Shown piece after piece: positions 1-64,000 of a stretch of DNA of 64,000 bases; positions within the stretch are counted from its first letter, which is position 1, and each line of letters starts with the position of its first letter. The stretch lies in IMG/VR virus record IMGVR_UViG_3300042383_000523, positions 1-64,000 of that record. One strand, given 5' to 3'. The position numbers and the translations under genes are program-made. Origin of the DNA: a virus. The notes under the pieces were generated by a model. The model did not search any database. It was not told the origin of the DNA and worked only from the letters and a program-made list of their open reading frames with translations.

Positions 1-510
1 ATTGTACCTCAAGAAATAATAAAAATAATTGAGATCAATACTCCTGGCCCTCAGGGATCTCCAGGACCAGCAGGTGACCCTAGTATATTTACTAGTTCAT
101 TTGTTTCTACTTCATCATTTAATGCTTTTACTTCATCATATAACACAGGATCATTTACAGGTTCTTTTATAGGTGATGGTAGTGGGTTAACTGGTTTATC
201 TACATCAAAATGGACTGGATCTATTGATGGAAGTATTAGTAGAAACTCAGATGTATATGTAACAGGTTCATTTGGAGTAACAAATCAATCTAATACATCA
301 TTATTTCTAATAAATGCTCAAGGAGCTGCAACAATAAAAAGCACAGCTGCTACTATATTTTTAATACAAAATCAAAATAACATAAATGTATTGACTGTAA
401 GTCAAAGTGGTGTTATAGTAGTAGCAACTCAATCTGTAGAATTATCAAATCCGGCACCAAATGGAGGAATGTATTTTACCTCTAATTCATTTTTTGTAGG
501 GCTCGATTAA
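1..510 (+). CDS. Tail-fibre/adhesin-like protein, 5'-truncated
   Basis: Open from the first base in frame 1 to a TAA ending at 510, so the N-terminus lies outside the window; 169 residues are visible. It contains a short collagen-like stretch (GPQGSPGPAGDP) followed by SF/TS/GSF repeats (FTGSF, GDGSGLTGL) of the kind found in phage fibre and adhesin proteins. The same GSFTGSF language recurs in the 1,527-residue fibre downstream, so it probably belongs to the same fibre apparatus. Product class is inferred from composition and position only. Confidence 0.6.
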   Translation: MVPQEIIKIIEINTPGPQGSPGPAGDPSIFTSSFVSTSSFNAFTSSYNTGSFTGSFIGDGSGLTGLSTSKWTGSIDGSISRNSDVYVTGSFGVTNQSNTSLFLINAQGAATIKSTAATIFLIQNQNNINVLTVSQSGVIVVATQSVELSNPAPNGGMYFTSNSFFVGLD

Positions 511-523
511 AAATAAATATTTA
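493..523 (+). promoter_or_regulatory. Candidate promoter (TTTG - 19 - AATATTTA)
   Basis: TTTG at 493-496 and AATATTTA at 516-523, 21 bases before the ATG at 545. It is a weaker match to the bipartite motif that recurs upstream of other genes in the window. The upstream box lies inside the preceding gene. Confidence 0.45.
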
Positions 524-544
524 TCAACATAAAAACAATATAAA

Positions 545-1573
545 ATGGCAAATTGGAAAAAAGTCGTTGTATCCGGTAGTAACGTCTCTCAACTAAACAA
601 TGATGCAAACTATTTAACGGCAGGTACATTAATAACCCCTAACGCTTTTAGTACAGCATCGTTTGACGGTACATTATTATTAGCAGATTCACCTTCAGGA
701 AGTTTAAATTTTGCATCTTCGTCAGGACAAGGTTTAACTATTACAGCTAATGCTGGATCAGATACTTTAACATTTGGTTTATCCGCTATACCTAACAATA
801 GTTTAGCCAATTCAGCTATCACAATAGCAGGTACATCAGTATCATTAGGTGGAAGTATTACACAAGCTACTATATTAGCAGGTTCAGGAGTATTTTCAGG
901 ATCAGCTCAATTACCAGCAGGATTAGTATCAGGATCATCTCAAATTAACTATTCAGGAATAACAGGAGTACCAGCAAATATAATATCATCTTCTGTTTTA
1001 TCTTCACCAGCTCAAGGTCAAGCTTTACTTACTACAAATGGTGTAGCAGGTTCTACAATTGATTTAGGATTAGAAACAGGAGATAGTCCATCATTCGCAG
1101 GTGTAACAGCAGGTAATGTTACAGTAGGTGTTACAAATGATAATACAATTACTACAACAACTGGAGACTTAACAGTAACTTCAGCTGGAGGTAACGTAAC
1201 TATATCAAATAATTTAGTTGTAACTAATAACTTAACAGTACAAGGTACAGCATCTTTCCAAAATACAACTAACTTAGAAGTAGCTGATAGATTTATCTTA
1301 ATGGCTTCTGGTTCGAATACAACTGGAGATGGTGGTATTGTAGTACAACAAGACACACAAAACATTGGTGAATTATTTGGATGGGATTCAGGAGCATCAA
1401 GATGGGCAGTAACAGGTTCATTTACAGCAAATAACTCTGCATTTACACCAGACGCTTATATGGCCGCCGTTGTAACAGCAGCAGGAACAACACCAACACC
1501 AGCAACCAGATATAACGCAGTAGGTAATATTTACGTATCAAGTGGCGACGAAAGTATTTGGATATATTCATAA
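545..1573 (+). CDS. Tail-fibre-like structural protein
   Basis: 342 residues starting MANWKKVVVSGSN, almost the same N-terminus as the large fibre at 2912 (PSWKKVIISGSN). A shared N-terminal block of this kind suggests a common attachment or assembly signal. The body is rich in Gly, Ser, Thr and Ala with predicted beta-repeats; no catalytic motif or membrane segment is seen. It follows a fibre-like fragment and precedes the large fibre, so a virion adhesin role is likely. No frameshift or truncation is visible. Confidence 0.65.
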   Translation: MANWKKVVVSGSNVSQLNNDANYLTAGTLITPNAFSTASFDGTLLLADSPSGSLNFASSSGQGLTITANAGSDTLTFGLSAIPNNSLANSAITIAGTSVSLGGSITQATILAGSGVFSGSAQLPAGLVSGSSQINYSGITGVPANIISSSVLSSPAQGQALLTTNGVAGSTIDLGLETGDSPSFAGVTAGNVTVGVTNDNTITTTTGDLTVTSAGGNVTISNNLVVTNNLTVQGTASFQNTTNLEVADRFILMASGSNTTGDGGIVVQQDTQNIGELFGWDSGASRWAVTGSFTANNSAFTPDAYMAAVVTAAGTTPTPATRYNAVGNIYVSSGDESIWIYS

Positions 1574-1590
1574 AAAATAAAAAAATTGTT

Positions 1591-1797
1591 ATGAGCTTTA
1601 ATGCACAAAACGTAGTTGTAAAAGACAAAACTACATCTAATATAGAAAATACTCTATCTCCTAATCAATTAAATGTGAAGGAGATAGAGATTTTACTTTC
1701 TTTAATAAGAAGATCAACTTTCCTTGGAGAAGACCTAGAACCTTTGTACAATATGGTTATTAAACTACAAAACCAATATTTAGAACAAACAAAATAA
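1591..1797 (+). CDS. Small protein of unknown function (68 aa)
   Basis: The ATG at 1591 sits behind the typical leader ending in gttATG; an upstream in-frame ATG at 1558 overlaps the previous gene and is less likely. The protein is mainly helical, with a C-terminal half (NVKEIEILLSLIRRSTFLG) that could form an amphipathic helix. It lies between two fibre genes next to another short helical protein, so a chaperone or assembly role is possible but unproven. Confidence 0.6.
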   Translation: MSFNAQNVVVKDKTTSNIENTLSPNQLNVKEIEILLSLIRRSTFLGEDLEPLYNMVIKLQNQYLEQTK

Positions 1798-1805
1798 CAT
1801 AAGTT

Positions 1806-2042
1806 ATGGATTTATTTGAAATCAACCTTACTTTTAATGAATTGACCTTTTTAAGATCTGCTTTAGATCCTATTTCTATTCAAGGTAGAGATGCTCGTTT
1901 TGTAGCTTCACTACAAATGAAATTAGAGCAAGAAATTGAAGAAGTAAAACGTATGCTTCAAGACGCAGAAACTCAAAAAATGGAAAGTCTTCAAGACGCT
2001 ATAAAAGAAGATCAAAAAATTAACAAAAGACCCACAAAATAA
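1806..2042 (+). CDS. Small coiled-coil protein (78 aa)
   Basis: The central part (SLQMKLEQEIEEVKRMLQDA) is a charged amphipathic helix typical of a short coiled coil. There is no signal peptide or enzymatic motif. It starts nine bases after the preceding stop and probably shares its transcript. It may assist fibre assembly, a guess from location between fibre genes. Confidence 0.6.
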   Translation: MDLFEINLTFNELTFLRSALDPISIQGRDARFVASLQMKLEQEIEEVKRMLQDAETQKMESLQDAIKEDQKINKRPTK

Positions 2043-2052
2043 CATAAATAAA

Positions 2053-2202
2053 ATGCATTACATCAATGGTATCAACATTGGTGCGAGGTAATATACTTCT
2101 TATATTTTATTTGTTTAGATCGCATATATTTATATTATATATTATAGATCCCTAATGGGAAGTGGGCAGGCAATCCTGTAACCAATCATAATACTACTTA
2201 AT
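2053..2202 (+). other. Orphan start codon and structured leader before the endonuclease
   Basis: The 160-base gap holds a leader ending in aaataaaATGC (ATG at 2053) that looks like a normal gene start here but opens a frame of only 12 codons. Directly after it is a perfect stem (CATCAATG with CATTGGTG, 2060-2082, one G-T pair) inside an outer ATTAC/GTAAT pair. Further on are an AT-rich stretch framed by GATC repeats and a segment (gggcaggcaatcctgtaacc) resembling the Q region of group I introns. No matching 3' half (R, S, P7) was found. It is probably the 5' part of a mobile insertion, possibly an intron remnant. Confidence 0.4.
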
Positions 2203-2919
2203 ATGAATAACTTTTACGTGTACAGTCACATTAAAAAAACTGATGGAAAATGTTTTTATATAGGTAAAGGAACAGGAAATAGAGCCTTTACTTCTTCTTC
2301 TCGAAATAGATACTGGAATGAAATAGTTAATAAACATGGGTTTGTATCTATTATTTTAATTAATAATATATCTGAAGAAAAAGCATTTGAAATAGAATCC
2401 CAATTTTGTAACCAAATTGGTTATAAAAATCTTACTAATATAAGAAAAGAAACTGGTTGGGGAGGTCATTCACACCAACCTGAAACTATATTAAAATTAT
2501 CAAAGCCTATTTTTCAATATGATTTACAAGGAAATCTTGTAAAAAGATGGGAAAGTGCTACTTTAGCTTCCCAATTTTTTGGAAAAAATTCACCAGCAGC
2601 CATTACGGAATGTTGTAGAGGGATTAGAAAAAGTATATATGGGTTTAAATGGAGACATATAGATAATCCTATAAATGAGTCTCCTAAACATATAGTTAAA
2701 AAATTTAAAAAAGAAAAAATACCTCCTTATTATAATCCTATAAATCAATATGATTTAAAAGGCAATTTTATAAAAACATGGACTAATATAAAAGAAGCAT
2801 CTCATATGTTAAAAATTAAAACTAGTTCTATTTCACAATGTGTAAATGGAAAATATAAAACATCTGGAGGTTTTGTTTGGTCAAAACTATTAAATAAGGA
2901 AGGAGGTCATTTTGCCTAG
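2203..2919 (+). CDS. GIY-YIG homing endonuclease with NUMOD-type repeats
   Basis: 238 residues. The N-terminus has FYVYSHIKK..GKCFYIGKG, the GIY-YIG catalytic core (Y-V-Y and Y-I-G elements), and a Glu further on (AFEIESQF) fits the catalytic site. The C-terminal half has two copies of a NUMOD1-like DNA-binding segment (YDLQGNLVKRWESATLAS and YDLKGNFIKTWTNIKEAS), as in intron-associated or free-standing phage homing nucleases. It overlaps the start of the downstream fibre gene by eight bases. Context suggests it inserted between a former start codon (2053) and the fibre coding sequence. Confidence 0.9.
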   Translation: MNNFYVYSHIKKTDGKCFYIGKGTGNRAFTSSSRNRYWNEIVNKHGFVSIILINNISEEKAFEIESQFCNQIGYKNLTNIRKETGWGGHSHQPETILKLSKPIFQYDLQGNLVKRWESATLASQFFGKNSPAAITECCRGIRKSIYGFKWRHIDNPINESPKHIVKKFKKEKIPPYYNPINQYDLKGNFIKTWTNIKEASHMLKIKTSSISQCVNGKYKTSGGFVWSKLLNKEGGHFA

Positions 2920-5900
2920 TTGGAAAAAAGTCATAATTAGCGGCTCGAATGCTGCTTTAAATTCTCTTAATGTTTCAAACGGAATTACAGGTTCTTTATT
3001 TGGGACCGCTTCATTTGCCTCTAATGGAGGTGTAACTCAATTATTAGCAGGACCAAACATAACATTATCACCAACAAATGGTAAAGGTCAAGTTACAGTT
3101 TCATCAACTAGTGGTGGAGGTGGCTTTAATACAGCAACAGGATCTTACGGTAGTTTTTACGATACTACAACTCAAACTAATGTAGCAGGTACTGCTCGCT
3201 CAATGTCTTTCAATACGACAGATATTACAAATGGAGTATCAATATCAGGATCAACAAATCCTTTTAACACTTATATCAAGACTGAAAATGCAGGTGTATA
3301 TGATATACAATTTTCTGCTCAAGTAGATAAAACAGATAGTGGTACAGATGAAATATGGATTTGGTTAAGAAAAAATGGAACAAATTTAACAGATACTGCA
3401 ACATCGATACAATTAGTTGGTAATGAAGCTCATTATGTAGCAGCATGGAATTTCTTTGTTAATTCAGCTGCAAATGATTATTATCAATTAATGTGGTATT
3501 CACCGGATGCTAACGTACGCTTACACGCAGAACCTGAATTTGGAGTAGTACCAGGTATTCCTTCAGTAATAGTAACAGCAAATAGAGTAGATCAATTCTT
3601 ATCAAACACAGGTTCATTTACAGGCTCATTTACAGGAGTATTTACAGGTTCATTATTTGGAACATCTTCATTTGCTTCAACAGCACAAACAGCATCATTT
3701 GTAACAGGATCAAACGTATTTGGGCCATTTGGTTCTAACAGTGTAATAAGTGCTTCTTTTGCTCAAACAGCATCATTCTTAAACAGTACAACAAATGCAT
3801 TTATTCAAAACGGAAATTCATTTGGTACAACAGCATTATTAGGAACAAACGACAATCAACCACTTGCTTTAGAAACAAATGGAACAACTAGAATGTTTAT
3901 TTCTAGTAGTGGGGACGTAGGTATTGGAACGACAAGTCCAAATGGTAAGTTAGAAATTAGAGGAATTGAATCAAATACAAAAGATTTACTTTTAAATTTA
4001 TCTAAATTTGCTTACGGAACAACACAATTTTATCAAAACTATTCAAATACATTTTACACTGCTGGAAAAAGTTTAGAAATTGAAGTTGAGGCTTTACCTT
4101 TATTACAATTAGCTGTTAACAATGCTGGTTCCCAAGGTAAAGTTATATTTCCAAACGGTAACGTAGGTATTGGAACAACAAGTCCTGGAGGTAAATTACA
4201 TATTTCTGGTGCAGGTTCTGGCCTCGCATTAACTTTTGGTAATAGTGTTCCTAATAATCCTTTATTTATAAATACTTATGGGGATTGGAGTGGAATTGGT
4301 ATGGATCAATCAAATGCTGGTCTTAGGCTTGTTGGAGATTATACTAGTGGAGCTTCATTAGTTGATATAGGATATTACTCATCAGGTACAGTATCTCATG
4401 CTAATTGGGTTAGTAAGGTTAAAGTAATGCAGAGTGGTAACGTAGGTATTGGTACAACAAGTCCAACTTACAAATTTGAAGTAAGTGATGGTACAAGAAC
4501 AGGAGTAATAAACCCAAACTCAGGGTTAGACGCAATCTTTATAGGGGTTACTCAATCCAAACCATTAATTTTTGGAACTGGTGACACAGAAAGAATGCGT
4601 ATTACTTCAGCAGGTAACGTACTAATAGGTACAACCACAGATGGTGGAAATAGGCTTGAAGTAGTTGGGACAGCAAATAATTGGGCAGGAAGCTTTACAG
4701 GAAATACAACAACTGGCCAATCTTATGGAGCAATTGTAAGAGGTGGAACAAATAGTTCAGATGTTGCTTTTAATGTAAATAACGCAGCAAATTCAACAAC
4801 CTACCTTAACGTAAGAGGAGATGGTAACGTAGGAATTGGAACAACTTCGCCTGATGCTCCATTAGATATTGAGAATACAAATGCAACATCTATAATTTAC
4901 CAAAGAACAGGTGTATCTGCTAAGAAATGGGGTTTTGTTAGTGATAATAGTAATACTTATTGGAGCAATATAACTGATAACACATTACCGTTTACATTAA
5001 GTAATAGCGGTAACGTAGGTATTGGAACAACAGGCCCTTCTCAAAAATTAGATGTAAGCGGAAGTGCTTATATTGCTGGTAATATTATTCTTCCTCAAAA
5101 CCCTACAGGTACTACATATGGAAATGGTGTGTCTGCCTCTCCTCCATATATGATAAATCAAGGAGCAGGTGATAATGACGCTATACGATTCTATGCAGAA
5201 TCTGCTGCTACTAATCAGGTAAGTATGGTATTTGAGGTAAACGATGATATAGAAACTGCCGGTAGTGAATGGATATGGAGAAATAAAAAAACTTATGGAG
5301 GCTATGAAGCTACTACTCCTATGCGCCTTAGTGGGGCAGGTGAATTAGAGGTTTCAAAAATTGTAGCTACATCAATAACAGGTTCTTTATTAGGGACAGC
5401 ATCATTTGCTCAAACAGCATCATTCTTAAACAGTACAACAAACGCCTTTATACAAAACGGAAATTCATTTGGAACAACAGCATTATTAGGAACAAATGAT
5501 AATCAACCACTTGCTTTAGAGACTAATGGAACAACTAGAATGTTTATTTCTAGTAGTGGTGACGTAGGTATTGGAACGACAAGTTCATTAGGGCCATTAG
5601 AGGTATATAGAGGAAATTCTGGCGGATTAGGTGGACATATTATTGTAAATAATAATGGATTAGCAATTGGTAGTTCAACCGCTTTAATGTTTGGAGATGG
5701 TCCTATAAACGGTATTCGTGGTGCAATTTCAACAACTACAGAAGACTCTCCGTACTATGGGCAGATGGACTTTAAGACAGGTGCTGATATTTATAGTAAT
5801 TTGTTTACAAGAATGACTATAAAAGGAAACGGTAACGTAGGTATTGGAACAACAAGTCCATCTTATAAATTAGATGTTTTAGGAGATATTGGAGCTTATG

Positions 5901-7495
5901 CAAATGGAGACAACAACGGATTTATTGGTACGGCAGGAGGTACGCATATACTTTCTCTAACAAGGTCTACAAATAATGCAAAATTAGCAGGATATGATGG
6001 AGTTATTTTTTATACAAATGCAACTACATTAGCAGGAGGTAGTGAAAGAATGCGAATCACTTCAGCAGGTGATGTAGGAATTGGAACAACAAGTCCTAAC
6101 AGGCTATTAACAGTAGCTGGAACAACATCAGGATTAATAGCTCTAAATGCTTCAAGTTATAGAAATACAACAATAGGTTCGGATTCTGTAGGTAATTTTA
6201 TTGTATATGATGATACTGCATCTTCATATAGAATGGTGATTAATTCATCAGGTAACGTAGGTATTGGAACGACAACACCGCAAAGAAAACTAGACGTAAT
6301 ATCAGGAGCTAATAATTTTGTTTCTGTGGGGATAGATGCTGTAGCAGTTGGACAATGGGCTGGTCTTCATTTTGGATATGCAGAAGGTGCTAATAACTTG
6401 TATAGAAAATCTGCAATAGTCTTTGAAAGAACAGATTTAACATCAAATAACGCTCAAGGAAAAGTACACATATTAAACGGGCCTCAAGGAAATGCAGATA
6501 GTGCTACTTTAGCTGATTCTAAGTTAACAATTGCAGAAAACGGCAACGTTGGTATTGGAACAACAAATCCATTATATAAATTAGATGTTAATGGCACTGG
6601 AAGATTTTCAAGCGATCTATTAACAAATGCTAGATTTGGTGTTGGTAGTACAAATATAAACTCTAGAGTGTTTGCATCTGCTTTTTCAGGGGAACTTGCA
6701 ACCGCTATCTTTACAACATTTGATAGTGCTCAAGGTACACAAGAAGCGGCTAGATTTTCAACATCTGACCTTACTACTGGAGCTGTAAGAATTTACCCTC
6801 GTGTTGGGGTAGCAAATTTTAATGGAATAACTGTAGCAGATAGTGCAGTTATAGTTAATGCTACAACTAAACCAATACTTTTAGGAGTACAGGATGGTTC
6901 AGCTGTTCAATTTACAGAAACAGATATTCGCATTGGAACTAATAATTCAGAAAAAATGCGTATCACTTCATCTGGAAATGTAGGTATTGGAATATCAACA
7001 CCTACCTTAGGAACTTTACAAGTAAATGGAAATGTATTTGCAACTTCATTTACAGGTTCTTTACAAGTAACTAGTAGTCTTTCTTATAATAGCTCATTAT
7101 CTACTTCTAACGTAAATGGAGAAATAGCATATTGGGGAGGAGGAACAGTAGCAGCAGGAACACTATACTATTATGATTCATCAGGAAACTGGACAGCAGC
7201 AGATGCTGATGCTGAATCTACATCAACAGGAATGTTAGGAATAGCATTAGCAGCAGGAACAGCTTCAACAGTAGGAATACTATTAAGAGGACATGCTAGA
7301 TTTACAGGAGTATCAAGTTTTACAGGAACTACTACAGTAGGAGCAAAATTATATGTATCGACAACAGCCGGAGCATTTTCACAAACAGCACCAACAGGTA
7401 CAGGAGATGTCGTTAGAATAATAGGATATGTACAAAGTACAGCAAATGATCAAATTTATTTCTGCCCAGATACAACTTGGGTTACATTATTATAA
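2912..7495 (+). CDS. Large tail-fibre protein with GNVGIGTTSP repeats
   Basis: 1,527 residues. After the PSWKKVIISGSN block (residues 2-13) and a jelly-roll-like region (about 75-230), the protein consists of many spaced repeats of G-N/D-V-G-I-G-T-T-S-P followed by a K-L-D/E-V type strand, a pattern common in long phage tail fibres. The C-terminus (from about residue 1395) is a Gly/Thr-rich beta domain; no S74 chaperone signature is evident. The start is TTG with GGAGG five bases upstream, unusual here; the GIY-YIG gene overlaps it. Two internal 177-base segments are near-identical, indicating duplication. Confidence 0.85.
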   Translation: MPSWKKVIISGSNAALNSLNVSNGITGSLFGTASFASNGGVTQLLAGPNITLSPTNGKGQVTVSSTSGGGGFNTATGSYGSFYDTTTQTNVAGTARSMSFNTTDITNGVSISGSTNPFNTYIKTENAGVYDIQFSAQVDKTDSGTDEIWIWLRKNGTNLTDTATSIQLVGNEAHYVAAWNFFVNSAANDYYQLMWYSPDANVRLHAEPEFGVVPGIPSVIVTANRVDQFLSNTGSFTGSFTGVFTGSLFGTSSFASTAQTASFVTGSNVFGPFGSNSVISASFAQTASFLNSTTNAFIQNGNSFGTTALLGTNDNQPLALETNGTTRMFISSSGDVGIGTTSPNGKLEIRGIESNTKDLLLNLSKFAYGTTQFYQNYSNTFYTAGKSLEIEVEALPLLQLAVNNAGSQGKVIFPNGNVGIGTTSPGGKLHISGAGSGLALTFGNSVPNNPLFINTYGDWSGIGMDQSNAGLRLVGDYTSGASLVDIGYYSSGTVSHANWVSKVKVMQSGNVGIGTTSPTYKFEVSDGTRTGVINPNSGLDAIFIGVTQSKPLIFGTGDTERMRITSAGNVLIGTTTDGGNRLEVVGTANNWAGSFTGNTTTGQSYGAIVRGGTNSSDVAFNVNNAANSTTYLNVRGDGNVGIGTTSPDAPLDIENTNATSIIYQRTGVSAKKWGFVSDNSNTYWSNITDNTLPFTLSNSGNVGIGTTGPSQKLDVSGSAYIAGNIILPQNPTGTTYGNGVSASPPYMINQGAGDNDAIRFYAESAATNQVSMVFEVNDDIETAGSEWIWRNKKTYGGYEATTPMRLSGAGELEVSKIVATSITGSLLGTASFAQTASFLNSTTNAFIQNGNSFGTTALLGTNDNQPLALETNGTTRMFISSSGDVGIGTTSSLGPLEVYRGNSGGLGGHIIVNNNGLAIGSSTALMFGDGPINGIRGAISTTTEDSPYYGQMDFKTGADIYSNLFTRMTIKGNGNVGIGTTSPSYKLDVLGDIGAYANGDNNGFIGTAGGTHILSLTRSTNNAKLAGYDGVIFYTNATTLAGGSERMRITSAGDVGIGTTSPNRLLTVAGTTSGLIALNASSYRNTTIGSDSVGNFIVYDDTASSYRMVINSSGNVGIGTTTPQRKLDVISGANNFVSVGIDAVAVGQWAGLHFGYAEGANNLYRKSAIVFERTDLTSNNAQGKVHILNGPQGNADSATLADSKLTIAENGNVGIGTTNPLYKLDVNGTGRFSSDLLTNARFGVGSTNINSRVFASAFSGELATAIFTTFDSAQGTQEAARFSTSDLTTGAVRIYPRVGVANFNGITVADSAVIVNATTKPILLGVQDGSAVQFTETDIRIGTNNSEKMRITSSGNVGIGISTPTLGTLQVNGNVFATSFTGSLQVTSSLSYNSSLSTSNVNGEIAYWGGGTVAAGTLYYYDSSGNWTAADADAESTSTGMLGIALAAGTASTVGILLRGHARFTGVSSFTGTTTVGAKLYVSTTAGAFSQTAPTGTGDVVRIIGYVQSTANDQIYFCPDTTWVTLL
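3761..3937 (+). repeat. Direct repeat copy 1 in fibre gene
   Basis: A 177-base block encoding AQTASFLNSTTNAFIQNG through DVGIGTTS. It recurs with the same length and few substitutions at 5408-5584 in the same reading frame. Confidence 0.9.
5408..5584 (+). repeat. Direct repeat copy 2 in fibre gene
   Basis: Second copy of the 177-base block at 3761-3937. Most differences are silent (for example aacgac/aatgat), so the duplicated protein segment is nearly unchanged. Confidence 0.9.
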
Positions 7496-7496
7496 T

Positions 7497-8093
7497 ATGG
7501 CATATATAGAAAAAGAATTAGTATTTCAAGAAAGTAAAATATACTTCGCAGACGCTACATCACCTACTGGAGAGAAAGCAGTAATGATGGATTGGGAAGA
7601 TCCTATCATGTATGCTTCGGCACAGTACGTAGCAGAGAATGGAGGAAATATTCTAGAGATAGGATATGGTATGGGAATATCAGCAAATTACATACAATCA
7701 TTCAGACCTACCTCTCATACAGTAGTTGAAATACATCCTGAAATAGCTAGTCAAGCAAGAAGATGGTCAAAGGGAGGAGAAGGAATAACAGTTTTAGAAG
7801 GAGATTGGTATAAGATAAAAAGTCAAATAGAAGAAAGAGGTCCTTATGATGGAATCTTTTACGATGCTTATGGAGATGACAATGAAAAAAAAATAGTAGA
7901 TTTTTGTATATCGATATTAAATAAAGGAGGAAGATTTACCTTATGGAATCCGCTACCTTACCCATTCACAGGTCAGAGGAAAGTTGAAAACGAACAACTT
8001 ACCTACGATATTATAGACCTATCAGGAATAAATGTACCAGATAACGATTACTTTAAACACGACGTTTACTACTTACCAAAAATACAGTTCTAA
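7497..8093 (+). CDS. SAM-dependent methyltransferase, GAMT/RMT2-like
   Basis: 198 residues from the ATG at 7497, two bases after the fibre stop. The sequence VMMDWEDPIMYASAQYV, ILEIGYGMGISA (SAM-binding motif I), VVEIHPEI (acidic end of strand 2) and YDGIFYDAYG match guanidinoacetate methyltransferase and the arginine methyltransferase RMT2 family. The fold is complete for a small class I enzyme. A small-molecule guanidino or an arginine side chain would be the family's usual substrate, but the phage substrate is unknown. Its place among tail-fibre genes suggests a virion protein target. An upstream in-frame start at 7428 overlaps the fibre and is less likely. Confidence 0.8.
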   Translation: MAYIEKELVFQESKIYFADATSPTGEKAVMMDWEDPIMYASAQYVAENGGNILEIGYGMGISANYIQSFRPTSHTVVEIHPEIASQARRWSKGGEGITVLEGDWYKIKSQIEERGPYDGIFYDAYGDDNEKKIVDFCISILNKGGRFTLWNPLPYPFTGQRKVENEQLTYDIIDLSGINVPDNDYFKHDVYYLPKIQF

Positions 8094-8779
8094 TGCCAAC
8101 AATAAATACAGCAACAAGTCAAGGAGGATACCTTATTCTGAATGCCGCCGCTTCTTTTAACATATGGGAAGACCTTATTTTAAATACTACAAATGCCGGT
8201 ACTAATGTTACAAGTCCTTCTACTATATTTTCATTAACCGGATATACATCAGCTAGAGGAGGAACATGGTTTAGTAGGAGAGGGTATTTAACATTTGACA
8301 CATCTACAATCCCAGGAGCACTTACAGCTCTCTCGCTAAACATATATGTTGAAGCTGTATCAAATTTCCCAGATGCAATTATACAGTCCACACCTTCTCC
8401 TAATACATCAACAGTTTTAGCTACTTCAGACTGGCAGTATGTAGACGAACAAGTTTTTTCAGATCCCTTTAGTCCTTCAGTAGGTTGGATGAATATAGAG
8501 TTAAATGCAGCTGCAGTAACTACTGCTCAGGATGAAAATTATATCAATTTTGTGGTAAGAGACAATTACTACGACTACGACTATCTTAACAACCTAACAG
8601 ACCCAACTGTAGTAGTTTCTACAGAATATAGATATAACTACGCTAGTTTTATTCCATATCTAGATTATACAAGTTATGAATATGGACAAACAGTAAACGG
8701 AATAATTGCTGCCAATATGGCTAATGTAGACGGAGTACCAAAATTATATATAACTAGAGTATTAGGAGTATTCAATTAA
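8093..8779 (+). CDS. Beta-rich fibre-associated protein
   Basis: 228 residues starting at an ATG that overlaps the preceding stop (TAATG). A segment RGYLTFDTSTIPGALTALSLNIYV is like the beta-sandwich seen in DNRLRE/CBM96-type surface proteins, in which a rigid strand precedes the domain core. No signal peptide is present, so it is more likely a virion component than an exported protein. Family assignment is tentative. Confidence 0.6.
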   Translation: MPTINTATSQGGYLILNAAASFNIWEDLILNTTNAGTNVTSPSTIFSLTGYTSARGGTWFSRRGYLTFDTSTIPGALTALSLNIYVEAVSNFPDAIIQSTPSPNTSTVLATSDWQYVDEQVFSDPFSPSVGWMNIELNAAAVTTAQDENYINFVVRDNYYDYDYLNNLTDPTVVVSTEYRYNYASFIPYLDYTSYEYGQTVNGIIAANMANVDGVPKLYITRVLGVFN

Positions 8780-8802
8780 AAATAAAATTAAAACTAAATA
8801 TT

Positions 8803-9123
8803 ATGATAAATTACACATGGACATTTCCCGCTTTCGATTGCGTAATCGATGAAGACGGACTACAAACAGTAGTAACAACAGTACATTGGATACTAACAGG
8901 TACTGATGAAGACAACATATCAGCAACTATATATGGTGCTCAATCTGTTGGACAACCAAACCCAGAAGCATTTACACCATTTCCAGATATATCAGAAGAA
9001 CAAGTAATAGGATGGATGGAAAGCAGTATGGATGTAGATGCTTTAGAAGTAAATATAGCAACTCAAATTGATTTAATTAAAAACCCAGTAACAGAAGTAT
9101 TACCAGCTCCTTGGAGCAATTAA
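8803..9123 (+). CDS. Tail-fibre-linked small protein (106 aa)
   Basis: The start YTWTFPAFDCVIDEDGLQTV followed by a beta-type VHWILTGTD segment is a pattern I associate with short proteins next to fibre genes in T4-like aquatic phages; the function is not known. The C-terminal half is acidic and helical. The gene is spaced 23 bases from its neighbour upstream and probably lies in the same operon. Confidence 0.6.
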   Translation: MINYTWTFPAFDCVIDEDGLQTVVTTVHWILTGTDEDNISATIYGAQSVGQPNPEAFTPFPDISEEQVIGWMESSMDVDALEVNIATQIDLIKNPVTEVLPAPWSN

Positions 9124-9134
9124 AATTAAATAAT

Positions 9135-9437
9135 ATGATACAAAAAATTCAACAAATACAACCTACCCAGGTAGGTAATAAAACAGCAGATCAGATTGTA
9201 GTAAATCTTAACACATCTGCTATGACTGAAACTCAATGTGAAATGTTTTGTTATTTAGTAGATACAACACAAACAACAAATTATGTATCTAAAAATAATA
9301 CAAATGAAACTTTACCTTATACACTTTTAAAAGGTAATAAACATATACTTACAGGGAATGATCTTGATTTAGTAAAACAAGATGAAAACAATGCTTTAAA
9401 CATAGCTGCCAATATATTAAATGCAACTTTAATTTAA
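9135..9437 (+). CDS. Small protein of unknown function (100 aa)
   Basis: The ATG at 9135 is preferred over one at 9111, which would overlap the upstream gene. The protein is polar (Asn, Thr, Gln rich), without signal peptide, membrane span or recognised motif. It ends the fibre-gene block; a motif-bearing gap (9438-9492) follows. Confidence 0.55.
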   Translation: MIQKIQQIQPTQVGNKTADQIVVNLNTSAMTETQCEMFCYLVDTTQTTNYVSKNNTNETLPYTLLKGNKHILTGNDLDLVKQDENNALNIAANILNATLI

Positions 9438-9463
9438 TATACGCCTAGAAATAAGCATATTGT

Positions 9464-9472
9464 AATATTTAT
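9464..9472 (+). promoter_or_regulatory. AATATTTAT element before neck gene
   Basis: AATATTTAT lies 21 bases before the ATG at 9493, like the recurrent downstream promoter box in this window. No clear TTG-type box is seen at the expected distance, so it is only a partial match. Confidence 0.35.
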
Positions 9473-9492
9473 ACCCAACAATATGTAAAAAA

Positions 9493-10665
9493 ATGGCAGA
9501 CATCCCAGTATATAATGGTTCATCTCAATTCTTTCCAGGAGATACAGCCTTTGGTTTCTACGATTATCAATATGATTTTCAAATAGATGCTGATAAGATT
9601 GTAACTTTTGTTACTCAACGTTTAGGATGGCCTATAGAAGTAGTTGAATTACAACCAATTCAAATATATACTGCTTTTGAAGAAGCAGTTACTGTGTATG
9701 GAAATGAAGTTTATCAATTTCAAATTAGAGAAAACATGCTTTCTCTTGAAGGAAACCAAACAGGTTCAGTTCCTTACAACCAACTATTATTAACTCCTTC
9801 ATTAGGAGGTGCTATTCGTATAGCAGAAAATTATGCTGAAGAAGCAGGAGTAGGGGGTAATGTAACTTGGTATAGTGGTTCTATTCTATTAGAAGGAGGT
9901 GTCCAAGAATACGACTTAAATAAGTGGGCACGCGAATCAGCTTCGCTAGCTTCTGGCGATTACATTGAAGTTAAACGCGTATTCTTTGAAGCGCCGCCAG
10001 CTGCGTTAAGATACTTTGACCCGTACGTAGGTATCGGTTATAGTTACGAAGGATTGCTAAATAGTTTTGGTTTTGGAGCATATTCTCCTGCTATTACATT
10101 CTTATTAATGCCGTTGTTTTTTGACTTACAACGTATTCAAGCTATTAAATTAAACGATCAAATTAGAAGAGCACAATTTTCATTTGAAATCCACAATAAC
10201 CAATTAAAAATATTCCCAGTCCCATTACAAAAATATCCACTTTGGTTCCAATATATTAAAGGATCTGAAAGAGATAGCGCTATAGGTGGACGAAACTCTG
10301 AAGGTGTTCCACAAACTAATTTAATTACTAATACATCTAATGTACCTTATACAAATCCTAACTACAATTATATAAATTCTGTAGGAAGAATGTGGGTTTA
10401 TCAATATACTTTAGCACTTTGTAGAGAAGTTTTAGGATATGTTCGAGGAAAATATTCAACTGTACCTATTCCTGGTTCAGAAGTAACATTAAATCAAAAT
10501 GATTTATTGACAGATGCTAGAAGTCAAAAAGAATCATTACTAGCTCAATTAAGAGAAACATTAGATCAAACAGGAAGACAAAAACAATTAGAAAAACTAG
10601 CAGCTAATTCTGAGAATTTATTAAAAGTTTTAAACGACGTTCCTATGGGACTATATATATTTTAA
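9493..10665 (+). CDS. Neck protein, gp13-like
   Basis: 390 residues. The region IVTFVTQRLGWPIEVVEL..QIYTAFEEAVTVYG resembles the conserved N-terminal region of gp13-type neck proteins of T4-like phages (a 'RLG-P-IEV' helix followed by an acidic 'A-DEA' helix). The C-terminus (about residues 330-390) is helical with SQKESLLAQLRETLDQTG. Its position before gp14- and gp15-like genes supports a head-to-tail connector role. Similarity is read by eye, so the gp13 label is provisional. Confidence 0.6.
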   Translation: MADIPVYNGSSQFFPGDTAFGFYDYQYDFQIDADKIVTFVTQRLGWPIEVVELQPIQIYTAFEEAVTVYGNEVYQFQIRENMLSLEGNQTGSVPYNQLLLTPSLGGAIRIAENYAEEAGVGGNVTWYSGSILLEGGVQEYDLNKWARESASLASGDYIEVKRVFFEAPPAALRYFDPYVGIGYSYEGLLNSFGFGAYSPAITFLLMPLFFDLQRIQAIKLNDQIRRAQFSFEIHNNQLKIFPVPLQKYPLWFQYIKGSERDSAIGGRNSEGVPQTNLITNTSNVPYTNPNYNYINSVGRMWVYQYTLALCREVLGYVRGKYSTVPIPGSEVTLNQNDLLTDARSQKESLLAQLRETLDQTGRQKQLEKLAANSENLLKVLNDVPMGLYIF

Positions 10666-10666
10666 C

Positions 10667-10999
10667 ATGGTATCTTTAGAAAAATTATTAAGTGAAGCAA
10701 CATTTGAAACATTCTTCGTTCAAGTAATTATTAAAATGAAGAATGATTTTAATTTTACTGAAATTTATAATCAAGTTAGAGGTATAAGAGATGTAATTGT
10801 TGTTAAAGTAATCGATAATGAACAATTAAATGCCGCTTCTAATGATTTGTATAATTATTCTTTATTAGAAATAAAATACATTTCTGAAGGAAATGCAGTT
10901 GAAACGGCAAAAGGCATCAAATCAGAAGCTCTTAAAATACCAGGATTGGTAAAATTTGAGGTTAGAACAAAAACAATATTAAAAATTAGAAATTACTAA
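10667..10999 (+). CDS. Small protein of unknown function (110 aa)
   Basis: One base after the neck gene. A compact alpha/beta protein with alternating strands (VIVVKVID, SLLEIKYI, VKFEVRTK), suggesting a ferredoxin-like fold. No catalytic residues are recognisable. Tight spacing implies co-translation with the neck protein. Confidence 0.6.
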   Translation: MVSLEKLLSEATFETFFVQVIIKMKNDFNFTEIYNQVRGIRDVIVVKVIDNEQLNAASNDLYNYSLLEIKYISEGNAVETAKGIKSEALKIPGLVKFEVRTKTILKIRNY

Positions 11000-11004
11000 C
11001 AACA

Positions 11005-14000
11005 ATGGCTTGTAAAAATTATAATATTAGAATTAGACAAGTAGATTTAGACAATGCTATAAACAATCCAGACCCAAATTTAGATGGAAAGGTATTTGTT
11101 AGCTTTACAGATTGTAATGGAAATCCTGAAAGTATCGCTTATTCCATAGCAGGAACATATTCTAATGCTTTTTGTGCTGATGATTCTGAAATGATTGTTA
11201 TTACTTATTCGTTTGAAGACATAGAAGTTATCACAGCTAACAGTACAGTAAACGCTGATGGGGAGTGCATTGCACCAACACCAACACCAAGTGTAACTCC
11301 AACAGTATCTATATCTCCTACACCATCTACAACACCGTTGTATCCATGTAATTGTATTAGTTTTACTAATATGTCACTATCAGAAGAAGCATTTGTTTCA
11401 TATACACGATGTGATAATGTATCATCAAATATTCTTGCTTTAGAACCTAGTGATTCTATAACATTATGTGGTAGTGATCCTGGAGTAGTAGATGGTGATG
11501 TAGTTATTCAAATTTTAGGAAATTGTGTTGGTAGACGTTGTATTCCATTTACACCAACACCTACACCATCATTAAGTATTACTCCTAGTTTTAGTGTAAC
11601 GCCAAGTAATACACCAAGTGTAACACCAAGTATTTCTATTACACCTAGTAGAACACCAAGTATTAGTATTACACCTACTATATCACCTAGTAAAACAATA
11701 CCACCTACTATGACACCTACTCCAACGATTAGTGTGTCTAAAACTCCGTCTCTTACACCACTACCAAGTGTTAGTAAGACACCTAGTGTAACGCCAAGTA
11801 TTAGTATTACACCATCAAACGGAACTAGCCCTTCTCCAACACCATCTACTTCATTACCAATAGCTATACCAACTATAGCTGGTTTATGTATGAATGTTCA
11901 ATTTGGAGCAGCACCATCTGTAACACCAAGTATAACACCAACTAGAACACCAAGTATAACACCAACTATTTCAGTTAGTGTAACACCAAGTATTACTCCT
12001 TCTACTACTCCAAGTGTTACACCATCAATTACACCATCGATTACACCATCAGTTACACCAAGTAGTACTGATCCACCGCCTCCACCAAGTCTTACTCCTA
12101 GTAATACACCTAGTATATCTGTTAGTAATACACCTAGTTTAACACCAAGTAGAACACCAAGTAAAACACCAAGTATATCACGTACACCTAGTGTAACACC
12201 TAGTGTAACGCCAAGTATTACTCCAAGCAGAACACCTAGTATTTCTATTACTCCAACTCCATCTACTTCGAGACCTTGTACACCATGTGCTTTACCTGAT
12301 GTTGTTATTGGAGCACAAACATGGACAGCATGTAATTTAGATGTTACTACTTATAGAAATGGTGACATAATTCCACAAGTAACTGATCTTACTCAATGGG
12401 AAAATCTTACAACAGGGGCATGGTGTTACTATGATAATAACTCTATAAATGGTTGTACCTATAATAAATTATATAACTGGTATGCGGTGACTGATCCTCG
12501 TGGATTAGCTCCGGTTGGGTATCATGTACCAACAGAGGCTGAATTTAGAACATTAGCTAATTATTTAGGAGGTACAAATGTAGCAGGGGGTAAATTAAAA
12601 TCAACAGGAACCACACTTTGGAACAGTCCTAATGCAGGTGCAACAAATGAAACAGGTTGGACTGGATTACCAGGAGGGGGGAGATCAAATGGACAATTTA
12701 ATTCAAAAGGTATATCTGGTCCTTATTGGACTTCTACACCTGATCCAAATCCAAATCCTGGGTTTACTAATTTAGCAACCTATATCGACCTATATAGCTT
12801 CAATCAACTACTTGATTTTAAAGGCTTTAGTAAAACTAGTGGATATTATGTACGTTTAATTAAAGACGTTCCAAATCCACTTACATGTAATACCATATTA
12901 TATAAAACACAAGGAAATCAATATTATTTATATAATTTTTCAACTAATACATCTACATTATTAAATGTACCTGCTGCACCATTTGATAGTGTTGCAACTT
13001 CATTAGGTATTTCTATAGCACCACTAGCCCGTACTTCTAATAAATTATGGTCTTACACATGGAATGTTAACGGTGGAGGTTTAAATAATAATAGTATAGT
13101 AGAATACAATACAACAAGTAACCCATTCACCGCAACTATTAACAGATATATTGCTTTACCCCAAGCACCAGAATCTACTTTTCCAGGGGGAACAGAGTTC
13201 TATCCAGGAACTGGTTTATTTGCTATTAGTAATACAAAATTAATAGGGACTGTAAATAGAATAGGTGGTCTCCAATTACGTTCTATAGCATCGCAACAAG
13301 ATGTAGTAGATAGCCCTTCAGCTAAATATGTTAATGGTGTAATGGTAGTAGAATATGATATTACATCAAATGTAGCTACTTGGACTCTTAAAGTTAAGTT
13401 ACCTCCACAAGAAGATCCAGCAGGAGATTTACTATTAACTTCAGATAATAAACTTATAGTACTTACTAAATACCAAAATTATCATTTTTTAAATCAATAT
13501 AATTACAATACAGGAGTATTAGAATTTAGAAAACAAATATCACCTACTATAACAACAGATTGTGGTTTAGCTCAAGTAAATAATGAAATATATTTAATGG
13601 GGTATAATGTGTATAAGTTTAATCCTACAACATTTGCATTAACATTAGTTCAATCACCGCAAACACAATTAGTAGCGGCTTCGCAATTAGCAAGTTGTAT
13701 TAATGTAAATTTACCTACATCAAGTTGTTCTGAATGTTTAACATTACCTTTAAAACTATCAACTCCTATGAATTATAATGGAATTAATATAATTCCTACA
13801 TACACAGGACCAGTAGCTTCTGATAATTTTTTCCCATTAAGTACCTTAGGAATGCCAGTTTGTGAAGGAACTAATGTTACAACATATCCATCATATTCTG
13901 CTTTTCTAGGAAACCTTTCTGGAGATTATACATATTCTTTAAATTTTAGCCAACCAGTAAATAATATTAAAATATCATATGGTGGAACTAATAGTAATCC

Positions 14001-15237
14001 TAACCCAGGTGAATTATTTACTTGGAATACAAATGTAGGAGTTCCTAATATATCATTATGTAAAGGATGTTATCAAACAGTAAATGGAAATACAGTAACC
14101 GGCTCTTCATCAGGGAATATTAATTTAGGTGAAATTCAACAAGCTGGTGGAGGAATAATAACAATATCAGCTCCATTAAATTACACAACATTAACTTTAA
14201 CATCACCTGGAGGTAATCAGGGTTCAGTATTTAGTATATGCTCAGGAAGTATAATACCACAACCATCTAATGCTTTAGGATGTGTTTATATGAGTAGTTT
14301 TACAACAGGATTAACTTACTTATATAATGTTAATAATAATACATCGTCATCTGTTACTCTTCCTGTAGATCAACAACCAAATCCTAGTATTCAAGCTATT
14401 ACAGATACTCATACTTCTACTAAATATTGGAGAGGTAATAGATGGGGTACTATTAAGGAATGGAATACCACTTCTACACCTAATGTGTTAGCATTAAATA
14501 GAACAATAACAATACAAGGATTCCCGTTTCCATTTGGTAATGATCAAAAACAATGGAATAAAATGCAGGCTATAGATGATAATACATTGTTAGTTTGTGC
14601 AAACTACACTATACCTAATACCCCAGAAAATATATATTTTGGTAATTGGATAAATACTATAACATTATTTGATATAAGCAGCACTACTAATATAGTTGGT
14701 TCTGCTCAACAAACACCATTATTTAACGTTTATGCACCTGCAGGTAATGTAGATGCACTTTTATTAACTACTAATAATAAATTAATAATCATTGGAAGAA
14801 GAGGTAATGGAATTAATCCATTTAATTATAATAATTATTATTTATCTCAATATTCTTATCCTGATGGTGCTTTAGAATTAGAGGTAAGTTTAAATAATTA
14901 TCTTCCCTCTTCAGGAGATGGAGGTACTACATACCTAGTTGCTTTATTTGAATCAGGTAATGGAAAAATTTATGCAAAAGTAGCAGCACAAACTATTGGC
15001 GCACCAAGTATAACATATGAAGTTAATTTAAATTCTCCATATATATTTACTCAAGTTTGGAGTGGTATAGATCAACGAAATTTTTATTTTAATTCATCAA
15101 TTAACTGTAATACAGTAGCATTAAATCCAGCACCACCACCACCATCATTATCACCAACACCAACACCTAGTTTAACACCACCAGTGTCACCTAATGTAGG
15201 AGTTAATACAATTTACAAATATTTAGATATTTTATGA
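11005..15237 (+). CDS. Giant surface protein with FISUMP domain and TPS repeats
   Basis: 1,410 residues. Cysteine-containing modules at the N-terminus (VSFTDCNGN...AFCADDS, about residues 30-75) alternate with long Thr-Pro-Ser repeats (about 90-115, 183-280, 303-422). Residues about 430-630 match a FISUMP domain (IGAQTWTACNLDV, YNWYAVTDPRGLAPVGYHVP, GGGRSNG). The rest is beta-rich with two regions resembling propeller-type blades (SYTWNVNGG, LLTSDNKLIVL and later LLTTNNKLIII). There is no signal peptide, which fits a virion protein rather than an exported one. Location in the neck-tail block makes a decoration fibre or receptor-binding protein likely; function is inferred. Confidence 0.75.
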   Translation: MACKNYNIRIRQVDLDNAINNPDPNLDGKVFVSFTDCNGNPESIAYSIAGTYSNAFCADDSEMIVITYSFEDIEVITANSTVNADGECIAPTPTPSVTPTVSISPTPSTTPLYPCNCISFTNMSLSEEAFVSYTRCDNVSSNILALEPSDSITLCGSDPGVVDGDVVIQILGNCVGRRCIPFTPTPTPSLSITPSFSVTPSNTPSVTPSISITPSRTPSISITPTISPSKTIPPTMTPTPTISVSKTPSLTPLPSVSKTPSVTPSISITPSNGTSPSPTPSTSLPIAIPTIAGLCMNVQFGAAPSVTPSITPTRTPSITPTISVSVTPSITPSTTPSVTPSITPSITPSVTPSSTDPPPPPSLTPSNTPSISVSNTPSLTPSRTPSKTPSISRTPSVTPSVTPSITPSRTPSISITPTPSTSRPCTPCALPDVVIGAQTWTACNLDVTTYRNGDIIPQVTDLTQWENLTTGAWCYYDNNSINGCTYNKLYNWYAVTDPRGLAPVGYHVPTEAEFRTLANYLGGTNVAGGKLKSTGTTLWNSPNAGATNETGWTGLPGGGRSNGQFNSKGISGPYWTSTPDPNPNPGFTNLATYIDLYSFNQLLDFKGFSKTSGYYVRLIKDVPNPLTCNTILYKTQGNQYYLYNFSTNTSTLLNVPAAPFDSVATSLGISIAPLARTSNKLWSYTWNVNGGGLNNNSIVEYNTTSNPFTATINRYIALPQAPESTFPGGTEFYPGTGLFAISNTKLIGTVNRIGGLQLRSIASQQDVVDSPSAKYVNGVMVVEYDITSNVATWTLKVKLPPQEDPAGDLLLTSDNKLIVLTKYQNYHFLNQYNYNTGVLEFRKQISPTITTDCGLAQVNNEIYLMGYNVYKFNPTTFALTLVQSPQTQLVAASQLASCINVNLPTSSCSECLTLPLKLSTPMNYNGINIIPTYTGPVASDNFFPLSTLGMPVCEGTNVTTYPSYSAFLGNLSGDYTYSLNFSQPVNNIKISYGGTNSNPNPGELFTWNTNVGVPNISLCKGCYQTVNGNTVTGSSSGNINLGEIQQAGGGIITISAPLNYTTLTLTSPGGNQGSVFSICSGSIIPQPSNALGCVYMSSFTTGLTYLYNVNNNTSSSVTLPVDQQPNPSIQAITDTHTSTKYWRGNRWGTIKEWNTTSTPNVLALNRTITIQGFPFPFGNDQKQWNKMQAIDDNTLLVCANYTIPNTPENIYFGNWINTITLFDISSTTNIVGSAQQTPLFNVYAPAGNVDALLLTTNNKLIIIGRRGNGINPFNYNNYYLSQYSYPDGALELEVSLNNYLPSSGDGGTTYLVALFESGNGKIYAKVAAQTIGAPSITYEVNLNSPYIFTQVWSGIDQRNFYFNSSINCNTVALNPAPPPPSLSPTPTPSLTPPVSPNVGVNTIYKYLDIL
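11551..11853 (+). repeat. Thr-Pro-Ser repeat tract 1
   Basis: In-frame repeats coding T-P-S-[VI]-[TS] units with variable codons. The variation at third positions shows that the protein sequence, not the DNA, is being kept. Confidence 0.85.
11912..12270 (+). repeat. Thr-Pro-Ser repeat tract 2
   Basis: A second long tract of SITPSVTPS-type units in the same gene, interrupted by a Pro-rich SSTDPPPPP spacer, leading directly into the FISUMP domain. Confidence 0.85.
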
Positions 15238-16511
15238 TAACAAATAAAAAAATAGAAGAATTATACGAATCTACCCCAAACTATGTTGGGGTAGGTTTCG
15301 GTTTTAGACTTAAAAATAGAGAATATACAGAAGAACATGCTATTATTTTTACTGTAGATAAAAAACGTCCTATTGAAGAAATACCTGAAGATGAATTATT
15401 ACCTAAGGAAATTGAAATTGATGGTGTTATTTATAAAACCGATGTTGTTGAAATTGGAAAAATAGAATTAATGTCATGTAGTACTACTACTTTAAATACT
15501 TGCTATAATTGGAGAGCACCCTTTATATATGATGGAGTACAATATGGGTTAAATATACCACCAGGAAATAGAGGATACATTAGACCTTTAAAAGGAGGTA
15601 TTTCTTCAATATCACAGAACCAATCAGGTTACATGGGTACATTAGGATTCATAGCAGTAGATAATACAAAGAATGCCTTAGTAGGAGTAACTAATAACCA
15701 CGTTGTAATAGGAAATGCATTTTACACAGCATTAAGAAACGCCTCACCTGTAAATGAATATCAAGATATAGTATGGCAGCCTTCACCTTGGGAAACTAAC
15801 CCGCCAAACACAAACTCAGCATATGTAATAGGAGAAGTAGCAAGATATGTTCCTATACATGCTAATGCTTATAATCAAGTAGATGGAGCATTAGTTACTA
15901 TAGCACCTTCAACCGTAACTAATGCTGAATCATTTAAACAATATGGTTTAGCTTATAGTACTCCAATGCCTTTTGCTACAGCAGCAGAAATTGATCAATT
16001 GTTATACACTAATCCTCCTATATATAGTAGTGGAAGAACATCAGGAGTAAAATTTGGTGGGTTATGTGGGTTAACAACTTTTGCTTTAAATATGACAGTA
16101 CCTGTAGGATCATCAAGCCCACCACCACCATCTGGTTATAATTTAGATGGAACTAAGGTTCCTGTAACTTTTAGTAGAATTATAGGATTTACTAGAACTA
16201 GTGTACAATGCCCTTTTCCTGTAGTAGGTGGAGACTCAGGATCAGCTTTAATAGCTGATTTTAATGGAGTTTACAAAATCATAGGGTTAGTATTTGCTGC
16301 AAGTGAATATTATGGATTTGCTTGTAGAATAGATGAAGTAGCATCTCAATTAAATATATCAGCTTGGGATGGAACTACTAAAAACTATTTTAATACAGGT
16401 TCAAGACAATTTAGAACAACACCGGGTGGTAGCTATGATAAAACAATAAATTGTAATGATAATATTTATTGGCAGGTAGGAACAATCAGCAATACTAACC
16501 CTTGTAATTAA
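15234..16511 (+). CDS. Trypsin-like serine protease
   Basis: 425 residues; the start overlaps the previous stop (ATGATAA). Residues 1-80 (YVGVGFGFRLKN...AIIFTVDKKRP...IPKEIEIDGV type) match the N-terminal domain often preceding S1-type bacterial proteases. The catalytic triad appears complete: His near 155 (TNNHVV), Asp near 215 (NQVDGALV) and Ser near 333 (VGGDSGSAL). No signal peptide, so it probably acts inside the cell during assembly or as part of the virion. Flanked by TPS-repeat proteins that could be its substrates. Confidence 0.85.
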   Translation: MITNKKIEELYESTPNYVGVGFGFRLKNREYTEEHAIIFTVDKKRPIEEIPEDELLPKEIEIDGVIYKTDVVEIGKIELMSCSTTTLNTCYNWRAPFIYDGVQYGLNIPPGNRGYIRPLKGGISSISQNQSGYMGTLGFIAVDNTKNALVGVTNNHVVIGNAFYTALRNASPVNEYQDIVWQPSPWETNPPNTNSAYVIGEVARYVPIHANAYNQVDGALVTIAPSTVTNAESFKQYGLAYSTPMPFATAAEIDQLLYTNPPIYSSGRTSGVKFGGLCGLTTFALNMTVPVGSSSPPPPSGYNLDGTKVPVTFSRIIGFTRTSVQCPFPVVGGDSGSALIADFNGVYKIIGLVFAASEYYGFACRIDEVASQLNISAWDGTTKNYFNTGSRQFRTTPGGSYDKTINCNDNIYWQVGTISNTNPCN

Positions 16512-16520
16512 AATATATAA

Positions 16521-17885
16521 ATGTTAAACATAAGCTTTACATTCACAGGATACTTAAATGGACGCCCATATTGGACATCAACTCAATATGGTATGCAAAT
16601 GATATGGACTGGACCTTATTGGGAAATTATAAATTGGCCATATGATGGGACACCTGTAAATTATACTGATACTGATATTCCATTAACAGGATGGCAACTT
16701 ATAGATAATACAACTATGACTGCTAATTTTACTGTTAATTTAGGTGAATGTTGTTTTAACTATTCATTTGTTAATAATGTAGGACGATCATTTTTAGATA
16801 TAAGTTATGTAGATTGTAATGGAAATCCTCAAGAAATAATAGCAGGATTCGGATTTTCAGGATCATTTTGTGCTAAATCTATATCTTATGTATCCAACCC
16901 AGGATCATTGAATTTAACTGGAAATTCATGCCCATCTAATACAAATTGTTATAACTGGGAATTAATAGGACCTGTAACAGTATATTACACAGATTGTAAC
17001 GGAGTATCAGGAAATATGGCTACTGTACCTAACGGAGAGTTTGGTCCTAGTATTTGTGCTCTTAGTATAGATATATGGGATAATGCAGGTAATTTCTATA
17101 TTCAAGGATATTGCGATGACCCATCAGTATCAACAACACCAAGTGTTACACCATCAATAACACCATCAATAACACCAAGTACAACACCAAGTAGAACACC
17201 ATCAACTTCTCCACCACTTCAAATACATTCAGTTTATAGTTGTTGTAATAGTAGAAAAGAAGGAATGTTAATATCAGATGCATTTATAGGTTTGACTGTA
17301 ATATCAACAACAGGTGAATGTTTCTTTGTAAATAGTTCTATTGAACCAACAGCAACTGTAACATGGGATGGTAATTTAGGATATGTGAATTGTAATGAAT
17401 GTACAGCTATAAATCTATGTCCGCCACCATCACCAACACCTAGTATTAGTGTCAGTAGAACACCAAGTGTAACACCAAGTACAACACCTAGTATTAGTAT
17501 AAGTAAAACACCTAGTGTAACGCCTAGTGTAACACCTTCAATTTCGATTAGTAAAACACCTAGTGTAACACCAAGTGTAACACCAAGTATCACTCCAAGT
17601 ACAACACCACCAGGTATATCATATTCATTTTATGCTAATGATTGGACTCCTTTTGGCCCATGTAACACTCCTGCTTATAATATATTTTCAGGTAGTGACG
17701 GTAAATATTATGCTTCAGATGATGGTGGAAATACCTTTACATTACTGTATTCTATAGCTGAGAACTGGTATCAACTTGTAGGTTACGATCCATTCTTTAT
17801 GGAAGATGTTTATCAACAATATGTAGTAAATTCAACTTCTACAACGATAACAATTGGTGGAACATTATTTTCTACATGTTTTTAA
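16521..17885 (+). CDS. Cys-module protein with TPS repeats
   Basis: 454 residues. Two modules of the type YVDCNGN...SFCAKSI (about residues 90-120) and YYTDCNGV...SICALSI (about 155-185) repeat the motif seen at the N-terminus of the 1,410-residue protein. Two TPS tracts follow (about 204-231 and 302-363), separated by a Cys-rich piece (VYSCCNSRKEG, CNECTAINLC). The C-terminal 90 residues are beta-rich and aromatic. No signal peptide. Probably a virion surface protein, inferred from its neighbours. Confidence 0.65.
   Translation: MLNISFTFTGYLNGRPYWTSTQYGMQMIWTGPYWEIINWPYDGTPVNYTDTDIPLTGWQLIDNTTMTANFTVNLGECCFNYSFVNNVGRSFLDISYVDCNGNPQEIIAGFGFSGSFCAKSISYVSNPGSLNLTGNSCPSNTNCYNWELIGPVTVYYTDCNGVSGNMATVPNGEFGPSICALSIDIWDNAGNFYIQGYCDDPSVSTTPSVTPSITPSITPSTTPSRTPSTSPPLQIHSVYSCCNSRKEGMLISDAFIGLTVISTTGECFFVNSSIEPTATVTWDGNLGYVNCNECTAINLCPPPSPTPSISVSRTPSVTPSTTPSISISKTPSVTPSVTPSISISKTPSVTPSVTPSITPSTTPPGISYSFYANDWTPFGPCNTPAYNIFSGSDGKYYASDDGGNTFTLLYSIAENWYQLVGYDPFFMEDVYQQYVVNSTSTTITIGGTLFSTCF
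17131..17214 (+). repeat. Thr-Pro-Ser repeat tract 3
   Basis: Short tract of STTPSVTPSITPS units between the Cys modules and the following Cys-rich segment. Confidence 0.8.
17423..17611 (+). repeat. Thr-Pro-Ser repeat tract 4
   Basis: Repeated SISKTPSVTPSVTPS units, same periodicity as in the neighbouring giant protein. The tract also leaves an open frame on the opposite strand, which is an artefact of the repeat. Confidence 0.8.
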
Positions 17886-17902
17886 AATATTAAATAAACA
17901 AT

Positions 17903-18403
17903 ATGGCTTTATACGGTTCATCTAGAGATATTTCATTTTTTCATGTTATTAACAGAGAGTTAATTCATAACATCATTGAACAAAACATAGGATATTATCA
18001 AATATCACTAGATGAAACCTCTGTAAATGTATATGGTGAAGCAGCTAATGGTACTAAAATGTACTATCCGCCTGTTTTAATTCAATGTTTAATTGACAGA
18101 GGTGATTATGAAGGTGATTATGATGCTCAAATCGGACCTGACTTTACTAGAAATTTTTCATTTAGATTTTTAAGAAGAGATTTAGTTGACCAAAACGTAG
18201 TACCTCAAATAGGTGATGTTGTTTTATGGAATAATGATTATTATGAAGTTAATTTAGTAAACGAAAACCAAGACATAGTAGGTAAAGTACCTCAATACAA
18301 TTATGGAGGGGCTTACTTAGATGATTTTGGAGCAAGTTTTTCAATAATTTGTAATGCACATTATGTATCACCAGAATCATTAGGATTAACTCAAACTAGA
18401 TAA
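17903..18403 (+). CDS. Neck protein, gp14-like
   Basis: 166 residues. SRDISFFHVINRELIHNI followed by a beta-rich core with GDVVLWNNDYYEV resembles head-tail connector proteins of the gp14 type. Its stop codon overlaps the start of the gp15-like gene (TAATG), matching the T4 order 13-14-15. No membrane segments. The match to gp14 rests on gene order and general fold rather than a diagnostic motif. Confidence 0.6.
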   Translation: MALYGSSRDISFFHVINRELIHNIIEQNIGYYQISLDETSVNVYGEAANGTKMYYPPVLIQCLIDRGDYEGDYDAQIGPDFTRNFSFRFLRRDLVDQNVVPQIGDVVLWNNDYYEVNLVNENQDIVGKVPQYNYGGAYLDDFGASFSIICNAHYVSPESLGLTQTR

Positions 18404-20307
18404 TGGCAAATCAATTACCAATATTACCAAATACACCAGCTCGTGCTTTAAATGAATATATAGAACCGTACATACCAGGTACAAAACCTATATTACCTGA
18501 AGATTTAATAACTAGAGCTAGTCAAATATCTGTTGATATTGAAAACGATGTTAAACCATTTTCAATTGGATTACAAGATATTGATGATGCTGTATTCTTT
18601 TACTTTAATAATATTATAAAACCAACAATAGTTCAAAATGGTAATCAAATACCTGTACCTGTTTCTTATGCTTCTGCTGAAAGATGGGTATCTGTTCAAA
18701 AAGATGGGTATTTTAGAGATAAGAATGGAAAAGCAATGCATCCATACATTATTGTAAGAAGAACTGGATTTGAAAAAAATAGAACATTAGCAAATAAATT
18801 AGATGGTAATAATGTAAATAACTTTGCTGTTGCTAGAGCTAGGTATAATTCTCAAAATCAATACACCAATTTTGATGTTTTAAATAACGTAACACCATCT
18901 GAGAAATTCTATTTAACTCCTGTACCAGATTATGTTAATATAACGTACGAATGCGCCATTATTACCAATTTTATTCAAGAAAACAACAAAATCGTCGAAT
19001 CAGTAGAGTTTGCGTCAGATTCGTATTGGGGTGATAAAAATCGTTTTCAATTTAGAACATATATTGATAGATTTGACTCTACAAATGAATATGGTGTGAG
19101 TGATCAACGTATAGCCAAAACAAGTATGAATTTAACACTTTATGGTTATATTATTCCTGACACTATCAATAGAGATATGGCTACAAATGGTAAAAAACAA
19201 TTCTTCTCTAAATCAATTGTTTCCATTACCGCCGAAACTTCAGTTAATGCTGATGGGAGAATAGCAGCTCCTACTGCCCCAAGAGTTAGTCAACCTTTAC
19301 CTAGTGTAATACCAAGTATATCAATTACACCAAGTATATCAATTACGCCTAGTGTAACACCAAGTATAAGTATATCACCTAGTATTACACCAAGTACATC
19401 AATTATACCTAGTATATCTGTAACACCAAGTATTACTCCAAGTATATCAATCACACCTAGTGTAACACCAAGTATAAGTATATCACCTAGTATTACACCA
19501 AGTACATCAATTGTACCTAGTATATCTGTAACACCTAGTGTTACACCAAGTAATACACCAAGTATATCAATTACACCAAGTGTAACGCCTAGTATAACAC
19601 CATCACTAAGTTCAGCACCTACTACTGGGGGTAGTATAGATTTTGGGAATGAATTAGGTAGGTATGCTATTACAAATTTAACAAATAGTAATTATTCATT
19701 AGGATATAATGATTTTACAATTGAATGGTTCCAAAAACTTACTACTTTCGATGATACCCTTAATAATATAACTCCATTTTCTATATACAATTCAGACTTA
19801 GATTTTTTATATTTTACTCTTCAAGATGACGGTGCTCCTAATATAAGGTGTTACATCAACCCAGTGGTAAATGATACATTCCAACAATATGTTTTTGATA
19901 CTAACGTACCTCTTACAACATTATTAGACTGGACTCATATTGCACTTGTTAGAGTAGGAACCTCATTAAAAATATACATTAATGGTACTTTTGCTAACCC
20001 AAGTGATTATACTTTAGGAAATGTAAATTTACAACCATTATTATCAAAATTAATCATTGGAAATACAGGAAGAACTCCGTCAAGTTGGAAATTCCCAGGA
20101 AAAATAACTAACTTTAATTTTGTTAACGGAACTGCCTTATATAACAGTGATTTTACACCACCAACAGCACCATTATCACCATCAGCTAACACTAAATTAT
20201 TGTTATTAGCTACAGATAATGCTGGATTATTAACAGACTCAAGTGGATTGAATATAGTTGTAAATAATATTAATGGGGTAACATGGAGTTCTGATACTCC
20301 TTTTTAA
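18403..20307 (+). CDS. Tail terminator (gp15-like) fused to TPS stalk and LamG-type domain
   Basis: 634 residues. Residues about 60-290 correspond to T4 gp15, the tail terminator: IPVPVSYASAERW, VNITYECAIITNFIQENNKIVESV and TSMNLTLYGYIIPD align with the equivalent T4 segments. Residues about 300-405 are TPS repeats (tract 19300-19612). Residues about 410-630 look like a concanavalin-type LamG/lectin domain (FTIEWFQK, WTHIALVRVGTSLKIYINGT, LIIGNTG). T4 gp15 is only about 270 residues, so the second half is an extra, probably carbohydrate-binding extension exposed at the neck. The fusion reading frame is continuous. Confidence 0.8.
   Translation: MANQLPILPNTPARALNEYIEPYIPGTKPILPEDLITRASQISVDIENDVKPFSIGLQDIDDAVFFYFNNIIKPTIVQNGNQIPVPVSYASAERWVSVQKDGYFRDKNGKAMHPYIIVRRTGFEKNRTLANKLDGNNVNNFAVARARYNSQNQYTNFDVLNNVTPSEKFYLTPVPDYVNITYECAIITNFIQENNKIVESVEFASDSYWGDKNRFQFRTYIDRFDSTNEYGVSDQRIAKTSMNLTLYGYIIPDTINRDMATNGKKQFFSKSIVSITAETSVNADGRIAAPTAPRVSQPLPSVIPSISITPSISITPSVTPSISISPSITPSTSIIPSISVTPSITPSISITPSVTPSISISPSITPSTSIVPSISVTPSVTPSNTPSISITPSVTPSITPSLSSAPTTGGSIDFGNELGRYAITNLTNSNYSLGYNDFTIEWFQKLTTFDDTLNNITPFSIYNSDLDFLYFTLQDDGAPNIRCYINPVVNDTFQQYVFDTNVPLTTLLDWTHIALVRVGTSLKIYINGTFANPSDYTLGNVNLQPLLSKLIIGNTGRTPSSWKFPGKITNFNFVNGTALYNSDFTPPTAPLSPSANTKLLLLATDNAGLLTDSSGLNIVVNNINGVTWSSDTPF
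19300..19612 (+). repeat. Thr-Pro-Ser repeat tract 5
   Basis: In-frame ISITPSVTPSISISPS repeats linking the tail terminator part to the lectin-like part. A higher-order unit of about 100 bases (SISITPSVTPS...STSIxPSISV) is duplicated within it. Confidence 0.85.
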
Positions 20308-20359
20308 AAAAATTTGGATATTTAAAATATTTTTCGTATAATATAAAAAACGTTACGTT

Positions 20360-20602
20360 ATGTTAAGAAAATTTAAAGAAATAGCAAGCGCTTGGATAAC
20401 AGCAGCCAACCCGACACCAGAAGAAAAAGAATTAGCTGAAAAAAGACTAAATGTGTGTAACGGGTGTGAATACAGACAAGAAAATGAAAATATAATTGAA
20501 TTTTATTATTGTGGTATATGTTTATGTCCACTAAATAAAAAAATATTTTCATTAAAAAACCCAGAAGTAAACCCATGTCCCGCAAATAAATGGGATGAAT
20601 AA
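20360..20602 (+). CDS. Zinc-ribbon-like small protein (80 aa)
   Basis: Cysteines are arranged as C-N-G-C, then C-G-I-C-L-C and a final C before PANKW, consistent with a small zinc-binding fold. The N-terminal helix (EIASAWITAANPTPEEKELAEKRL) precedes it. Proteins with this layout are common near T4-like tail genes, but the role is unknown. The leader reads aaaaaacgttacgttATG. Confidence 0.65.
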   Translation: MLRKFKEIASAWITAANPTPEEKELAEKRLNVCNGCEYRQENENIIEFYYCGICLCPLNKKIFSLKNPEVNPCPANKWDE

Positions 20603-20618
20603 ATAAAAAGTTATAATT

Positions 20619-20888
20619 ATGATAAAACAAACGGAAAAACAAACAGAAAACCAAACACATTTAACCCCAGAAGAGTTACAAGAATTTAGAGATATTCATC
20701 AAGAATATCAAACAGCTTTATTTAATGTTGGATTAATTGCATTAGATTTAGAGAATTTAACTAAAGAGAAAAATCGTTTAGCTGAACATGCTTTTAAAGT
20801 AAATGAGCAGAGATTAGAAATAGTTAAAAATTTAGGTGATAAATACGGTGACAAACAAGTTAATTTAGAAACAGGCGAACTTGGATAA
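20619..20888 (+). CDS. Small coiled-coil protein (89 aa)
   Basis: Residues about 18-75 are a continuous charged helix (EELQEFRDIHQEYQTALFN, NLTKEKNRLAEHAFKVNEQR), likely a coiled-coil dimer. No other motif. It sits between the neck and sheath genes, so an assembly-chaperone role would fit; this is speculative. Confidence 0.6.
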   Translation: MIKQTEKQTENQTHLTPEELQEFRDIHQEYQTALFNVGLIALDLENLTKEKNRLAEHAFKVNEQRLEIVKNLGDKYGDKQVNLETGELG

Positions 20889-20969
20889 GATAAATGTTGT
20901 TTTACAGTTCTTTTAGAATATTTATTATTAGAACAAAACTCTATTAGAAATTAAAAACAATAACATAAA

Positions 20970-22754
20970 ATGGCAGAAGCAATTATTTCTCCTGGTGTTT
21001 ACACCAATGAAAATGACCAGAGTGCAGTAACTCAAGGCCCAATCGAAGCTGGAGCAGCTATTGTAGGTCCTACAGTTAATGGTATTCCATATATTCCAAC
21101 ATTAGTTACTACATATAGTGATTATGTTGCAAAATTTGGAAGTACTTTTGAAAGTGGTGCTAACGGTAATTTTGAATATTTTACCTCATTAGCAGCTAAA
21201 AATTATTTTGACAATGGTGGAAACACATTGTTAGTAACAAGAATTACACATGCTGGGACAGGTTCATCAGCATTGCAATCATTTGCATCTGCAAGTATTC
21301 CGATAAGTGGTTCTACAGCATCAGAATTCCCAGCATCATCAAGTTTTGAATTAGAAACTTTAGCATGGGGTAACCAAATGAACAACTCAGGAAGTGTATT
21401 ATCTTCAGGAGCTCTAGTAACAGGAAGTGCTACTAACGTTCGTTGGGAAATTAATCAAGTAGATTACTCAAGAGGTACATTTACTTTATTAGTTAGAAGT
21501 GGTAATGATAATGCTGCTCAACCAAATGTTCTTGAAACATGGAACAACCTATCAATGGATGTTAATCAACCTAACTATATTGCTAGAGTAATTGGTAATA
21601 CTAAACCAGTATATACTTACTCAGCAGCTGATGGTCAAGGATATATTGATGTTCAAGGTGATTTCCCGAATGCTTCAAGATATATAAGAGTAGCAGATGT
21701 TGCTCAAGCACAATATAATACATTTGACAATAATGGAAATTATATATCTGCTTCATTTAGTGGTAGTTTACCAAACTTAGGAAGTGGTTCATTAGCAGGA
21801 GCATTTAATGGTGGTATTGCAGATACTAACTTAGGTAAATTTATGTTTGAAAACATAACAACAGCTGCTACAAATGCTCAAGGATTTACAGCTGCAGATT
21901 ATGCTGTTGCTTTAAATTTATTAAACAACACAGACGAATATCAATTTAATTTATTAATGACTCCTGGTTTATTCCTTAATGCTGGTACTGCACCTGCAAT
22001 AGGTTCAAACGGAGCTGATCCAATCGCATTATGTGAAGGAAGAGCAGATGCTTTAGCAGTAGTTGACCCAGTACCTTATGGTGGTTCAATAACAAGCGCT
22101 AAAACAGCAGCAAATGCTTCAAATTCAAGCTACGCAGCAACATACTGGCCATGGTGTCAAGTATTTAGCTCAGCAATGGGTAAATTAGTATGGGTTCCTT
22201 CTTCAGTATTAATGGGAGGTGTATTTGCTTTCAATGATGAAGTAGCTGCTCCATGGTTTGCACCAGCAGGTATTACTAGAGGTGGTATCCCAAATGTAAC
22301 AAGAGTTGAAAGAAGATTGTCATTAAACGACAGAAACAACTTATATTTAGATAATGTAAACCCATTAGCTACATTCCCTGGAAACGGTGTTGTAGTATTT
22401 GGTCAGAAAACATTACAACAAAAAGCAACAGCTTTAGATAGAGTAAATGTTAGAAGATTGTTAATTGCATTAAAAGGATTTATTGGTGGTGTAGCTCGTG
22501 GATTAGTATTTGAACAAAACACTGCTACTACAAGAAATGCATTTTTAAATCAAATTAATCCATACTTAGACAGTGTAGTACAAAGACAAGGTTTATTTGC
22601 TTATAAAGTAGTAATGGATGAGTCAAATAATACACCAAGTGTAGTAGATAGAAATCAATTAATTGGTCAAATTTATATCCAACCAACTAAAACTGCTGAA
22701 TTCGTAATATTAGATTTCACAATTTTACCAACTGGTGTTGAGTTCCCATCTTAA
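20970..22754 (+). CDS. Tail sheath protein (gp18-like)
   Basis: 594 residues. The N-terminal ISPGVYTNENDQS is the classic sheath start, and the C-terminal third (VERRLSLNDRNNLYLDNVNPLATFPGNG, VNVRRLLIALKGFI, FLNQINPYLDSVV) is the conserved sheath core. The insertion domain (about residues 110-330) is Ser/Asn rich. It forms the contractile outer tail. It precedes the tube gene, as in other myoviruses. AATATTTAT at 20917-20925 may belong to its promoter. Confidence 0.95.
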   Translation: MAEAIISPGVYTNENDQSAVTQGPIEAGAAIVGPTVNGIPYIPTLVTTYSDYVAKFGSTFESGANGNFEYFTSLAAKNYFDNGGNTLLVTRITHAGTGSSALQSFASASIPISGSTASEFPASSSFELETLAWGNQMNNSGSVLSSGALVTGSATNVRWEINQVDYSRGTFTLLVRSGNDNAAQPNVLETWNNLSMDVNQPNYIARVIGNTKPVYTYSAADGQGYIDVQGDFPNASRYIRVADVAQAQYNTFDNNGNYISASFSGSLPNLGSGSLAGAFNGGIADTNLGKFMFENITTAATNAQGFTAADYAVALNLLNNTDEYQFNLLMTPGLFLNAGTAPAIGSNGADPIALCEGRADALAVVDPVPYGGSITSAKTAANASNSSYAATYWPWCQVFSSAMGKLVWVPSSVLMGGVFAFNDEVAAPWFAPAGITRGGIPNVTRVERRLSLNDRNNLYLDNVNPLATFPGNGVVVFGQKTLQQKATALDRVNVRRLLIALKGFIGGVARGLVFEQNTATTRNAFLNQINPYLDSVVQRQGLFAYKVVMDESNNTPSVVDRNQLIGQIYIQPTKTAEFVILDFTILPTGVEFPS

Positions 22755-22794
22755 TTAATATTTATAATTAACAAACAATAAATACACAGAGAAC

Positions 22795-23286
22795 ATGCCG
22801 ATATTAAACGCAAACCAGATGATGTTTACTCAATATGAACCTAAAGTTCCAAACAGGTTTATAATGTATGTAAACGGTATCCCATCATATATAATCAAAG
22901 GAGTAAGTGCCGTAAATTTTGATGATGGTGAAATTATTCTAGATCACATCAACACTTATAGAAAAATCCGTAGTGGAAAAAGATTATGGGGAGACATGAC
23001 ATTTACATTATTTGACCCAATTGCTCCATCAGGTGCACAGGTAGTAATGGAATGGGCTCGTTTAGCATATGAATCTATCACAGGTAGAGCAGGTTACTCG
23101 GATTTCTATAAAAAAGATATAACATTCAACGTATTAGGTCCTGTAGGGGATGTAGTATCAGAGTGGGTAATTAAAGGAGCTTTTATTAAAACAGGAAACT
23201 TTGATGATTACGATTGGTCAACATATACCGAAGCCGTAAATCTTACTCTAACAATTGGAATGGATTATTGTATCTTGAATTACTAA
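22795..23286 (+). CDS. Tail tube protein (gp19-like)
   Basis: 163 residues. PNRFIMYVNGIPSYIIKGV, ILDHINTYRKIRSGKRLWGDMTFTLFDPI and the closing LTLTIGMDYC correspond to the gp19 tube subunit of T4-like phages. It stacks in rings to form the inner tail channel. A strong terminator follows 25 bases after the stop, so the sheath-tube pair is a separate transcription unit. AATATTTAT at 22757-22765 could give an extra tube transcript. Confidence 0.92.
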   Translation: MPILNANQMMFTQYEPKVPNRFIMYVNGIPSYIIKGVSAVNFDDGEIILDHINTYRKIRSGKRLWGDMTFTLFDPIAPSGAQVVMEWARLAYESITGRAGYSDFYKKDITFNVLGPVGDVVSEWVIKGAFIKTGNFDDYDWSTYTEAVNLTLTIGMDYCILNY

Positions 23287-23310
23287 TACAAGAATTATAT
23301 TAAATATAAA

Positions 23311-23338
23311 GAACCCGATAGAAATATCGGGTTTTTTT
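23311..23338 (+). terminator. Rho-independent terminator after tube gene
   Basis: Seven-base-pair stem CCCGATA/TATCGGG (23314-23320 with 23325-23331), GAAA tetraloop and a run of seven T. It is flanked by the tube gene and a fresh promoter box at 23358. Confidence 0.92.
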
Positions 23339-23357
23339 ATGAGAAACATTCTTTCGT

Positions 23358-23365
23358 TATATTTA
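23358..23365 (+). promoter_or_regulatory. TATATTTA promoter box
   Basis: TATATTTA directly after a terminator and 26 bases before the ATG at 23392. The region where an upstream TTG box should lie is occupied by the T run of the terminator, so only the downstream box is clear. Confidence 0.5.
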
Positions 23366-23391
23366 TATATATAAAAATAAAATTTAAGTTT

Positions 23392-24153
23392 ATGACAGAT
23401 TTCAAATTTCCAACCGAAATTATTACTTTACCCTCTAAAGGTCTTGTTTATCCTGAAACATCACTATTAGCTAAAGGTGAAATTGAAATGCGCTATATGA
23501 GCGCTAAAGATGAAGATATTTTAACCAATATTAACTTTATTAAACAAGGAACAGCAATTGATAAATTGTTAAAATCACTTGTAGTATCACCTGTTGATAT
23601 TGATGATTTAGTAACAGGAGATAAAAATGCAATCTTATTTGCTGCTCGTGTATTAGGATACGGACACGACTACACATTCCAGTTTAGAAACCAAGCTACT
23701 GGAAAAGATGAAGATTACACTGTTGATTTAACTAAACTAGAAGAAAAACCAATAGACGAGGCATTATTTACTCAAGGTAAAAATGAATTTGATTTTACAC
23801 TTCCTAAATCAGGAAATAAAGTAACATTTAAATTATTAACAGGTAAAGATGAAAAATCTATTGATGCTGAAATTAAAGGTTTACAAAAAATAGATGCTAA
23901 TGCTTCATATGAAAACATAACACGTTTAAAACATATGATTACATCTGTTAATGGAAAAACAGACAAGGTACCAATATATGATTTTATAGACAATTATTTA
24001 CTAGCACCAGATTCAAGAGCATTTAAAAAATATTACAACGATATTTCACCTGACATAGATACCACAGTCACTATTGATAAGGATGGATACGTACAGGAGG
24101 GCGTAGTTATCCCTATAGGGATTAGCTTTTTTTGGCCTGACTTCCAAGTATAG
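23392..24153 (+). CDS. Baseplate hub/assembly protein (gp26-like), zero frame
   Basis: 253 residues. LPSKGLVYPE, IEMRYMSAKDEDILTN and the helical VVSPVDIDDLVTGDKNAILFAARVLGYG are typical of the T4 gp26/gp51 baseplate family (T4_baseplate). The zero frame ends in VIPIGISFFWPDFQV just after a seven-T run. A second conserved-looking segment follows in another frame (24134-24394), so part of the product is probably extended by frameshifting. It acts in baseplate or tail assembly before the tape-measure gene, where tail-assembly chaperones usually lie. Confidence 0.8.
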   Translation: MTDFKFPTEIITLPSKGLVYPETSLLAKGEIEMRYMSAKDEDILTNINFIKQGTAIDKLLKSLVVSPVDIDDLVTGDKNAILFAARVLGYGHDYTFQFRNQATGKDEDYTVDLTKLEEKPIDEALFTQGKNEFDFTLPKSGNKVTFKLLTGKDEKSIDAEIKGLQKIDANASYENITRLKHMITSVNGKTDKVPIYDFIDNYLLAPDSRAFKKYYNDISPDIDTTVTIDKDGYVQEGVVIPIGISFFWPDFQV

Positions 24154-24394
24154 AGAATACTTATTCACTAAAATCCATGAAATATGCTTTTATGGACAGG
24201 GTGGTTATGATTGGGATACTATATACAATTTACCAATAATGTATCGTGAATTTATTTATCATAAAATTCGTGAACATTACGATAAACAAAAAACGGATTC
24301 CGAAAAACAACAAAAAATGATGCAATCTAAAACAGCAACAACTGTTAAACCATCAACTAAACCAACATATACAGCAAAAGCCCCACGAAAGTAG
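24134..24394 (+). CDS. Frameshift extension of the gp26-like protein
   Basis: In the +1 (equivalently -2) frame from the T run at 24127-24133, an open segment of 86 codons runs to TAG at 24394. It encodes FYGQGGYDWDTIYNLPIMY and REFIYHKIREHYDKQ, which looks like the C-terminal part of tail-assembly chaperones of marine T4-like phages. No ATG lies at its start; the first in-frame ATG cuts through the conserved part. A +1 slip on TTTTTTTGG gives a 333-residue product, a -2 slip 334. A homopolymer sequencing error is the alternative. Confidence 0.65.
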   Translation, partial: GLTSKYREYLFTKIHEICFYGQGGYDWDTIYNLPIMYREFIYHKIREHYDKQKTDSEKQQKMMQSKTATTVKPSTKPTYTAKAPRK

Positions 24395-24403
24395 GGCTTT
24401 TCA
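24376..24403 (+). terminator. Rho-independent terminator at end of frameshift segment
   Basis: AAAAGCCC (24376-24383) pairs with GGGCTTTT (24394-24401) around a GAAA-type loop. It overlaps the stop codon of the extension segment, separating it from the tape-measure gene. Confidence 0.75.
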
Positions 24404-24427
24404 TATTTATCCATATAATACACTTTT

Positions 24428-26713
24428 ATGGCAGTAGGTACAAATAATGATGAATTAAACCAATATAATGATCTATTAAGAGAATCGATCAATTATTCTA
24501 GACAACTATCTGATAATATTTTAGCTTTAGCAGGTAGAATGTCTAATTTATCTATAGCAGCTCGTGCTACTAGATCTGCTATGACTGATATCAATACAGA
24601 TATTAAAAATACTTTAAAATTATCTGATAAATTAAATCAGGGAAAATTAAAGCAAAAAGATATTGAAACTCAAATAGCTAAGATTACAAACACATATGCT
24701 AAGTATATTGAAGAAACTAATAATGGTGTTAATAACATTAATGAGGTATATCAAAAACAAAGAGATTTACTTGTTGATATAAACACCGAAATATCTCGCC
24801 AGAATACTTTACAAAGTGATATTAATAATTCATATAATAATCTTAATTCACTACAACAACAACTTGCTAATATAAATAGTCAAATAGTTGGATCTAATCT
24901 TCAACAACAACAAAGTTTACAAAATCAAGCATCTATTATTCAAACTTTAATTAAAGATGAAACTGATACTTTAAATATAAAAGAAAGACAATTAGATACT
25001 TCTAAAAGAATAAGTAGAGAATTAAATGAAGATATATCTAAAACTGACAGAGTTATAGAATCTCATGAAAGATTATTAGAAATATACGAACAAGAATTAG
25101 ATAAAGCTAAGAAAATAAAAGAAGCTTTAGAAGCCCAAAACACCCCAGCATCACGATTAGTTCAAACTTTTAAAGATATACAAGGTGTATTAGGACCATT
25201 TACAGTTATATTTAACTTCTTAAGAAAAGTAGCATTTGATGTTTCTGCTCAAGTTACTCAACTTCAAAAAGGTTTGATGTTATCATCTGATGAAGCATAT
25301 CAAGTAAGAAGTGAATTTAATGAATTAGCTGTTGCTTCTGGTAATGTTCTTATTACTACTAATGCTTTAGTAGCATCAAATGCTGCTTTAGGTAAACAAT
25401 TAGGATTCAATGCTCGTTTTAGTAATGATGCTGTTGTTGAGTTTACAAAATTAACTAAACAAATTGGTTTAAGTGAAGAAGCAGCTGGTGGTTTAGCTAA
25501 ATTTGCTAAAGCTAACGGCATGACTTTAGAAGAAACTAAAACCACAGCTTTAGGAGTATCACAACAATTATCTTCACAATACGGAATACAATTAGACCAA
25601 AAAGAAGTACTTGAGGAAATAGGTAAAATATCTGGCCAAACATTAGCAATGTTTAAAGCTAATCCTGCTGCCTTGGCTCAAGCGGTTGCTCAAGCAAAAC
25701 TTTTAGGAACTACTTTAGATATAGCTAAAAAACAAGCATCTGCTTTACTTGATTTTGAATCATCTATTGAAAATGAATTACAAGCAGAATTAATAACTGG
25801 ACAACAATTTAATTTAGAAAGAGCAAGATCTGCTTCATTAATGGGTGATTTAACAACGGTAATGAAAGAACTTAACAACCAAGGTGTTGATTTTAATAAG
25901 TTCTCTAACATGAATGTTATTGCTCAAGAAAAAATGGCAGCAGCATTAGGATTATCAACAGATGAATTATCAGATCAGTTATTAAAAGAACAATATATGA
26001 ACATGTCTAGAGAACAAGTAGTTGCTCTAGCAGGTGAAGAAGTTGCAAAACGTTTAGAAGCAGTTAGTGCTCAAGATAAATTCAACGCTGCTGTAGAAAA
26101 AATGCAAGATGCATTTGCAAACATAGCGGGTGGTCCTTTAGGACAAATAGCAGAAATGATGGCTAAAACACTTGAAAGTTCATTAGGATTGTATGGTATA
26201 TTAGTAGCTATTGGTGGAATATCCTTAGGAAAAACTTTAGCATCTGTAGCAACTTTAGCTTTAGAATTAGGATTTGCTGCTTCTGGAGCTATTGCTACTG
26301 CATCTGCTATATCCTTTGGACTGGCTGCTGTTGGTATTGTAGCAGGTATTGCTGCAATGATGGGAGCGTTTGACGATGCTAAACAAGAAGCAACACAAAT
26401 GGGTGATGGATTCTTTTCTAAAGGTAAAACAATAATATCGACTAAAGAAGGAGGATTGTTTGAAACAAGTCCAAATGATGAAATAGCAGTAGCACCTGGT
26501 ATAGGTGATATGATTAACAGATCTCAAAACCCGTCAACTACTGTAGTACAACAAGACAATAGTGCTTTATTAAGTGCAGTTAATACATTAATTACTGAGA
26601 CTAAAAACACAAATAGTGGTTTAGATAGATTGAATGCAAAACAAGCAGTAGTTAAAGTAGATAGTCAAAGTTTAGGAACAGCTCAAATTATAGGTAACTA
26701 TAACTTGGCCTAA
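24428..26713 (+). CDS. Tail tape-measure protein
   Basis: 761 residues. The N-terminal 240 residues are a long coiled coil (RISRELNEDISKTDRVIESH). Residues about 580-660 hold a Gly/Ala-rich hydrophobic stretch (LGLYGILVAIGGISLG, IATASAISFGLAAVGIVAGI) typical of the membrane-active part of tape measures. A conserved-looking globular region lies between. Its length sets tail length, and the encoded chain is long enough for a tail near that of T4. It follows the gp26-like chaperone, the usual order. CATATTTAT at 24402-24410 precedes it. Confidence 0.85.
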   Translation: MAVGTNNDELNQYNDLLRESINYSRQLSDNILALAGRMSNLSIAARATRSAMTDINTDIKNTLKLSDKLNQGKLKQKDIETQIAKITNTYAKYIEETNNGVNNINEVYQKQRDLLVDINTEISRQNTLQSDINNSYNNLNSLQQQLANINSQIVGSNLQQQQSLQNQASIIQTLIKDETDTLNIKERQLDTSKRISRELNEDISKTDRVIESHERLLEIYEQELDKAKKIKEALEAQNTPASRLVQTFKDIQGVLGPFTVIFNFLRKVAFDVSAQVTQLQKGLMLSSDEAYQVRSEFNELAVASGNVLITTNALVASNAALGKQLGFNARFSNDAVVEFTKLTKQIGLSEEAAGGLAKFAKANGMTLEETKTTALGVSQQLSSQYGIQLDQKEVLEEIGKISGQTLAMFKANPAALAQAVAQAKLLGTTLDIAKKQASALLDFESSIENELQAELITGQQFNLERARSASLMGDLTTVMKELNNQGVDFNKFSNMNVIAQEKMAAALGLSTDELSDQLLKEQYMNMSREQVVALAGEEVAKRLEAVSAQDKFNAAVEKMQDAFANIAGGPLGQIAEMMAKTLESSLGLYGILVAIGGISLGKTLASVATLALELGFAASGAIATASAISFGLAAVGIVAGIAAMMGAFDDAKQEATQMGDGFFSKGKTIISTKEGGLFETSPNDEIAVAPGIGDMINRSQNPSTTVVQQDNSALLSAVNTLITETKNTNSGLDRLNAKQAVVKVDSQSLGTAQIIGNYNLA

Positions 26714-26750
26714 TTTAATATTTATAATAAACAATTAAAACAACATAATT

Positions 26751-27026
26751 ATGGGATTATTATCACTATTACAAAGTGGCGTAGGAAACTTAGGATGGGA
26801 CGGAGGTCCAGTACCACCAGGACTACAACCTAACGTTAACCCAAACCCTCCAGGATCACGTCATGATCAGTACTCAATTAACGGAAACCCTCAAATTCAA
26901 GCTATTGGTGCTGGATTTGTACCTTTTATTCCAAAACCATCAATTTTAGAAGAAGGAGACCCAGCTAACACAGCTGCTTTTAGAAATGCACCTGGATTAA
27001 AATATCTAGACAATCCACCAACCTAA
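26751..27026 (+). CDS. Small Pro/Gly-rich tail protein (91 aa)
   Basis: GWDGGPVPPGLQPNVNPNPPGS is a low-complexity region; the rest is short and hydrophilic. It lies between the tape measure and the first baseplate gene, with AATATTTAT at 26717-26725 upstream. A minor tail or baseplate role is likely from position alone. Confidence 0.55.
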   Translation: MGLLSLLQSGVGNLGWDGGPVPPGLQPNVNPNPPGSRHDQYSINGNPQIQAIGAGFVPFIPKPSILEEGDPANTAAFRNAPGLKYLDNPPT

Positions 27027-27036
27027 AAATTAATTA

Positions 27037-29070
27037 ATGGCTATATTCCAACAAGCAACATTAACTAATTTAAGAAGTTTACAATACGGAAGTGATACAA
27101 TAGGAGGAGGTAATAGTGGTGAACCATTTATCACCACTCCTATCCCTCCAGCTCTTCAACAACAAGTCGAATCTACAAACATATGGAACTCTGATAGTGG
27201 TCTAATACGTGGTGGATTTGCAGGAGCAACAAGAGCTTCTGTTACTGATTTTGCTCGTATAGGTAAGTTTCTTAAAGATCCACCAAGAGGTCCATTGTTT
27301 ATTATTAAACAAGTTGGGCTACAGTTATCTAATCCACAGTTGGAAGCACCTAGAGGAGCTGGAGCTACTTTAAATAATATATTACAAGGAAACTTTAGTA
27401 CACTTTTTGGTGGTGGTGATAATTTTAATGCAAATATAGGTACTACTCGTATCTATAATGGTGGTATCAACACATTACTTCAAGTACCTGTTAATGCTTT
27501 TGGAGGTCACATTATTAGACATGGTCTATTACCTATCGAATCTGATAGTGCCAAATATGAAAATGTTGTTAGAAATAACGATCCTCTTAATGAAGATGAG
27601 GGAGGAAAAAATAATAGATTAGTTAGATTAAAAGCTAAATTAGAATCTGATGAAAATGCTAATATAGCTCGTTATATTAGTGGTCCTGATTCTCTTGATG
27701 GTATAGGAATTACTACTATTCCATATGTTTACAAAACATTAAAAAATAATACTAGGCCTTATATACCTTTAGATAAACCATTAATAATTGATCAAGAAGG
27801 AAATAATTTAAATAATACAGATTATTCTAGTCTAGAACCATTATATATACGTCCTTCTTTAAACCCAAACTACTACAATGCTCAAGGAGTTTCACTTCAA
27901 TACTTTGACAACATTGAAGCTGAAATAACATCAGAAAATAATATTCTCCCACCAGCGGAAGGCAGAACTAATAATTCTACAGAAAATAGTCAATTTGATC
28001 AAAACGTTATTAACTATTCAGCTACAGGTAGAACATATAATACTTTACGTAAAGCTATTGATGATCAACAAGAAAAAAATCAAATTGGTGATGTAACTTT
28101 ACCTTATAACGATAGATTAGGAATAAAAACCCCAGAAGGAGGAATAGAATATACAGTAGTTAATTATCCAACTAAATTCTTTCCTAAAGGAAAATCAAAA
28201 TATAAAAATAAAAAACATCCTCTTGGATTAGATTTATCTACAAATAATATAGATACTCGATTAGGGTTAGCCCAAGCTGAAGGATATGATGCTAAAGACA
28301 GTGTAAATTTAACACCTGTATTTTTATCTAATATCGCTCCTAATACTGCAATATTAATAAACGGAAAAAAATATGGTACTAGAGATATAATTAAATTTAG
28401 AATTGAAGCTGTAAATAATGACAACCCAACAGGTCCAAGTGCTTGGATGGTGTTTAGAGCATATCTTAAAGATATAACAGATACACCAAATCCAACATGG
28501 AACACCGTTAATTATGTAGGTAGAGGAGAACCATTTTACATTTATAAAGGATTTGAACGTAATTTATCTTTTACTCTTCAAGTAGCAGCAATGTCTGAAG
28601 CAGAATTGCAACCAATGTGGCAAAAATTAAATTTCTTATACTCAAACACAATGCCTGATTATAGTAATAATGTAATGAGAGCACCATATATGAGGTTAAC
28701 ATTGGGTGACTACATGTTTAGACAACCTGGTATTATTAAAAATATGACATATACTATAGGTAACGATTCACCTTGGGAAATAGCATTAGATGAACCCGAA
28801 TCTGGAAGTGCATTGTATGAATTACCACATGTAATGACTATACAAATGACATTCGCTCCTATACATGATTTCTTACCACGTAAGTTTCCAACAGCATACC
28901 CCGACCCACTTAAAAATTGGAGCGGATTACCAGCATTTGTTGCTGACAGACAAACAAATCAGAAAAAACAAGAAGATAATCCTTGGTTAACATCTATGTA
29001 TAATACTTCTACAGTAGGTAGTATTAAAAATTTAGGTATACTTCCTGTTGGAAAACTCCCAACTAATTAA
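27037..29070 (+). CDS. Baseplate structural protein (tube-cap-like)
   Basis: 677 residues. The C-terminal domain (about 480-640) reads VNYVGRGEPFYIYKGFERNLSFTLQVAA, then MRAPYMRLTLGDYMFRQPG and SPWEIALDEP, a pattern shared by baseplate proteins that bind the tail tube (gp48/gp54-like). The N-terminal 400 residues are long, Asn-rich and without recognised motif, much longer than T4 gp48 (about 360). It sits right before the gp53-like and hub genes. Which T4 baseplate protein it replaces is uncertain. Confidence 0.65.
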   Translation: MAIFQQATLTNLRSLQYGSDTIGGGNSGEPFITTPIPPALQQQVESTNIWNSDSGLIRGGFAGATRASVTDFARIGKFLKDPPRGPLFIIKQVGLQLSNPQLEAPRGAGATLNNILQGNFSTLFGGGDNFNANIGTTRIYNGGINTLLQVPVNAFGGHIIRHGLLPIESDSAKYENVVRNNDPLNEDEGGKNNRLVRLKAKLESDENANIARYISGPDSLDGIGITTIPYVYKTLKNNTRPYIPLDKPLIIDQEGNNLNNTDYSSLEPLYIRPSLNPNYYNAQGVSLQYFDNIEAEITSENNILPPAEGRTNNSTENSQFDQNVINYSATGRTYNTLRKAIDDQQEKNQIGDVTLPYNDRLGIKTPEGGIEYTVVNYPTKFFPKGKSKYKNKKHPLGLDLSTNNIDTRLGLAQAEGYDAKDSVNLTPVFLSNIAPNTAILINGKKYGTRDIIKFRIEAVNNDNPTGPSAWMVFRAYLKDITDTPNPTWNTVNYVGRGEPFYIYKGFERNLSFTLQVAAMSEAELQPMWQKLNFLYSNTMPDYSNNVMRAPYMRLTLGDYMFRQPGIIKNMTYTIGNDSPWEIALDEPESGSALYELPHVMTIQMTFAPIHDFLPRKFPTAYPDPLKNWSGLPAFVADRQTNQKKQEDNPWLTSMYNTSTVGSIKNLGILPVGKLPTN

Positions 29071-29084
29071 TATATTCATAAATT

Positions 29085-29396
29085 ATGATATACAATAATT
29101 CAGACATATTAACAACAAGTATTGATTCCCCATTTGGTGCTGGAAAACAATATTATAAGGCAAAAAAATTTCCTCCTATACCACCTACAGAAAGTGATAT
29201 ATATGTTGTTACTGCTGAAGGTGATAGATTAGATCTATTAGCCTTTACATATTACAACGATGCATCTTTATGGTGGGTTATATCAGGGGTAAATAATGGG
29301 ATTACATTTGGTTCTATGTTTCCTGAACCAGGCACACAACTTAGAATTCCTATTAGTATAAATGAAGTATTAAGTATCTTTAACAACGCAAATTAA
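29085..29396 (+). CDS. LysM-type baseplate wedge protein (gp53-like)
   Basis: 103 residues. YVVTAEGDRLDLLAFTYYNDASLWWVI...PGTQLRIP is the LysM-type fold shared by T4 gp53 and gpX-like tail proteins. It holds baseplate parts together instead of binding peptidoglycan. It directly precedes the hub gene. Family recognition is by the 'GDRLDLLA...W-VI' signature. Confidence 0.75.
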   Translation: MIYNNSDILTTSIDSPFGAGKQYYKAKKFPPIPPTESDIYVVTAEGDRLDLLAFTYYNDASLWWVISGVNNGITFGSMFPEPGTQLRIPISINEVLSIFNNAN

Positions 29397-29402
29397 TAAG
29401 TT

Positions 29403-32400
29403 ATGTCTATATTTAGAGAAACGTTTGAACCTTTTGTCAAAGACGAATTAAAAAGAAGACAAGATGGGATGCTTACTCGTAACCCTAGTTTCTTACACCA
29501 ACTAAATTCAAGATCAGCTTGGGTAAGAATGACATCTGGGGTTAACGTTAATAACAGTAATGATTTAGCAAAAAAATACGTTTTACAAGGCGGTATTTTA
29601 AACGTCGCTACTACTGGCCAAGGTGCTAATATAACCGATACTTTCGCGTTAAAATCGGGATTAGGCGGTGCTTCTAACACATATAGTAATTTAACTGTAG
29701 GAGGTGTCACTAATAGATTAGGTATAAGACCTATGCCTGGTATTACTAATGTTTCTATACAATCTAAAAGTGCTTACGGTTCACTTCAAGAAGCAACAGT
29801 ATCATTTGTATGTTGGGATATCAAGCAACTAGAAGAACTAGAACTTCTATACATGCGCCCAGGATACACTGTATTGTTTGAAATGGGGTGGAATTATGCT
29901 AAAGCAAAAGGTGAACTACCTCGATATGATATTCTTAATAAAACAAACTTAGTATTAAATGATGGTTTTAAACAAATATATGAATTAATAGAGGAAAGTA
30001 AAGGAAATTACAATGCTTTATTAGGATATGTAAAAAACTACAACTGGTCAGCTCGTGATGATGGTGGATACGATTGTACTACATCTATTATATCTTTAGG
30101 AGAAATATTAGAATCATTAAAATGTAACTGGGTTCCTATTAATACTAAAGCATTTGATTTAGGTGGTGAAGGAATATTAGGTTTACCATATTCCCCACGT
30201 GTTCCTGAAAAAATTACAGAATCATATAAACAAGGTATTATTCCTGGTTTAATTAGAGAAATATACCAATGGGCTCAAACTAGAATTGGAAATAATTTGG
30301 TAATAACTGATGGTAATGTAACCTATGATTTATTTAGAAAAAAAGTAGGTAATGCTAGAAAAGATGATAGAGGAGGTTTACCTAAACATCTACAGCCAGG
30401 AAACTCAGATTATGAGTTATATATGACATTAGAAAGTTTATGTAATTTATTAAATAAACATGTTTTATTAAATGCTGGTAAAGATAATCCTTTAGTTCAA
30501 ATTACTACTAATGAGCAAGCTCCTAATGGTGCTATAACTAATGTTCCTCTTAAATGTATTGCTAGCCCTTTATCATTATCTACAAATTTAGGAGTATGTT
30601 ACATTGAAAACCCTAATTGGGAAAGTATAAAAGTACAAACACCTACAACAAATACACCGGCGGTAACATCCTCTTTACCTCCTGATATAGCAATTGCTGT
30701 TAAACAAAAAACTTTTGGAAATCCTTCTAACTCTTATCCTAATAATGTATTTAAACGATTTGTTAAAAATATAACTAAATTTGAAGCGGGTACAAATTCT
30801 GTAGCAGCTATTTTTATACCTGATTATTTTTATACTTATAATTCACCATTAGGACTTCAAGGAGATATAGATAAATTAGCCTCAGATTTAAGTGGGTCAT
30901 TAACTAAAGTAGAACTTGTCCCAGGCACAAACTCAGCGGGAAATGCTATTTTAACTCCTAAATTTTTCTTTCCCGATGGATCTTCTTTTTTATCATCAGA
31001 TCCATCTAATACTCAAACAGTTAATTTTTTAGATTATTTTGGACCAGCAGCAGATATATATGACGATCTCTTTTATTATAATTATGATCCTACACCTCCT
31101 GGAAAATACACGTTTACTGGTTTTACTGAAGATCCTTTTGCAGAAAGTGAATTTGATGTAAAAGATAATATAGGAACATTATGGAGAAAAAATAATACTT
31201 CTAGTGCTAAAGGTGTTGTTGAAGCTCTTCAAACAGCCTTATCTAAGGTACCTTTAAATAATGCTTTACAAACAAGTCTTACAAATCAACTACCTCAAGT
31301 AGCTCAACAAGTTGCGGGAGCTGCTACACAAGCTGGGGTTAATGAAGCTAATAAAAAATTCTTAGTACCTGTAACAGGAAATAGTCAAAGACAATTAGGA
31401 AATATAGGAAATATATATGTTAATTTAGAATACATCTATGATAAAGCTATATCTAGAAATTTAGCATCTAATGATACCCAAACTAAAAATGTTATTTCTG
31501 TTAGAGATTTTTTACAAGATATATTAAGAGAGGTTCAAAATAGTATAGGTAACTTAAATACATTTGATATACAAGTAGATGATAGAAATTCTATAGGAAG
31601 AATAATAGATATTAATTCAACTCAAACCCCATCAAGTGTAAAAGATCCATTATTTGAATTACAAATTCATAATTTAAATTCCTGTGTAAGAACATATAAT
31701 TTTCAATCCAAAATATTTCCAGAAATGGGTTCAATTATAGCTATTAGTGCCCAAGACCCAGAAGGTATAGGAACATTAGGGTATGATAATGCTACATTAG
31801 TTGCTTGGAATAATGGTATTTCTGACCGGTTAATTCCTAAAAAATTAACAAACCCTGACGATTTATTATCTGCAGCTAATAGTCCTGTTTCTTACCTTTT
31901 ACCATTTTTAACTCAAATGTTAAAATATTTTAGTGTTATAGCAGGTACATCTTCTGGAGATGATATAAATTTAGTTTATGGAGGTTTAAATTTTGCCTTT
32001 AGAGATTTTTTAGCTCATTTAGATAGAACAAATGGTGGTAATAATAATTTTAAAACTATAATCCCAACTGAACTAAATGTAACTTTAGATGGTATTGGAG
32101 GTATTATAATAGGTAATTTATTTAAAATTAATGAAGATATAGTACCTAAAGGATACACAGGAGTAGTAGGGAGAAAATTAGCATACATTGTTACTAAGTT
32201 AGGACATAACATATCAAATAATGACTGGACTACAGAATTAAGTGCATACCCAATAGTATTTGAACAATCTACAGGAACTAGTGTATGGAACCAATGGAAT
32301 AACCAACAATACCCTGGAACTATAATCAGTGTAGGAGGAAGAAACTTTAATGTAAGTGGAGCTAGTGTTCAGAATTTTAGTAATCAATCTGATATTGATA

Positions 32401-32906
32401 AAGCATTTAAATTCTTTATAGACAACGGGTATAGTAAAGCGGCAGCTGCTGCTTTAGTAGGATCATTTCTTCAAGAATCTGCATTAATACCAAGTATAGT
32501 TAATTATAATCCTAATCTAGCATTTAACGCCTCTGGACAAACATATGCTGCTGGTATTGCTCAATGGGTAGGTCCTAGAAGAGTAGAGTTATTAAAATAT
32601 GCTAAAGGTAAAGGAATTACTATTTCTAATTATGATAATGCTGTTAAAATAGTTAATAATTCAACTAAAACTACTAATTCTAAAAACACTATAACAAATG
32701 CATTTACTAATATAGATTTAAATACTCAATTAGAATTTGTAAATAAAGAAGCAGCCAAATATCCTGGATTTAGTTCATTTAAAGCATCAACCGATCTTTC
32801 TCAAGCTGTGTTGTGGGTATATGAAACATATGAAGGTGGAAATTATACTACTGGTGCTGCTTTAGGTAATAGAGAAATATATGCTAGTGAATTATATAAT
32901 AAATAA
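29403..32906 (+). CDS. Baseplate hub fused to phage tail lysozyme
   Basis: 1,167 residues. The N-terminal part (about 110-175, LQEATVSFVCWDIKQLEELELLYM) and middle resemble hub proteins of the gp27 type. The last 175 residues form a tail lysozyme: FKFFIDNGYSKAAAAALVGSFLQESALIP (catalytic Glu), AYAAGIAQWVGPRR-like segment and GNREIYASELYN. In T4 the lysozyme is in gp5, a separate hub protein, so here needle/lysozyme and hub have merged. It would digest peptidoglycan during injection. Confidence 0.8.
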   Translation: MSIFRETFEPFVKDELKRRQDGMLTRNPSFLHQLNSRSAWVRMTSGVNVNNSNDLAKKYVLQGGILNVATTGQGANITDTFALKSGLGGASNTYSNLTVGGVTNRLGIRPMPGITNVSIQSKSAYGSLQEATVSFVCWDIKQLEELELLYMRPGYTVLFEMGWNYAKAKGELPRYDILNKTNLVLNDGFKQIYELIEESKGNYNALLGYVKNYNWSARDDGGYDCTTSIISLGEILESLKCNWVPINTKAFDLGGEGILGLPYSPRVPEKITESYKQGIIPGLIREIYQWAQTRIGNNLVITDGNVTYDLFRKKVGNARKDDRGGLPKHLQPGNSDYELYMTLESLCNLLNKHVLLNAGKDNPLVQITTNEQAPNGAITNVPLKCIASPLSLSTNLGVCYIENPNWESIKVQTPTTNTPAVTSSLPPDIAIAVKQKTFGNPSNSYPNNVFKRFVKNITKFEAGTNSVAAIFIPDYFYTYNSPLGLQGDIDKLASDLSGSLTKVELVPGTNSAGNAILTPKFFFPDGSSFLSSDPSNTQTVNFLDYFGPAADIYDDLFYYNYDPTPPGKYTFTGFTEDPFAESEFDVKDNIGTLWRKNNTSSAKGVVEALQTALSKVPLNNALQTSLTNQLPQVAQQVAGAATQAGVNEANKKFLVPVTGNSQRQLGNIGNIYVNLEYIYDKAISRNLASNDTQTKNVISVRDFLQDILREVQNSIGNLNTFDIQVDDRNSIGRIIDINSTQTPSSVKDPLFELQIHNLNSCVRTYNFQSKIFPEMGSIIAISAQDPEGIGTLGYDNATLVAWNNGISDRLIPKKLTNPDDLLSAANSPVSYLLPFLTQMLKYFSVIAGTSSGDDINLVYGGLNFAFRDFLAHLDRTNGGNNNFKTIIPTELNVTLDGIGGIIIGNLFKINEDIVPKGYTGVVGRKLAYIVTKLGHNISNNDWTTELSAYPIVFEQSTGTSVWNQWNNQQYPGTIISVGGRNFNVSGASVQNFSNQSDIDKAFKFFIDNGYSKAAAAALVGSFLQESALIPSIVNYNPNLAFNASGQTYAAGIAQWVGPRRVELLKYAKGKGITISNYDNAVKIVNNSTKTTNSKNTITNAFTNIDLNTQLEFVNKEAAKYPGFSSFKASTDLSQAVLWVYETYEGGNYTTGAALGNREIYASELYNK

Positions 32907-32908
32907 TA

Positions 32909-33370
32909 ATGAGACCAATACCAAAAAGTAGAATCCAAGAAAATTTATACACTAATGGAACAGGTCTGGGAAACAACATCAGATTACGATTCCCAGATAC
33001 TAAGACACCATATGTTGGGTTTTATGTAGTAATAAACGGAAACAAATATTATGGTGGTAAGACATATGATGAAAATTCTAAATTATTAGAACAATATACA
33101 TTACCTATAAATCCTAGTGCTATAGCTTCTGCTGGTTCTATTCCTTTAAATTCATTAACATCTAATGCAAATAGTGGTAGGTCTAGATACTTTTATAAAG
33201 ATCTAACTTCACCTGATAACTCAATTAAAGAAATTGATAAAAAAGCATATGATCAATTATCAGGCCAATTAAGTAACACTTACCAAGTATTACCATATAA
33301 CAGCAATATCCAAACTCTACTAGAAGCAAATCAACAAATGCCAGGATTGGCTGCTTTCTTGGGTGCCTAA
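32909..33370 (+). CDS. Baseplate-region protein of unknown function (153 aa)
   Basis: Begins two bases after the hub stop. The protein is beta-rich at the start (YVGFYVVINGNKYYGGKTY) and helical at the end, where QQMPGLAAFLGA closes it. No catalytic motif, signal or membrane span. The tight spacing suggests a hub-associated structural or assembly protein. It ends the structural block before the replication genes. Confidence 0.6.
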   Translation: MRPIPKSRIQENLYTNGTGLGNNIRLRFPDTKTPYVGFYVVINGNKYYGGKTYDENSKLLEQYTLPINPSAIASAGSIPLNSLTSNANSGRSRYFYKDLTSPDNSIKEIDKKAYDQLSGQLSNTYQVLPYNSNIQTLLEANQQMPGLAAFLGA

Positions 33371-33389
33371 AATATTATTCGTATATTTA
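33358..33389 (+). promoter_or_regulatory. Promoter, CTTG - 20 - TATATTTA
   Basis: CTTG at 33358-33361 and TATATTTA at 33382-33389, exactly 20 bases apart and 21 bases before the polymerase start. It matches the Bacteroidota housekeeping form and begins the replication block. Confidence 0.7.
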
Positions 33390-33410
33390 GAATAATAAAA
33401 AAATAAGGTT

Positions 33411-34688
33411 ATGTTTTATATAATTGAAAAAGAAGATCAATTACCCCACTTACCGCACTTCGATAAATGTTTTATTCATATTATAACGAATAATGACAAT
33501 TATCACCCTGCTATTGCTGATGTATCTTTAATTTATGTTAAGCCGTTTGATGATAAAGGATATATACTTTGTGTAAATCACACTGAGTCTTTAGGTTTAA
33601 AATGGCAACCTCTCAAAAAATTCTTATCTGAAAAAGAATTATATGCTCTAGATGCAAAACACGCTAGATACTTCCTTACAGGAAATATAAATGATGTAAC
33701 CTTTAATTATATAGAAAAACATGGTTGTAAACCTGATTTATCGTCTTGTTTACCTTCAATTAATTTTAATTTTTACACTAAATATGGTGAATTAAAAAAT
33801 ATAAATACATTAATTCCTATTTCTAAACATTATGAGTATTGTGAGAATTTATATAATTCTTTACAAAACTATATGGTTAAAAACACTGATTATCTTTACA
33901 AACTAACTAAAGTGTTCTTTAAAATAGAAAAAGAAGGTATTAAATTAGATAAAGCATGTTTTATAAAATACCATCAAACCCATCCTACTCCTCAATTTTC
34001 AATTAGTAAAGGAAAAGTTTACACTCAATATAATTTATATACATTAACTGGTCGTCCATCTAATTCATTTAATAATGTAAATTATGCTGCTTTAAATAAA
34101 GAAAATGGTGAAAGAACTTGTTATATTCCTAATAATGACTTATATTTAGAGTTTGATTTTAATGGTTACCATCCACGCTTATTAGGTGCGCTAACAGGAT
34201 ATGAATTTGATAAAGAAACAAATGTCTATACCCAAATTGCCCGAATATTAGAAACTGAAGATATACCTAAAGTTAAAGAAACAACATTCCAGAATTTATA
34301 TGGTGGTATTAGATACGAATTACAAAGTAAACCATTTTTCAAAAATGTACATATGTTTACTGAGAATTTATGGGAAACAATTCAATATGGTGGTTCAATA
34401 ACAACACCGTCAGGAAAAATATTTCGTTTAAAGGATATTGATAATCCTAATCCTCAAAAAGTATTAAATTATCTTATACAAAATTTTGAAACATCACAAA
34501 ATGTTGAACAAATATTTGATCTATATAACGATTTTCGTTCATTAAAATCAAGAATTGTGCTTTATACATACGATGCTATATTAATAGATGCAGTACAAGA
34601 CGAAGTAAATCAAATAAAGGAAATTATAAGTAAATTAAAATATCCAACCAAAGTAAAAATAGGAATTAACTATAACGAATTAACATAA
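33411..34688 (+). CDS. Family A DNA polymerase, compact
   Basis: 425 residues. LTGRPSNSFNNVNYAALN, then motif A FDFNGYHPRLLG (about 246), motif B KVKETTFQNLYGG (about 286) and motif C TYDAILID (about 384) define a family A palm and fingers; the two metal-binding Asp are present. The first 160 residues correspond in position to the 3'-5' exonuclease but show no clear DEDD residues, so proofreading may be lost. Full-length Pol I is twice as long. Lies at the head of the replication block behind its own promoter. A T4-type family B polymerase is not in the window. Confidence 0.8.
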   Translation: MFYIIEKEDQLPHLPHFDKCFIHIITNNDNYHPAIADVSLIYVKPFDDKGYILCVNHTESLGLKWQPLKKFLSEKELYALDAKHARYFLTGNINDVTFNYIEKHGCKPDLSSCLPSINFNFYTKYGELKNINTLIPISKHYEYCENLYNSLQNYMVKNTDYLYKLTKVFFKIEKEGIKLDKACFIKYHQTHPTPQFSISKGKVYTQYNLYTLTGRPSNSFNNVNYAALNKENGERTCYIPNNDLYLEFDFNGYHPRLLGALTGYEFDKETNVYTQIARILETEDIPKVKETTFQNLYGGIRYELQSKPFFKNVHMFTENLWETIQYGGSITTPSGKIFRLKDIDNPNPQKVLNYLIQNFETSQNVEQIFDLYNDFRSLKSRIVLYTYDAILIDAVQDEVNQIKEIISKLKYPTKVKIGINYNELT

Positions 34689-34696
34689 GATACCCA

Positions 34697-35158
34697 ATGG
34701 TTATGACAGAAAGCCCGATATTTATCACCAGTTATGAATTTAATGATATCATTATAAATGACATGGTAGGAAATAAACTTTTTTGCACATTTGTTGCACC
34801 CTCTAAATTAGACGAAACTTTAAATATACTTACAAATAAATATTCTATATTGTATGATAAAATATTTGTATTGGAATCAACCGATACAGATGAATTAATC
34901 TTAACATATAATATAGACGTGGTAAATACTAATTCTAAAAACGCTTTACCTAATACTATTTTACTTCACAGAAAAAAAGAATCTAACACATTATATACTA
35001 TTAATGCTCTTAATGCTCTTATAAAAGAATTAAACGGAGGTGTATTAGATACGAATTATAAAGTTAAATGGGAAGATCATCGTAATGTTATATTACTTAC
35101 CCAAGAAGGAGGACTAAGAAAAGTTCACACTAAGATTCACAATATCGTTAAAGTATAG
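34697..35158 (+). CDS. Unknown protein between polymerase and gp32 (153 aa)
   Basis: An alpha/beta protein (SILYDKIFVLES, ELILTYNIDVV, NVILLTQEGG) without a recognised signature. Co-directional with and eight bases from the polymerase stop, so it is likely co-transcribed. A replication accessory role is possible from context only. Two possible starts (34697 and 34703) are six bases apart. Confidence 0.55.
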   Translation: MVMTESPIFITSYEFNDIIINDMVGNKLFCTFVAPSKLDETLNILTNKYSILYDKIFVLESTDTDELILTYNIDVVNTNSKNALPNTILLHRKKESNTLYTINALNALIKELNGGVLDTNYKVKWEDHRNVILLTQEGGLRKVHTKIHNIVKV

Positions 35159-35190
35159 TTTGGATACCCCAAACATCTTTATTATATTTA
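35159..35190 (+). promoter_or_regulatory. Promoter, TTTG - 20 - TATATTTA
   Basis: TTTG at 35159-35162, TATATTTA at 35183-35190, spacer 20. It would drive the gp32-uvsX-rnh group. The 35-base leader that follows ends in aacgttATG. Confidence 0.75.
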
Positions 35191-35225
35191 CCCAAAACAA
35201 GTTATAAACAAATTTAAAAAACGTT

Positions 35226-36059
35226 ATGGATTTATCTTTAATCAAACAGACGTTGGCCACCTTTAACAACAAAGGCCAGTCTAAGGAAAAAACTGATTAC
35301 ACAAAAATTTTCTGGAAACCAAAAGTAGGGAAACATCAAGTTCGTATTGTTCCTTCTAAGTTTAACAAGTCTACACCATTCCGTGAAATTTATTTTCACT
35401 ACGGGTATACTAAAGGACCTATTTTAGCATTAACTAATTGGGGTGAAGCTGATCCTATTGCAGAAGCAGCACAAAAACTTCGCAAATCAGACAACCCAGA
35501 TCATTGGCAAATGGCTAAAAAAATTACTCCTAAAATGAGAGTATTTGCACCAGTTATCGTTCGTGGTGAAGAAGACATGGGTGTTCGTTTATGGGAATTT
35601 GGTAAAGAAATTTACACTCAATTAATGAACATTGCTATGAATGAAGATTACGGTGATTACACTGATATTCAGGATGGTCGTGACTTTATTGTAGAAGGCA
35701 CTGATGATACAGTAGCTGGTCGTAAAGTAGTAAAATGTGTTCTTACACCAAGAGTAAAAACTACACCAATTACAGATGATGCTACGGCTTTAAAAACTTA
35801 TTTAGAAGAACAGCCTGATATCTTTGCTATCAATAAGAAACATACTTATGAAAGCTTAAAAGAAATCTTTGAAAAATGGGCTAATCCTGAAGAAGAAGAC
35901 GACAATGCCCCTATTGCTACTGCTTCTGATGAAGAAGAAACAGAAACACCGAGTAGAGGAGATTTACCTTGGGAAAAAGAAGAAAAACAATCTTCTTACA
36001 CATTACAAACAAAACAACCAAAAGCGGACAAATTCGAAGATTTATTTAACGAAGCATAA
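35226..36059 (+). CDS. Single-stranded DNA-binding protein (gp32-like)
   Basis: 277 residues. FWKPKVGKHQVRIVPSKFN at the N-terminus and WEFGKEIYTQL are typical of gp32 family proteins, and the C-terminus is strongly acidic (NPEEEDDN, DEEETETPS) with a final EDLFNEA, used by gp32 to contact partner proteins. It coats single-stranded DNA in replication and recombination. Upstream promoter and downstream uvsX (two bases later) support joint expression. The Zn ligands of T4 gp32 are not visible. Confidence 0.85.
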   Translation: MDLSLIKQTLATFNNKGQSKEKTDYTKIFWKPKVGKHQVRIVPSKFNKSTPFREIYFHYGYTKGPILALTNWGEADPIAEAAQKLRKSDNPDHWQMAKKITPKMRVFAPVIVRGEEDMGVRLWEFGKEIYTQLMNIAMNEDYGDYTDIQDGRDFIVEGTDDTVAGRKVVKCVLTPRVKTTPITDDATALKTYLEEQPDIFAINKKHTYESLKEIFEKWANPEEEDDNAPIATASDEEETETPSRGDLPWEKEEKQSSYTLQTKQPKADKFEDLFNEA

Positions 36060-36061
36060 TT

Positions 36062-37162
36062 ATGGCTAAAAGGAACAATATAAATGACGCAGCATCTACT
36101 GCTATAAAAAGTTCTTCTGGAAAATCCTTCGATTTAGATAATTTTAAAAAATCTAAAAACCTATCAGAATCATCAAAGTTCAAAAAACAAAGATGGATCC
36201 CTTTCTCACCAGCTGTAGCTGACGCACTCTCTATCCAGGGAGTGCCGATGGGACAAGTAACTATTGCTAGAGGAGGATCAGATACTGGAAAAACTACATT
36301 AATGATTGAAGCAGCAGTGTCTGCTCAACAACTTGGAGTATTACCTGTGTTTATTATTACTGAGATGAAATGGGATTTCTCTCATGCTAAAAAGATGGGA
36401 TTAGAAGTAGAAGTAGTATCTAATGCTGAAACTGGAGAAGAGGTTGATTATAAAGGATTTTTCTTATATGTTGACAGATCTTCATTAAACACAATCGAAG
36501 ATGTATCTGCTTTTATAGCTGACATTTTAGATGAACAGAAAAAAGGTAAATTACCTTATGACTTACTATTTCTATGGGATTCAGTAGGTTCAATACCTTG
36601 CGACATGAGTGTTAAACAAGGAAATAACAATCCTATGTGGAATGCTGGTGCTATGGCTACTCAATTTGGTAACTTTATCAATCAACAGTTTCCATTATCG
36701 CGTAAAGAAAAATACCCTTACACAAATACATTCTTTGTAATTAATAAAACGGGAGTACAACCAGCATTAACACCAATGTCACAACCTAGAATGACAAATA
36801 AAGGTGGAAACGCAATGTATTGGGATGCTGCTATTGTGATTACATTTGGAAACGTTACAAATAGCGGTACTTCTAAAATTAATGTACAACACAAAGGTAA
36901 AAAAGTTGAATTTGCTAAACGTACTAAAATAGCGATTGATAAAATTCATGCTGATTGTGGCATTGCTACAGCATCAACTGTGATTGTAACTCCTCATGGA
37001 TTTATTCCTGATACACCTGAAGCTATAAAAGAGTATAAAAAGACGTATGCTCACGAATGGTTTGAAGAAATTACAGATATAGATAGCCTACAGATTACTG
37101 AAGATGCTAGTGAATGGAATGAAAGTCAAAGTATATCACCAATGTTAGAAATTGAAGAGTAA
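36062..37162 (+). CDS. uvsX: UvsX-type RecA recombinase
   Basis: 366 residues. Walker A GGSDTGKTTL (about 69-78), Walker B DLLFLWDSVG (about 175) and the RecA core are present. The L2-like segment (QPRMTNKGGNAMYWDA) fits strand-exchange proteins of T4-like phages. It pairs DNA strands during recombination-driven replication. Its start lies two bases after gp32 and its stop overlaps the RNase H start. Confidence 0.88.
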   Translation: MAKRNNINDAASTAIKSSSGKSFDLDNFKKSKNLSESSKFKKQRWIPFSPAVADALSIQGVPMGQVTIARGGSDTGKTTLMIEAAVSAQQLGVLPVFIITEMKWDFSHAKKMGLEVEVVSNAETGEEVDYKGFFLYVDRSSLNTIEDVSAFIADILDEQKKGKLPYDLLFLWDSVGSIPCDMSVKQGNNNPMWNAGAMATQFGNFINQQFPLSRKEKYPYTNTFFVINKTGVQPALTPMSQPRMTNKGGNAMYWDAAIVITFGNVTNSGTSKINVQHKGKKVEFAKRTKIAIDKIHADCGIATASTVIVTPHGFIPDTPEAIKEYKKTYAHEWFEEITDIDSLQITEDASEWNESQSISPMLEIEE

Positions 37163-38190
37163 TGTTTGATAAAAAATTTCTTCTTCAAGTACTAGATTCA
37201 ATAGTAGAAGATAAACCTACTAAGAATAGTCGTATTCTTATTATAGATTCTATGAATACTTTCATGAGAAATTTCTCATCAGTTAATACACTTAACCCAG
37301 CGGGCCACCATATAGGTGGTCTCGTAGGTTATTTACGAAGTATCGGATATGCTATTAAAACATTCCGTCCTACTAGAGTAATATTAGTGTTTGACGGACA
37401 TGGAAGTACAGTCAATAAGAAAAATCTATATCCTGAATACAAAGGTAATAGAAGTATATCTCGTATTACAAATTGGGATATATTTGATGACAAAAATGAG
37501 GAAAGTGAAGCAATGAGTAATCAAATGACTCGCCTTATCCAATATTTAAAGCAACTTCCTGTATCTTTAGTATCAATAGATAAAATTGAAGCTGATGATA
37601 GTATAGGTCTTATAGCAAATCATTATGCTGCTGAGGAAGATTGCAAAACAGTAACAATAATGTCTGCTGATAAAGATTTTTATCAATTAATTAGCGATAA
37701 AATTCAAGTTTACTCACCAATTAAGAAAAAAGTATATAAAGTTAATGATGTTCTTGAAGAATTTAATGTGCATCCTAATAATTTCTTAATCTATAAAGCA
37801 TTACTAGGTGATAATTCAGATAATCTCCCAGGAGTTAGAGGATTAGGTCCTAAAAAAATAGTTAAGTTGTTTTCTTTAGAAAGTGCAGATGAATACAAAT
37901 TAGAAGATATTTACAAGATAAGCGCAGATAACGCAAAGAAAAGTCCAATGTACGCGAGTATATTAGAAACGAAAAATCAATTAAATATCAACTATCAATT
38001 AATGAATATACGCGAACCCAATATATCAGACGATAGCAAAGAAGATATAATTAATTTATTAAATGAAGAGATTACTTCATTAAATGTTGGTGGATTTATG
38101 GTATTATATGAGTCAGATGGACTAGTAAATTCTATACCAAATACTCACGGATGGTTATCAGAAAATTTTGGCTCTCTCATATTAAGATAG
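37162..38190 (+). CDS. rnh: 5'-3' exonuclease/flap nuclease (T4 RNase H-like)
   Basis: 342 residues. ILIIDSMNTFMRN, VFDGHGSTVNK, IEADDSIG, SADKDFYQL and LLGDNSDNLPGVRGLGPKKI are the metal-binding and helix-hairpin-helix motifs of the FEN/RNase H family; all acidic residues look intact. It removes RNA primers and flaps. Overlaps the end of uvsX by one base. Size fits T4 RNase H (305 residues). Confidence 0.9.
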   Translation: MFDKKFLLQVLDSIVEDKPTKNSRILIIDSMNTFMRNFSSVNTLNPAGHHIGGLVGYLRSIGYAIKTFRPTRVILVFDGHGSTVNKKNLYPEYKGNRSISRITNWDIFDDKNEESEAMSNQMTRLIQYLKQLPVSLVSIDKIEADDSIGLIANHYAAEEDCKTVTIMSADKDFYQLISDKIQVYSPIKKKVYKVNDVLEEFNVHPNNFLIYKALLGDNSDNLPGVRGLGPKKIVKLFSLESADEYKLEDIYKISADNAKKSPMYASILETKNQLNINYQLMNIREPNISDDSKEDIINLLNEEITSLNVGGFMVLYESDGLVNSIPNTHGWLSENFGSLILR

Positions 38191-38198
38191 TATATTTA
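38167..38198 (+). promoter_or_regulatory. Promoter, TTTG - 20 - TATATTTA
   Basis: TTTG at 38167-38170, within the end of rnh, and TATATTTA at 38191-38198, spacer 20. The helicase start follows 36 bases later. Confidence 0.7.
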
Positions 38199-38234
38199 CA
38201 AAAATAGGTTATTAACAATTAAATAGGTTATATA

Positions 38235-39596
38235 TTGACAACTTTATCAAAACTGTCCCAATACGGACCCGCATTTCAAATCAAAGTAATAGGCGCTCTA
38301 TTAACAGATAGAAATTTCTTAATTACTATATCCGATGCTTTAACTGAAGATTATTTTGAAAATACTTCACATCAATGGATTATTAAGGAAGTTTTAAGTT
38401 ATTTTCATAAATACCACACTGTGCCTTCAATGGAAGCATTAAAGGTAGAGATACAAAAAATTGAAAATGATGTATTACAAATAGCAGTTAAAGAACAACT
38501 AGTACAAGCATATCGAGATTCAGAACAGACAGATGCTCAATACATTAAAGATGAATTTTTAGGATTTTGCCGAAATCAGCAAATGAAAAAAGCTATTATT
38601 GCTTCTACAAATTTATTAAGTATTAATGACTTTGATTCAATTAGACAATTAATTCTTAATGCACTTAAAGTAGGTGAAATAAGATCTATTGGTCATGAGT
38701 ATGAAAAAGATGTTGAAACTAGGTATCGTGATGATAATAGATCACCAATTCCATTTCCTTGGGATGTTATGAATAATATTACACAAGGTGGTTACGGTAA
38801 AGGTGAATTAGTTATTATATTTGGTAATCCTGGTGGTGGTAAATCATGGGCTATTATTGATATGGCAACACATGCTGCTAAATTAGGATTTAATGTATTA
38901 TATTATACTCTTGAATTAAGTGAAACTTATGTAGCAAGACGTATGGATGCTAATTTATTAAGTATTCCTGTAGATAAAATTACAATGCATCGTGAAGAAA
39001 TTGAGCAAATGGCTCAAGAGATACCTGGTAAAATTAAAATTAAAGAATTTCCTGCAGGTAAAACTACATTAGATAATATTGAACAACATATTGAACAATT
39101 AAGAATGCAATATGAATTTGTACCTGATGTAATTTATATTGATTATATTGACTTACTTAAAAACTCATCACGAGATAGATTAGAAGGTACAGAAGATATA
39201 TACACCAGTATTCGAGGATTAGCAACAGAATTAGGTATTCCAATTGTAACTCCATCACAAGCTAATAGAACAGGTGCTAAAAGTGATATTATTGAAGGAG
39301 ATAACATAGCAGGTTCATATTCTAAGTTAATGATTGGGGATATCGTTTTATCATTAGCTAGAAATAGAAAAGATAAATTAGAAAATACAGGACGTTGGCA
39401 TGTTATGAAGAATAGATTGGGAGGAGATGGTATGACATTTGCTTCAACCATCGATACTTCCATGGGTAAAATTGAAATATTCGAAGACTTCCTAGAAATC
39501 GATACATCTAGCACAGATAAAAAGCCAGGCGATTATAACGCAGTAGATAGAGAAGAAAAAGACTTTTTAAGAAATTTTATTCTTAATAGTGATTAA
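38235..39596 (+). CDS. Replicative helicase, DnaB/gp41-like
   Basis: 453 residues with a TTG start at 38235; the next in-frame Met is about 55 residues in and would remove the N-terminal domain. Walker A FGNPGGGKSWA (about 199), Walker B VIYIDYIDLL (about 300), PSQANRTGAKS and a GSYSKLMIGDIVLSLARN sensor segment identify a DnaB-family hexameric helicase. It unwinds the fork together with a primase, not seen here. Length fits T4 gp41 (475). Confidence 0.9.
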   Translation: MTTLSKLSQYGPAFQIKVIGALLTDRNFLITISDALTEDYFENTSHQWIIKEVLSYFHKYHTVPSMEALKVEIQKIENDVLQIAVKEQLVQAYRDSEQTDAQYIKDEFLGFCRNQQMKKAIIASTNLLSINDFDSIRQLILNALKVGEIRSIGHEYEKDVETRYRDDNRSPIPFPWDVMNNITQGGYGKGELVIIFGNPGGGKSWAIIDMATHAAKLGFNVLYYTLELSETYVARRMDANLLSIPVDKITMHREEIEQMAQEIPGKIKIKEFPAGKTTLDNIEQHIEQLRMQYEFVPDVIYIDYIDLLKNSSRDRLEGTEDIYTSIRGLATELGIPIVTPSQANRTGAKSDIIEGDNIAGSYSKLMIGDIVLSLARNRKDKLENTGRWHVMKNRLGGDGMTFASTIDTSMGKIEIFEDFLEIDTSSTDKKPGDYNAVDREEKDFLRNFILNSD

Positions 39597-39608
39597 CCTT
39601 TATTTTAA

Positions 39609-39616
39609 TGTATTTA
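39609..39616 (+). promoter_or_regulatory. TGTATTTA promoter-like box
   Basis: TGTATTTA at 39609-39616, 31 bases before nrdB. No TTG box is seen at 20 bases upstream, so this is a weak candidate. Confidence 0.3.
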
Positions 39617-39647
39617 TAGACCCAACTTTTAAATTTTAAAAACACAC

Positions 39648-40628
39648 ATGAGAGACATTACAAAAGAAAGAGTGGTTTATAAGCCATTTGAATACACTGA
39701 AGCGCATGACTTCTGGTTAAAACAACATCAAGCGCATTGGTTACACACGGAAGTTCCGATGATGTCAGATGTAAATGATTGGAAACAAAATTTATCAGAA
39801 ACAGAAAAAAACATTATAGGTTCTATTTTAAAAGGTTTCGCTCAAACTGAAACAGTAGTAAATGATTACTGGACAAATTTAGTAACATCTTGGTTTAGAA
39901 AACCTGAAATTATTAAGATGGCTGTTACTTTTGGAGCATTTGAAACTATTCACGCTGAAGCTTATTCATTATTGAATGAAGAATTAGGATTAGATAATTT
40001 TTCTGAATTTTTAGAAGATGAAGCTACAATGGCTAAGATTCAAGGATTAATGGATGTAAGAGATTCACACAATGGTGAAGTTGATTGGAGTGAAAGAGCA
40101 AAATCATTAGCTATATTTTCAGCTTTTACAGAAGGAGTAAATTTATTTTCATCATTTGCAATTTTATTATCTTTTAAATTAAGAAATTTATTAAAAGGAG
40201 TAGGACAAATTGTAGAATGGTCAATTAGAGATGAATCATTACATTCTGAAGCAGGATGCTGGTTATTTAGACAATTAATGCTAGAAAAACCAGAACTAAA
40301 CACACCAGAACTAAAAAAATCAATTGAAGAAGCAGCTTTATTATCTTTAAAATTAGAATTAGACTTTATTGATAAAGTTTATGAAATGGGAGATTTAGAT
40401 GGTTGTTCAAAATACGATTTAGTTAGCTTTATTAAATATAGAGTTAATACAAAAATGCAAGATTTGGGTTACGAGTCTATAGTAAATGGAATTGATGATG
40501 CTTCAATTAAAAGAATGAAATGGTTTGACAGTTTATCAGCTGGTAAACAACATACAGATTTCTTCGCATCAAGAGTAACAAATTATTCAAAAGGAGTTCA
40601 AAACTGGGACGCAAACGATTTATTTTAA
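39648..40628 (+). CDS. nrdB: Ribonucleotide reductase small subunit (class I)
   Basis: 326 residues. Metal ligands are Glu69 (AQTETVV), Glu99 and His102 (FETIHAEAY), a later Glu (FTEGVN) and Glu/His in RDESLHSE; the radical Tyr is probably Tyr106, four after His102. It forms the radical used by NrdA to reduce ribonucleotides to deoxyribonucleotides. Three bases separate it from nrdA; a thioredoxin gene that could supply electrons lies downstream. Typical phage nucleotide-supply function. Confidence 0.92.
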   Translation: MRDITKERVVYKPFEYTEAHDFWLKQHQAHWLHTEVPMMSDVNDWKQNLSETEKNIIGSILKGFAQTETVVNDYWTNLVTSWFRKPEIIKMAVTFGAFETIHAEAYSLLNEELGLDNFSEFLEDEATMAKIQGLMDVRDSHNGEVDWSERAKSLAIFSAFTEGVNLFSSFAILLSFKLRNLLKGVGQIVEWSIRDESLHSEAGCWLFRQLMLEKPELNTPELKKSIEEAALLSLKLELDFIDKVYEMGDLDGCSKYDLVSFIKYRVNTKMQDLGYESIVNGIDDASIKRMKWFDSLSAGKQHTDFFASRVTNYSKGVQNWDANDLF

Positions 40629-40631
40629 TAT

Positions 40632-42347
40632 ATGGACAACAACAGCTTAATATCAGATTACACCCAATGGGAAAGAGGTAAAGACTATCCTGAATATTTC
40701 GACGAAATATCATTAGCAACAATTAGCAAGGGATACTTGCTACCTGGAGAAACACCTAAAAAAGCATACAGAAGAGTATCAATAGCAGCATCTACAAGAT
40801 TAAACAGACCAGATTTAGAAAATAAATTCTTTAAAATATTATGGAATGGTTGGTTAGGTTTAGCATCACCTGTGTTATCAAACATGGGTACAGATAGAGG
40901 TTTACCTATTTCATGTTTTGGTGTAGATACACCAGATTCTATACGAGGAATAGGCTTAACTAACGCTGAACTGATGAAATTAACATCTGTTGGTGGAGGA
41001 GTAGGTATTGGTTTATCTCGCATTAGACCACGTGGGAAAGAAATTAAAGGTAATGGTAAATCTGAAGGGGTAGTGCCTTGGGCTAAAATTTATGATTCAA
41101 CTATCATCGCTACAAATCAAGGTAATGTAAGAAGAGGAGCAGCATCTGTTAATTTAGATATTAATCATTTAGATATTGATGAATTCTTAGAAATCAGAAG
41201 ACCAAAAGGTGACCCAAATAGACAATGTTTAAATTTACATCAATGTGTTGTTGTAGATGATGCATTTATGAGAAAACTAGAATCAAGAGATCAAGCATCC
41301 ATGGAACGTTGGGCTAAAATTTTGAAAGCTAGAATGGAAACTGGAGAACCATATATTATGTTTAAGGATAATGTTAATAAAGCAAATCCTATTTCGTATA
41401 TGATGAATAATCTTGATGTTTCTATGACTAACATCTGTACTGAGATTACTTTACATACAGATGAAGAACATTCATTTATTTGTTGTTTATCTTCATTAAA
41501 TTTAGCTAAATATGATGAATGGAAAGATACAGATACTGTTCAATTATCAATTTACTTCTTAGATGGAGTAATGCAAGAATTTATTGAAAAAACAAGTGGT
41601 AAAGAAAGTATGGTTAGAACAAATAATCACGCTAAAAAAGGTAGAGCATTAGGTTTAGGAGTAATGGGATGGCATACATTCTTACAACAAAAAGGATTAC
41701 CATTTAATTCAATAGCTTCTACAGCTCACACACATAATATCTTTAGTAAGCTTAAACTAGAAGCAGAATCAGCATCTCGTCAATTAGCAGTAGAATACGG
41801 AGAACCATTATGGTGTCGTGGAACGGGTATGCGTAATACGCATTTACTCGCGATAGCTCCAACAGTATCTAATAGTGTCATAACAGGAGGAATTTCAGCA
41901 GGAATTGAGCCATTACCAGCTAACATTTATACTTTTAATGGAGCTAAAGGTACTTTTATTAGAAAAAATAAAGTATTAGAAAACTTATTAGAAGAAAAAG
42001 GTCAAAATAAAGATCAATATTGGGACCAAATGTTAAGAGATAATGGTAGTGTTTTAGGTTTACCTGATACTATATTATCACCTGATGAAAAAGAATTATT
42101 TTTAACATTCCCTGAAATAAATCAGTTAGAATTAGTTAGACAAGCGGCCATCAGACAAAGATATATTGATCAAACACAATCTTTAAATCTATCATTTGAT
42201 CCTCAAGATTCACCAAAATGGATTAATCAGGTTCATATGGAAGCTCATAAATTAGGAATAAAAACATTATATTATTTAAGAACCGATTCAGTTATTAAAG
42301 GTGATTTAGGATCAAGACAAGCTGAATGTGTAAGTTGCGAAGGTTAA
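40632..42347 (+). CDS. nrdA: Ribonucleotide reductase large subunit, compact (class I)
   Basis: 571 residues. LPISCFGVD (first active-site Cys), TSVGGGVGIGLSRIR, SMTNICTEI (radical Cys with Asn and Glu) and FICCLSSLNL carry the catalytic residues; the C-terminus ends AECVSCEG, the redox tail. The usual N-terminal ATP cone is absent, and the protein is about 180 residues shorter than typical NrdA, so overall-activity allosteric inhibition by dATP is probably missing. Paired with nrdB. Confidence 0.9.
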   Translation: MDNNSLISDYTQWERGKDYPEYFDEISLATISKGYLLPGETPKKAYRRVSIAASTRLNRPDLENKFFKILWNGWLGLASPVLSNMGTDRGLPISCFGVDTPDSIRGIGLTNAELMKLTSVGGGVGIGLSRIRPRGKEIKGNGKSEGVVPWAKIYDSTIIATNQGNVRRGAASVNLDINHLDIDEFLEIRRPKGDPNRQCLNLHQCVVVDDAFMRKLESRDQASMERWAKILKARMETGEPYIMFKDNVNKANPISYMMNNLDVSMTNICTEITLHTDEEHSFICCLSSLNLAKYDEWKDTDTVQLSIYFLDGVMQEFIEKTSGKESMVRTNNHAKKGRALGLGVMGWHTFLQQKGLPFNSIASTAHTHNIFSKLKLEAESASRQLAVEYGEPLWCRGTGMRNTHLLAIAPTVSNSVITGGISAGIEPLPANIYTFNGAKGTFIRKNKVLENLLEEKGQNKDQYWDQMLRDNGSVLGLPDTILSPDEKELFLTFPEINQLELVRQAAIRQRYIDQTQSLNLSFDPQDSPKWINQVHMEAHKLGIKTLYYLRTDSVIKGDLGSRQAECVSCEG

Positions 42348-42348
42348 T

Positions 42349-42531
42349 ATGGATACATCAAATAAAATGCTAAAATATTTGGAGACTGTCGAAAAAGATG
42401 TTAGATTTATAGAAGAACAGATAAAAAACAATCCAAATAATATAACAGAATATGAAGAACAACTAGATTCGCTTTTAGCGAATTTAGGTTCTGAATTGTT
42501 ATCACTAAGTAAAGAAGAAGAAACAGAGTAA
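42349..42531 (+). CDS. Small coiled-coil protein (60 aa)
   Basis: Starts two bases after the nrdA stop. Mainly one charged helix (KMLKYLETVEKDVRFIEEQ, EEQLDSLLANLGSELL). No recognised family. Likely co-translated with nrdA; function unknown. Confidence 0.55.
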   Translation: MDTSNKMLKYLETVEKDVRFIEEQIKNNPNNITEYEEQLDSLLANLGSELLSLSKEEETE

Positions 42532-42534
42532 GTT

Positions 42535-42999
42535 ATGAAAAAATTTCAATCAACAAAAGTATTTGATGGATACTCTACAGTATTTCGTCAATGGAGAGCA
42601 GAAGGAACTCACTGTAGTTTTCTTCATGGTTATGGTATTTCTTTCAAAATTGTATTTGAAGGAGAATTAGACGAAAGAAACTGGGTATGGGACTTTGGAG
42701 GAATGAAAAGAGCTAAAAATACCATTGATGGTATGCCTCCTAAAGCATGGATGGACTATATGTTCGATCACACTTACATTATAGCTGAAGATGATCCATT
42801 CTTACCATTAGCTATAGAAATGGATAAAAATGAAATAGCCCAAGTTAGAGTAATACCCGCTACAGGAGCAGAACAATTCGCTAAATTTATCTATGATAAA
42901 GTATCTGAATTTATTAAAATAGAAACAGATAATAGAGTAAGAGTAGTAAGTGTAGAATTTAAAGAACATACTAAAAACTCAGCGATATATGGTGAGTAA
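42535..42999 (+). CDS. queD: 6-carboxy-tetrahydropterin synthase (QueD-like)
   Basis: 154 residues. THCSFLHGYGISF is the Cys-x3-His-Gly-x-G pattern of the QueD/PTPS family, in which Cys is catalytic and His binds zinc; WVWDFGGMKRAK and MFDHTYII supply the downstream active-site elements. It converts dihydroneopterin triphosphate to 6-carboxy-tetrahydropterin, the second step to preQ0. FolE, QueE and QueC are also in the window. It lies between ribonucleotide reductase and a thioredoxin. Confidence 0.85.
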   Translation: MKKFQSTKVFDGYSTVFRQWRAEGTHCSFLHGYGISFKIVFEGELDERNWVWDFGGMKRAKNTIDGMPPKAWMDYMFDHTYIIAEDDPFLPLAIEMDKNEIAQVRVIPATGAEQFAKFIYDKVSEFIKIETDNRVRVVSVEFKEHTKNSAIYGE

Positions 43000-43120
43000 A
43001 CCTAACTTAACAATGGATGAGTTCCATCAGTACTTACAAAATGTAATAGACTCTAAATTAGATCTAAGACAGAAAGTAGTAGCAGTAGAAAGATATATAA
43101 AACAAATAACAGGAAGATGA
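42989..43120 (+). CDS. Short protein (43 aa)
   Basis: Reads MVSKPNLTMDEFHQYLQNV to YIKQITGR, starting inside the last codons of queD and overlapping the thioredoxin start (ATGA). It is coding-like: overlapping starts and stops on both sides and a helical, charged composition. Function unknown. Confidence 0.6.
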   Translation: MVSKPNLTMDEFHQYLQNVIDSKLDLRQKVVAVERYIKQITGR

Positions 43121-43365
43121 AAAAAGTAATTAGATACACAGCAGCATGGTGTGGACCATGTAAAATGTATGCACCAACATTTGAACAAGTAAGAACAAGT
43201 TCACCACTATCATTTGAAACTATAGATGTAGATTCAGGACACCCTTCAATTACAGAATATGGTATTAGAAATGTACCTACAACTGTTGTAGTTGAAATAG
43301 ATGGTACTGTAAGAAAACAAAGCGGAAATATGAGTGCAGACGCACTGAGAACATTTATTGGATAA
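43117..43365 (+). CDS. Thioredoxin
   Basis: 82 residues with the redox motif AAWCGPCKMYAP (Cys-Gly-Pro-Cys) and the cis-Pro segment GIRNVPTTVVV. It is shorter than the usual 105 residues but has the complete core. It probably re-reduces the phage ribonucleotide reductase encoded upstream. Its start overlaps the previous stop and its stop overlaps the next start. Confidence 0.9.
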   Translation: MKKVIRYTAAWCGPCKMYAPTFEQVRTSSPLSFETIDVDSGHPSITEYGIRNVPTTVVVEIDGTVRKQSGNMSADALRTFIG

Positions 43366-44153
43366 TGAAAATATCACACGAATTACCGTTATCATTATTT
43401 CCTTATAGTTTTGGATGGAATGATTATGAATATTGTTTACCTCATTTGTTAGATAAACATGATGAATATAGACAATTCTTTTTAGATTCTCGAGAAAGAA
43501 ACCGCTTTATTATAATGGATAATGGTTTATTTGAGGGTGTGACTCATACTACTCAAGACTTATTAGACAAAATCAATCTAATAGAACCAGATATCTTTAT
43601 TGTACCTGACGAATGGAATGATAAAAATGCTACAGCTAAAAATGCAAAACATTGGAATCAATATGATTTACCTGAACGTACTAATTTAATGGTAGTAATG
43701 CAAGGTACAACTATTGGTGAAATGCATCAACTATACCAACAGTGTGTTGATTTAGGTTATACTCATTTCGCATTTAATCATTCTTCTGTATTATATCAAG
43801 AATTATGTCCTACAGAAAATAAACTAGCTAATCAAACAGTTGGAAGGGTATTACTTTTAGAAAATATGAAAGATGAAAAATTAATCAAACCACATCACTA
43901 CATCCATTTACTAGGATGTTCGGTACCTCAAGAATTTACTCACTACAGAGATAATTGGGAACCAGGAATGATTAATTCAGTAGATACTTCAAACCCAATT
44001 ATATGTGGTGCCTTAGGTATTAGATATGATGAAGTAGGTTTATTAGAAAAACCATCAAATAAAATTGAAGAATTCATGGAATCTAATTTAGATGAACAAT
44101 TAGAAGACATCAAATATAACATACAATGCTTTAAAAACTTCTGCAATAAATAG
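43365..44153 (+). CDS. DpdA-like DNA-guanine transglycosylase
   Basis: 262 residues. It shows the landmarks of the TGT-type TIM barrel in order: FIIMDNGLFEG (corresponding to the active-site Asp loop), PDIFIVPDEWND, LMVVMQGTT (QG substrate loop), YIHLLGCSVPQEF and INSVDTSNPIICG (second Asp, nucleophile position). Phage members of this family (DpdA) exchange guanine in DNA for preQ0 or its derivatives. The genes for making preQ0 are in the same window, which supports a DNA-modification role over tRNA. Shorter than bacterial Tgt (about 375) and without its zinc-binding Cys cluster. Confidence 0.7.
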   Translation: MKISHELPLSLFPYSFGWNDYEYCLPHLLDKHDEYRQFFLDSRERNRFIIMDNGLFEGVTHTTQDLLDKINLIEPDIFIVPDEWNDKNATAKNAKHWNQYDLPERTNLMVVMQGTTIGEMHQLYQQCVDLGYTHFAFNHSSVLYQELCPTENKLANQTVGRVLLLENMKDEKLIKPHHYIHLLGCSVPQEFTHYRDNWEPGMINSVDTSNPIICGALGIRYDEVGLLEKPSNKIEEFMESNLDEQLEDIKYNIQCFKNFCNK

Positions 44154-44184
44154 TTGGAAAACTAATATAAATTTATTATATTTA
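44153..44184 (+). promoter_or_regulatory. Promoter, GTTG - 20 - TATATTTA
   Basis: GTTG at 44153-44156 and TATATTTA at 44177-44184, spacer 20, just behind the dpdA-like stop. It would transcribe the run of small genes starting at 44205. Confidence 0.75.
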
Positions 44185-44204
44185 CACAAATAAAATTAAA
44201 CGTT

Positions 44205-44348
44205 ATGAGTAAAACATCTGCAAAAAACAAGTACGAGCAATTAATGGCTTGGTTACCAACTTTAGGACAATCTAAAAAGTCTAAAGTAGAAAAACAATCC
44301 ACCAAATTCAGCAAAGCTGATTATTATAAAGAAAGAGGAGCAAAATAA
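44205..44348 (+). CDS. Short basic protein (47 aa)
   Basis: MSKTSAKNKYEQLMAWLPT to YYKERGAK; Lys/Ser rich, with no family recognised. It has a promoter upstream, the recurrent leader aaacgttATG, and its stop overlaps the next start (TAATG), which makes it a credible gene despite its length. Confidence 0.65.
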   Translation: MSKTSAKNKYEQLMAWLPTLGQSKKSKVEKQSTKFSKADYYKERGAK

Positions 44349-44521
44349 TGGTAGAAGCATTAAGACATGCTTTTGGTCTTTGTGGAGAACATTGGCACCC
44401 TAACGTACTAAATATATCAGCTGCTTCTTTAGGATTTGTAGGATTATCTTCATATATTAAATACAAGTTTAACATTTTAAAAAGTTATGTAACATGGAAC
44501 AAGAACAAAAACCGTACATGA
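44348..44521 (+). CDS. Short conserved-looking phage protein (57 aa)
   Basis: Starts MVEALRHAFGLCGEHWHPN, a pattern I recognise from small proteins of T4-like aquatic phages. The central stretch (ISAASLGFVGLSSYI) is hydrophobic and may be one membrane span. Overlaps both neighbours by a few bases. Function unknown. Confidence 0.6.
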   Translation: MVEALRHAFGLCGEHWHPNVLNISAASLGFVGLSSYIKYKFNILKSYVTWNKNKNRT

Positions 44522-44721
44522 TGTCACTTTATGATTATCTAGGTAAAGCAGCTGGCTCAGAATTAGGTAAAGAAGTAGCAGAAACTGCTGTAAAATTAAA
44601 AGAAACCATACAAAAAAAGTATGTAACTAACACTCGTTATAAAGGTGAAATTTTAATGTATCGACGTGAATTTCTTGATCTTTATTTTGGGAACATGGTA
44701 TATGAAGGAGAACAAAAATAG
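44494..44721 (+). CDS. Small protein of unknown function (75 aa)
   Basis: Begins inside the end of the previous gene (28-base overlap) with MEQEQKPYMMSLYDYLGKAAG. Helical, charged, without motif. The stop at 44721 abuts a stem-forming leader of the HNH gene. Translation may be coupled to the gene before it. Confidence 0.6.
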   Translation: MEQEQKPYMMSLYDYLGKAAGSELGKEVAETAVKLKETIQKKYVTNTRYKGEILMYRREFLDLYFGNMVYEGEQK

Positions 44722-44776
44722 TTGTGGTTTTTAATGGGGAGTGTAATATTTATTACCGCCATAAAATATCACAACT
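44720..44776 (+). promoter_or_regulatory. Promoter and hairpin leader of the HNH gene
   Basis: GTTG at 44721-44724 and AATATTTA at 44745-44752 are separated by 20 bases, the recurrent promoter spacing. The flanks AGTTGTG (44720-44726) and CACAACT (44770-44776) form a seven-base inverted repeat that ends exactly at the ATG. An RNA starting upstream could hide the start codon. Confidence 0.55.
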
Positions 44777-45442
44777 ATGCCTACTAAAGAATATTTCCAA
44801 GAATATAGAAGGAAGAATAATCCTAAATTAAAAGAAAAAGAAGAATTATCTCAACAACAAAAAAAACGTTGTACTAAATGTTCTGAAATTAAAGAATTTA
44901 AAGATTTTGTTCCTCAAAAAGCTGGGTTTATGGGTTTTAAAGCTCAATGTAAGTCCTGTGATTCAAAATACGACAAAAGTTATCAATCTCAAACTAACCT
45001 TAGATCTAAAAGAGATAAAACCCCTAAATCTATTCAATATAGAAAAGATTATATTTCTAAAAACAAAGATTGGTGGAGGAAATATGAAAGGGGATATAGA
45101 TACTCTAGAAGGCAAGAAGATATGTTCTTTAAAATAAAAGGAAATCTAAGTAGTAGACTCTCAGACTTGATACAAAATCGTGGATTGGGTAAAAGGACAG
45201 TAGAATTATTAGGATGTGATAAAGATACATTTTTAAATCATCTTGAATCTCAATTTACTGAAGGAATGACTTGGGAAAATTATGGTTTAAAAGGATGGCA
45301 TGTAGATCATATAATACCTATTTCATCTTATGATTTGACTAACGAAGACGAAGTAAAAAAAGCCTGTCATTATTCCAACCTTCAACCACTTTGGTGGCAA
45401 GATAATTTGGAGAAAGGAAATAAAATTCGTACATTAAAATAA
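44777..45442 (+). CDS. HNH homing endonuclease
   Basis: 221 residues. The N-terminus has a zinc-finger-like pair (KRCTKCSEIKEF, CKSCDSKY). The nuclease core is at the C-terminus: GWHVDHIIPIS (HNH His-Asp-His start) and CHYSNLQPLWWQDNLEKGN (Asn and final basic element). Such genes are mobile in T4-like phages and cut unoccupied sites. It sits between small genes and queC. The start follows a hairpin leader. Not associated with an obvious intron. Confidence 0.88.
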   Translation: MPTKEYFQEYRRKNNPKLKEKEELSQQQKKRCTKCSEIKEFKDFVPQKAGFMGFKAQCKSCDSKYDKSYQSQTNLRSKRDKTPKSIQYRKDYISKNKDWWRKYERGYRYSRRQEDMFFKIKGNLSSRLSDLIQNRGLGKRTVELLGCDKDTFLNHLESQFTEGMTWENYGLKGWHVDHIIPISSYDLTNEDEVKKACHYSNLQPLWWQDNLEKGNKIRTLK

Positions 45443-45477
45443 AGGTTTGAAGCTCCATAACCTGTAAATACCGGAGT
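45443..45477 (+). ncRNA. H-type pseudoknot upstream of queC (riboswitch candidate)
   Basis: AGGTT (45443-45447) pairs with AACCT (45459-45463), and the loop sequence GCTCC (45452-45456) pairs with GGAGT (45473-45477), giving a pseudoknot with a short A/T-rich connector. It lies 20 bases before the queC ATG, right after the HNH stop. The class I preQ1 riboswitch is also an H-type pseudoknot of this size, but its consensus is not met. It could also be a translation-control structure without a ligand. Confidence 0.45.
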
Positions 45478-45497
45478 AAAGTTTTAAATTTAATAAA

Positions 45498-46391
45498 ATG
45501 CAAAAACAAAAAGACCACGTAGTAGTTTCATTAAGTGGGGGTTTAGATTCAAGCACATTACTATTACGTTGTTTATCAGAGTACAAAAGTGTTACGGCCA
45601 TAAGCTTTGACTATGGTCAAAAGCACAGAGTAGAGCTAGAGAGAGCTCAATCATTAGTAGATTATATTAATTATTGGGAAAACAAAGGTGTAGAAGATGG
45701 ACAAAAACCAAACTATCACCAAGTTAACTATCGTCAAATCCAATTAAACGGATTAGTTGATTTATTAGATTCAGCATTAGTAACAGGAGGTGAAGATGTA
45801 CCAGAAGGCCACTATGCAGAAGATAATATGAAAGCAACAGTTGTTCCTAACAGAAACAAAATATTTGCTTCTATTACTCAAGCAGTAGCTTTATCAGTTG
45901 CAAATCGTACAGGAGAGACTTGTGATATTGCAATGGGTATTCATGCTGGGGATTTTTCGATTTATCCGGATTGTAGAGCTGAATTTAGAGATGCTGATGA
46001 TAATGCTTTCCGTTTAGGAAATTGGGGAGCTGAAAAAGTAGGATATTTTACTCCATATCTTGAAGGTAACAAATTTACAATCTTACAAGATGGAGAATTA
46101 TTATGTGAAGAATTAGGTCTTGAATTTAATGAAGTTTATTCAAGAACTAACACCTCTTACAAACCAATCTGGATTCCGATACCTGAAGAAAACTACACAA
46201 TTATGGGAACTACAACCTATGGAGGAAGATGGTACTCAGATTATAAATCAGCTTCATCAGTTGAAAGAGTAGAAGCATTTATTAAATTAGGAAGACCTGA
46301 TCCAGCTCCTTATGCAGACGAAACAGGACCAGTAACATGGGAACATGTAGTAACAGAAGTAACAAAAGTATTAGATAACCATAACAATTAA
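45498..46391 (+). CDS. queC: 7-cyano-7-deazaguanine synthase (QueC-like), zinc ligands missing
   Basis: 297 residues. VVVSLSGGLDSSTLL is the PP-loop ATP-binding motif of QueC, and FDYGQKHRVE, VPNRNKIFAS and AMGIHAGDFSIYPDCR are its active-site signatures. The enzyme turns 7-carboxy-7-deazaguanine into preQ0. Canonical QueC ends with four zinc-binding Cys; here the matching region (TNTSYKP, then WYSDYKSASSVERVEAF) has Ser or Asp in their place. Longer than E. coli QueC (231). A candidate pseudoknot lies upstream. Confidence 0.85.
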   Translation: MQKQKDHVVVSLSGGLDSSTLLLRCLSEYKSVTAISFDYGQKHRVELERAQSLVDYINYWENKGVEDGQKPNYHQVNYRQIQLNGLVDLLDSALVTGGEDVPEGHYAEDNMKATVVPNRNKIFASITQAVALSVANRTGETCDIAMGIHAGDFSIYPDCRAEFRDADDNAFRLGNWGAEKVGYFTPYLEGNKFTILQDGELLCEELGLEFNEVYSRTNTSYKPIWIPIPEENYTIMGTTTYGGRWYSDYKSASSVERVEAFIKLGRPDPAPYADETGPVTWEHVVTEVTKVLDNHNN

Positions 46392-46395
46392 GATT

Positions 46396-46782
46396 ATGAA
46401 CGAAACAAACAACTGGTTGACAAACAATCCTTGTAATATAACTACAACAGGAATAACAACAGGAACATCAACAATAGCAGGAGGATACCCAGGAACGTCA
46501 ATAACAACCAACGGAACAGTAGGAATGGGGTTTACAAATCCATCATCAATATTAACAGTATCAAATTCAAATAACATGACACCAAGACAAGTAAAAGTAG
46601 CAGTATTTACAATCCACAGAGATCCGGATACAAATGAAATCAATTCAACTAAATTTGTAAAAGAATTATGGATTGAGAAAAAAAATGGAACATCACTTGA
46701 TTTATTAGTTGCAAAGCACTTAGATAAGGACTTTGACCCAGAAACTACAATAGTTAGAGAAATCTATACAGTAAGTTTCTAA
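46396..46782 (+). CDS. Protein of unknown function with fibre-like motif (128 aa)
   Basis: The N-terminal third is Thr/Gly-rich and contains TVGMGFTNPSSILTVS, which resembles the GNVGIGTTSP-KLDV repeat of the large fibre. The second half (RQVKVAVFTIHRD, ELWIEKKNGTSLDLLVAKHL) is alpha/beta. Five bases after queC. It may be a structural protein rather than part of the preQ0 pathway. No signal peptide. Confidence 0.55.
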   Translation: MNETNNWLTNNPCNITTTGITTGTSTIAGGYPGTSITTNGTVGMGFTNPSSILTVSNSNNMTPRQVKVAVFTIHRDPDTNEINSTKFVKELWIEKKNGTSLDLLVAKHLDKDFDPETTIVREIYTVSF

Positions 46783-46827
46783 TAAAACAATTTACCAACG
46801 CTCGCTGTTAGGGTATGAAATTTAAAA

Positions 46828-46910
46828 AGGGTTTGTAATACGCGTACCAAACCAGAAACCCTGATCTTATTAGAGAGAAGTATAGTGTTAGAATTCTACA
46901 CGCTAATAGG
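46828..46910 (+). ncRNA. Structured non-coding region before the tRNA
   Basis: The 150-base gap before the tRNA contains two mutually exclusive stems: GGTTTG/CAAACC (46830-46835 with 46848-46853) and AGGGTTT/AAACCCT (46828-46834 with 46856-46862). A third hairpin follows (TATTAG/CTAATA at 46868-46873 and 46903-46908, inner GTGT/ACAC around a palindrome). A leader or processing site for the tRNA, or a small RNA, is possible. There is no open frame of note. Confidence 0.35.
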
Positions 46911-46934
46911 AAAGACCAAGGTTGGTAAAAAAAG

Positions 46935-47018
46935 AATCGGTTGGTGTAATCAGTGTAATGCTGGCAGAGGGTAACACCGCTTCTATGCGGGATGAGGGTT
47001 CGAGTCCCTCACCGATTC
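46935..47018 (+). tRNA. tRNA-like gene with enlarged D arm, isotype uncertain
   Basis: Acceptor AATCGGT (46935-46941) pairs perfectly with ACCGATT (47011-47017). The T arm is perfect (GAGGG-TTCGAGT-CCCTC, 46994-47010). The anticodon hairpin is CCGC-TTCTAT-GCGG (46977-46990), a six-base loop; TCT would suggest Arg, but this is not a standard loop. The D region is about 18 bases too long because GTGTAAT is present twice (46944-46950 and 46953-46959). Without the extra bases a normal D arm (GTGT...ACAC) forms. It may be a duplication-damaged tRNA or an active, modified one. Confidence 0.6.
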
Positions 47019-47026
47019 CAAATTAA

Positions 47027-47040
47027 ACTACTGTTCTTTG
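47027..47040 (+). repeat. 14-base inverted repeat, left copy
   Basis: ACTACTGTTCTTTG. Its exact reverse complement lies at 47408-47421. Together they frame the gene at 47059-47400. Confidence 0.8.
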
Positions 47041-47058
47041 AAATAAAACTTATAAATT

Positions 47059-47400
47059 ATGGAACAAATTTTAGCATTTGTTTTAGGGGTTGGTATAGCT
47101 CTCCTTGGATGGGGAGTTGTGGTAGCGTTTAGAACAGCAAAACAAGTAGCAGCTTTAAAAGCTAATGAAGCAGAAATCACTAATTGGATTTCTAGAAACG
47201 ATGAATTAATAAATCGTAGAATTGATCAAGAAATTGATCGAGTAAATAACCTACATAAAGACAGTATTTCATTTACTGACTCCAGAGTAGATAGATTAGA
47301 ACAAAAACTTTCATCAATTGATAATGATGGATGTAAGCCAGTTAAAAAAATTGACCAAGACGGATGTGAACCCGTTAAAAAGAAATTAATAAAAGGATAA
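47059..47400 (+). CDS. Membrane-anchored coiled-coil protein (113 aa)
   Basis: One N-terminal membrane span (LAFVLGVGIALLGWGVVVAF) is followed by a long charged helix and a tandem short repeat (NDGCKPVKKI, QDGCEPVKKK) at the C-terminus. It is an anchored protein facing the cytoplasm or periplasm. Flanked by a perfect 14-base inverted repeat. No family recognised. Confidence 0.6.
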   Translation: MEQILAFVLGVGIALLGWGVVVAFRTAKQVAALKANEAEITNWISRNDELINRRIDQEIDRVNNLHKDSISFTDSRVDRLEQKLSSIDNDGCKPVKKIDQDGCEPVKKKLIKG

Positions 47401-47407
47401 ATTAACC

Positions 47408-47421
47408 CAAAGAACAGTAGT
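47408..47421 (+). repeat. 14-base inverted repeat, right copy
   Basis: CAAAGAACAGTAGT, the exact reverse complement of 47027-47040, eight bases after the framed gene. Confidence 0.8.
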
Positions 47422-47452
47422 AAAATATTATTAAATTTAAATCAGAGTTATT

Positions 47453-47680
47453 ATGAAAAGAAGAACAAAAACCAAACAATTAAACAGAACAGCTAAATTA
47501 GCGTTCTACATGGCCCGTCAACAAAAAGGTGACAACAACACTTTAGCAGAACAAACAGGATTTACTCCTAGCTTTGTTAGTTATGTTAAAAGAGGAGAAA
47601 GAAAGGTAAATGAAACATTAGCAGCAGCTATGTACAATTTATCTAAAAAAAGAACAAAAAATAGTATTTTAAGCGCATAA
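47453..47680 (+). CDS. Small helix-turn-helix protein (75 aa)
   Basis: KLAFYMARQQKGDNNTLAEQ then TGFTPSFVSYVKRGERKVN fits a Cro/XRE-type helix-turn-helix, with the recognition helix around PSFVSYVKRG. A very basic N-terminus (MKRRTKTKQ) may add DNA contacts. It lies before the exported-protein block, so it could regulate it; target sites are unknown. Confidence 0.65.
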   Translation: MKRRTKTKQLNRTAKLAFYMARQQKGDNNTLAEQTGFTPSFVSYVKRGERKVNETLAAAMYNLSKKRTKNSILSA

Positions 47681-47682
47681 TT

Positions 47683-47865
47683 ATGGGACACCACTTAATT
47701 GATGATGCTTTAGAAAATCAAGAACAATTAGAATTAGTTTCTTATAGTGAAGAATTAGGTATGATTGATTATGTTAAAGTATCATACCATACTATTTTAA
47801 CTACTCCTAACGATGCTGAATTAGGAGAATTAGTGAGAAATACATTACACAAATTGAAAAAATAG
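47683..47865 (+). CDS. Small acidic protein (60 aa)
   Basis: Two bases after the helix-turn-helix gene and probably co-translated with it. Acidic at the start (DDALENQEQLELVSYSEELG), helical at the end. No family recognised. Confidence 0.5.
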   Translation: MGHHLIDDALENQEQLELVSYSEELGMIDYVKVSYHTILTTPNDAELGELVRNTLHKLKK

Positions 47866-47882
47866 ATAAATTTTTATATTTA
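47853..47882 (+). promoter_or_regulatory. Candidate promoter, ATTG - 18 - TATATTTA
   Basis: TATATTTA at 47875-47882, five bases before the ATG at 47888, with ATTG at 47853-47856. The spacer (18) is shorter than in the best promoters, and the leader would be nearly absent. Confidence 0.45.
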
Positions 47883-47887
47883 TCGAT

Positions 47888-48976
47888 ATGAAACTTGGTC
47901 TGCAACATATCAGAAAATGGTTATACCCCCTTATTCTCACTATAGGGGGTATTTTTTTGTCCTATGGACAATCAACATTATGTCCATCAACTGCTACAAG
48001 TTTTGGATATGAATATGTAGCAGGAATCACTATAAACGGAAAGTACTACGCAGGTAATACAGGATTCTCAGGACCAGGATATTATGATTACACAGGAAAT
48101 CCTGTACCTAATATTAATGCTGGTGACGTAATAACAATATCATATACTGCTAGAACTAATGGTGGATATTTGCAATATTTTAAATTTTGGTTTGATTTTA
48201 ACGGTAATGGTGTATTAACCGATCCTGGAGAATTAGTATTAGATCAAAATGCTACTATAAACAATACTACTCAAACATTTAATAGAACATTCACCGTACC
48301 TACAACAGTATTTAATGGTGTGGTATATATGAGGTTTATTATGGTATACTCATCATCTCCTGTTATATGTGGTAATTATTCATATGGAAATACTTTTGAT
48401 TTTAAAACAACAATTACAGGAGCTGTAGATCCTTTCAACTGCTCTGGGTATGTTTACAACAGTGAGGAACAAGGAATTGCAAATATACCTATAAAATTAC
48501 ATTATAAGTTAACTAGTGCATCAACATATACTTTGCTTGGAACATACAATACAGATGCTAATGGTAGGTACGTAATAATAACTAACCTAAACGCTAACTC
48601 ATATAATTTTAGATTAGTATTAGACCCAATAACAGTAAATAATCCTACCTTTTCTAGTATAGTTTCATTTAACCAAAAAATACTAAATCAATCTTTTAAC
48701 TCTAGAGATTTTTATAGATTAGATGTAAATGAAAATAATATGTTTACTGTAAGTGATTTATATTTAATTAACAGAAAAATAATAGGATCATTATCAAATT
48801 GGAGTAACAGTCAACCTAACTACAGAATATTCCCAGCAACACAGTGGTCTGATATAAGAAATTCAACATTAAACCTAAAAATACAATATCCCGGAGCATT
48901 AAATGCAACCATTGATAATGTACAGAATGGACAACAAAATAATTTTTATATAATAAGAACTGGATATAGTAATTAA
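47888..48976 (+). CDS. Exported GEVED-domain protein with dockerin-like C-terminus
   Basis: 362 residues. A signal peptide (WLYPLILTIGGIFLSYG, cleavage probably after SYGQS) is followed by a GEVED domain (about 45-175; VITISYTARTNGG, FWFDFNGNGVL). A CNA-B-like segment lies at about 180-240 (IPIKLHYKL, TDANGRYVI). Residues about 278-300 (DVNENNMFTVSDLYLINRKI) look like a dockerin type I calcium-loop helix. The protein would be exported to the periplasm or surface. A terminator-like hairpin lies inside its signal-peptide codons. Unusual cargo for a phage. Confidence 0.75.
   Translation: MKLGLQHIRKWLYPLILTIGGIFLSYGQSTLCPSTATSFGYEYVAGITINGKYYAGNTGFSGPGYYDYTGNPVPNINAGDVITISYTARTNGGYLQYFKFWFDFNGNGVLTDPGELVLDQNATINNTTQTFNRTFTVPTTVFNGVVYMRFIMVYSSSPVICGNYSYGNTFDFKTTITGAVDPFNCSGYVYNSEEQGIANIPIKLHYKLTSASTYTLLGTYNTDANGRYVIITNLNANSYNFRLVLDPITVNNPTFSSIVSFNQKILNQSFNSRDFYRLDVNENNMFTVSDLYLINRKIIGSLSNWSNSQPNYRIFPATQWSDIRNSTLNLKIQYPGALNATIDNVQNGQQNNFYIIRTGYSN
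47923..47958 (+). terminator. Terminator-like hairpin inside a coding start
   Basis: ATACCCCC (47923-47930) pairs with GGGGGTAT (47945-47952) and is followed by a run of T to 47958. It has the form of an intrinsic terminator but lies 35-70 bases into the ORF that starts at 47888. It may be an attenuator for the exported-protein operon. Confidence 0.65.
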
Positions 48977-48980
48977 TTAT

Positions 48981-48988
48981 TATATTTA
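48981..48988 (+). promoter_or_regulatory. TATATTTA box before the second exported gene
   Basis: TATATTTA at 48981-48988. ACTG at 48959-48962 is a weak upstream box with an 18-base spacer. A small hairpin (GTGT-GAAA-ACAC) lies in the leader at about 49005-49016. Confidence 0.45.
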
Positions 48989-49053
48989 TCTATAGACATG
49001 AAAGTGTGAAAACACCTGGTTTTTGAATTAATAATTACTTAAACAAAAAAGAA

Positions 49054-50142
49054 ATGAAAAAATTACTTTTAGCTTTAAGTTTGGTTTTAGTATCATTAAC
49101 AGGATTCGCACAAACAACAGCACCTGATGCTACTAAGCCTTACTTAATCTTTGACGCTAGTTACAATCTAGCACCTATAGGAGCAACACCTACAAACGTT
49201 GCAATTTATTATGATAATGCTGGTTCTACAGCTACCAAAGCAGTACAGTACAGATTTTGGTACGATAAAAACGTATTTGATGCACCTACAGTAACTTACA
49301 CAGGAGCTGAAACAAACAACTATTTTCAGACATTAGTAAACGCTACTGAAGGAAATGTAACAGTTACGTGGGTTTACACGGGAGCAGATGCATCTTTCAA
49401 TATAGCTGACGGAGCAATGTTCAACGTAGCTTTACCATTTAAAGCCGGTTATACCAATGGAGCTGTAACAGCAATGGCATTTACAGGAGCAACAGCTTAT
49501 CCCGCTTATGGTACTTTAGCAGATGGAACTGATACAACATTAGGATTACAAAATTATGGTGGAGTATTTACAGAACCAGTATTTGAATATGCTGCTACAT
49601 TCTTAAATTCGCCCACTAACCCAGCTGAAAATGTCCCAGTAATATTACAAAAATCACCAAATGGTACTACATGGACTGATATTACAACTGTAAATACAAA
49701 TGCAAGTGGTGTTGCTTCATTTACAACTAACTTAGATCAAAACTACTGGCAAATTAGAGTAAAAGTAGCACCAGGTCTTACAGCACCAGATGCTTTATCT
49801 GCAGCAGATGCTGATATGATGGCTCAAATTGCTACAGGATTACAAACACCAACTGGAACTCAATTCTATACTGCTAACCCTAACCAAGCAAATGGAATAA
49901 CAATTTCAGATTCATATACAGTATTCTCAAGATTAGCTCAAGGTTTATCAACTTACCCAAATACACCTGATTTATTATTCTTTACAGAAGCTCAATACAC
50001 AACAATTGCAGCAGCTACAACAGATCAATCAGCTACAATCCCAGGGGTATCAACATTTACCTCAGCTAATATTAACAATACAACAGCTGCTAATTACTAT
50101 TTATTAGTATTAGGAGACGCAAACGGAACAGGACGTAATTAA
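49054..50142 (+). CDS. Exported protein, cohesin-like N-terminus and dockerin-like tail
   Basis: 362 residues. Signal peptide MKKLLLALSLVLVSLTGFAQ. The N-terminal domain (about 25-180) is beta-rich and resembles cohesin-like folds (VQYRFWYDKNVFDAPTV, TVTWVYTG). A CNA-B-like middle (about 190-245; VPVILQKSPNG) and a C-terminal segment (about 255-305; ITISDSYTVFSRLAQGLSTYP) align with the dockerin-like part of the gene upstream, so the two are paralogues. It would be exported and may bind the partner proteins encoded beside it. Confidence 0.65.
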   Translation: MKKLLLALSLVLVSLTGFAQTTAPDATKPYLIFDASYNLAPIGATPTNVAIYYDNAGSTATKAVQYRFWYDKNVFDAPTVTYTGAETNNYFQTLVNATEGNVTVTWVYTGADASFNIADGAMFNVALPFKAGYTNGAVTAMAFTGATAYPAYGTLADGTDTTLGLQNYGGVFTEPVFEYAATFLNSPTNPAENVPVILQKSPNGTTWTDITTVNTNASGVASFTTNLDQNYWQIRVKVAPGLTAPDALSAADADMMAQIATGLQTPTGTQFYTANPNQANGITISDSYTVFSRLAQGLSTYPNTPDLLFFTEAQYTTIAAATTDQSATIPGVSTFTSANINNTTAANYYLLVLGDANGTGRN

Positions 50143-50143
50143 T

Positions 50144-50875
50144 ATGTTACGCTATATAATCATAGTATTATTATCAATAAATTCACTATATTCTCAGGTA
50201 CAGTTTCAAGTACCTGGGATTACAGTGTCTCCATCTAATACTATTGATTTACCTGTAACAATTCAAACAAATGGAAATGGAGTAGGAAGTTTAGAATTTG
50301 CTTTAAATTATGATCAAAGTATTCTACAATTCTCAGAAATAATATTATCTGAAAAAGCACAAACCTGGCTAACCTATACAATGGATACAGGAAGTGGTAA
50401 AGTAAGATGGGGAGGATATGATAGAACACATGGACAATATACTGTAACAGCCCCAACAGAATTATTCATATTAAAATTTACAGTACTAAATCCTAACTGG
50501 ACTCAAACTCCTATAACAATAGGAAGAAAAACAGCAGGAGATGTACAAGGATGGGACATAGCTGTAACTAATACAGATGGATATGTTAATATGAATAGAA
50601 ATGCTGCTCCTTTAGATGAAGACGGTATTAATGGTAGAGCATATCCTGTGCCTACAAATGATATTGTAACAGTAGATTTATCTCTCCCAGTAAGTGGAGA
50701 TTACAATATAATAATATATGATCTAAATGGTAATGTTTTACAAAATAAAAAACAACGTTTTGTAAAAGGAGATAACTCAATTCAAGAAAATTTACACCCT
50801 TATCCAAGTGGTGTCTATTTATTGCAAATAACAAATGTTAAATTTGTAAAAACATTTAAAATTATAAAAAATTAA
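50144..50875 (+). CDS. Exported cohesin-like protein with type IX sorting domain
   Basis: 243 residues. Signal peptide MLRYIIIVLLSINSLYSQ. Residues about 20-155 fit a cohesin domain (IDLPVTIQTNGNGVGSLEFALN, TELFILKFTVLN). The last 80 residues are a type A C-terminal sorting domain of the type IX system: AYPVPTNDIVTVDLSL, YNIIIYDLNGNVL, and a closing PSGVYLLQITN...KTFKIIKN. Such proteins cross the outer membrane and are attached to the Bacteroidota cell surface. A cohesin next to dockerin-like paralogues suggests a matched pair. Confidence 0.82.
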   Translation: MLRYIIIVLLSINSLYSQVQFQVPGITVSPSNTIDLPVTIQTNGNGVGSLEFALNYDQSILQFSEIILSEKAQTWLTYTMDTGSGKVRWGGYDRTHGQYTVTAPTELFILKFTVLNPNWTQTPITIGRKTAGDVQGWDIAVTNTDGYVNMNRNAAPLDEDGINGRAYPVPTNDIVTVDLSLPVSGDYNIIIYDLNGNVLQNKKQRFVKGDNSIQENLHPYPSGVYLLQITNVKFVKTFKIIKN

Positions 50876-50879
50876 AATT

Positions 50880-51203
50880 ATGTCAGAAGAAACAAACAAT
50901 GACGGTACTTGGTCAGGATTGAAAAAAACAATTATTGGGACATTAACTACAGTAATTGGTGGAGGAGGTATTTGGTTATCAACAACTTTATTTGGAGGTC
51001 ACTCTGAAGATAAAGAAGAACCAAAAACTGAAGTAGCAGCACCTGCTGCGGCGCCTGTTGTTATTAACTTACAAAACAATAACACCAACCAACAAAAACA
51101 ACAATCAAACAATTCAAATTCTAACAACGTTAAGCAACAACCAGCACCTGCTCAAGCGACGCCTGCTCCAGCTAAACCAAAAACAGAAGAAGAACCTTGG
51201 TAA
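50880..51203 (+). CDS. Small membrane protein with Asn/Gln-rich and Pro/Ala-rich tail
   Basis: 107 residues. A membrane span (IIGTLTTVIGGGGIWLSTTLFGG) is followed by an Asn/Gln-rich stretch and a Pro/Ala-rich tail (PAPAQATPAPAKP). Starts five bases after the sorting-domain protein. It resembles linker-bearing energy-coupling or periplasm-spanning proteins but no family is recognised. Overlaps the next gene. Confidence 0.55.
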   Translation: MSEETNNDGTWSGLKKTIIGTLTTVIGGGGIWLSTTLFGGHSEDKEEPKTEVAAPAAAPVVINLQNNNTNQQKQQSNNSNSNNVKQQPAPAQATPAPAKPKTEEEPW

Positions 51204-51907
51204 GATTATTCACAATATTATTTCTAGCTTTCAGTATAGTAGGTTTTTCCCAAAAGGTGGGATCTACTAAAACTGAAGAGTATAAGGCTGATTTTGAGAA
51301 GAAACAGTCTTTAGAAGTTGTATCTGATTACACTGATACTATTCAAATACCAATTCAAATATTAAAGATTGGTATTAATGAAGAGTTATATGAAATGTAT
51401 CCTGAACTAAAAGACAAAAGAGTTGGTTTAGGGGTTTCAAATATTGTATTAGAGTATTTAGAATCAACAAATAGATTTGTATTTACAGAAGAAAGAAATG
51501 AGATAAAACAAAACATGATTGCTCAAGATAAAGCATCAGCAAAAGGAATCTCATCAAATAAAATAGTTGTCAAAGGAAATGTTGTTTTAGCTAGATATTT
51601 TGTATACATTGAAGTATATGATTTCTCAGTTGGAGAAGATGAAGAAATTGCAACTAACGGAATAGAAATAAAACAAAAAACAATAATAGGGTTACAGATA
51701 AGATTTGTGGATGCACAAAGCGGTGAAATAATTACTGGATCAGGTTCCGGTGAAGCGGTTACAGTGAAGAAAGCAAATCTACTAGACGGACTCGACGATA
51801 CAAAATTCAATCAATCAACAATCGGAGTATCTACCAAAAAGTCATTAGAAACTGCTTCTTCAAGAGTAGTAAGTAAAATGATTAAAAAGGGGATATTTCG
51901 TAGTTAA
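51197..51907 (+). CDS. CsgG-like curli secretion channel protein
   Basis: 236 residues, TTG start at 51197 (seven-base overlap with the previous gene); any ATG start would lose the signal peptide MVRLFTILFLAFSIVGFSQK. LGVSNIVLEYLESTNRFVFTEE, SSNKIVVKGNVVLARYFVYIEVYDF and VDAQSGEIITGSGSGEAV match the CsgG/HfaB family, which forms a nonameric outer-membrane channel for unfolded substrates. The lipobox Cys of E. coli CsgG is not visible. Neighbours are an outer-membrane barrel candidate and another exported protein. Confidence 0.75.
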   Translation: MVRLFTILFLAFSIVGFSQKVGSTKTEEYKADFEKKQSLEVVSDYTDTIQIPIQILKIGINEELYEMYPELKDKRVGLGVSNIVLEYLESTNRFVFTEERNEIKQNMIAQDKASAKGISSNKIVVKGNVVLARYFVYIEVYDFSVGEDEEIATNGIEIKQKTIIGLQIRFVDAQSGEIITGSGSGEAVTVKKANLLDGLDDTKFNQSTIGVSTKKSLETASSRVVSKMIKKGIFRS

Positions 51908-53322
51908 TGAAAAAATGGACATTATTATTTTTACTATTATCAACCCTGACTTCTTGGAGTCAGTACACCTATACTTACAAAGACCCTTGCACCCTAGTAT
52001 CAAAAAGTATTTACGTACCAGTTGGTGGAGGAGTAATGGTAAGTTACTTCGACAATCATAGCACTTTTACATCTAATGATTTTTCTTCGGGAGTATTTGA
52101 CAACTGGTTAAATACAATATCTCAACAAAATACAAACTCACCTTGCGAATCTGTAACTACCGCTATTGTAAATGGTATAAATAATATTACAGTAACTAAT
52201 ACTTTAACTATTGTTACAAATGTAATATCTGTTACAAATGTTGCACAATCAATAGCATCTGTAGGTGGATCTATAGGTGATTCTATGACAGCAACAGCAG
52301 GAGGAGTAACAAACTCTTCACAAAATGAAGAAGGCAGTACTAACCAAAACTCAAAAGATGACAAAAAATCAAATAACAATACATCTACAGGAACGAATTC
52401 AGGATCTACTGGAACAGGCTCAACAGGTAACCAAAATCAAGGAGGCCAAACCACTTCTAACCCTTCTGGAGGAACACCTTCACAACCTTCATCAGGAACA
52501 CCTCAACAAGGAGGAGAAACTACAAATCCAAATCAACCAACTTCAACAGGAGGTTCAACGTCTGAGTCATCTGTAGAAGGATCAAGTGGAGGTGGAAGCA
52601 ACTTAGCTAATTCTTTATCAAACGCAGTAGATGGTGGGTCAGCTGATGGTGGAAGTACATCAAGTGGAGGTAAAAAATCTAATGCTGCTACAAAAAATGC
52701 AGGAAGTTTAATAGCTTCTGGAGATATAGTAGCTATTGCCAATACTGATCAAACTCAAAACTTTAGATTTGTAGGAAGTATAACTCATGCTAACACAAAA
52801 GGAACTAGGATTAAAGGAGTATTGTTTAATTACACTTCAGGTGTTGATAATTTAAATGTTACTTTTTATAAATCTTGGATTAACAAATCTAGAAAATTAA
52901 ATACAGTAGGTGCTCAATCCTTCATGATGGATTTCGATAAAAACTTCTTTAGTACAACCACAGTACTAGAATCATATAAAGTAAACAAAAAATTAACAGG
53001 TATGTTTGGTGTAAACTTTACAGCAGGTAAAATGGGAGAAAGATCTTTATTAAATATGTCTGCCATAGGAGGTGCTCATACTACTTTTAAAGTAAATGAT
53101 AGAATTAGTACTAGTCTACTTGTATTAGGAGTATATTCCCCATTTACTCAGTTCTATGAAGGTAAATGGTGGGACGCAGGTATATTAGCTGTACCCTTCA
53201 ATTCCTGGGATATAAAAATAACAAAAACATTTAAATTTAACGTAAGCTTCACTGGGGTGTACCAAGTTGGTGAATCATTCCTTAACTATCAAATACTCAC
53301 AGGAGGTAAATTAAACTTTTAA
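51907..53322 (+). CDS. Outer-membrane beta-barrel-like protein with long Ser/Gly/Thr linker
   Basis: 471 residues. Signal peptide MKKWTLLFLLLSTLTSWSQ. A beta-rich N-terminal part is followed by a low-complexity linker (about 135-260; GSTGTGSTGNQNQGGQTTS, SSVEGSSGGGS). The C-terminal 185 residues have alternating strands (KLTGMFGVNFTAG, WDIKITKTFKFNVSFTGVYQ) and end in LNF, an aromatic C-terminus usual for outer-membrane barrels. It overlaps the CsgG-like stop by one base. Possibly the partner or substrate of the channel. Confidence 0.6.
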   Translation: MKKWTLLFLLLSTLTSWSQYTYTYKDPCTLVSKSIYVPVGGGVMVSYFDNHSTFTSNDFSSGVFDNWLNTISQQNTNSPCESVTTAIVNGINNITVTNTLTIVTNVISVTNVAQSIASVGGSIGDSMTATAGGVTNSSQNEEGSTNQNSKDDKKSNNNTSTGTNSGSTGTGSTGNQNQGGQTTSNPSGGTPSQPSSGTPQQGGETTNPNQPTSTGGSTSESSVEGSSGGGSNLANSLSNAVDGGSADGGSTSSGGKKSNAATKNAGSLIASGDIVAIANTDQTQNFRFVGSITHANTKGTRIKGVLFNYTSGVDNLNVTFYKSWINKSRKLNTVGAQSFMMDFDKNFFSTTTVLESYKVNKKLTGMFGVNFTAGKMGERSLLNMSAIGGAHTTFKVNDRISTSLLVLGVYSPFTQFYEGKWWDAGILAVPFNSWDIKITKTFKFNVSFTGVYQVGESFLNYQILTGGKLNF

Positions 53323-53324
53323 TT

Positions 53325-53762
53325 ATGAAAAAAATAATCTTTATTTTATTATTTCCACTTTTCATGTTTTCACAAGAGTGTTACACTGTTAAAGAAATAA
53401 CTTCAAGTGCTCAAATTGAAGAAATGAGCCAAAAAAGAATTACATTTGGTATTAAACAAATGGCTGAAGAATTAATATCTGACAAATACCCTATATGCCA
53501 AGATGGTAATCCTGTCATTATTGATGTTTATTCTATAGAAGCGCCTTCTAAAGGAATGTCATTAGGACCATTTGCCAGAAGTAAAAAACAAACTATAGTA
53601 AAAATAAAAGTATTGTTAGGTGATAAAGAATTATTAGGTGAAGGATTAGCCGAAACATCAACACAATCTATGTTTTTAGATTTAAATGATGAAAATTTAC
53701 CTTTTAATAAAACATCGTTCGCATCAGCTGTTAAAAAAGCACTAGAATCAGCTTTAAATTAA
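53325..53762 (+). CDS. Small exported protein (145 aa)
   Basis: Signal peptide MKKIIFILLFPLFMFSQ, then a mixed alpha/beta domain (QMAEELISDKYPICQDGNPVI, IVKIKVLLGDKELLGEG). It follows the CsgG-like gene and outer-membrane barrel and resembles small periplasmic accessory subunits in general shape only. It could act like CsgE or CsgF, but no sequence signature supports that. Confidence 0.55.
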   Translation: MKKIIFILLFPLFMFSQECYTVKEITSSAQIEEMSQKRITFGIKQMAEELISDKYPICQDGNPVIIDVYSIEAPSKGMSLGPFARSKKQTIVKIKVLLGDKELLGEGLAETSTQSMFLDLNDENLPFNKTSFASAVKKALESALN

Positions 53763-53835
53763 TATTTATTAACAAATGTTATATAATTTGTTTTGGAAGT
53801 AGGTTACACAATTTATTAACTTAACAAAAAATATT

Positions 53836-54087
53836 ATGGGATTTTTCAGTATTTTTAAAAAATCAAATGATTATAACGAAAAAGTTATAATTGGGTTTTT
53901 ATCATTCACAGTAATGGTAGGAGCTATTGTAGTAGACCTAGTAACAGGTTACATGGGTAAAGCATTAGAATTAAACGAGTACATTTTTGACGCATTTATG
54001 TACATCACATTAGGATCATTCCTTCCAGATGTGTTAGAAAAATTTGCAGCAATGAAAAATGGAAATAAATCAAACAACGACGAATAA
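53836..54087 (+). CDS. Holin-like protein (83 aa)
   Basis: Two hydrophobic segments (VIIGFLSFTVMVGAIVVDLVTG and YIFDAFMYITLGSFLPDVLE), a short polar N-terminus and a Lys/Asn-rich C-terminal tail are typical of small holins. It lies eight bases before the endolysin. A second candidate follows the endolysin, so which is the holin and which an antiholin is open. Confidence 0.6.
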   Translation: MGFFSIFKKSNDYNEKVIIGFLSFTVMVGAIVVDLVTGYMGKALELNEYIFDAFMYITLGSFLPDVLEKFAAMKNGNKSNNDE

Positions 54088-54094
54088 TTAAGGT

Positions 54095-54706
54095 ATGAGT
54101 TTACAAAGTTTACAAAAGAAAATAGGAGTAGCAGCAGACGGAGCATTCGGTCCTGGTACTATGAAAAAAGCAATGGAGTTTTATAAATTAACTCCTGTAA
54201 GAGCAGCACATTTCTTTGCTCAAACAGCTCATGAAACAGGAGGTTATAAATTGTTCTCTGAAAACCTAAACTATTCAGCACAAGGGCTTCAAGGTATCTT
54301 CGGAAAATATTTTCCAGGTAACTTAGAAGAGTCTTATGCTAGAAACCCTGAAAAAATCGCTAACAGAGTTTACGCATCTAGAATGGGTAACGGAGACGAA
54401 AAATCAGGAGATGGTTGGAAATATAGAGGTAGAGGAGCTCTACAATTAACTGGAAAAGATAATTATGCAGCATTTGCTAAATATCTACAAAAACCAGAAA
54501 TCATGACTAATCCTGACTTAGTAGCTACAGAATATTCATTTGAATCAGCAATGTTCTTCTTTGATAAAAATAAATTATGGGAGATATGCGACAAAGGAAT
54601 CAACGATGCAGCTATTTTAGCTCTTACGAAAAGAATTAACGGTGGTACTCACGGATTAGAGGATAGAAACCAAAAAACTAAAAAGTACTACGAATACGTT
54701 AAATAA
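54095..54706 (+). CDS. GH19 (chitinase-like) endolysin
   Basis: 203 residues. FAQTAHETGGYKLFSENLNY contains the catalytic Glu of family 19 lysozyme/chitinase-type enzymes; YRGRGALQLTGKDNYAAFAKY and RINGGTHGLEDR are the other conserved elements. It has a short N-terminal peptidoglycan-binding-like piece (KIGVAADGAFGPGTMKKAMEFY). No signal peptide, so it needs a holin. Between two holin-like genes. Confidence 0.92.
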   Translation: MSLQSLQKKIGVAADGAFGPGTMKKAMEFYKLTPVRAAHFFAQTAHETGGYKLFSENLNYSAQGLQGIFGKYFPGNLEESYARNPEKIANRVYASRMGNGDEKSGDGWKYRGRGALQLTGKDNYAAFAKYLQKPEIMTNPDLVATEYSFESAMFFFDKNKLWEICDKGINDAAILALTKRINGGTHGLEDRNQKTKKYYEYVK

Positions 54707-54717
54707 TTAAGTATAAG

Positions 54718-55134
54718 ATGAAAACTTCACTTTTAATTACATTATCATTGACAACAGCATGCGCATTTATAGGTTCATACTTTATGAATCTAACAGCAGA
54801 TAACATCGAACAATACCTTTCAGTAGCATTTGTAATATTTGCTGACGGGTTCTTTGGGGTGTGGGCTGGAGTTAAAAGAGAAGGATTCAGAACATATAAA
54901 GCATTAAGTGTACTAAAAACATTTATATTTTGGACAGTAATGCTTTCAGCTATATTAACAATAGAAAAAGGATTCACTGGAACATCATGGTTAAGTGAAA
55001 CGATTATGGCTCCATTTTTAGTATTCCAGTTAATCTCTATTCTAAAAAATGCATCAATGGTAGGAGTAGTAAAAAACGAACTACTAACACAAATCCTAGA
55101 TAAGTTAGATAAACATAAAGGAGAAAGAGAATAA
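54718..55134 (+). CDS. Second holin-like membrane protein (138 aa)
   Basis: Several hydrophobic segments (LLITLSLTTACAFIGSYF, LSVAFVIFADGFFGVWAGV, LKTFIFWTVMLSAILT, APFLVFQLISIL) give three to four spans, and FADGFFGVWAGVKREG resembles the conserved start of phage holin family 4 proteins. The C-terminal helix is charged (DKLDKHKGERE). It follows the endolysin. It probably completes the lysis cassette. Confidence 0.65.
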   Translation: MKTSLLITLSLTTACAFIGSYFMNLTADNIEQYLSVAFVIFADGFFGVWAGVKREGFRTYKALSVLKTFIFWTVMLSAILTIEKGFTGTSWLSETIMAPFLVFQLISILKNASMVGVVKNELLTQILDKLDKHKGERE

Positions 55135-55158
55135 AGTCACAAAAATAGAATAATATTA

Positions 55159-55181
55159 GGTTGGATAATTCCCAACCTTTT
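55159..55181 (+). terminator. Weak terminator after lysis cassette
   Basis: GGTTGG (55159-55164) pairs with CCAACC (55172-55177) and is followed by TTTT. The stem is short, and the same bases serve as the upstream box of a promoter. Confidence 0.5.
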
Positions 55182-55191
55182 ATTATCTTTA
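55160..55191 (+). promoter_or_regulatory. Promoter, GTTG - 20 - TATCTTTA
   Basis: GTTG at 55160-55163, TATCTTTA at 55184-55191, spacer 20. It would drive the queE-folE group. The leader contains a three-codon upstream frame (ATG at 55207). Confidence 0.65.
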
Positions 55192-55214
55192 CAAAAATTT
55201 AAAGTTATGAAACA

Positions 55215-55454
55215 ATGAAACCAATCTTTGTAATCCAAATGCCATTAGGCACTCCTGCTGAGATTTTAGAAAAAGCATACGATCAAGTACATAGTAATGG
55301 TATAAGTGAAGATTATCACGTACTTCTTACTATAGGTAATGATTCAACAGCAACTTTTAAATGCTTTAATTCTTCATATACTAAAGAAGAGTATGCTAAA
55401 TTAGAACAATTAATAAACGAAATAAATAAAGATTATGTCTCTAAAGAGAATTGA
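55215..55454 (+). CDS. Small protein upstream of queE (79 aa)
   Basis: KPIFVIQMPLGTPAEILEKAY is an alpha/beta start with a PLGTP loop; the end is helical. It overlaps queE by 20 bases. A tiny upstream frame (ATG AAA CAA TGA, 55207-55218) shares bases with its start codon. Not recognised. Confidence 0.55.
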   Translation: MKPIFVIQMPLGTPAEILEKAYDQVHSNGISEDYHVLLTIGNDSTATFKCFNSSYTKEEYAKLEQLINEINKDYVSKEN

Positions 55455-56214
55455 AGATTATAACAAAACACTTCCAATTGTAGAGCTTTATACAGCAGTA
55501 CAGTCAGAAGGAAGTAGAGCAGGTTATCCAACAGTAGTAATCAGAACAACAGGTTGTACTCACAGATGTTGGTTCGGAGATGGTGGATGGTGCGATTCTT
55601 GGTATACAAGTATTCATCCTGAAAAAGGACATATTAGTTTCCAAGACATTATTAACATGTACGATAAAAATCCTCACATCACAGAGATGATGCTTACAGG
55701 AGGATCACCCACAATGCACCCTGCATTAGTAAATGAATTAACACATTTTGCACATGAAAGAAATATTTTCATTACAATTGAGACCGAAGGAAGTCATTTT
55801 CTTGAAACAGATTACCCGATTAATCTACTATCAATCTCCCCTAAGTTCAGCAATTCTGTCCCTAAAGTTGGCATTGCAACACCTCAAGGAGACATTACAG
55901 ATGAAAGAATGATTAAACAACATAATAAGTTAAGACTTAATTATGATGCAATTTCTAAATCAATTGCTTACCATTCTGATTATCACTTAAAACCAGTATG
56001 GGATGGTGAAGATCAAGACGCATTAGAAGAAATAATGGGTTGCATTAAAATATTAGATATACCGCAAGACAAAGTATGGTTCATGCCAGCTGGTGATTCA
56101 AGAGAGGCTTTATTTAAATCATACCCTAAAATGTTTGATTGGGTGAGAGATAACGGTTATAGATTGACCTGGAGACCCCATATTATTGCATTTGAAGATC
56201 AAAGAGAAGTATAA
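55435..56214 (+). CDS. queE: 7-carboxy-7-deazaguanine synthase (QueE-like, radical SAM)
   Basis: 259 residues. VQSEGSRAGYPTVVIRTTGC and the following cysteines bind the iron-sulfur cluster; MLTGGSPTMHPALVNEL gives the radical SAM glycine motif, and LETEGSHFLE the usual 'ETEG' segment. It turns 6-carboxy-tetrahydropterin into carboxy-deazaguanine in the preQ0 pathway. The cysteines are spaced C-x3-C-x7-C instead of the usual C-x3-C-x2-C, because of a short GDGGW-type insertion. Overlaps its neighbour on each side. Confidence 0.88.
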   Translation: MSLKRIEDYNKTLPIVELYTAVQSEGSRAGYPTVVIRTTGCTHRCWFGDGGWCDSWYTSIHPEKGHISFQDIINMYDKNPHITEMMLTGGSPTMHPALVNELTHFAHERNIFITIETEGSHFLETDYPINLLSISPKFSNSVPKVGIATPQGDITDERMIKQHNKLRLNYDAISKSIAYHSDYHLKPVWDGEDQDALEEIMGCIKILDIPQDKVWFMPAGDSREALFKSYPKMFDWVRDNGYRLTWRPHIIAFEDQREV

Positions 56215-56417
56215 TGACATTAAGAGAAGCCCATTTAAACGAAATAGATGTACTAAACACCCTATGGTGGATGTTGAGTAATCAAAAAATTAATCTAGGT
56301 GATGTAAAATTTCATGCCCAAAGTTTGGATCTTGAAATAGAATTTATTACATTTGAAGGATATAGATTTACAAATAAAGATAAAACAATTATTTATTCTT
56401 ATGGCAGACAACAATAG
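56214..56417 (+). CDS. Small protein between queE and folE (67 aa)
   Basis: Starts inside the queE stop codon (TAATG) and runs 17 bases into folE. MTLREAHLNEIDVLNTLWWML is helical; the end is beta-type (EIEFITFEGYRFTNKDKTI). Translational coupling is likely. No family recognised. Confidence 0.5.
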   Translation: MTLREAHLNEIDVLNTLWWMLSNQKINLGDVKFHAQSLDLEIEFITFEGYRFTNKDKTIIYSYGRQQ

Positions 56418-57099
56418 AAAGAAAATCCACAACGATTTAGAAGTGGTACAAGTAGGTTTTGCAAATGGTGTTGCACCTGGTTTTCCTTTAACTGATCTTC
56501 AAAAACAGCATATGATTGAAGAGGCAACTGAAGCATACGGCCAGTTTTTAACAGCATTAGGTTGTGATTGGAAAAATGATCCAAACAGTTCTGATACACC
56601 AAGACGTGTAGCTAAAGCATACGTTAATGATTTATGGAAAGGTAGATACACAGAAATGTCTGAAATTACTTCATTCCCATCAGACGGTTATGATGGTATT
56701 ATAATTGAAAGAAACATTCCATTAACTTCAATGTGTTCACATCACCATCAAACAATTGGAGGAGTAGTTCATATTGGTTATATAGCTGGAGAACATGGTC
56801 AAGTAATTGGTTTATCTAAACTAAACAGAATTGTTGAATTATTTGGTCGTAGAGGAGCTATTCAAGAACAATTAACATCAGCTATTCATAACGCTGTAAA
56901 TAAGATTACTGAAGGTAATTTAGGTGTTATTGTTACTATAGTTGGAACTCATAACTGTGTATCTTGTAGAGGTGTTAAACACCAAGGGGCAGCAATGGTT
57001 ACTACTAAAGCATCAGGTGCTTTTAGAGATGATACTAATAATGCTCGTAAAGAGTTCTTTGATTCATTAAAGATTAATAACGGTGGACATAATATCTAA
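56401..57099 (+). CDS. folE: GTP cyclohydrolase I
   Basis: 232 residues from the ATG at 56401 (MADNNRKK); an ATG at 56353 in the same frame overlaps the upstream gene more and is less likely. SDTPRRVAKAYV, TSMCSHHHQTI (zinc Cys and His), GLSKLNRIVELF and CVSCRGVKHQGA are the family's catalytic and zinc motifs. It opens GTP to dihydroneopterin triphosphate, the first step to preQ0. It is followed within four bases by a phosphoribosyltransferase. Confidence 0.93.
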   Translation: MADNNRKKIHNDLEVVQVGFANGVAPGFPLTDLQKQHMIEEATEAYGQFLTALGCDWKNDPNSSDTPRRVAKAYVNDLWKGRYTEMSEITSFPSDGYDGIIIERNIPLTSMCSHHHQTIGGVVHIGYIAGEHGQVIGLSKLNRIVELFGRRGAIQEQLTSAIHNAVNKITEGNLGVIVTIVGTHNCVSCRGVKHQGAAMVTTKASGAFRDDTNNARKEFFDSLKINNGGHNI

Positions 57100-57102
57100 A
57101 AA

Positions 57103-57504
57103 ATGGCTTTAAAAATAGGAAATAAAATTTACTTAAGTTGGGATGATATATCCCAACTAGTAGACACATTATGTGAAAAAATTATTACTGAACAACCTAA
57201 CATTGATTCAGTATTTGGTTTAAAACGTGGTGGACTTATACCTGCGGTAATGGTATCACATAAATTAGGTTTACCTTGGTCTGACGTAATGTTACCTAAT
57301 ACTTTAGTAATAGATGACATTTGTGACACAGGAATAACATTAAAAAATACAATTGGTGTTTACTCAGCAGTACTTCATCATAAACCACATACTTCCTGTT
57401 ATACACCTAATATTTATGCACAAATACATGAAGGTAATGAATGGATTATTTATCCATGGGAGCGTAAAGACTCAGAACAAATACAAGATTATTTAAAAAA
57501 ATAA
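57103..57504 (+). CDS. Phosphoribosyltransferase
   Basis: 133 residues. VFGLKRGGLIPAVMVSHKLG and the PRPP-binding motif TLVIDDICDTGITL define a purine phosphoribosyltransferase of the xanthine-guanine or hypoxanthine type. It would make nucleotides from free bases and PRPP. Near folE, it may recycle guanine released when the DpdA-like enzyme exchanges bases. It is shorter than E. coli Gpt (152). Confidence 0.8.
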   Translation: MALKIGNKIYLSWDDISQLVDTLCEKIITEQPNIDSVFGLKRGGLIPAVMVSHKLGLPWSDVMLPNTLVIDDICDTGITLKNTIGVYSAVLHHKPHTSCYTPNIYAQIHEGNEWIIYPWERKDSEQIQDYLKK

Positions 57505-57508
57505 AGTT

Positions 57509-58015
57509 ATGATAACAGAACCAAAAGTACCTTTTATAGATGAGGTAGAAGAATTTAACGCCGTAATGGGTAAACCAAACAGTTATGAACCAAACATACC
57601 CCAAAGAAAAGAATGGGAATTTGTATACAATTTCATCCTTGAAGAACTTGAAGAATATAGAGACGCTTGCGAAAGAGGAGACATCGTTGAGGTTTTGGAC
57701 GCTCTTTGCGATATTACTTATGTTGCCACTGGGAACGGTACTATGTTACATGGCCTTAAGGATAAGATATGGCCAGCCTATCAAGAGGTTCAAGCGTCAA
57801 ATTTATCTAAAGCTTGTAAAACAGAAGAAGAAGCTCAAGCAACGGTCGCTAAAAGAAGCATCGAACAAGATGAAGCATGTCATTACGAAAAAGTTGGAGA
57901 GTATTTTATTGTTTATAGAACAAGAGACAAAAAAGTAATGAAAAATGTAAATTACTTCCGTCCTAATTTAAGACAATTCTTTACTGAAGAAGACATTTAC
58001 CAAAACAAAATTTAA
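57509..58015 (+). CDS. MazG-like nucleoside triphosphate pyrophosphohydrolase
   Basis: 168 residues. FILEELEEYRDACERGDIVEVLDALCDITYV has the Glu-Glu and Asp metal ligands of the all-alpha NTP pyrophosphatase (MazG-like) fold. These enzymes hydrolyse nucleotides, such as modified or excess dNTPs, to monophosphates. In T4-like phages they adjust nucleotide pools during infection. Located after the phosphoribosyltransferase. Confidence 0.8.
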   Translation: MITEPKVPFIDEVEEFNAVMGKPNSYEPNIPQRKEWEFVYNFILEELEEYRDACERGDIVEVLDALCDITYVATGNGTMLHGLKDKIWPAYQEVQASNLSKACKTEEEAQATVAKRSIEQDEACHYEKVGEYFIVYRTRDKKVMKNVNYFRPNLRQFFTEEDIYQNKI

Positions 58016-58045
58016 CCAAACTATTAACATTTAAAACAAATTATT

Positions 58046-58363
58046 ATGAGTGGATTTGATATTATCATCCTAATTATTGCTATTGTAATTATAGCAGCGG
58101 TTGTAGGAGCCTTTGTTACAAACGAACAAAAATCCTTAAGTGAAATGACTAAAAAGTATTATGTAAATGAAGAACTAGGAGAAAAACCAAAAGAAAAATT
58201 CCAACCTAGAAAAGTTACTGTACAAACTCCATCACGTCAAGTAAATGAAGTTGTTAAAGAAGCAGTAGGTATTACAGAACCTGAAGTTAAAAAAGAAACA
58301 AAATCAGAATTTCCTATTGACAAACCAAAGAAAAAAAGAAAATATTATCCAAAGAAAAAATAA
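58046..58363 (+). CDS. Small membrane-anchored basic protein (105 aa)
   Basis: One N-terminal membrane span (DIIILIIAIVIIAAVVGAFV) is followed by a Lys-rich tail ending KKKRKYYPKKK. It may tether nucleic acid or virion parts to the membrane. It precedes the glycosyltransferase genes. Function unknown. Confidence 0.6.
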   Translation: MSGFDIIILIIAIVIIAAVVGAFVTNEQKSLSEMTKKYYVNEELGEKPKEKFQPRKVTVQTPSRQVNEVVKEAVGITEPEVKKETKSEFPIDKPKKKRKYYPKKK

Positions 58364-58377
58364 TATAAATCCTAGTT

Positions 58378-59655
58378 ATGTCTAAAAAAAAGGTTTCCGA
58401 CGAAACTATATTCGTACAAATTGCTTCTTATAGAGATCCGGAATTGCTTCCTACTTTAGAAAGTTGTATATCTAATGCAAAATACCCAGAAAATTTACAT
58501 TTCTGTATTGCTTGGCAACATTCTGAAGAAGATGAATGGGATACTTTAGACCAATATAAAAATGATCCTCGTTTTAATATATTGGATATAAACTACAAAG
58601 ATGCAAAAGGCGTATGTTGGGCTAGAAATAAACTTCAACGACAGTATAACGGAGAAAAATACACATTACAATTGGATTCTCATCACCGATTCGATAAGAA
58701 TTGGGATGAGACTCTGATTAATATGTTAAAAGGTCTTCAAGTTAAAGGTCATAAAAAACCCTTATTAACTGCATATTTACCTGGATATTTCCCTAAAAAT
58801 GATCCTGAAGGTAGAAATGTAGAAGTATGGCACACAAATTATGACAGATTTATGCCTGAAGGTCCTATATTTATTACTCCTGACTATGTACCAGATTGGA
58901 GAGAAATTAAAGAACCAATTCCTGCTAGGTTATACTCCGGACATTTTGCATTTACTTTAGGTAGCTTTGTACATGATGTACCACATGATCCTGATTTATA
59001 TTTTCATGGAGAAGAAACATCAATAGCTGCTCGTGCTTATACTCATGGCTACGATTTGTTCCATCCTCATATTCCTGTTATATGGCATGAATACACTAGA
59101 GAAGGAAAACAACGCCATTGGGATGATCATCAATTTTCACCATTAGATAAACGTTCATTTAAAAAATACCGAGCATTATTTGGTATAGATGGTGAAAGTA
59201 GAGAAGACTTTGATTTTGTAGGTTACGATTTAGGTACTGAACGTACTTTAGCTGAATTTGAACGCTATATAGGTGTTGATTTTAAAGGTAAACGAGTTCA
59301 CATTCATACATCTCAACATAAATTACTACCAGTACCTTATACAACTGAAGAAGATTGGGAAGCTAATATGACTCGACGTTTTAAATATTGTATTGATGTT
59401 TATAAAGGTTCACTTCTTGACGAAGACTATGACTGTTGGGTAATAGCATTTAAAGATAAAGATGGAGTAGAAATTTATAGACAAGATGCAGACGCCGAAG
59501 AAATAAACCAAATTAAACTTGGAAACTCAGGACAATTTTACAATATTTGGAGAGAATTTGACTGTATTGAATATCCAAAAACATGGTTACTGTGGCCTCA
59601 CAGTCCATCTAAAGAGTGGAATCACGAAGTTATACAAAACGAAATACCTTATTAA
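58378..59655 (+). CDS. GlcNAc-transferase-like glycosyltransferase 1
   Basis: 425 residues. IFVQIASYRDPELLPTLESC, LQLDSHHRFDKNWD (metal-binding Asp/His) and DVPHDPDLYFHGEETSIAAR identify the GT-A type GlcNAc-transferase family (PF11397), which includes eukaryotic Skp1-prolyl enzymes. It would move a sugar from UDP-sugar to protein or glycan; acceptor unknown. A C-terminal 100 residues (residues about 320-425) form an extra domain. A paralogue starts inside its stop codon. Confidence 0.82.
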   Translation: MSKKKVSDETIFVQIASYRDPELLPTLESCISNAKYPENLHFCIAWQHSEEDEWDTLDQYKNDPRFNILDINYKDAKGVCWARNKLQRQYNGEKYTLQLDSHHRFDKNWDETLINMLKGLQVKGHKKPLLTAYLPGYFPKNDPEGRNVEVWHTNYDRFMPEGPIFITPDYVPDWREIKEPIPARLYSGHFAFTLGSFVHDVPHDPDLYFHGEETSIAARAYTHGYDLFHPHIPVIWHEYTREGKQRHWDDHQFSPLDKRSFKKYRALFGIDGESREDFDFVGYDLGTERTLAEFERYIGVDFKGKRVHIHTSQHKLLPVPYTTEEDWEANMTRRFKYCIDVYKGSLLDEDYDCWVIAFKDKDGVEIYRQDADAEEINQIKLGNSGQFYNIWREFDCIEYPKTWLLWPHSPSKEWNHEVIQNEIPY

Positions 59656-60941
59656 TGAAAAAAGCAGAAAAAAGAAAAATATTTCTCCACTTACCAGCGT
59701 ATAGAGAACCAGAACTTATTCCAACAATACAATCTGCATTAAATAATGCAAAACATCCTGAAAGATTAGTATTTGGTATATGTCGTCAATTTAATCCTGA
59801 AGATGGGTTTGATAATATTGATGAATATAGAAAAGATAAGCGTTTTAAAATTATTGATATACCATACGAAGAAGCTAAAGGATTACCATATGCTCGTTAT
59901 CAAATTAACACCTTGTTAACTAATGAAGAATACATATGTCAATTAGATTCTCACCATAGGTTTGCACATCATTGGGATGTAACTTTAATTGAGATGCATG
60001 ATCAATTAAAAGCTAAAGGACATAAAAAACCTATACTAGCTGCTTATTTACCCTATTATAATCCGTTTAATGACCCTGCTGAGCGTACTATGGAACCATG
60101 GCAACAAACGTTTGCCTCGTTCTACCCACACGGAACAATATTCATTAGACCAGGATTATTACACGGGTGGCAAGACATGGAAGAACCAGCACCCTCAAGA
60201 TTCTTATCAGGACATTTTTGCTTTGCTGATAGTCATTGGGCTAAAACTGTTCTCCATGATGCTGATATATATTTTAGTGGTGAAGAATTAAATTTAACTG
60301 TACGTTCATATACTCACGGTTATGATATGTTTCATCCACATAAATTAGTTGTATGGCATGCTACTATGAGAGAAGAACGTAGTGGTAAATTAGTGTGGGA
60401 TGATCAGTCTAAACGTGGAGAAGATTGGTGGACTCAACAAAATGTAGCAAGAGCTAAAATTAGACAATTACTTCAAACAGAAGATAACGGATTTGATTTA
60501 ACTGGTTATGATCTAGGTACTGAACGTACATTAAGAGAATATGAAAAATACGCTGGTATTCATTTTAAAAAACGTGCAGTACAAAAATATACATTAGAAA
60601 ATCACTATCCTCCGAACCCGGTTATTGAAGATGACCAAGAATGGGAAAATTCATTTATGTTTTCATTCTATCATCTATTACAATTTAATAAATCTACTTT
60701 CAAACATAATGATTATGACTTTTGGGTTGTAGCCTTTGATGATGAAAATGGAAACCAAATTTGGAGAGAAGATTATAATGAATATCAAATAAAACAAATC
60801 ATAGAAACTCAAGGTGATTGGTATAATGAAGAAAAATTCTTCTTAACAGATAAAGTACCATCAAAATGGGTTATATGGGCTCATAGTAAATCTCAAGAAT
60901 GGGCAGAACGAATAGAAGGACCAATTAATTACGGAAATTAA
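59655..60941 (+). CDS. GlcNAc-transferase-like glycosyltransferase 2
   Basis: 428 residues from the ATG at 59655, which overlaps the previous stop (TAATG); a start at 59616 would run through that gene. IFLHLPAYREPELIPTIQSAL, CQLDSHHRFAHHWD, DADIYFSGEELNLTVRSYTHG repeat the key motifs of its neighbour, so the pair arose by duplication. Differences lie mostly in loops (about residues 265-285) and C-terminal region. A sequential or heterodimeric role in building one glycan is possible. Confidence 0.82.
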   Translation: MKKAEKRKIFLHLPAYREPELIPTIQSALNNAKHPERLVFGICRQFNPEDGFDNIDEYRKDKRFKIIDIPYEEAKGLPYARYQINTLLTNEEYICQLDSHHRFAHHWDVTLIEMHDQLKAKGHKKPILAAYLPYYNPFNDPAERTMEPWQQTFASFYPHGTIFIRPGLLHGWQDMEEPAPSRFLSGHFCFADSHWAKTVLHDADIYFSGEELNLTVRSYTHGYDMFHPHKLVVWHATMREERSGKLVWDDQSKRGEDWWTQQNVARAKIRQLLQTEDNGFDLTGYDLGTERTLREYEKYAGIHFKKRAVQKYTLENHYPPNPVIEDDQEWENSFMFSFYHLLQFNKSTFKHNDYDFWVVAFDDENGNQIWREDYNEYQIKQIIETQGDWYNEEKFFLTDKVPSKWVIWAHSKSQEWAERIEGPINYGN

Positions 60942-60942
60942 T

Positions 60943-61872
60943 ATGTTACAAGTTTATTTTTTAGAAACCCAATATGCTTATATGGGTTGGAGTGATGTTT
61001 TTTTAGAATTAGTAAATACTTTAAGAGAAGAATTTAATGCTGAAATTATACATAAAAAAGGAGGATATCTTTACATAGAAAAGTTTGATTATAACTTACC
61101 TGATTGTGAATTAGTAATATATGATGAAAAAAATGATATATTAAAAGCTATTACATGGTCTGAAAGTCCAACAGATTTATTTAAAATATTTGAAAAACGT
61201 GGTAATAAAAATGATATATTATTACTTACTCAACAAGTTCATTGGTTACCTCCAAACTATGATTTTTCAGTCCATACTTTTACAGTAAAACCAACAACGT
61301 TTTATACATTTACACCTCAAACTAACCATAACCATTTCTATAATTTAAGAAGATTTAAAGATTTTAACAGTTTAAAAGATCAATTATTTTGGTTATCTAC
61401 AACTAGAAGAGAAGACCCATATAAACTATACGAATTAGGTCTATGCCCAGCACCTTTAGGAATGGGTAATCAACTTATGCCAATTGAAGATTATTTAAAA
61501 CAAGCTATAGAATATAAAGTAGGACTTTCTATATCTAGTAATGCTGAACTATGCTACAGAGATATAGAATACATGGCTGTAGGATTACCTATGTTACGAT
61601 TAGAATATTTTACTCCATTGGACCCACCTTTAATTCCTGACTACCACTATATATCAGTACCTAGAAATAATTTTATATGCAATGCTAGACAAGATAGAAT
61701 AGGAGGGGATGAATATATAGAAGCATATAAAAAACGATTCTTTGAAGTAAAAGATGATAAAGAATTTTTAAATTTTATTACTAAAAATGCTAAAGAATAT
61801 CATGATGCTTATTGTAGTCCTCAAAATAGAATTGTACATTTAATGGGTAGATTAGAATTAAAAAATGAGTAG
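60943..61872 (+). CDS. Possible GT-B-type glycosyltransferase
   Basis: 309 residues. The C-terminal half has GLSISSNAELCYRDIEYMAV and GLPMLRLEYFTP, the pattern of GT-B glycosyltransferases where a Glu/Gly-rich stretch binds the nucleotide sugar. The N-terminus (VFLELVNTLREEFNAE) is alpha/beta. No signal. It follows the GlcNAc-transferase pair and overlaps the next gene, so it is probably part of the same glycan pathway. The family is not firmly recognised. Confidence 0.5.
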   Translation: MLQVYFLETQYAYMGWSDVFLELVNTLREEFNAEIIHKKGGYLYIEKFDYNLPDCELVIYDEKNDILKAITWSESPTDLFKIFEKRGNKNDILLLTQQVHWLPPNYDFSVHTFTVKPTTFYTFTPQTNHNHFYNLRRFKDFNSLKDQLFWLSTTRREDPYKLYELGLCPAPLGMGNQLMPIEDYLKQAIEYKVGLSISSNAELCYRDIEYMAVGLPMLRLEYFTPLDPPLIPDYHYISVPRNNFICNARQDRIGGDEYIEAYKKRFFEVKDDKEFLNFITKNAKEYHDAYCSPQNRIVHLMGRLELKNE

Positions 61873-62674
61873 TATAATTTCTGAACCTTTGGTTATAGGA
61901 TATACATGTTGTGGTCCTACTTTTAGAAAAAGTGTATATGATAAATTAAAAAATTATTATTTTGATGATGATAATTTATTTTACTGTATTGTAACTGATG
62001 ATAAGTCTTATTTTGAGAGTTTAGATAGAAAAAATTTAATAGTAAATGAATTAAAAGATTTTTATGATGAATTTCCTTCATTAGAAAAAAATGAATATTT
62101 TTTAGAAAGTATTGATGAACAAGAATATGCACAAAAGTTTATTCAAAACAATTATTTATTTTCATTTTCTACATATAGATTTAATGTATTACAAGCTATT
62201 AGATTAGATATAAAAAATGTAGCTATGCTTTGTGCTGATACTATTATTACATTTAATGGTGTTAATGAAAATTTATTTCAAAACACTAACAGTATGTATA
62301 ATGCCATATCATGGTGGTACAGTAATGCAGATGCTCCTTTAAGTGTTGGTTACATGGATATGAAACCTATAATTAGATTTTTAGAAAATAAGTACAATAA
62401 ACCTATAGAAAGAAATTTATTAGTTTTAGATGAAGCAGCACGTTTATATATTCCTAATACTTTAGATGATTTAAAAAAATTATTTAATGTATGGAATGAA
62501 GTAATTGAATTTCTATACGAAAATAAAAAAATAAACCAATATAAAGGTTCTTATGTTATTCATGATGAATATATTTTAGCTCCTATATATAATTTATTAG
62601 ATATTAATTTAAAAAATATATCAAATTTATTTGATGTAAAGCATAATAAAGAAGTTGAACGATTTTGGATGTAA
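61865..62674 (+). CDS. Unknown protein in glycosylation cluster (269 aa)
   Basis: Start overlaps the previous gene by eight bases. EPLVIGYTCCGPTFRKSVYD, LFYCIVTDDKSYF and VAMLCADTIITFNG suggest a GT-A-like nucleotide-sugar fold, with CAD as a possible metal site. The last 100 residues are helical. Not assignable to a family by eye; sugar-modifying function is inferred from neighbours. Confidence 0.5.
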   Translation: MSSIISEPLVIGYTCCGPTFRKSVYDKLKNYYFDDDNLFYCIVTDDKSYFESLDRKNLIVNELKDFYDEFPSLEKNEYFLESIDEQEYAQKFIQNNYLFSFSTYRFNVLQAIRLDIKNVAMLCADTIITFNGVNENLFQNTNSMYNAISWWYSNADAPLSVGYMDMKPIIRFLENKYNKPIERNLLVLDEAARLYIPNTLDDLKKLFNVWNEVIEFLYENKKINQYKGSYVIHDEYILAPIYNLLDINLKNISNLFDVKHNKEVERFWM

Positions 62675-62687
62675 ATAAAAACTAAAT

Positions 62688-64000
62688 ATGGCAAATATAA
62701 GCATACATGGCTCACATAATGGAGCTATAGTAATTGAAGATAAAGGAGAAATTTTATGTGTTGTAGAATTTGAAAGATTTTTAAATTACAAAAATGTAGG
62801 ATTAGCTCAATATAAAACTCCTAGATATATAATGATATGTCTAGAAGAAATTATGAAATGGGTTGAAAAAGAATACGGAATAACTGAATTTGAAAACTGC
62901 TATTTTTCATCTACAGACTTTGTAGGTGAAAACTTTATAGGAGAACACAGAATATATCAAACAATACACAAAATTAAAGCCAAAAATTACATTCATGGGT
63001 TGCACCATGAATCACATGCTTGTGGTGTATTTTATCAGTCGCCATACGACGAAGCTTTAATATTTTCATTTGATGGTGGTGGTGATGATGGAGAATTTAA
63101 TGTATATCATGCTACACGAGGAGAAGAAATCAAATTATTAGAACAAGTTAAAAATCCTGTAATGGGTGATCCTAATCTATACTATAATTTAGGATTTGCT
63201 TATATGGTCTTTGGTCAATACTTAAAAGACATCCAAATGGAAGGATTAGGAGATGGAAATTTAGTATGGCCGGGTAAAATAATGGGACTAGTTTCATATG
63301 GAAATTACAAACCAGAATGGTTAGAAGCATTTATAGAATTCTTTAAAAGCGACCCAGATGGAGGAAATGATGATTATGTTGAAAAAATAAATAAATTAGG
63401 AGAAAAAATTGAAGTAACATTCGATATTAATAATAGATTAGAAGGACAATTAGCATATGATGTTGCTGCAACTGCTCAACGTGCTTTTGAAGATTGCTTT
63501 TTAGAAGTAGCAAAACCATACTTTGAACAATACCCTGAACTACCAGTTTGTATAACAGGAGGATGTGCTTTAAATATTATTCTAAATACACGTGTTAGAG
63601 AAGAATTTAATAAAGAAGTATTTGTAGGACCTAATCCTAATGATTGTGGTATTGCAACTGGTTTAATGCTAAAACATTTAAAACCAGAAACGGCTTGTGA
63701 TTTAACATATAAAGGATTACCTATTCTAGACCAAAATTTAATAGCTCAATTACTACCAGAATACCCGAATGTTAAAAAATTAATGGAACAAGATGAAGAA
63801 TTTCATCCTTACGAACAACATGATCCTTCTATATTAGTAGAAGATTTGATCAATGGAAAAATTATAGGGGTAGTAAAAAATCAATCAGAACATGGTCCTA
63901 GAGCATTGGGTAATAGAAGTATAATATGTAACCCTTCTATTGCTGAAATGAAAGATATATTGAACGATAAAGTAAAACATAGAGAATGGTATCGTCCATT
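62688..64000 (+). CDS. Carbamoyltransferase (NodU/CmcH family), 3'-truncated by window
   Basis: 437 residues to the window end, no stop seen. SIHGSHNGAIVIEDKG (ATP/metal fold), LHHESHACGVFY (metal His), FSFDGGGDDGEF, ITGGCALNIILNTRV and SEHGPRALGNRSIICNP are hallmarks of the NodU/CmcH family, which transfers carbamoyl groups to sugar or antibiotic hydroxyls. The last motif belongs to the C-terminal YrdC-like half. It follows two glycosyltransferases and would decorate a sugar. About 100 residues are missing. Confidence 0.9.
   Translation, partial: MANISIHGSHNGAIVIEDKGEILCVVEFERFLNYKNVGLAQYKTPRYIMICLEEIMKWVEKEYGITEFENCYFSSTDFVGENFIGEHRIYQTIHKIKAKNYIHGLHHESHACGVFYQSPYDEALIFSFDGGGDDGEFNVYHATRGEEIKLLEQVKNPVMGDPNLYYNLGFAYMVFGQYLKDIQMEGLGDGNLVWPGKIMGLVSYGNYKPEWLEAFIEFFKSDPDGGNDDYVEKINKLGEKIEVTFDINNRLEGQLAYDVAATAQRAFEDCFLEVAKPYFEQYPELPVCITGGCALNIILNTRVREEFNKEVFVGPNPNDCGIATGLMLKHLKPETACDLTYKGLPILDQNLIAQLLPEYPNVKKLMEQDEEFHPYEQHDPSILVEDLINGKIIGVVKNQSEHGPRALGNRSIICNPSIAEMKDILNDKVKHREWYRP

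Follow-up and report, generated by a model that had tools for sequence, protein, structure and literature searches.

A probable +1 programmed frameshift in a single-copy homologue of the T4 tail assembly chaperone genes 26 and 51

The tail assembly chaperones of the T4-like phages have reportedly been identified already, by Vladimirov, Gautam and Davidson in 2022 (Virology 566:9–15), so that the chaperone identity of the gene described here is not new. A 2016 review presents T4 as the exception to the chaperone frameshift that is otherwise conserved in the long-tailed phages (PMC5009743). Two papers that cite this study (PMC10885494, PMC12846349) describe poly-T −1 signals in the TAC-N genes of T4-like phages, as well as a short gene accompanied by a long fusion gene in some of them.

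The gpG/gpGT pair of phage lambda and the E/E+E' pair of P2 resemble the present locus in the production of two forms from one gene, through a shift near its 3' end, immediately before the tape measure gene, but they depend on −1 tandem slippage, and no sequence relation to the gene of the present phage was detected. The tail gene of phage Mu reaches the same relative frame, and its function is probably the same, although the shift there is −2, whereas the codon-level constraint in the present family fits +1. The T4 chaperones (gp26/gp51) are alike in their family (PF12322/PHROG 150), their place before the tape measure gene, the logic of a short and a long form, and a gp51 with a tail homologous to the extension described below; T4, however, has two genes, the short gp26 and the long gp51, where the present phage has a single gene with a probable +1 shift at UUU_U.

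The re-pairing of an NUU codon to UUU in the P site, which is proposed here, is also that of bacterial RF2 (prfB), in which CUU_U is the conserved site and UUU_U is found in a minority of species, UUU_U being the weaker +1 site in E. coli (PMC5009743). Both CUU_U and UUU_U occur in the present family. The RF2 site differs in having the stop codon UGA in the A site and a Shine-Dalgarno element 3 nt upstream, whereas the A-site codon is UGG in the present phage, and no Shine-Dalgarno element was found 3 nt 5' of its shift codon. The RF2 shift is autoregulatory, while that of the present gene would set a ratio of products. The +1 shifts of the Listeria phage PSA capsid and tail proteins, and the G-T shift of HSTV-2, which is very likely +1 (PMC5009743), are further parallels, given that the shift adds a C-terminal extension to a tail-related protein; in PSA, however, the codon of the shift is one for proline and the extended products are major virion proteins, and HSTV-2 is an archaeal virus. 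The present analysis contributes the +1 direction of the shift, its UUU_U site, an upstream hairpin that shows covariation and carries GGAGG in the loop, and a contrast with relatives whose sites are of the −1 type. No description of a +1 polarity with such a site rule, or of the upstream hairpin, was found in the open-access papers that were searched.

Layout of the locus and its reading frames

The window, which is the whole stretch of 64,000 nucleotides analysed (IMG/VR virus record IMGVR_UViG_3300042383_000523), includes a series of tail genes in the order sheath, tube, chaperone and tape measure:

20970–22754, + strand: tail sheath gene, 594 aa, preceding the tube gene; its 3' end has a DNA match to the sheath gene of the Flavobacterium phage immuto
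22795–23286, + strand: tail tube protein gene (PHROG 4542 tail tube, E 2e-13)
23392–24153, + strand: gp26-like gene, putative short tail assembly chaperone (TAC-N), with a zero-frame product of 253 aa
24127–24133, + strand: run of seven T; the slip site proper would be UUU_U at 24130–24133, the second Phe codon and the next T
24134–24394, + strand: 86-codon extension in the +1 frame, putative C-terminal domain of the long chaperone (TAC-C)
24151–24153, + strand: zero-frame stop TAG, 17 nt past 24134, where the new frame begins
24428–26713, + strand: tape measure protein gene, 761 aa (BLASTP 3e-34 to an immuto protein annotated as tail tape measure protein)

No tRNA genes were found within the window. 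An ORF of 634 aa lies 5' of the tail genes (18403–20307), with long Ser/Ile/Thr/Pro repeats (SITPSVTPS) in the middle of the protein.

The zero frame reads ATT AGC TTT TTT TGG CCT GAC TTC CAA GTA TAG, and its closure soon after the T run had been predicted correctly to the base. The +1 frame reads GGC CTG ACT TCC AAG TAT AGA onward from 24134, and ends in the TAG at 24392–24394. This frame opens only at 24119, and no ATG, GTG or TTG occurs in it before 24239, which already belongs to the conserved part of the extension, so that the extension as a whole lacks a start codon; the original prediction, of an 86-codon segment in the +1/−2 frame with no start of its own, thus stands, no independent start for the whole segment being present in the window. 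A search by hand of the window recovered no start codon that might be served by the GGAGG found upstream (TAG at 24116–24118 blocks the +1 frame), and alignment column counts revealed no start codon at a fixed position in the +1 frame of the relatives.

After the T run, the −1 frame encodes F L A and then stops, which bears out the exclusion of a simple −1 slip in the window, although related phages do use −1. No slippery heptamer of the form X_XXY_YYZ leading into an open −1 frame is present, given that this frame stops after three codons. No downstream RNA structure was detected at the slip site (z 1.27 and −0.54), nor did any Rfam family reach its gathering score there.

It is considered highly probable that a +1 programmed frameshift at UUU_U yields both a short and a long tail chaperone from this one gene. 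The majority of the ribosomes would terminate at 24151–24153, releasing the gp26-like short form of 253 aa. In a minority, the peptidyl-tRNA-Phe would occupy the P site on UUU 24130–24132, with UGG waiting in the A site, and would shift one base forward to UUU 24131–24133, after which decoding would resume with GGC CUG ACU, and the long product, 333 aa in length, would end in a helical C-terminal domain of 86 residues. By analogy with lambda gpG/gpGT, the short form may coat the tape measure protein, while the extension may recruit the tail-tube subunits.

Homology to T4 gp26 and gp51

The label "gp26-like" had been assigned from the sequence alone, and is borne out by database profiles, with the short form matching Pfam PF12322 (T4_baseplate) at 28.6 bits, against a cut-off of 24.5, and PHROG 150 (baseplate hub) at E 1.2e-11. 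The short form and the extension were also modelled separately with AlphaFold, from the unmodified translations. The model of the gp26-like protein (pLDDT 91) matched T4-like baseplate hub proteins in a Foldseek search of BFVD, including that of phage SP-15 (E 5e-18), and its only sensible match in the PDB, the HK97 tail assembly chaperone 2ob9, was not significant (E 1.6, probability 0.35). No match was found between the gp26 profile and the PDB sequences, or between the model of the extension and the PDB folds.

In T4, there are two PF12322 genes, gp26, which fills the family (residues 1–206 of 208), and gp51, which matches on residues 1–201 and has some 48 residues beyond. A single match was recovered in each of S-PM2, P-SSM2, the Pelagibacter phage HTVC008M, KVP40, phiM12, phiW-14, SP-15, RM378, Atu_ph07 and others. 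The PF12322 scan recovered no match in either immuto or the Microcystis phage Mel-JY01, and the gp26 homologues of these two phages were recovered by tblastn. In S-PM2, KVP40 and HTVC008M, gp26 is followed by a short "gp51" gene (baseplate hub assembly catalyst), which is described in the KVP40 annotation as similar to a 40-residue stretch of the C-terminus of T4 gp51, and the gp51 of S-PM2 fits positions 240–281 of PHROG 150.

A profile of ten extensions was aligned by hhalign with a profile of seven gp51 tails from cyanophages, KVP40 and T4, with a probability of 96 and a score of 43.4, in comparison with a maximum score of 15.1 in 200 column-shuffled decoys. Taken by itself, the T4 gp51 tail has diverged too far for a direct match to the extension profile, but it does match the other gp51 tails. 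These alignments identify the extension as the counterpart of the C-terminus of T4 gp51, and the gene, by its profile matches, as a single-copy homologue of the T4 genes 26 and 51. Given the homology of both the gene and its extension, the products would be the short and the long tail assembly chaperone, a function that is attributed from homology and gene order.

The gp26 tree joins T4 gp26 and gp51 as sister branches (96/85) inside the KVP40/cyanophage group, with gp51 on a long branch, which suggests that the two T4 genes arose by duplication from a one-gene ancestor. The T4 relatives thus appear to keep the single-gene frameshift, and T4 gp26 and gp51 look like its duplicated, hard-wired form. 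In the jumbo phage LR756511 (L169 / L194), a gp51-like tail is apparently a separate ORF, which follows an extended gp26-like ORF and begins at TAATG.

Conservation of the frame relation and direction of the shift

Separate searches of the IMG/VR database, one for the short form and one for the extension, recovered 160 loci. The extension is in the +1/−2 frame relative to the short form in 159 of the 161 analysable loci (the window and immuto included), and the slip site CTTTTTTTGGCCTGAC is near-invariant among the relatives. The two apparent exceptions, in frame 0, are explained by an upstream indel next to a normal site (L163) and by an inserted endonuclease ORF (L135). Pairwise differences in the extension fall on codon positions 1, 2 and 3 of the +1 frame at 28, 17 and 54%, respectively, and the single-base codon changes include 14283 synonymous against 7119 nonsynonymous ones, in pairs that are not independent of one another. 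These patterns indicate that selection maintains the protein encoded by the extension in the +1 frame, and the conservation that had been surmised from a single sequence is thus confirmed by the comparison. The new frame begins 17 nt before the zero-frame stop in 97 of the 152 relatives, as in the window, and 11 nt before it in 47.

The layout is shared with the isolated phages immuto and Mel-JY01. In immuto (NC_055915), the homologue is annotated as "baseplate hub subunit", and the extension, with 40% identity, follows CTTTCTTTGGCCTGAC in the same relative frame, the annotation covering only its last part. Such unannotated extensions have a bearing on how isolates are annotated, immuto, SP-15 and RM378 among them. 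That the T run was misread or misassembled, or that the gene has decayed, is scarcely credible here; homopolymers are error-prone, but over 100 distinct sequences have the layout, as do isolates that come from separate projects.

The extension might also represent a separate gene with a start of its own, like the annotated short gp51 of the cyanophages. The gp51 tail is annotated separately, with an ATG at the gp26 stop, in S-PM2 and KVP40, and the extension of L135 carries its own ATG, being cut off by a GIY-YIG endonuclease ORF. In the window, however, the first potential start comes after the best-conserved part of the extension, and 81 of the 152 relatives have no ATG, GTG or TTG before nt 60 of the extension frame (117 have no ATG), while a separate gene would not explain a slip site that is conserved at synonymous positions. 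The probability of this reading is considered to be very slight. In L135 itself (3230–4271), the GIY-YIG-like ORF between the gp26 stop and the extension creates a natural split of the two parts.

Three possibilities, a +1 slip, a −2 slip and slippage of the RNA polymerase, were weighed on the variants of the site. A +1 slip requires a P-site codon that is able to re-pair one base forward, that is, the second Phe codon followed by T, whereas a −2 slip requires T at the last two positions of the first Phe codon. In the unbiased set, which consists of the loci retrieved without reference to the slip site, the sites were TTT TTT TGG (105 loci), TTT CTT TGG (6), TTC TTT TGG (2) and TTT TTT TAC (2). 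The second codon was thus TTT in 109 loci and CTT in six, but never TTC, which makes up 19% of the Phe codons elsewhere in the genes (log10 P −12.7, on an assumption of independence that is untrue of related sequences). Scans of IMG/VR recovered at least 52 true gp26 sites among the 120 matches listed for TTCTTTTGGCCTGAC (TTC-TTT-TGG), and a single true site (L331) among the 120 listed for TTTTTCTGGCCTGAC (TTT-TTC-TGG), while none of the 90 matches in the complete scan for TTCTTCTGGCCTGAC (TTC-TTC-TGG) was a true gp26 site. In L331 (3514–3560), where the variant site is GATTTTTTCTGGCCTGAC, UUU_U occurs earlier by one codon, and the extension frame has another FFGLT-like stretch downstream.

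Every site-bearing member of the +1 clade has NUU_U, and variation is seen in the first Phe codon. The constraint falls only on the second codon and the next base, so that NUU_U is what is kept before the A site, and the site variants of the relatives therefore favour +1 over −2. P-site slippage on UUU_U or CUU_U, of the RF2 type, is thus supported by the pattern of variants. The original prediction had left the choice between +1 and −2 undecided; the variants favour the first of its two options, and the second fares poorly.

A −2 shift of the Mu kind, in which the P-site tRNA would move back two bases and one extra Phe would be inserted, produces the same frame relation, and the unbroken T run of the window would permit perfect −2 re-pairing. 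In the relatives with TTC TTT TGG (at least 52 sites in the scan and two in the unbiased set), however, the same re-pairing would place a mismatch in the middle position, on UCU, and yet the frame relation is the same. The conserved part of the site, the second codon and the next base, is a need of +1, and the TTCTTTTGG relatives are incompatible with clean −2 re-pairing of the Mu type. A −2 shift is accordingly considered improbable.

Transcriptional slippage on the seven T, through which mRNAs with one U fewer or two more would join the frames, would be in keeping with the homopolymer found in the window phage and in most of the unbiased relatives. Seven T is nevertheless a short run for the slippage of an RNA polymerase, and the relatives with TTTCTTTGG (immuto and others) and TTCTTTTGG, in which the T runs do not exceed four, have the same layout, which makes this explanation very improbable. 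A programmed frameshift into the +1/−2 frame, in a chaperone gene before the tape measure gene, as originally predicted, is thus supported by the comparative evidence, and most probably takes the form of a +1 shift by the ribosome.

Relatives in the −1 frame and the upstream hairpin

The extension is in the +1 frame in Mel-JY01, the jumbo phage LR756508, SP-15, LIS04, the Streptococcus phage GXN1 and RM378, and in the −1 frame, after a T_TTT_TTN heptamer, in XacN1, RAS14, Atu_ph07, S-PM2, P-SSM2, HTVC008M, KVP40, phiM12 and phiW-14. Few changes are needed to place these two labels on the gp26 tree. A strong stem-loop is found just 3' of the heptamer in S-PM2 (z −5.5), XacN1 (−5.0), P-SSM2 (−3.5) and Atu_ph07 (−2.5), and none was found there in HTVC008M, phiM12 or KVP40. 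Among 11 members of the +1 clade that were folded in the same way, none has a downstream stem-loop (z −1.1 to +1.35). In S-PM2 and P-SSM2, GGAGGG is located 9–10 nt 5' of the heptamer, and a Shine-Dalgarno sequence 9–14 nt before the heptamer is at a spacing known to stimulate −1 shifts (PMC5009743). Together with their strong stem-loops, the junctions of these two phages are predicted to be textbook −1 frameshift signals. The gp26/gp51 junction is TTTTTTC in both S-PM2 (NC_006820; L182, 2179–2245), the record of which annotates two separate genes, and P-SSM2 (NC_006883; L181, 2180–2230). The family offers natural +1 and −1 versions of one recoding event, which may be useful for the study of the evolution of shift polarity.

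A different structure is found on the 5' side of the slip site in the window:

24087–24106, + strand: upstream hairpin, with a stem formed by 24088–24092 and 24101–24105, and an 8-nt loop, ACAGGAGG
24096–24100, + strand: GGAGG, Shine-Dalgarno-like, in the hairpin loop

Five of the six pairs of the hairpin are formed in this phage, the outermost positions (24087/24106) being unpaired. In 102 of the 115 relatives of the +1 clade, the GGAGG begins at exactly −31, counted from the first T, and a Shine-Dalgarno-like 5-mer is present within 45 nt upstream in 111 of the 115, compared with 3.9% of the control windows from the same genes. This motif is kept through the rare codons GGG, GAG and CAG (GAG represents 9% of the Glu codons elsewhere in the genes), which points to selection at the nucleotide level. 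In 35 relatives analysed by RNAalifold and pair counts, 88.6% of the cells were paired, against 24–47% in slid structures, with 43 double-change cells, compared with 18 after shuffling. All six pairs are found in 64% of the loci, compared with 10.5% after synonymous codon resampling. The more distant TTCTTTTGG group lacks the hairpin.

The hairpin, 21–40 nt 5' of the slip site, is likely to modulate the shift. Some 29 nt separate its GGAGG from the P-site codon, more than the 3 nt known from RF2, and the hairpin could refold behind the ribosome. It is proposed, as a tentative possibility, that the GGAGG-loop hairpin is a new type of +1 stimulator acting behind the ribosome, through refolding at the exit or the catching of the anti-Shine-Dalgarno, for example. 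If this were true, the T4 superfamily would present three solutions for a single chaperone pair: a +1 shift with its hairpin on the 5' side of the site, a −1 shift with its hairpin on the 3' side, and a duplication of the gene.

Two other inverted repeats were observed in this part of the window. A hairpin that resembles an intrinsic terminator (ATCCCTATAGGGAT, 24109–24122) adjoins the T run, and its sequence has no counterpart in the distant relatives. A second terminator-like repeat, AAAGCCCCACGAAAGTAGGGCTTTT (24378–24403), spans the end of the extension and the stop codon, and has a sub-threshold match to RsmY on the minus strand.

Follow-up and report, generated by a model that had tools for sequence, protein, structure and literature searches.

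What does a phage do with a cohesin that ends in a sorting signal of the type IX secretion system (T9SS)? The question is raised by one locus in a stretch of 64,000 nucleotides from an IMG/VR virus record, which we call the window. The window is phage-derived, as the earlier note on this DNA had assumed: it holds tail sheath, holin and endolysin genes. The note described three consecutive genes with signal peptides, encoding a cohesin-bearing protein (P3) and two proteins with a common dockerin-like block (P1 and P2). A phage-made cohesin displayed on a host with T9SS would be the natural reading of these sequences. This reading is partly supported. It missed a cohesin in P2, an exchangeable head on P1, three further exported proteins and the fusion of P2 to P3 in relatives.

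The three open reading frames lie where the earlier note had placed them (Table 1), and the domain architecture of P1–P3 is well supported. The run of signal peptides is correct for P1–P3 and was drawn too short. Six of the 68 ORFs in the window pass our signal-peptide test (an in-house hydropathy heuristic, not SignalP), and these are exactly P1, P2, P3, g5, g6 and g7, clustered within 47888–53762. Judged by their sequences, P1–P3 and the three further genes with signal peptides are one module, larger than first described. Promoter scans of the window gave chance-level results for sigma-70, and 5 matches against 5.7 expected for a Bacteroidota-type pattern.

Table 1. Genes and domains of the module in the window.
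Feature	Position (nt)	Strand	Description
P1	47888..48976	+	362 aa; signal peptide, exchangeable head, Cna-B-like region, dockerin-like module
P1 GEVED head	48176-48406	+	Pfam GEVED, E 1.8e-11
P1 dockerin-like module	~48641-48973	+	loop DVNENNMFTVSD
P2 adaptor	49054..50142	+	362 aa; signal peptide, cohesin, transthyretin/Cna-like domain (weak), dockerin-like module
P2 cohesin	49123-49584 (residues ~24-177)	+	AF2 model, fold comparison
P2 dockerin-like module	49768-50139	+	homologous to P1 module
P3 anchor	50144..50875	+	243 aa; signal peptide, cohesin, T9SS type A sorting tail
P3 cohesin	50198-50530 (residues 19-129)	+	Pfam Cohesin (PF00963), E 1.8e-9, 38.4 bits, cut-off 24.1
P3 T9SS type A sorting tail	50642-50863 (residues 167-240)	+	Por_Secre_tail (PF18962), E 4.7e-11
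g4	50880..51203	+	small; one apparent membrane helix, Pro/Gln/Asn-rich tail (both by eye)
g5	51197..51907	+	exported (heuristic), marginally CsgG-like
g6	51907..53322	+	exported (heuristic); low-complexity linker; C-terminal part outer-membrane beta-barrel-like, ends in Phe (by eye)
g7	53325..53762	+	small exported (heuristic) protein of no known family

The proposed union of a cohesin and a type A sorting domain in P3 is confirmed by Pfam for both domains (Table 1) and by TIGR04183 for the tail (E 3.6e-11). P3 thus carries the two marks of a T9SS type A cargo, a C-terminal sorting domain and a Sec signal peptide, the latter called by the heuristic. Across 13 records, the window's own included, every record has one P3 cohesin over the Pfam cut-off and exactly one T9SS tail.

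A cohesin is also present in P2, according to its predicted structure. The AF2 model matches 1aoh_A in Foldseek (E 5.2e-6) and cohesins in VIA with Z up to 15.1. Among VIA ranks 1–49, 46 entries have cohesin in their title; the other three are scaffoldin constructs (ranks 6 and 12) and a GH84 interaction module (rank 48). Structure prediction, which the earlier note had suggested as a check, hence yields a cohesin fold for P2, whereas the dockerin part of the same model stays below a pLDDT of 50. By sequence, 9 of the 24 aligned P2 proteins match Pfam Cohesin, the window's P2 not among them, and a P2 match occurs in 9 of 13 records (one over the cut-off, eight below). The cohesins of P2 and P3 have little similarity to one another (hhalign probability 2.2), which speaks against a scaffold. 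PDB sequence searches with the profiles of P2, g5 and the dockerin module returned nothing or marginal matches only. Because P2 itself combines a cohesin with a dockerin-like module, the proteins can be arranged as a chain of sockets and plugs.

The module is conserved among viruses of Flavobacterium-like bacteria: it is found in many IMG/VR contigs and in the cultured Flavobacterium phage immuto. The loci fall into two clades. P2 and P3 are separate in all 30 loci of the split clade and fused in 79 of 80 loci of the second clade (the best 80 of 309 relatives); the one exception, L178, is cut by the contig end. For the fused clade we rely on two scans of relatives, the best 80 of 145 and the best 80 of 309. 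All 32 fused anchors scanned have the T9SS tail. Linkage was counted in the 56 of the best 80 of 309 loci that have at least 5.5 kb downstream, leaving out 24 loci with short flanks: g5, g6 and P1 are each present in 56/56, and g7 in 53/56. Signal peptides follow the genes. Among the same best 80 of 309 they occur in 53/56 P1, 79/79 fused anchors, 75/75 g5, 68/70 g6 and 52/53 g7, against 78/450 background ORFs. The split clade (30 loci) gives 23/25 for P1, 28/28 for P2, 30/30 for P3, 28/28 for g5, 26/27 for g6 and 26/26 for g7, against 13/205. ORFs truncated by the contig start are dropped from these counts, and the background is raised because internal Met starts are allowed. We also looked for a bacterial chromosomal version. 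The one match among genome contigs lies on a short contig, with neighbours that resemble phage replication and ribonucleotide reductase genes (synteny, by eye). Class and phylum searches for bacterial copies covered only 3 genomes.

The common C-terminal block of P1 and P2 holds up as a homologous pair (hhalign probability 97.5, E 5.8e-12). Its identity as a dockerin is, on sequence, the weakest domain call of the locus. Neither P1 nor P2 of the window matches a Pfam dockerin at E<=1, and only 2 of 21 P1 proteins do so at E<=0.1. Dockerin type I (PF00404) is matched weakly in 7 of 13 records and over the cut-off in none; one of the seven is immuto gp079, a protein unrelated to the module. The fused anchors give more: a Pfam dockerin at E<=0.1 in 27 of 32 (best 7.8e-5), and a match of their profile to the ScaB dockerin 4uyp_B in the PDB (E 3.5e-4). 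One clear Ca-loop is present in P1 and the fused anchors, and it is degenerate in split P2, where the loop NPNQANGITISD lacks the first Asp. A second segment is visible by eye only. A regular expression finds the loop in 64 of 67 distinct P1, and the remaining 3 read DLNND... by eye. Cohesin- and dockerin-like domains occur outside cellulosomes too. Gp079 was considered as a plug on the virion and dropped: it has a single EF-hand-like loop, and its gene lies near the terminase. In the record of the window, possibly an incomplete one, nothing matched gp079.

The GEVED domain that the earlier note had seen on one of the two dockerin-block proteins is on P1 (Table 1), and it is one of six head classes: C-type lectin, lectin with a LamG insert, PA14, GEVED and two nidogen-like forms. 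The commonest is the C-type lectin, matched by Pfam PF00059 in 14/21 and 18/25 P1 proteins, all of them relatives, since the window's own head is GEVED. Among 48 distinct P1 with this head, 47 retain EPN...E...WxD, which we take to be a mannose-type Ca-dependent sugar site. Behind the head, Cna-B-type matches (SdrD_B) occur in 15 of 21 P1 proteins scanned.

Heads are exchanged among close relatives. Among the loci listed we count 24 or more head changes along the anchor tree (FastTree on the P2 part; the count ignores branch support), and 22 of 44 pairs whose anchors are 90–99% identical have heads of different classes. For this analysis 80 of 110 loci were kept from two scans and 21 were added, giving 101 loci, 66 of them distinct; to be kept, a locus had to have both a P1 of 300 aa and an anchor of 330 aa. 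Clustering of the heads merged nearly all of them via the common Cna-B half, and the classes are therefore seed-based. Lectins with and without LamG are scored as separate classes, a long divergent C-type lectin form (L099–L101) is scored among the lectins, and nidogen-like is a label given by eye where Pfam has no match.

Downstream of P3 the assignments are weaker. In most loci of the split clade the small gene g4 separates P3 from g5; it has no match in three loci (L030, L052 and L053). For g5, CsgG (PF03783) is over the cut-off in 1 of 13 records. Of 33 g5 proteins, 5 match it at E<=1, the best with E 1.9e-4. Unrelated families reach more of these proteins, with poorer E-values: bact-PGI_C in 10/33 (best E 0.031) and DUF4467 in 6/33 (best 0.0095). 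The AF2 model of g5 has a mean pLDDT of 38.5, and therefore its Foldseek matches to PelC (E 2.8e-3) and CsgG (4.2e-2) are not used as evidence alone. In the window g6 has no Pfam match; it is conserved in the alignment of its relatives. No useful family match was obtained for g7. Pfam scans of ten window proteins and of 21 g7 members gave no match to CsgA, CsgB or CsgF.

What could such a set of proteins do together? We infer the binding of cohesin to dockerin, the pairing of plugs with sockets, the export route of P1 and P2, the role of g5–g7, the surface display and its purpose as follows. P3 would leave the infected cell via Sec and then the type IX secretion system of the host, which would recognise the type A tail and fix P3 at the surface. 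The dockerin-like module of P2 would plug into the P3 cohesin; in the second clade the two are one polypeptide. The module of P1 would in turn plug into the P2 cohesin, and the head would be held outward. P1 and P2 are without sorting tails, so their way across the outer membrane is a guess; g5–g7 (CsgG-like, OMP-like and small exported) may be export or assembly parts for them. We thus read the locus as a phage-encoded scaffold on the cell surface that carries exchangeable heads, mostly of the lectin type, and is probably adhesive, and think the chances slightly better than even that this is right. The likeliest use would be to make the infected cell adhere to neighbouring cells or to particles and so bring progeny into contact with new hosts, for which the pelagiphage papers use the term sibling capture.

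The same scaffold could serve a different end. If the head bound and masked the cell's own glycan receptor, it would exclude further phages, and heads would change with receptor use. A comparison of the window with L031, a close relative (P2 92% identical), fits this: most of the DNA compared is 77–93% identical, but the P1 head and the distal tail proteins have both diverged. Superinfection defence is also among the ideas proposed for phage curli (PMC9599517). However, the co-divergence comes from one pair only. The C-type lectin occurs once per record and solely in P1 (15 records searched, 11 with a match, each position compared with that of P1), hence this head is no duplicate of a tail domain; and P1 holds the sole LamG match in 4 of 5 LamG-headed phages searched. 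Tail-region proteins with LamG do exist in the window and in immuto, whose heads belong to other classes. We regard superinfection exclusion as unlikely. The proteins may instead be ordinary T9SS cargo, host-derived beta-sandwich and EF-hand-like modules that are secreted separately and never assemble. The missing Pfam matches of the window's dockerin-like modules, with none of 13 records over the cut-off, suit this idea, as does the case of Cryophage, in which three cargo genes have T9SS tails, one of them together with PA14 (PMC7468147). Yet cohesins, homologous dockerin-like modules and export-type genes co-occur, P2 is fused to P3, and P2 has a cohesin fold; to separate cargo, too, we give little credence.

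Lectin and Ig-like folds are commonly seen in adhesins of virions. The exported proteins could accordingly coat phage particles after their release and promote attachment to cells or matrix, and the operon does adjoin endolysin and holin in the window. But the signal peptides and the T9SS tail point outward from the cell, ~25 kb separate the genes from that of the tail sheath, and the sole dockerin match off the module in 13 records is the single EF-hand-like loop of gp079. Virion decoration is improbable. More improbable still is a cellulosome in miniature, with which the infected cell would retain polysaccharide as a nutrient. Cohesin–dockerin logic and carbohydrate-type heads would go with such scavenging, and Cryophage encodes secreted glycoside hydrolases (PMC7468147), but no enzyme domain appears among the Pfam families listed for 46 P1 proteins (21 and 25 scanned).

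The cell-surface scaffold resembles a cellulosome in its order of parts, from a dockerin-bearing unit through an adaptor scaffoldin to an anchoring scaffoldin, and the P2 cohesin and fused-clade dockerin match solved cellulosomal modules. It differs in being phage-encoded, in its T9SS anchor, in having one cohesin each in P2 and P3, in binding that is predicted, and in its lectin-type heads where a cellulosome carries enzymes. With no enzyme domain listed for the 46 P1 proteins, we do not class the module as a cellulosome; it may work like one.

The earlier note knew of no phage system of this kind. We found none in the open-licence literature either, but there are close precedents: Cryophage T9SS cargo (PMC7468147) and phage curli export (PMC7029224, PMC9004378, PMC9599517). 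The Cryophage genes, also from Bacteroidetes phages, have T9SS type A tails, one with PA14, and vary from phage to phage; unlike our module they are three separate cargo genes, and the words cohesin and dockerin are absent from the paper's main text. Pelagiphages and Melnitz likewise have co-located genes, in their case for a CsgG pore and, in some, for fibre subunits, and aggregation, superinfection defence and lysis control have been proposed as roles (PMC7029224, PMC9599517, PMC9004378). These systems consist of CsgG, CsgF and in some cases CsgA/B in Proteobacterial hosts, whereas ours is a proposed cohesin–dockerin scaffold in which the CsgG resemblance of g5 is marginal. Infection with Melnitz, which carries csgGF, gave no clumping (PMC9004378), which counts against adhesion.

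Many Bacteroidota phages might build a Ca-dependent plug-and-socket fibre via T9SS and a phage CsgG-like pore, swap its heads like tail-fibre tips and trap their next hosts. We offer this tentatively and consider it possible, with doubt prevailing. If the scaffold is real, it would be the first virus-encoded cohesin–dockerin assembly known to us and, after phage curli, a second and chemically different answer to why phages invest in the exterior of a doomed cell. Infected cells might be made sticky, or shielded from rival viruses, and the exchangeable heads would provide a natural series of binding domains that can be interchanged on a shared plug. A direct test is possible because a cultured phage and host, immuto and Flavobacterium sp. 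LMO8, carry the module. Immuto has the same operon (gp013–gp019, NC_055915) and differs from the window in its C-type lectin head. Its record annotates gp013 as lectin C-type and gp015 as cohesin, leaves gp014 and gp016–gp019 hypothetical and names no system. In BFVD a long P2-like match is A0A6J5M064 (uncultured Caudovirales, 636 aa), a protein named for its sorting domain.

The window is part of a 105,756-base phage record. A cultured relative is Flavobacterium phage immuto (NC_055915), whose host is Flavobacterium sp. LMO8. An ORF check of the window confirmed the three genes P1, P2 and P3 where the earlier note had placed them. Its main domain calls also held: curated Pfam and NCBIfam models find a cohesin and a T9SS type A sorting tail in P3, Pfam finds a GEVED domain in P1, and the C-terminal modules of P1 and P2 are homologous (hhalign probability 97.5, E 5.8e-12).

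Location of the module and of other features in the window and in related loci
Feature	Source	Positions	Strand	Description
P1	window	47888-48976	+	head (exchangeable N-terminal domain), Cna-B-like, dockerin-like (N to C)
P2	window	49054-50142	+	cohesin, transthyretin/Cna-like, dockerin-like (N to C)
P3	window	50144-50875	+	cohesin, sorting tail (N to C)
g4-g7	window	50880-53762	+	next four genes 3' of P3; g4 precedes g5 and, by eye, shows a single apparent membrane helix
P1 hairpin	window	47927-47949		terminator-like, with the following TATTTTTTTG; within P1 signal-peptide codons
QueC-like gene	window	45498-46391		homologous to annotated QueC of immuto
QueE- and FolE-like genes	window	55435-56214 and 56353-57099		by eye
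Virion-region proteins	window	18403-20307 and 11005-15237		LamG and Fib_succ_major domains
LamG matches	immuto	139.9-142.4 kb		three
gp079	immuto (L154)	6007-8532		841 aa, near terminase gene; EF-hand-like loop scoring as weak dockerin
Shortened P3	locus L046	7951-8361		136 aa vs 243
Extra DNA between g4 and g5	locus L035	10690-11945		~1.2 kb; 89-aa ORF and 327-aa Ala-rich ORF; extra DNA likewise in several other split-clade loci
Tandem P1 genes	locus L041	5642-6910 and 6914-7918		one phage; nidogen-like and C-type lectin heads

P2 had been described as a dockerin-like protein. It does carry that module, but its own cohesin had been overlooked. Pfam Cohesin gives no match in the window copy of P2 and matches 9 of the 24 members of the P2 alignment. 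In an AF2 model (mean pLDDT per 10-residue block 60-90 across residues 21-170), residues about 24-177 align to solved cohesins with Z up to 15.1. Cohesin is in the title of 46 of the first 49 structures, the other three being cellulosomal scaffoldin constructs (ranks 6 and 12) and a GH84 interaction module (rank 48); rank 50 is an adhesin domain (Z 9.4). The cohesins of P2 and P3 are distant from each other (hhalign probability 2.2).

A sister clade goes a long way towards settling which domains are present. In it, P2 and P3 form a single protein (the fused anchor) with cohesin, Cna-like, dockerin, cohesin and sorting tail (50 ORFs, 35 distinct). Among 32 fused anchors (E<=0.1), the sorting tail was matched in all 32, cohesin in 28 and Dockerin_1 in 27 (best E 7.8e-5). 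Against the PDB, their profile matched 4uyp_B, a dockerin from a cellulosomal adaptor scaffoldin (E 3.5e-4), and, weakly, T9SS tail structures (8glk, E 0.1; 8glj, E 0.17). The calcium-loop pattern occurs in 30 of the 32. Among 67 distinct P1 proteins, 64 show it and the remaining three read DLNND... by eye. The loop is degenerate in P2 of the split clade (P2 and P3 separate, as in the window and immuto), where 24/24 match a permissive pattern. The dockerin-like block claimed earlier is homologous in P1 and P2 and has Dockerin_1 counterparts in the fused anchors, but the Pfam dockerin cut-off is passed in 0/13 split-clade records.

Searches with P2 and P3 found 30 and 28 distinct viral loci. 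P2 and P3 are separate in all 30 P2-search loci, several of which are truncated by contig ends; P1 is present in 28, g5 in 28, g6 in 27 and g7 in 26. A search from g5 gave 145 relatives; among the best 80 of these, the more distant ones have P2 and P3 as a single protein of ~630 aa. The fused family itself retrieved 309 relatives, and the best 80 comprise 79 fused proteins and one cut at a contig end. Gene presence was counted at the 56 of these loci with at least 5.5 kb downstream: P1, g5 and g6 occur in 56/56 and g7 in 53/56. Many of the contigs come from metagenomes, and some nearly duplicate one another; numbers of distinct entries are stated where they were counted. We take the fused clade to be phage because of the IMG/VR assignment and because homologues of window genes lie near the locus (85/131 loci, mostly endolysin, 79). 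The only annotated phage records matching the module are the four of immuto, in which gp013 already carries the annotation lectin C-type and gp015 that of cohesin. A0A6J5M064 (uncultured Caudovirales, 636 aa), named for its sorting domain, is listed in the viral structure library as well.

Signal peptides, ascribed earlier to the three genes, are indeed called on P1, P2 and P3 by a simple heuristic, but g5, g6 and g7 pass it too; no others pass among the window's 68 plus-strand ORFs (non-overlapping, 60 aa or longer). At the 30 P2-search loci the heuristic is passed by P1 in 23/25, P2 28/28, P3 30/30, g5 28/28, g6 26/27 and g7 26/26 (background ORFs 13/205). At the best 80 of 309 fused-family relatives the counts are 79/79 for the fused protein, 53/56 for P1, 75/75 for g5, 68/70 for g6 and 52/53 for g7 (background 78/450). 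g5 is marginally a candidate CsgG-like protein: it exceeds the Pfam cut-off in 1/13 records (21.0 vs 20.8 bits), and CsgG matches 5/33 members (best E 1.9e-4), with unrelated families matching more members at worse E-values. PDB sequence searches with g5 returned nothing, and its AF2 model is of too low quality for judging the fold. g6 looks by eye like an outer-membrane barrel; Pfam gave no convincing match for g7.

Head classes were assigned for 102 P1 proteins at 101 loci. Pfam supports C-type lectin (50), C-type lectin with a LamG insert (26), GEVED (9) and PA14 (4); nidogen-like (10) and second nidogen-like (3) are our own labels. The tree of the P2 part (66 distinct combinations) requires at least 24 changes of head class, and class differs in 22 of 44 pairs whose anchors are 90-99% identical. 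By these counts, P1 heads are swapped between relatives. Window and locus L031 DNA align across 46932-47971 (87.4% identity) and across 48940-53337 (90.4%), and nothing aligns in the gap; in this alignment the exchange takes out the head and retains the signal peptide and plug (dockerin-like) end. The window head shares 64.6% identity with the L056 head, although P2 of locus L056 is only 56% identical. The motif EPN...E...WxD, which we take to be the mannose-type calcium-dependent sugar site, is kept in 47 of 48 distinct P1 proteins with a C-type lectin head. The hairpin, which lies immediately 5' of the swapped head, recurs in split-clade P1: across 18 aligned copies, of which 17 are distinct, 98.5% of the pair cells are paired. 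Two of its eight pairs changed on both sides, a number attained in 17 of 500 shuffles. It may serve as an attenuator, mark a boundary for recombination, or merely follow from the conservation of the residues encoded there.

From sequence and model work we propose that the six proteins with predicted signal peptides (P1, P2, P3, g5, g6 and g7) would cross the inner membrane by Sec. P3 would leave via the host T9SS and stay at the surface, P2 would plug into P3, and P1 into P2 with its head pointing outwards. That P2 and P3 act side by side is best supported by their fusion in the sister clade. The weakest step is that g5-g7 may be export parts for proteins without a sorting tail. As purpose, our first choice is adhesion of the infected cell ('sibling capture'), and our second is receptor masking. 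In the one pair compared (window vs L031), distal tail proteins diverged together with the P1 head, which fits adhesion and receptor masking alike.

A cellulosome has its parts in this order too, with the functional unit first, then the adaptor and then the anchor. Cellulosomes carry enzymes, whereas no enzyme domain was found among the 46 P1 proteins of the phage module scanned with Pfam; it may act alike, yet we do not class it as one because of this and because dockerin binding is only predicted. The earlier note knew of no described phage system of this kind. Titles and abstract openings of open-licence papers revealed no cohesin-dockerin phage module, but phage-encoded surface assemblies are known. 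Cryophage has T9SS-tailed cargo, one with PA14, that varies among phages (PMC7468147). Genes for curli export are present in pelagiphages and in Melnitz, where the roles proposed are sibling capture, superinfection defence or lysis control (PMC7029224, PMC9599517, PMC9004378), and clumping was not observed for Melnitz (PMC9004378). As far as checked, it is the cohesin-dockerin architecture that is new to phages. The QueC-, QueE- and FolE-like genes flanking the module suggest 7-deazaguanine DNA modification.
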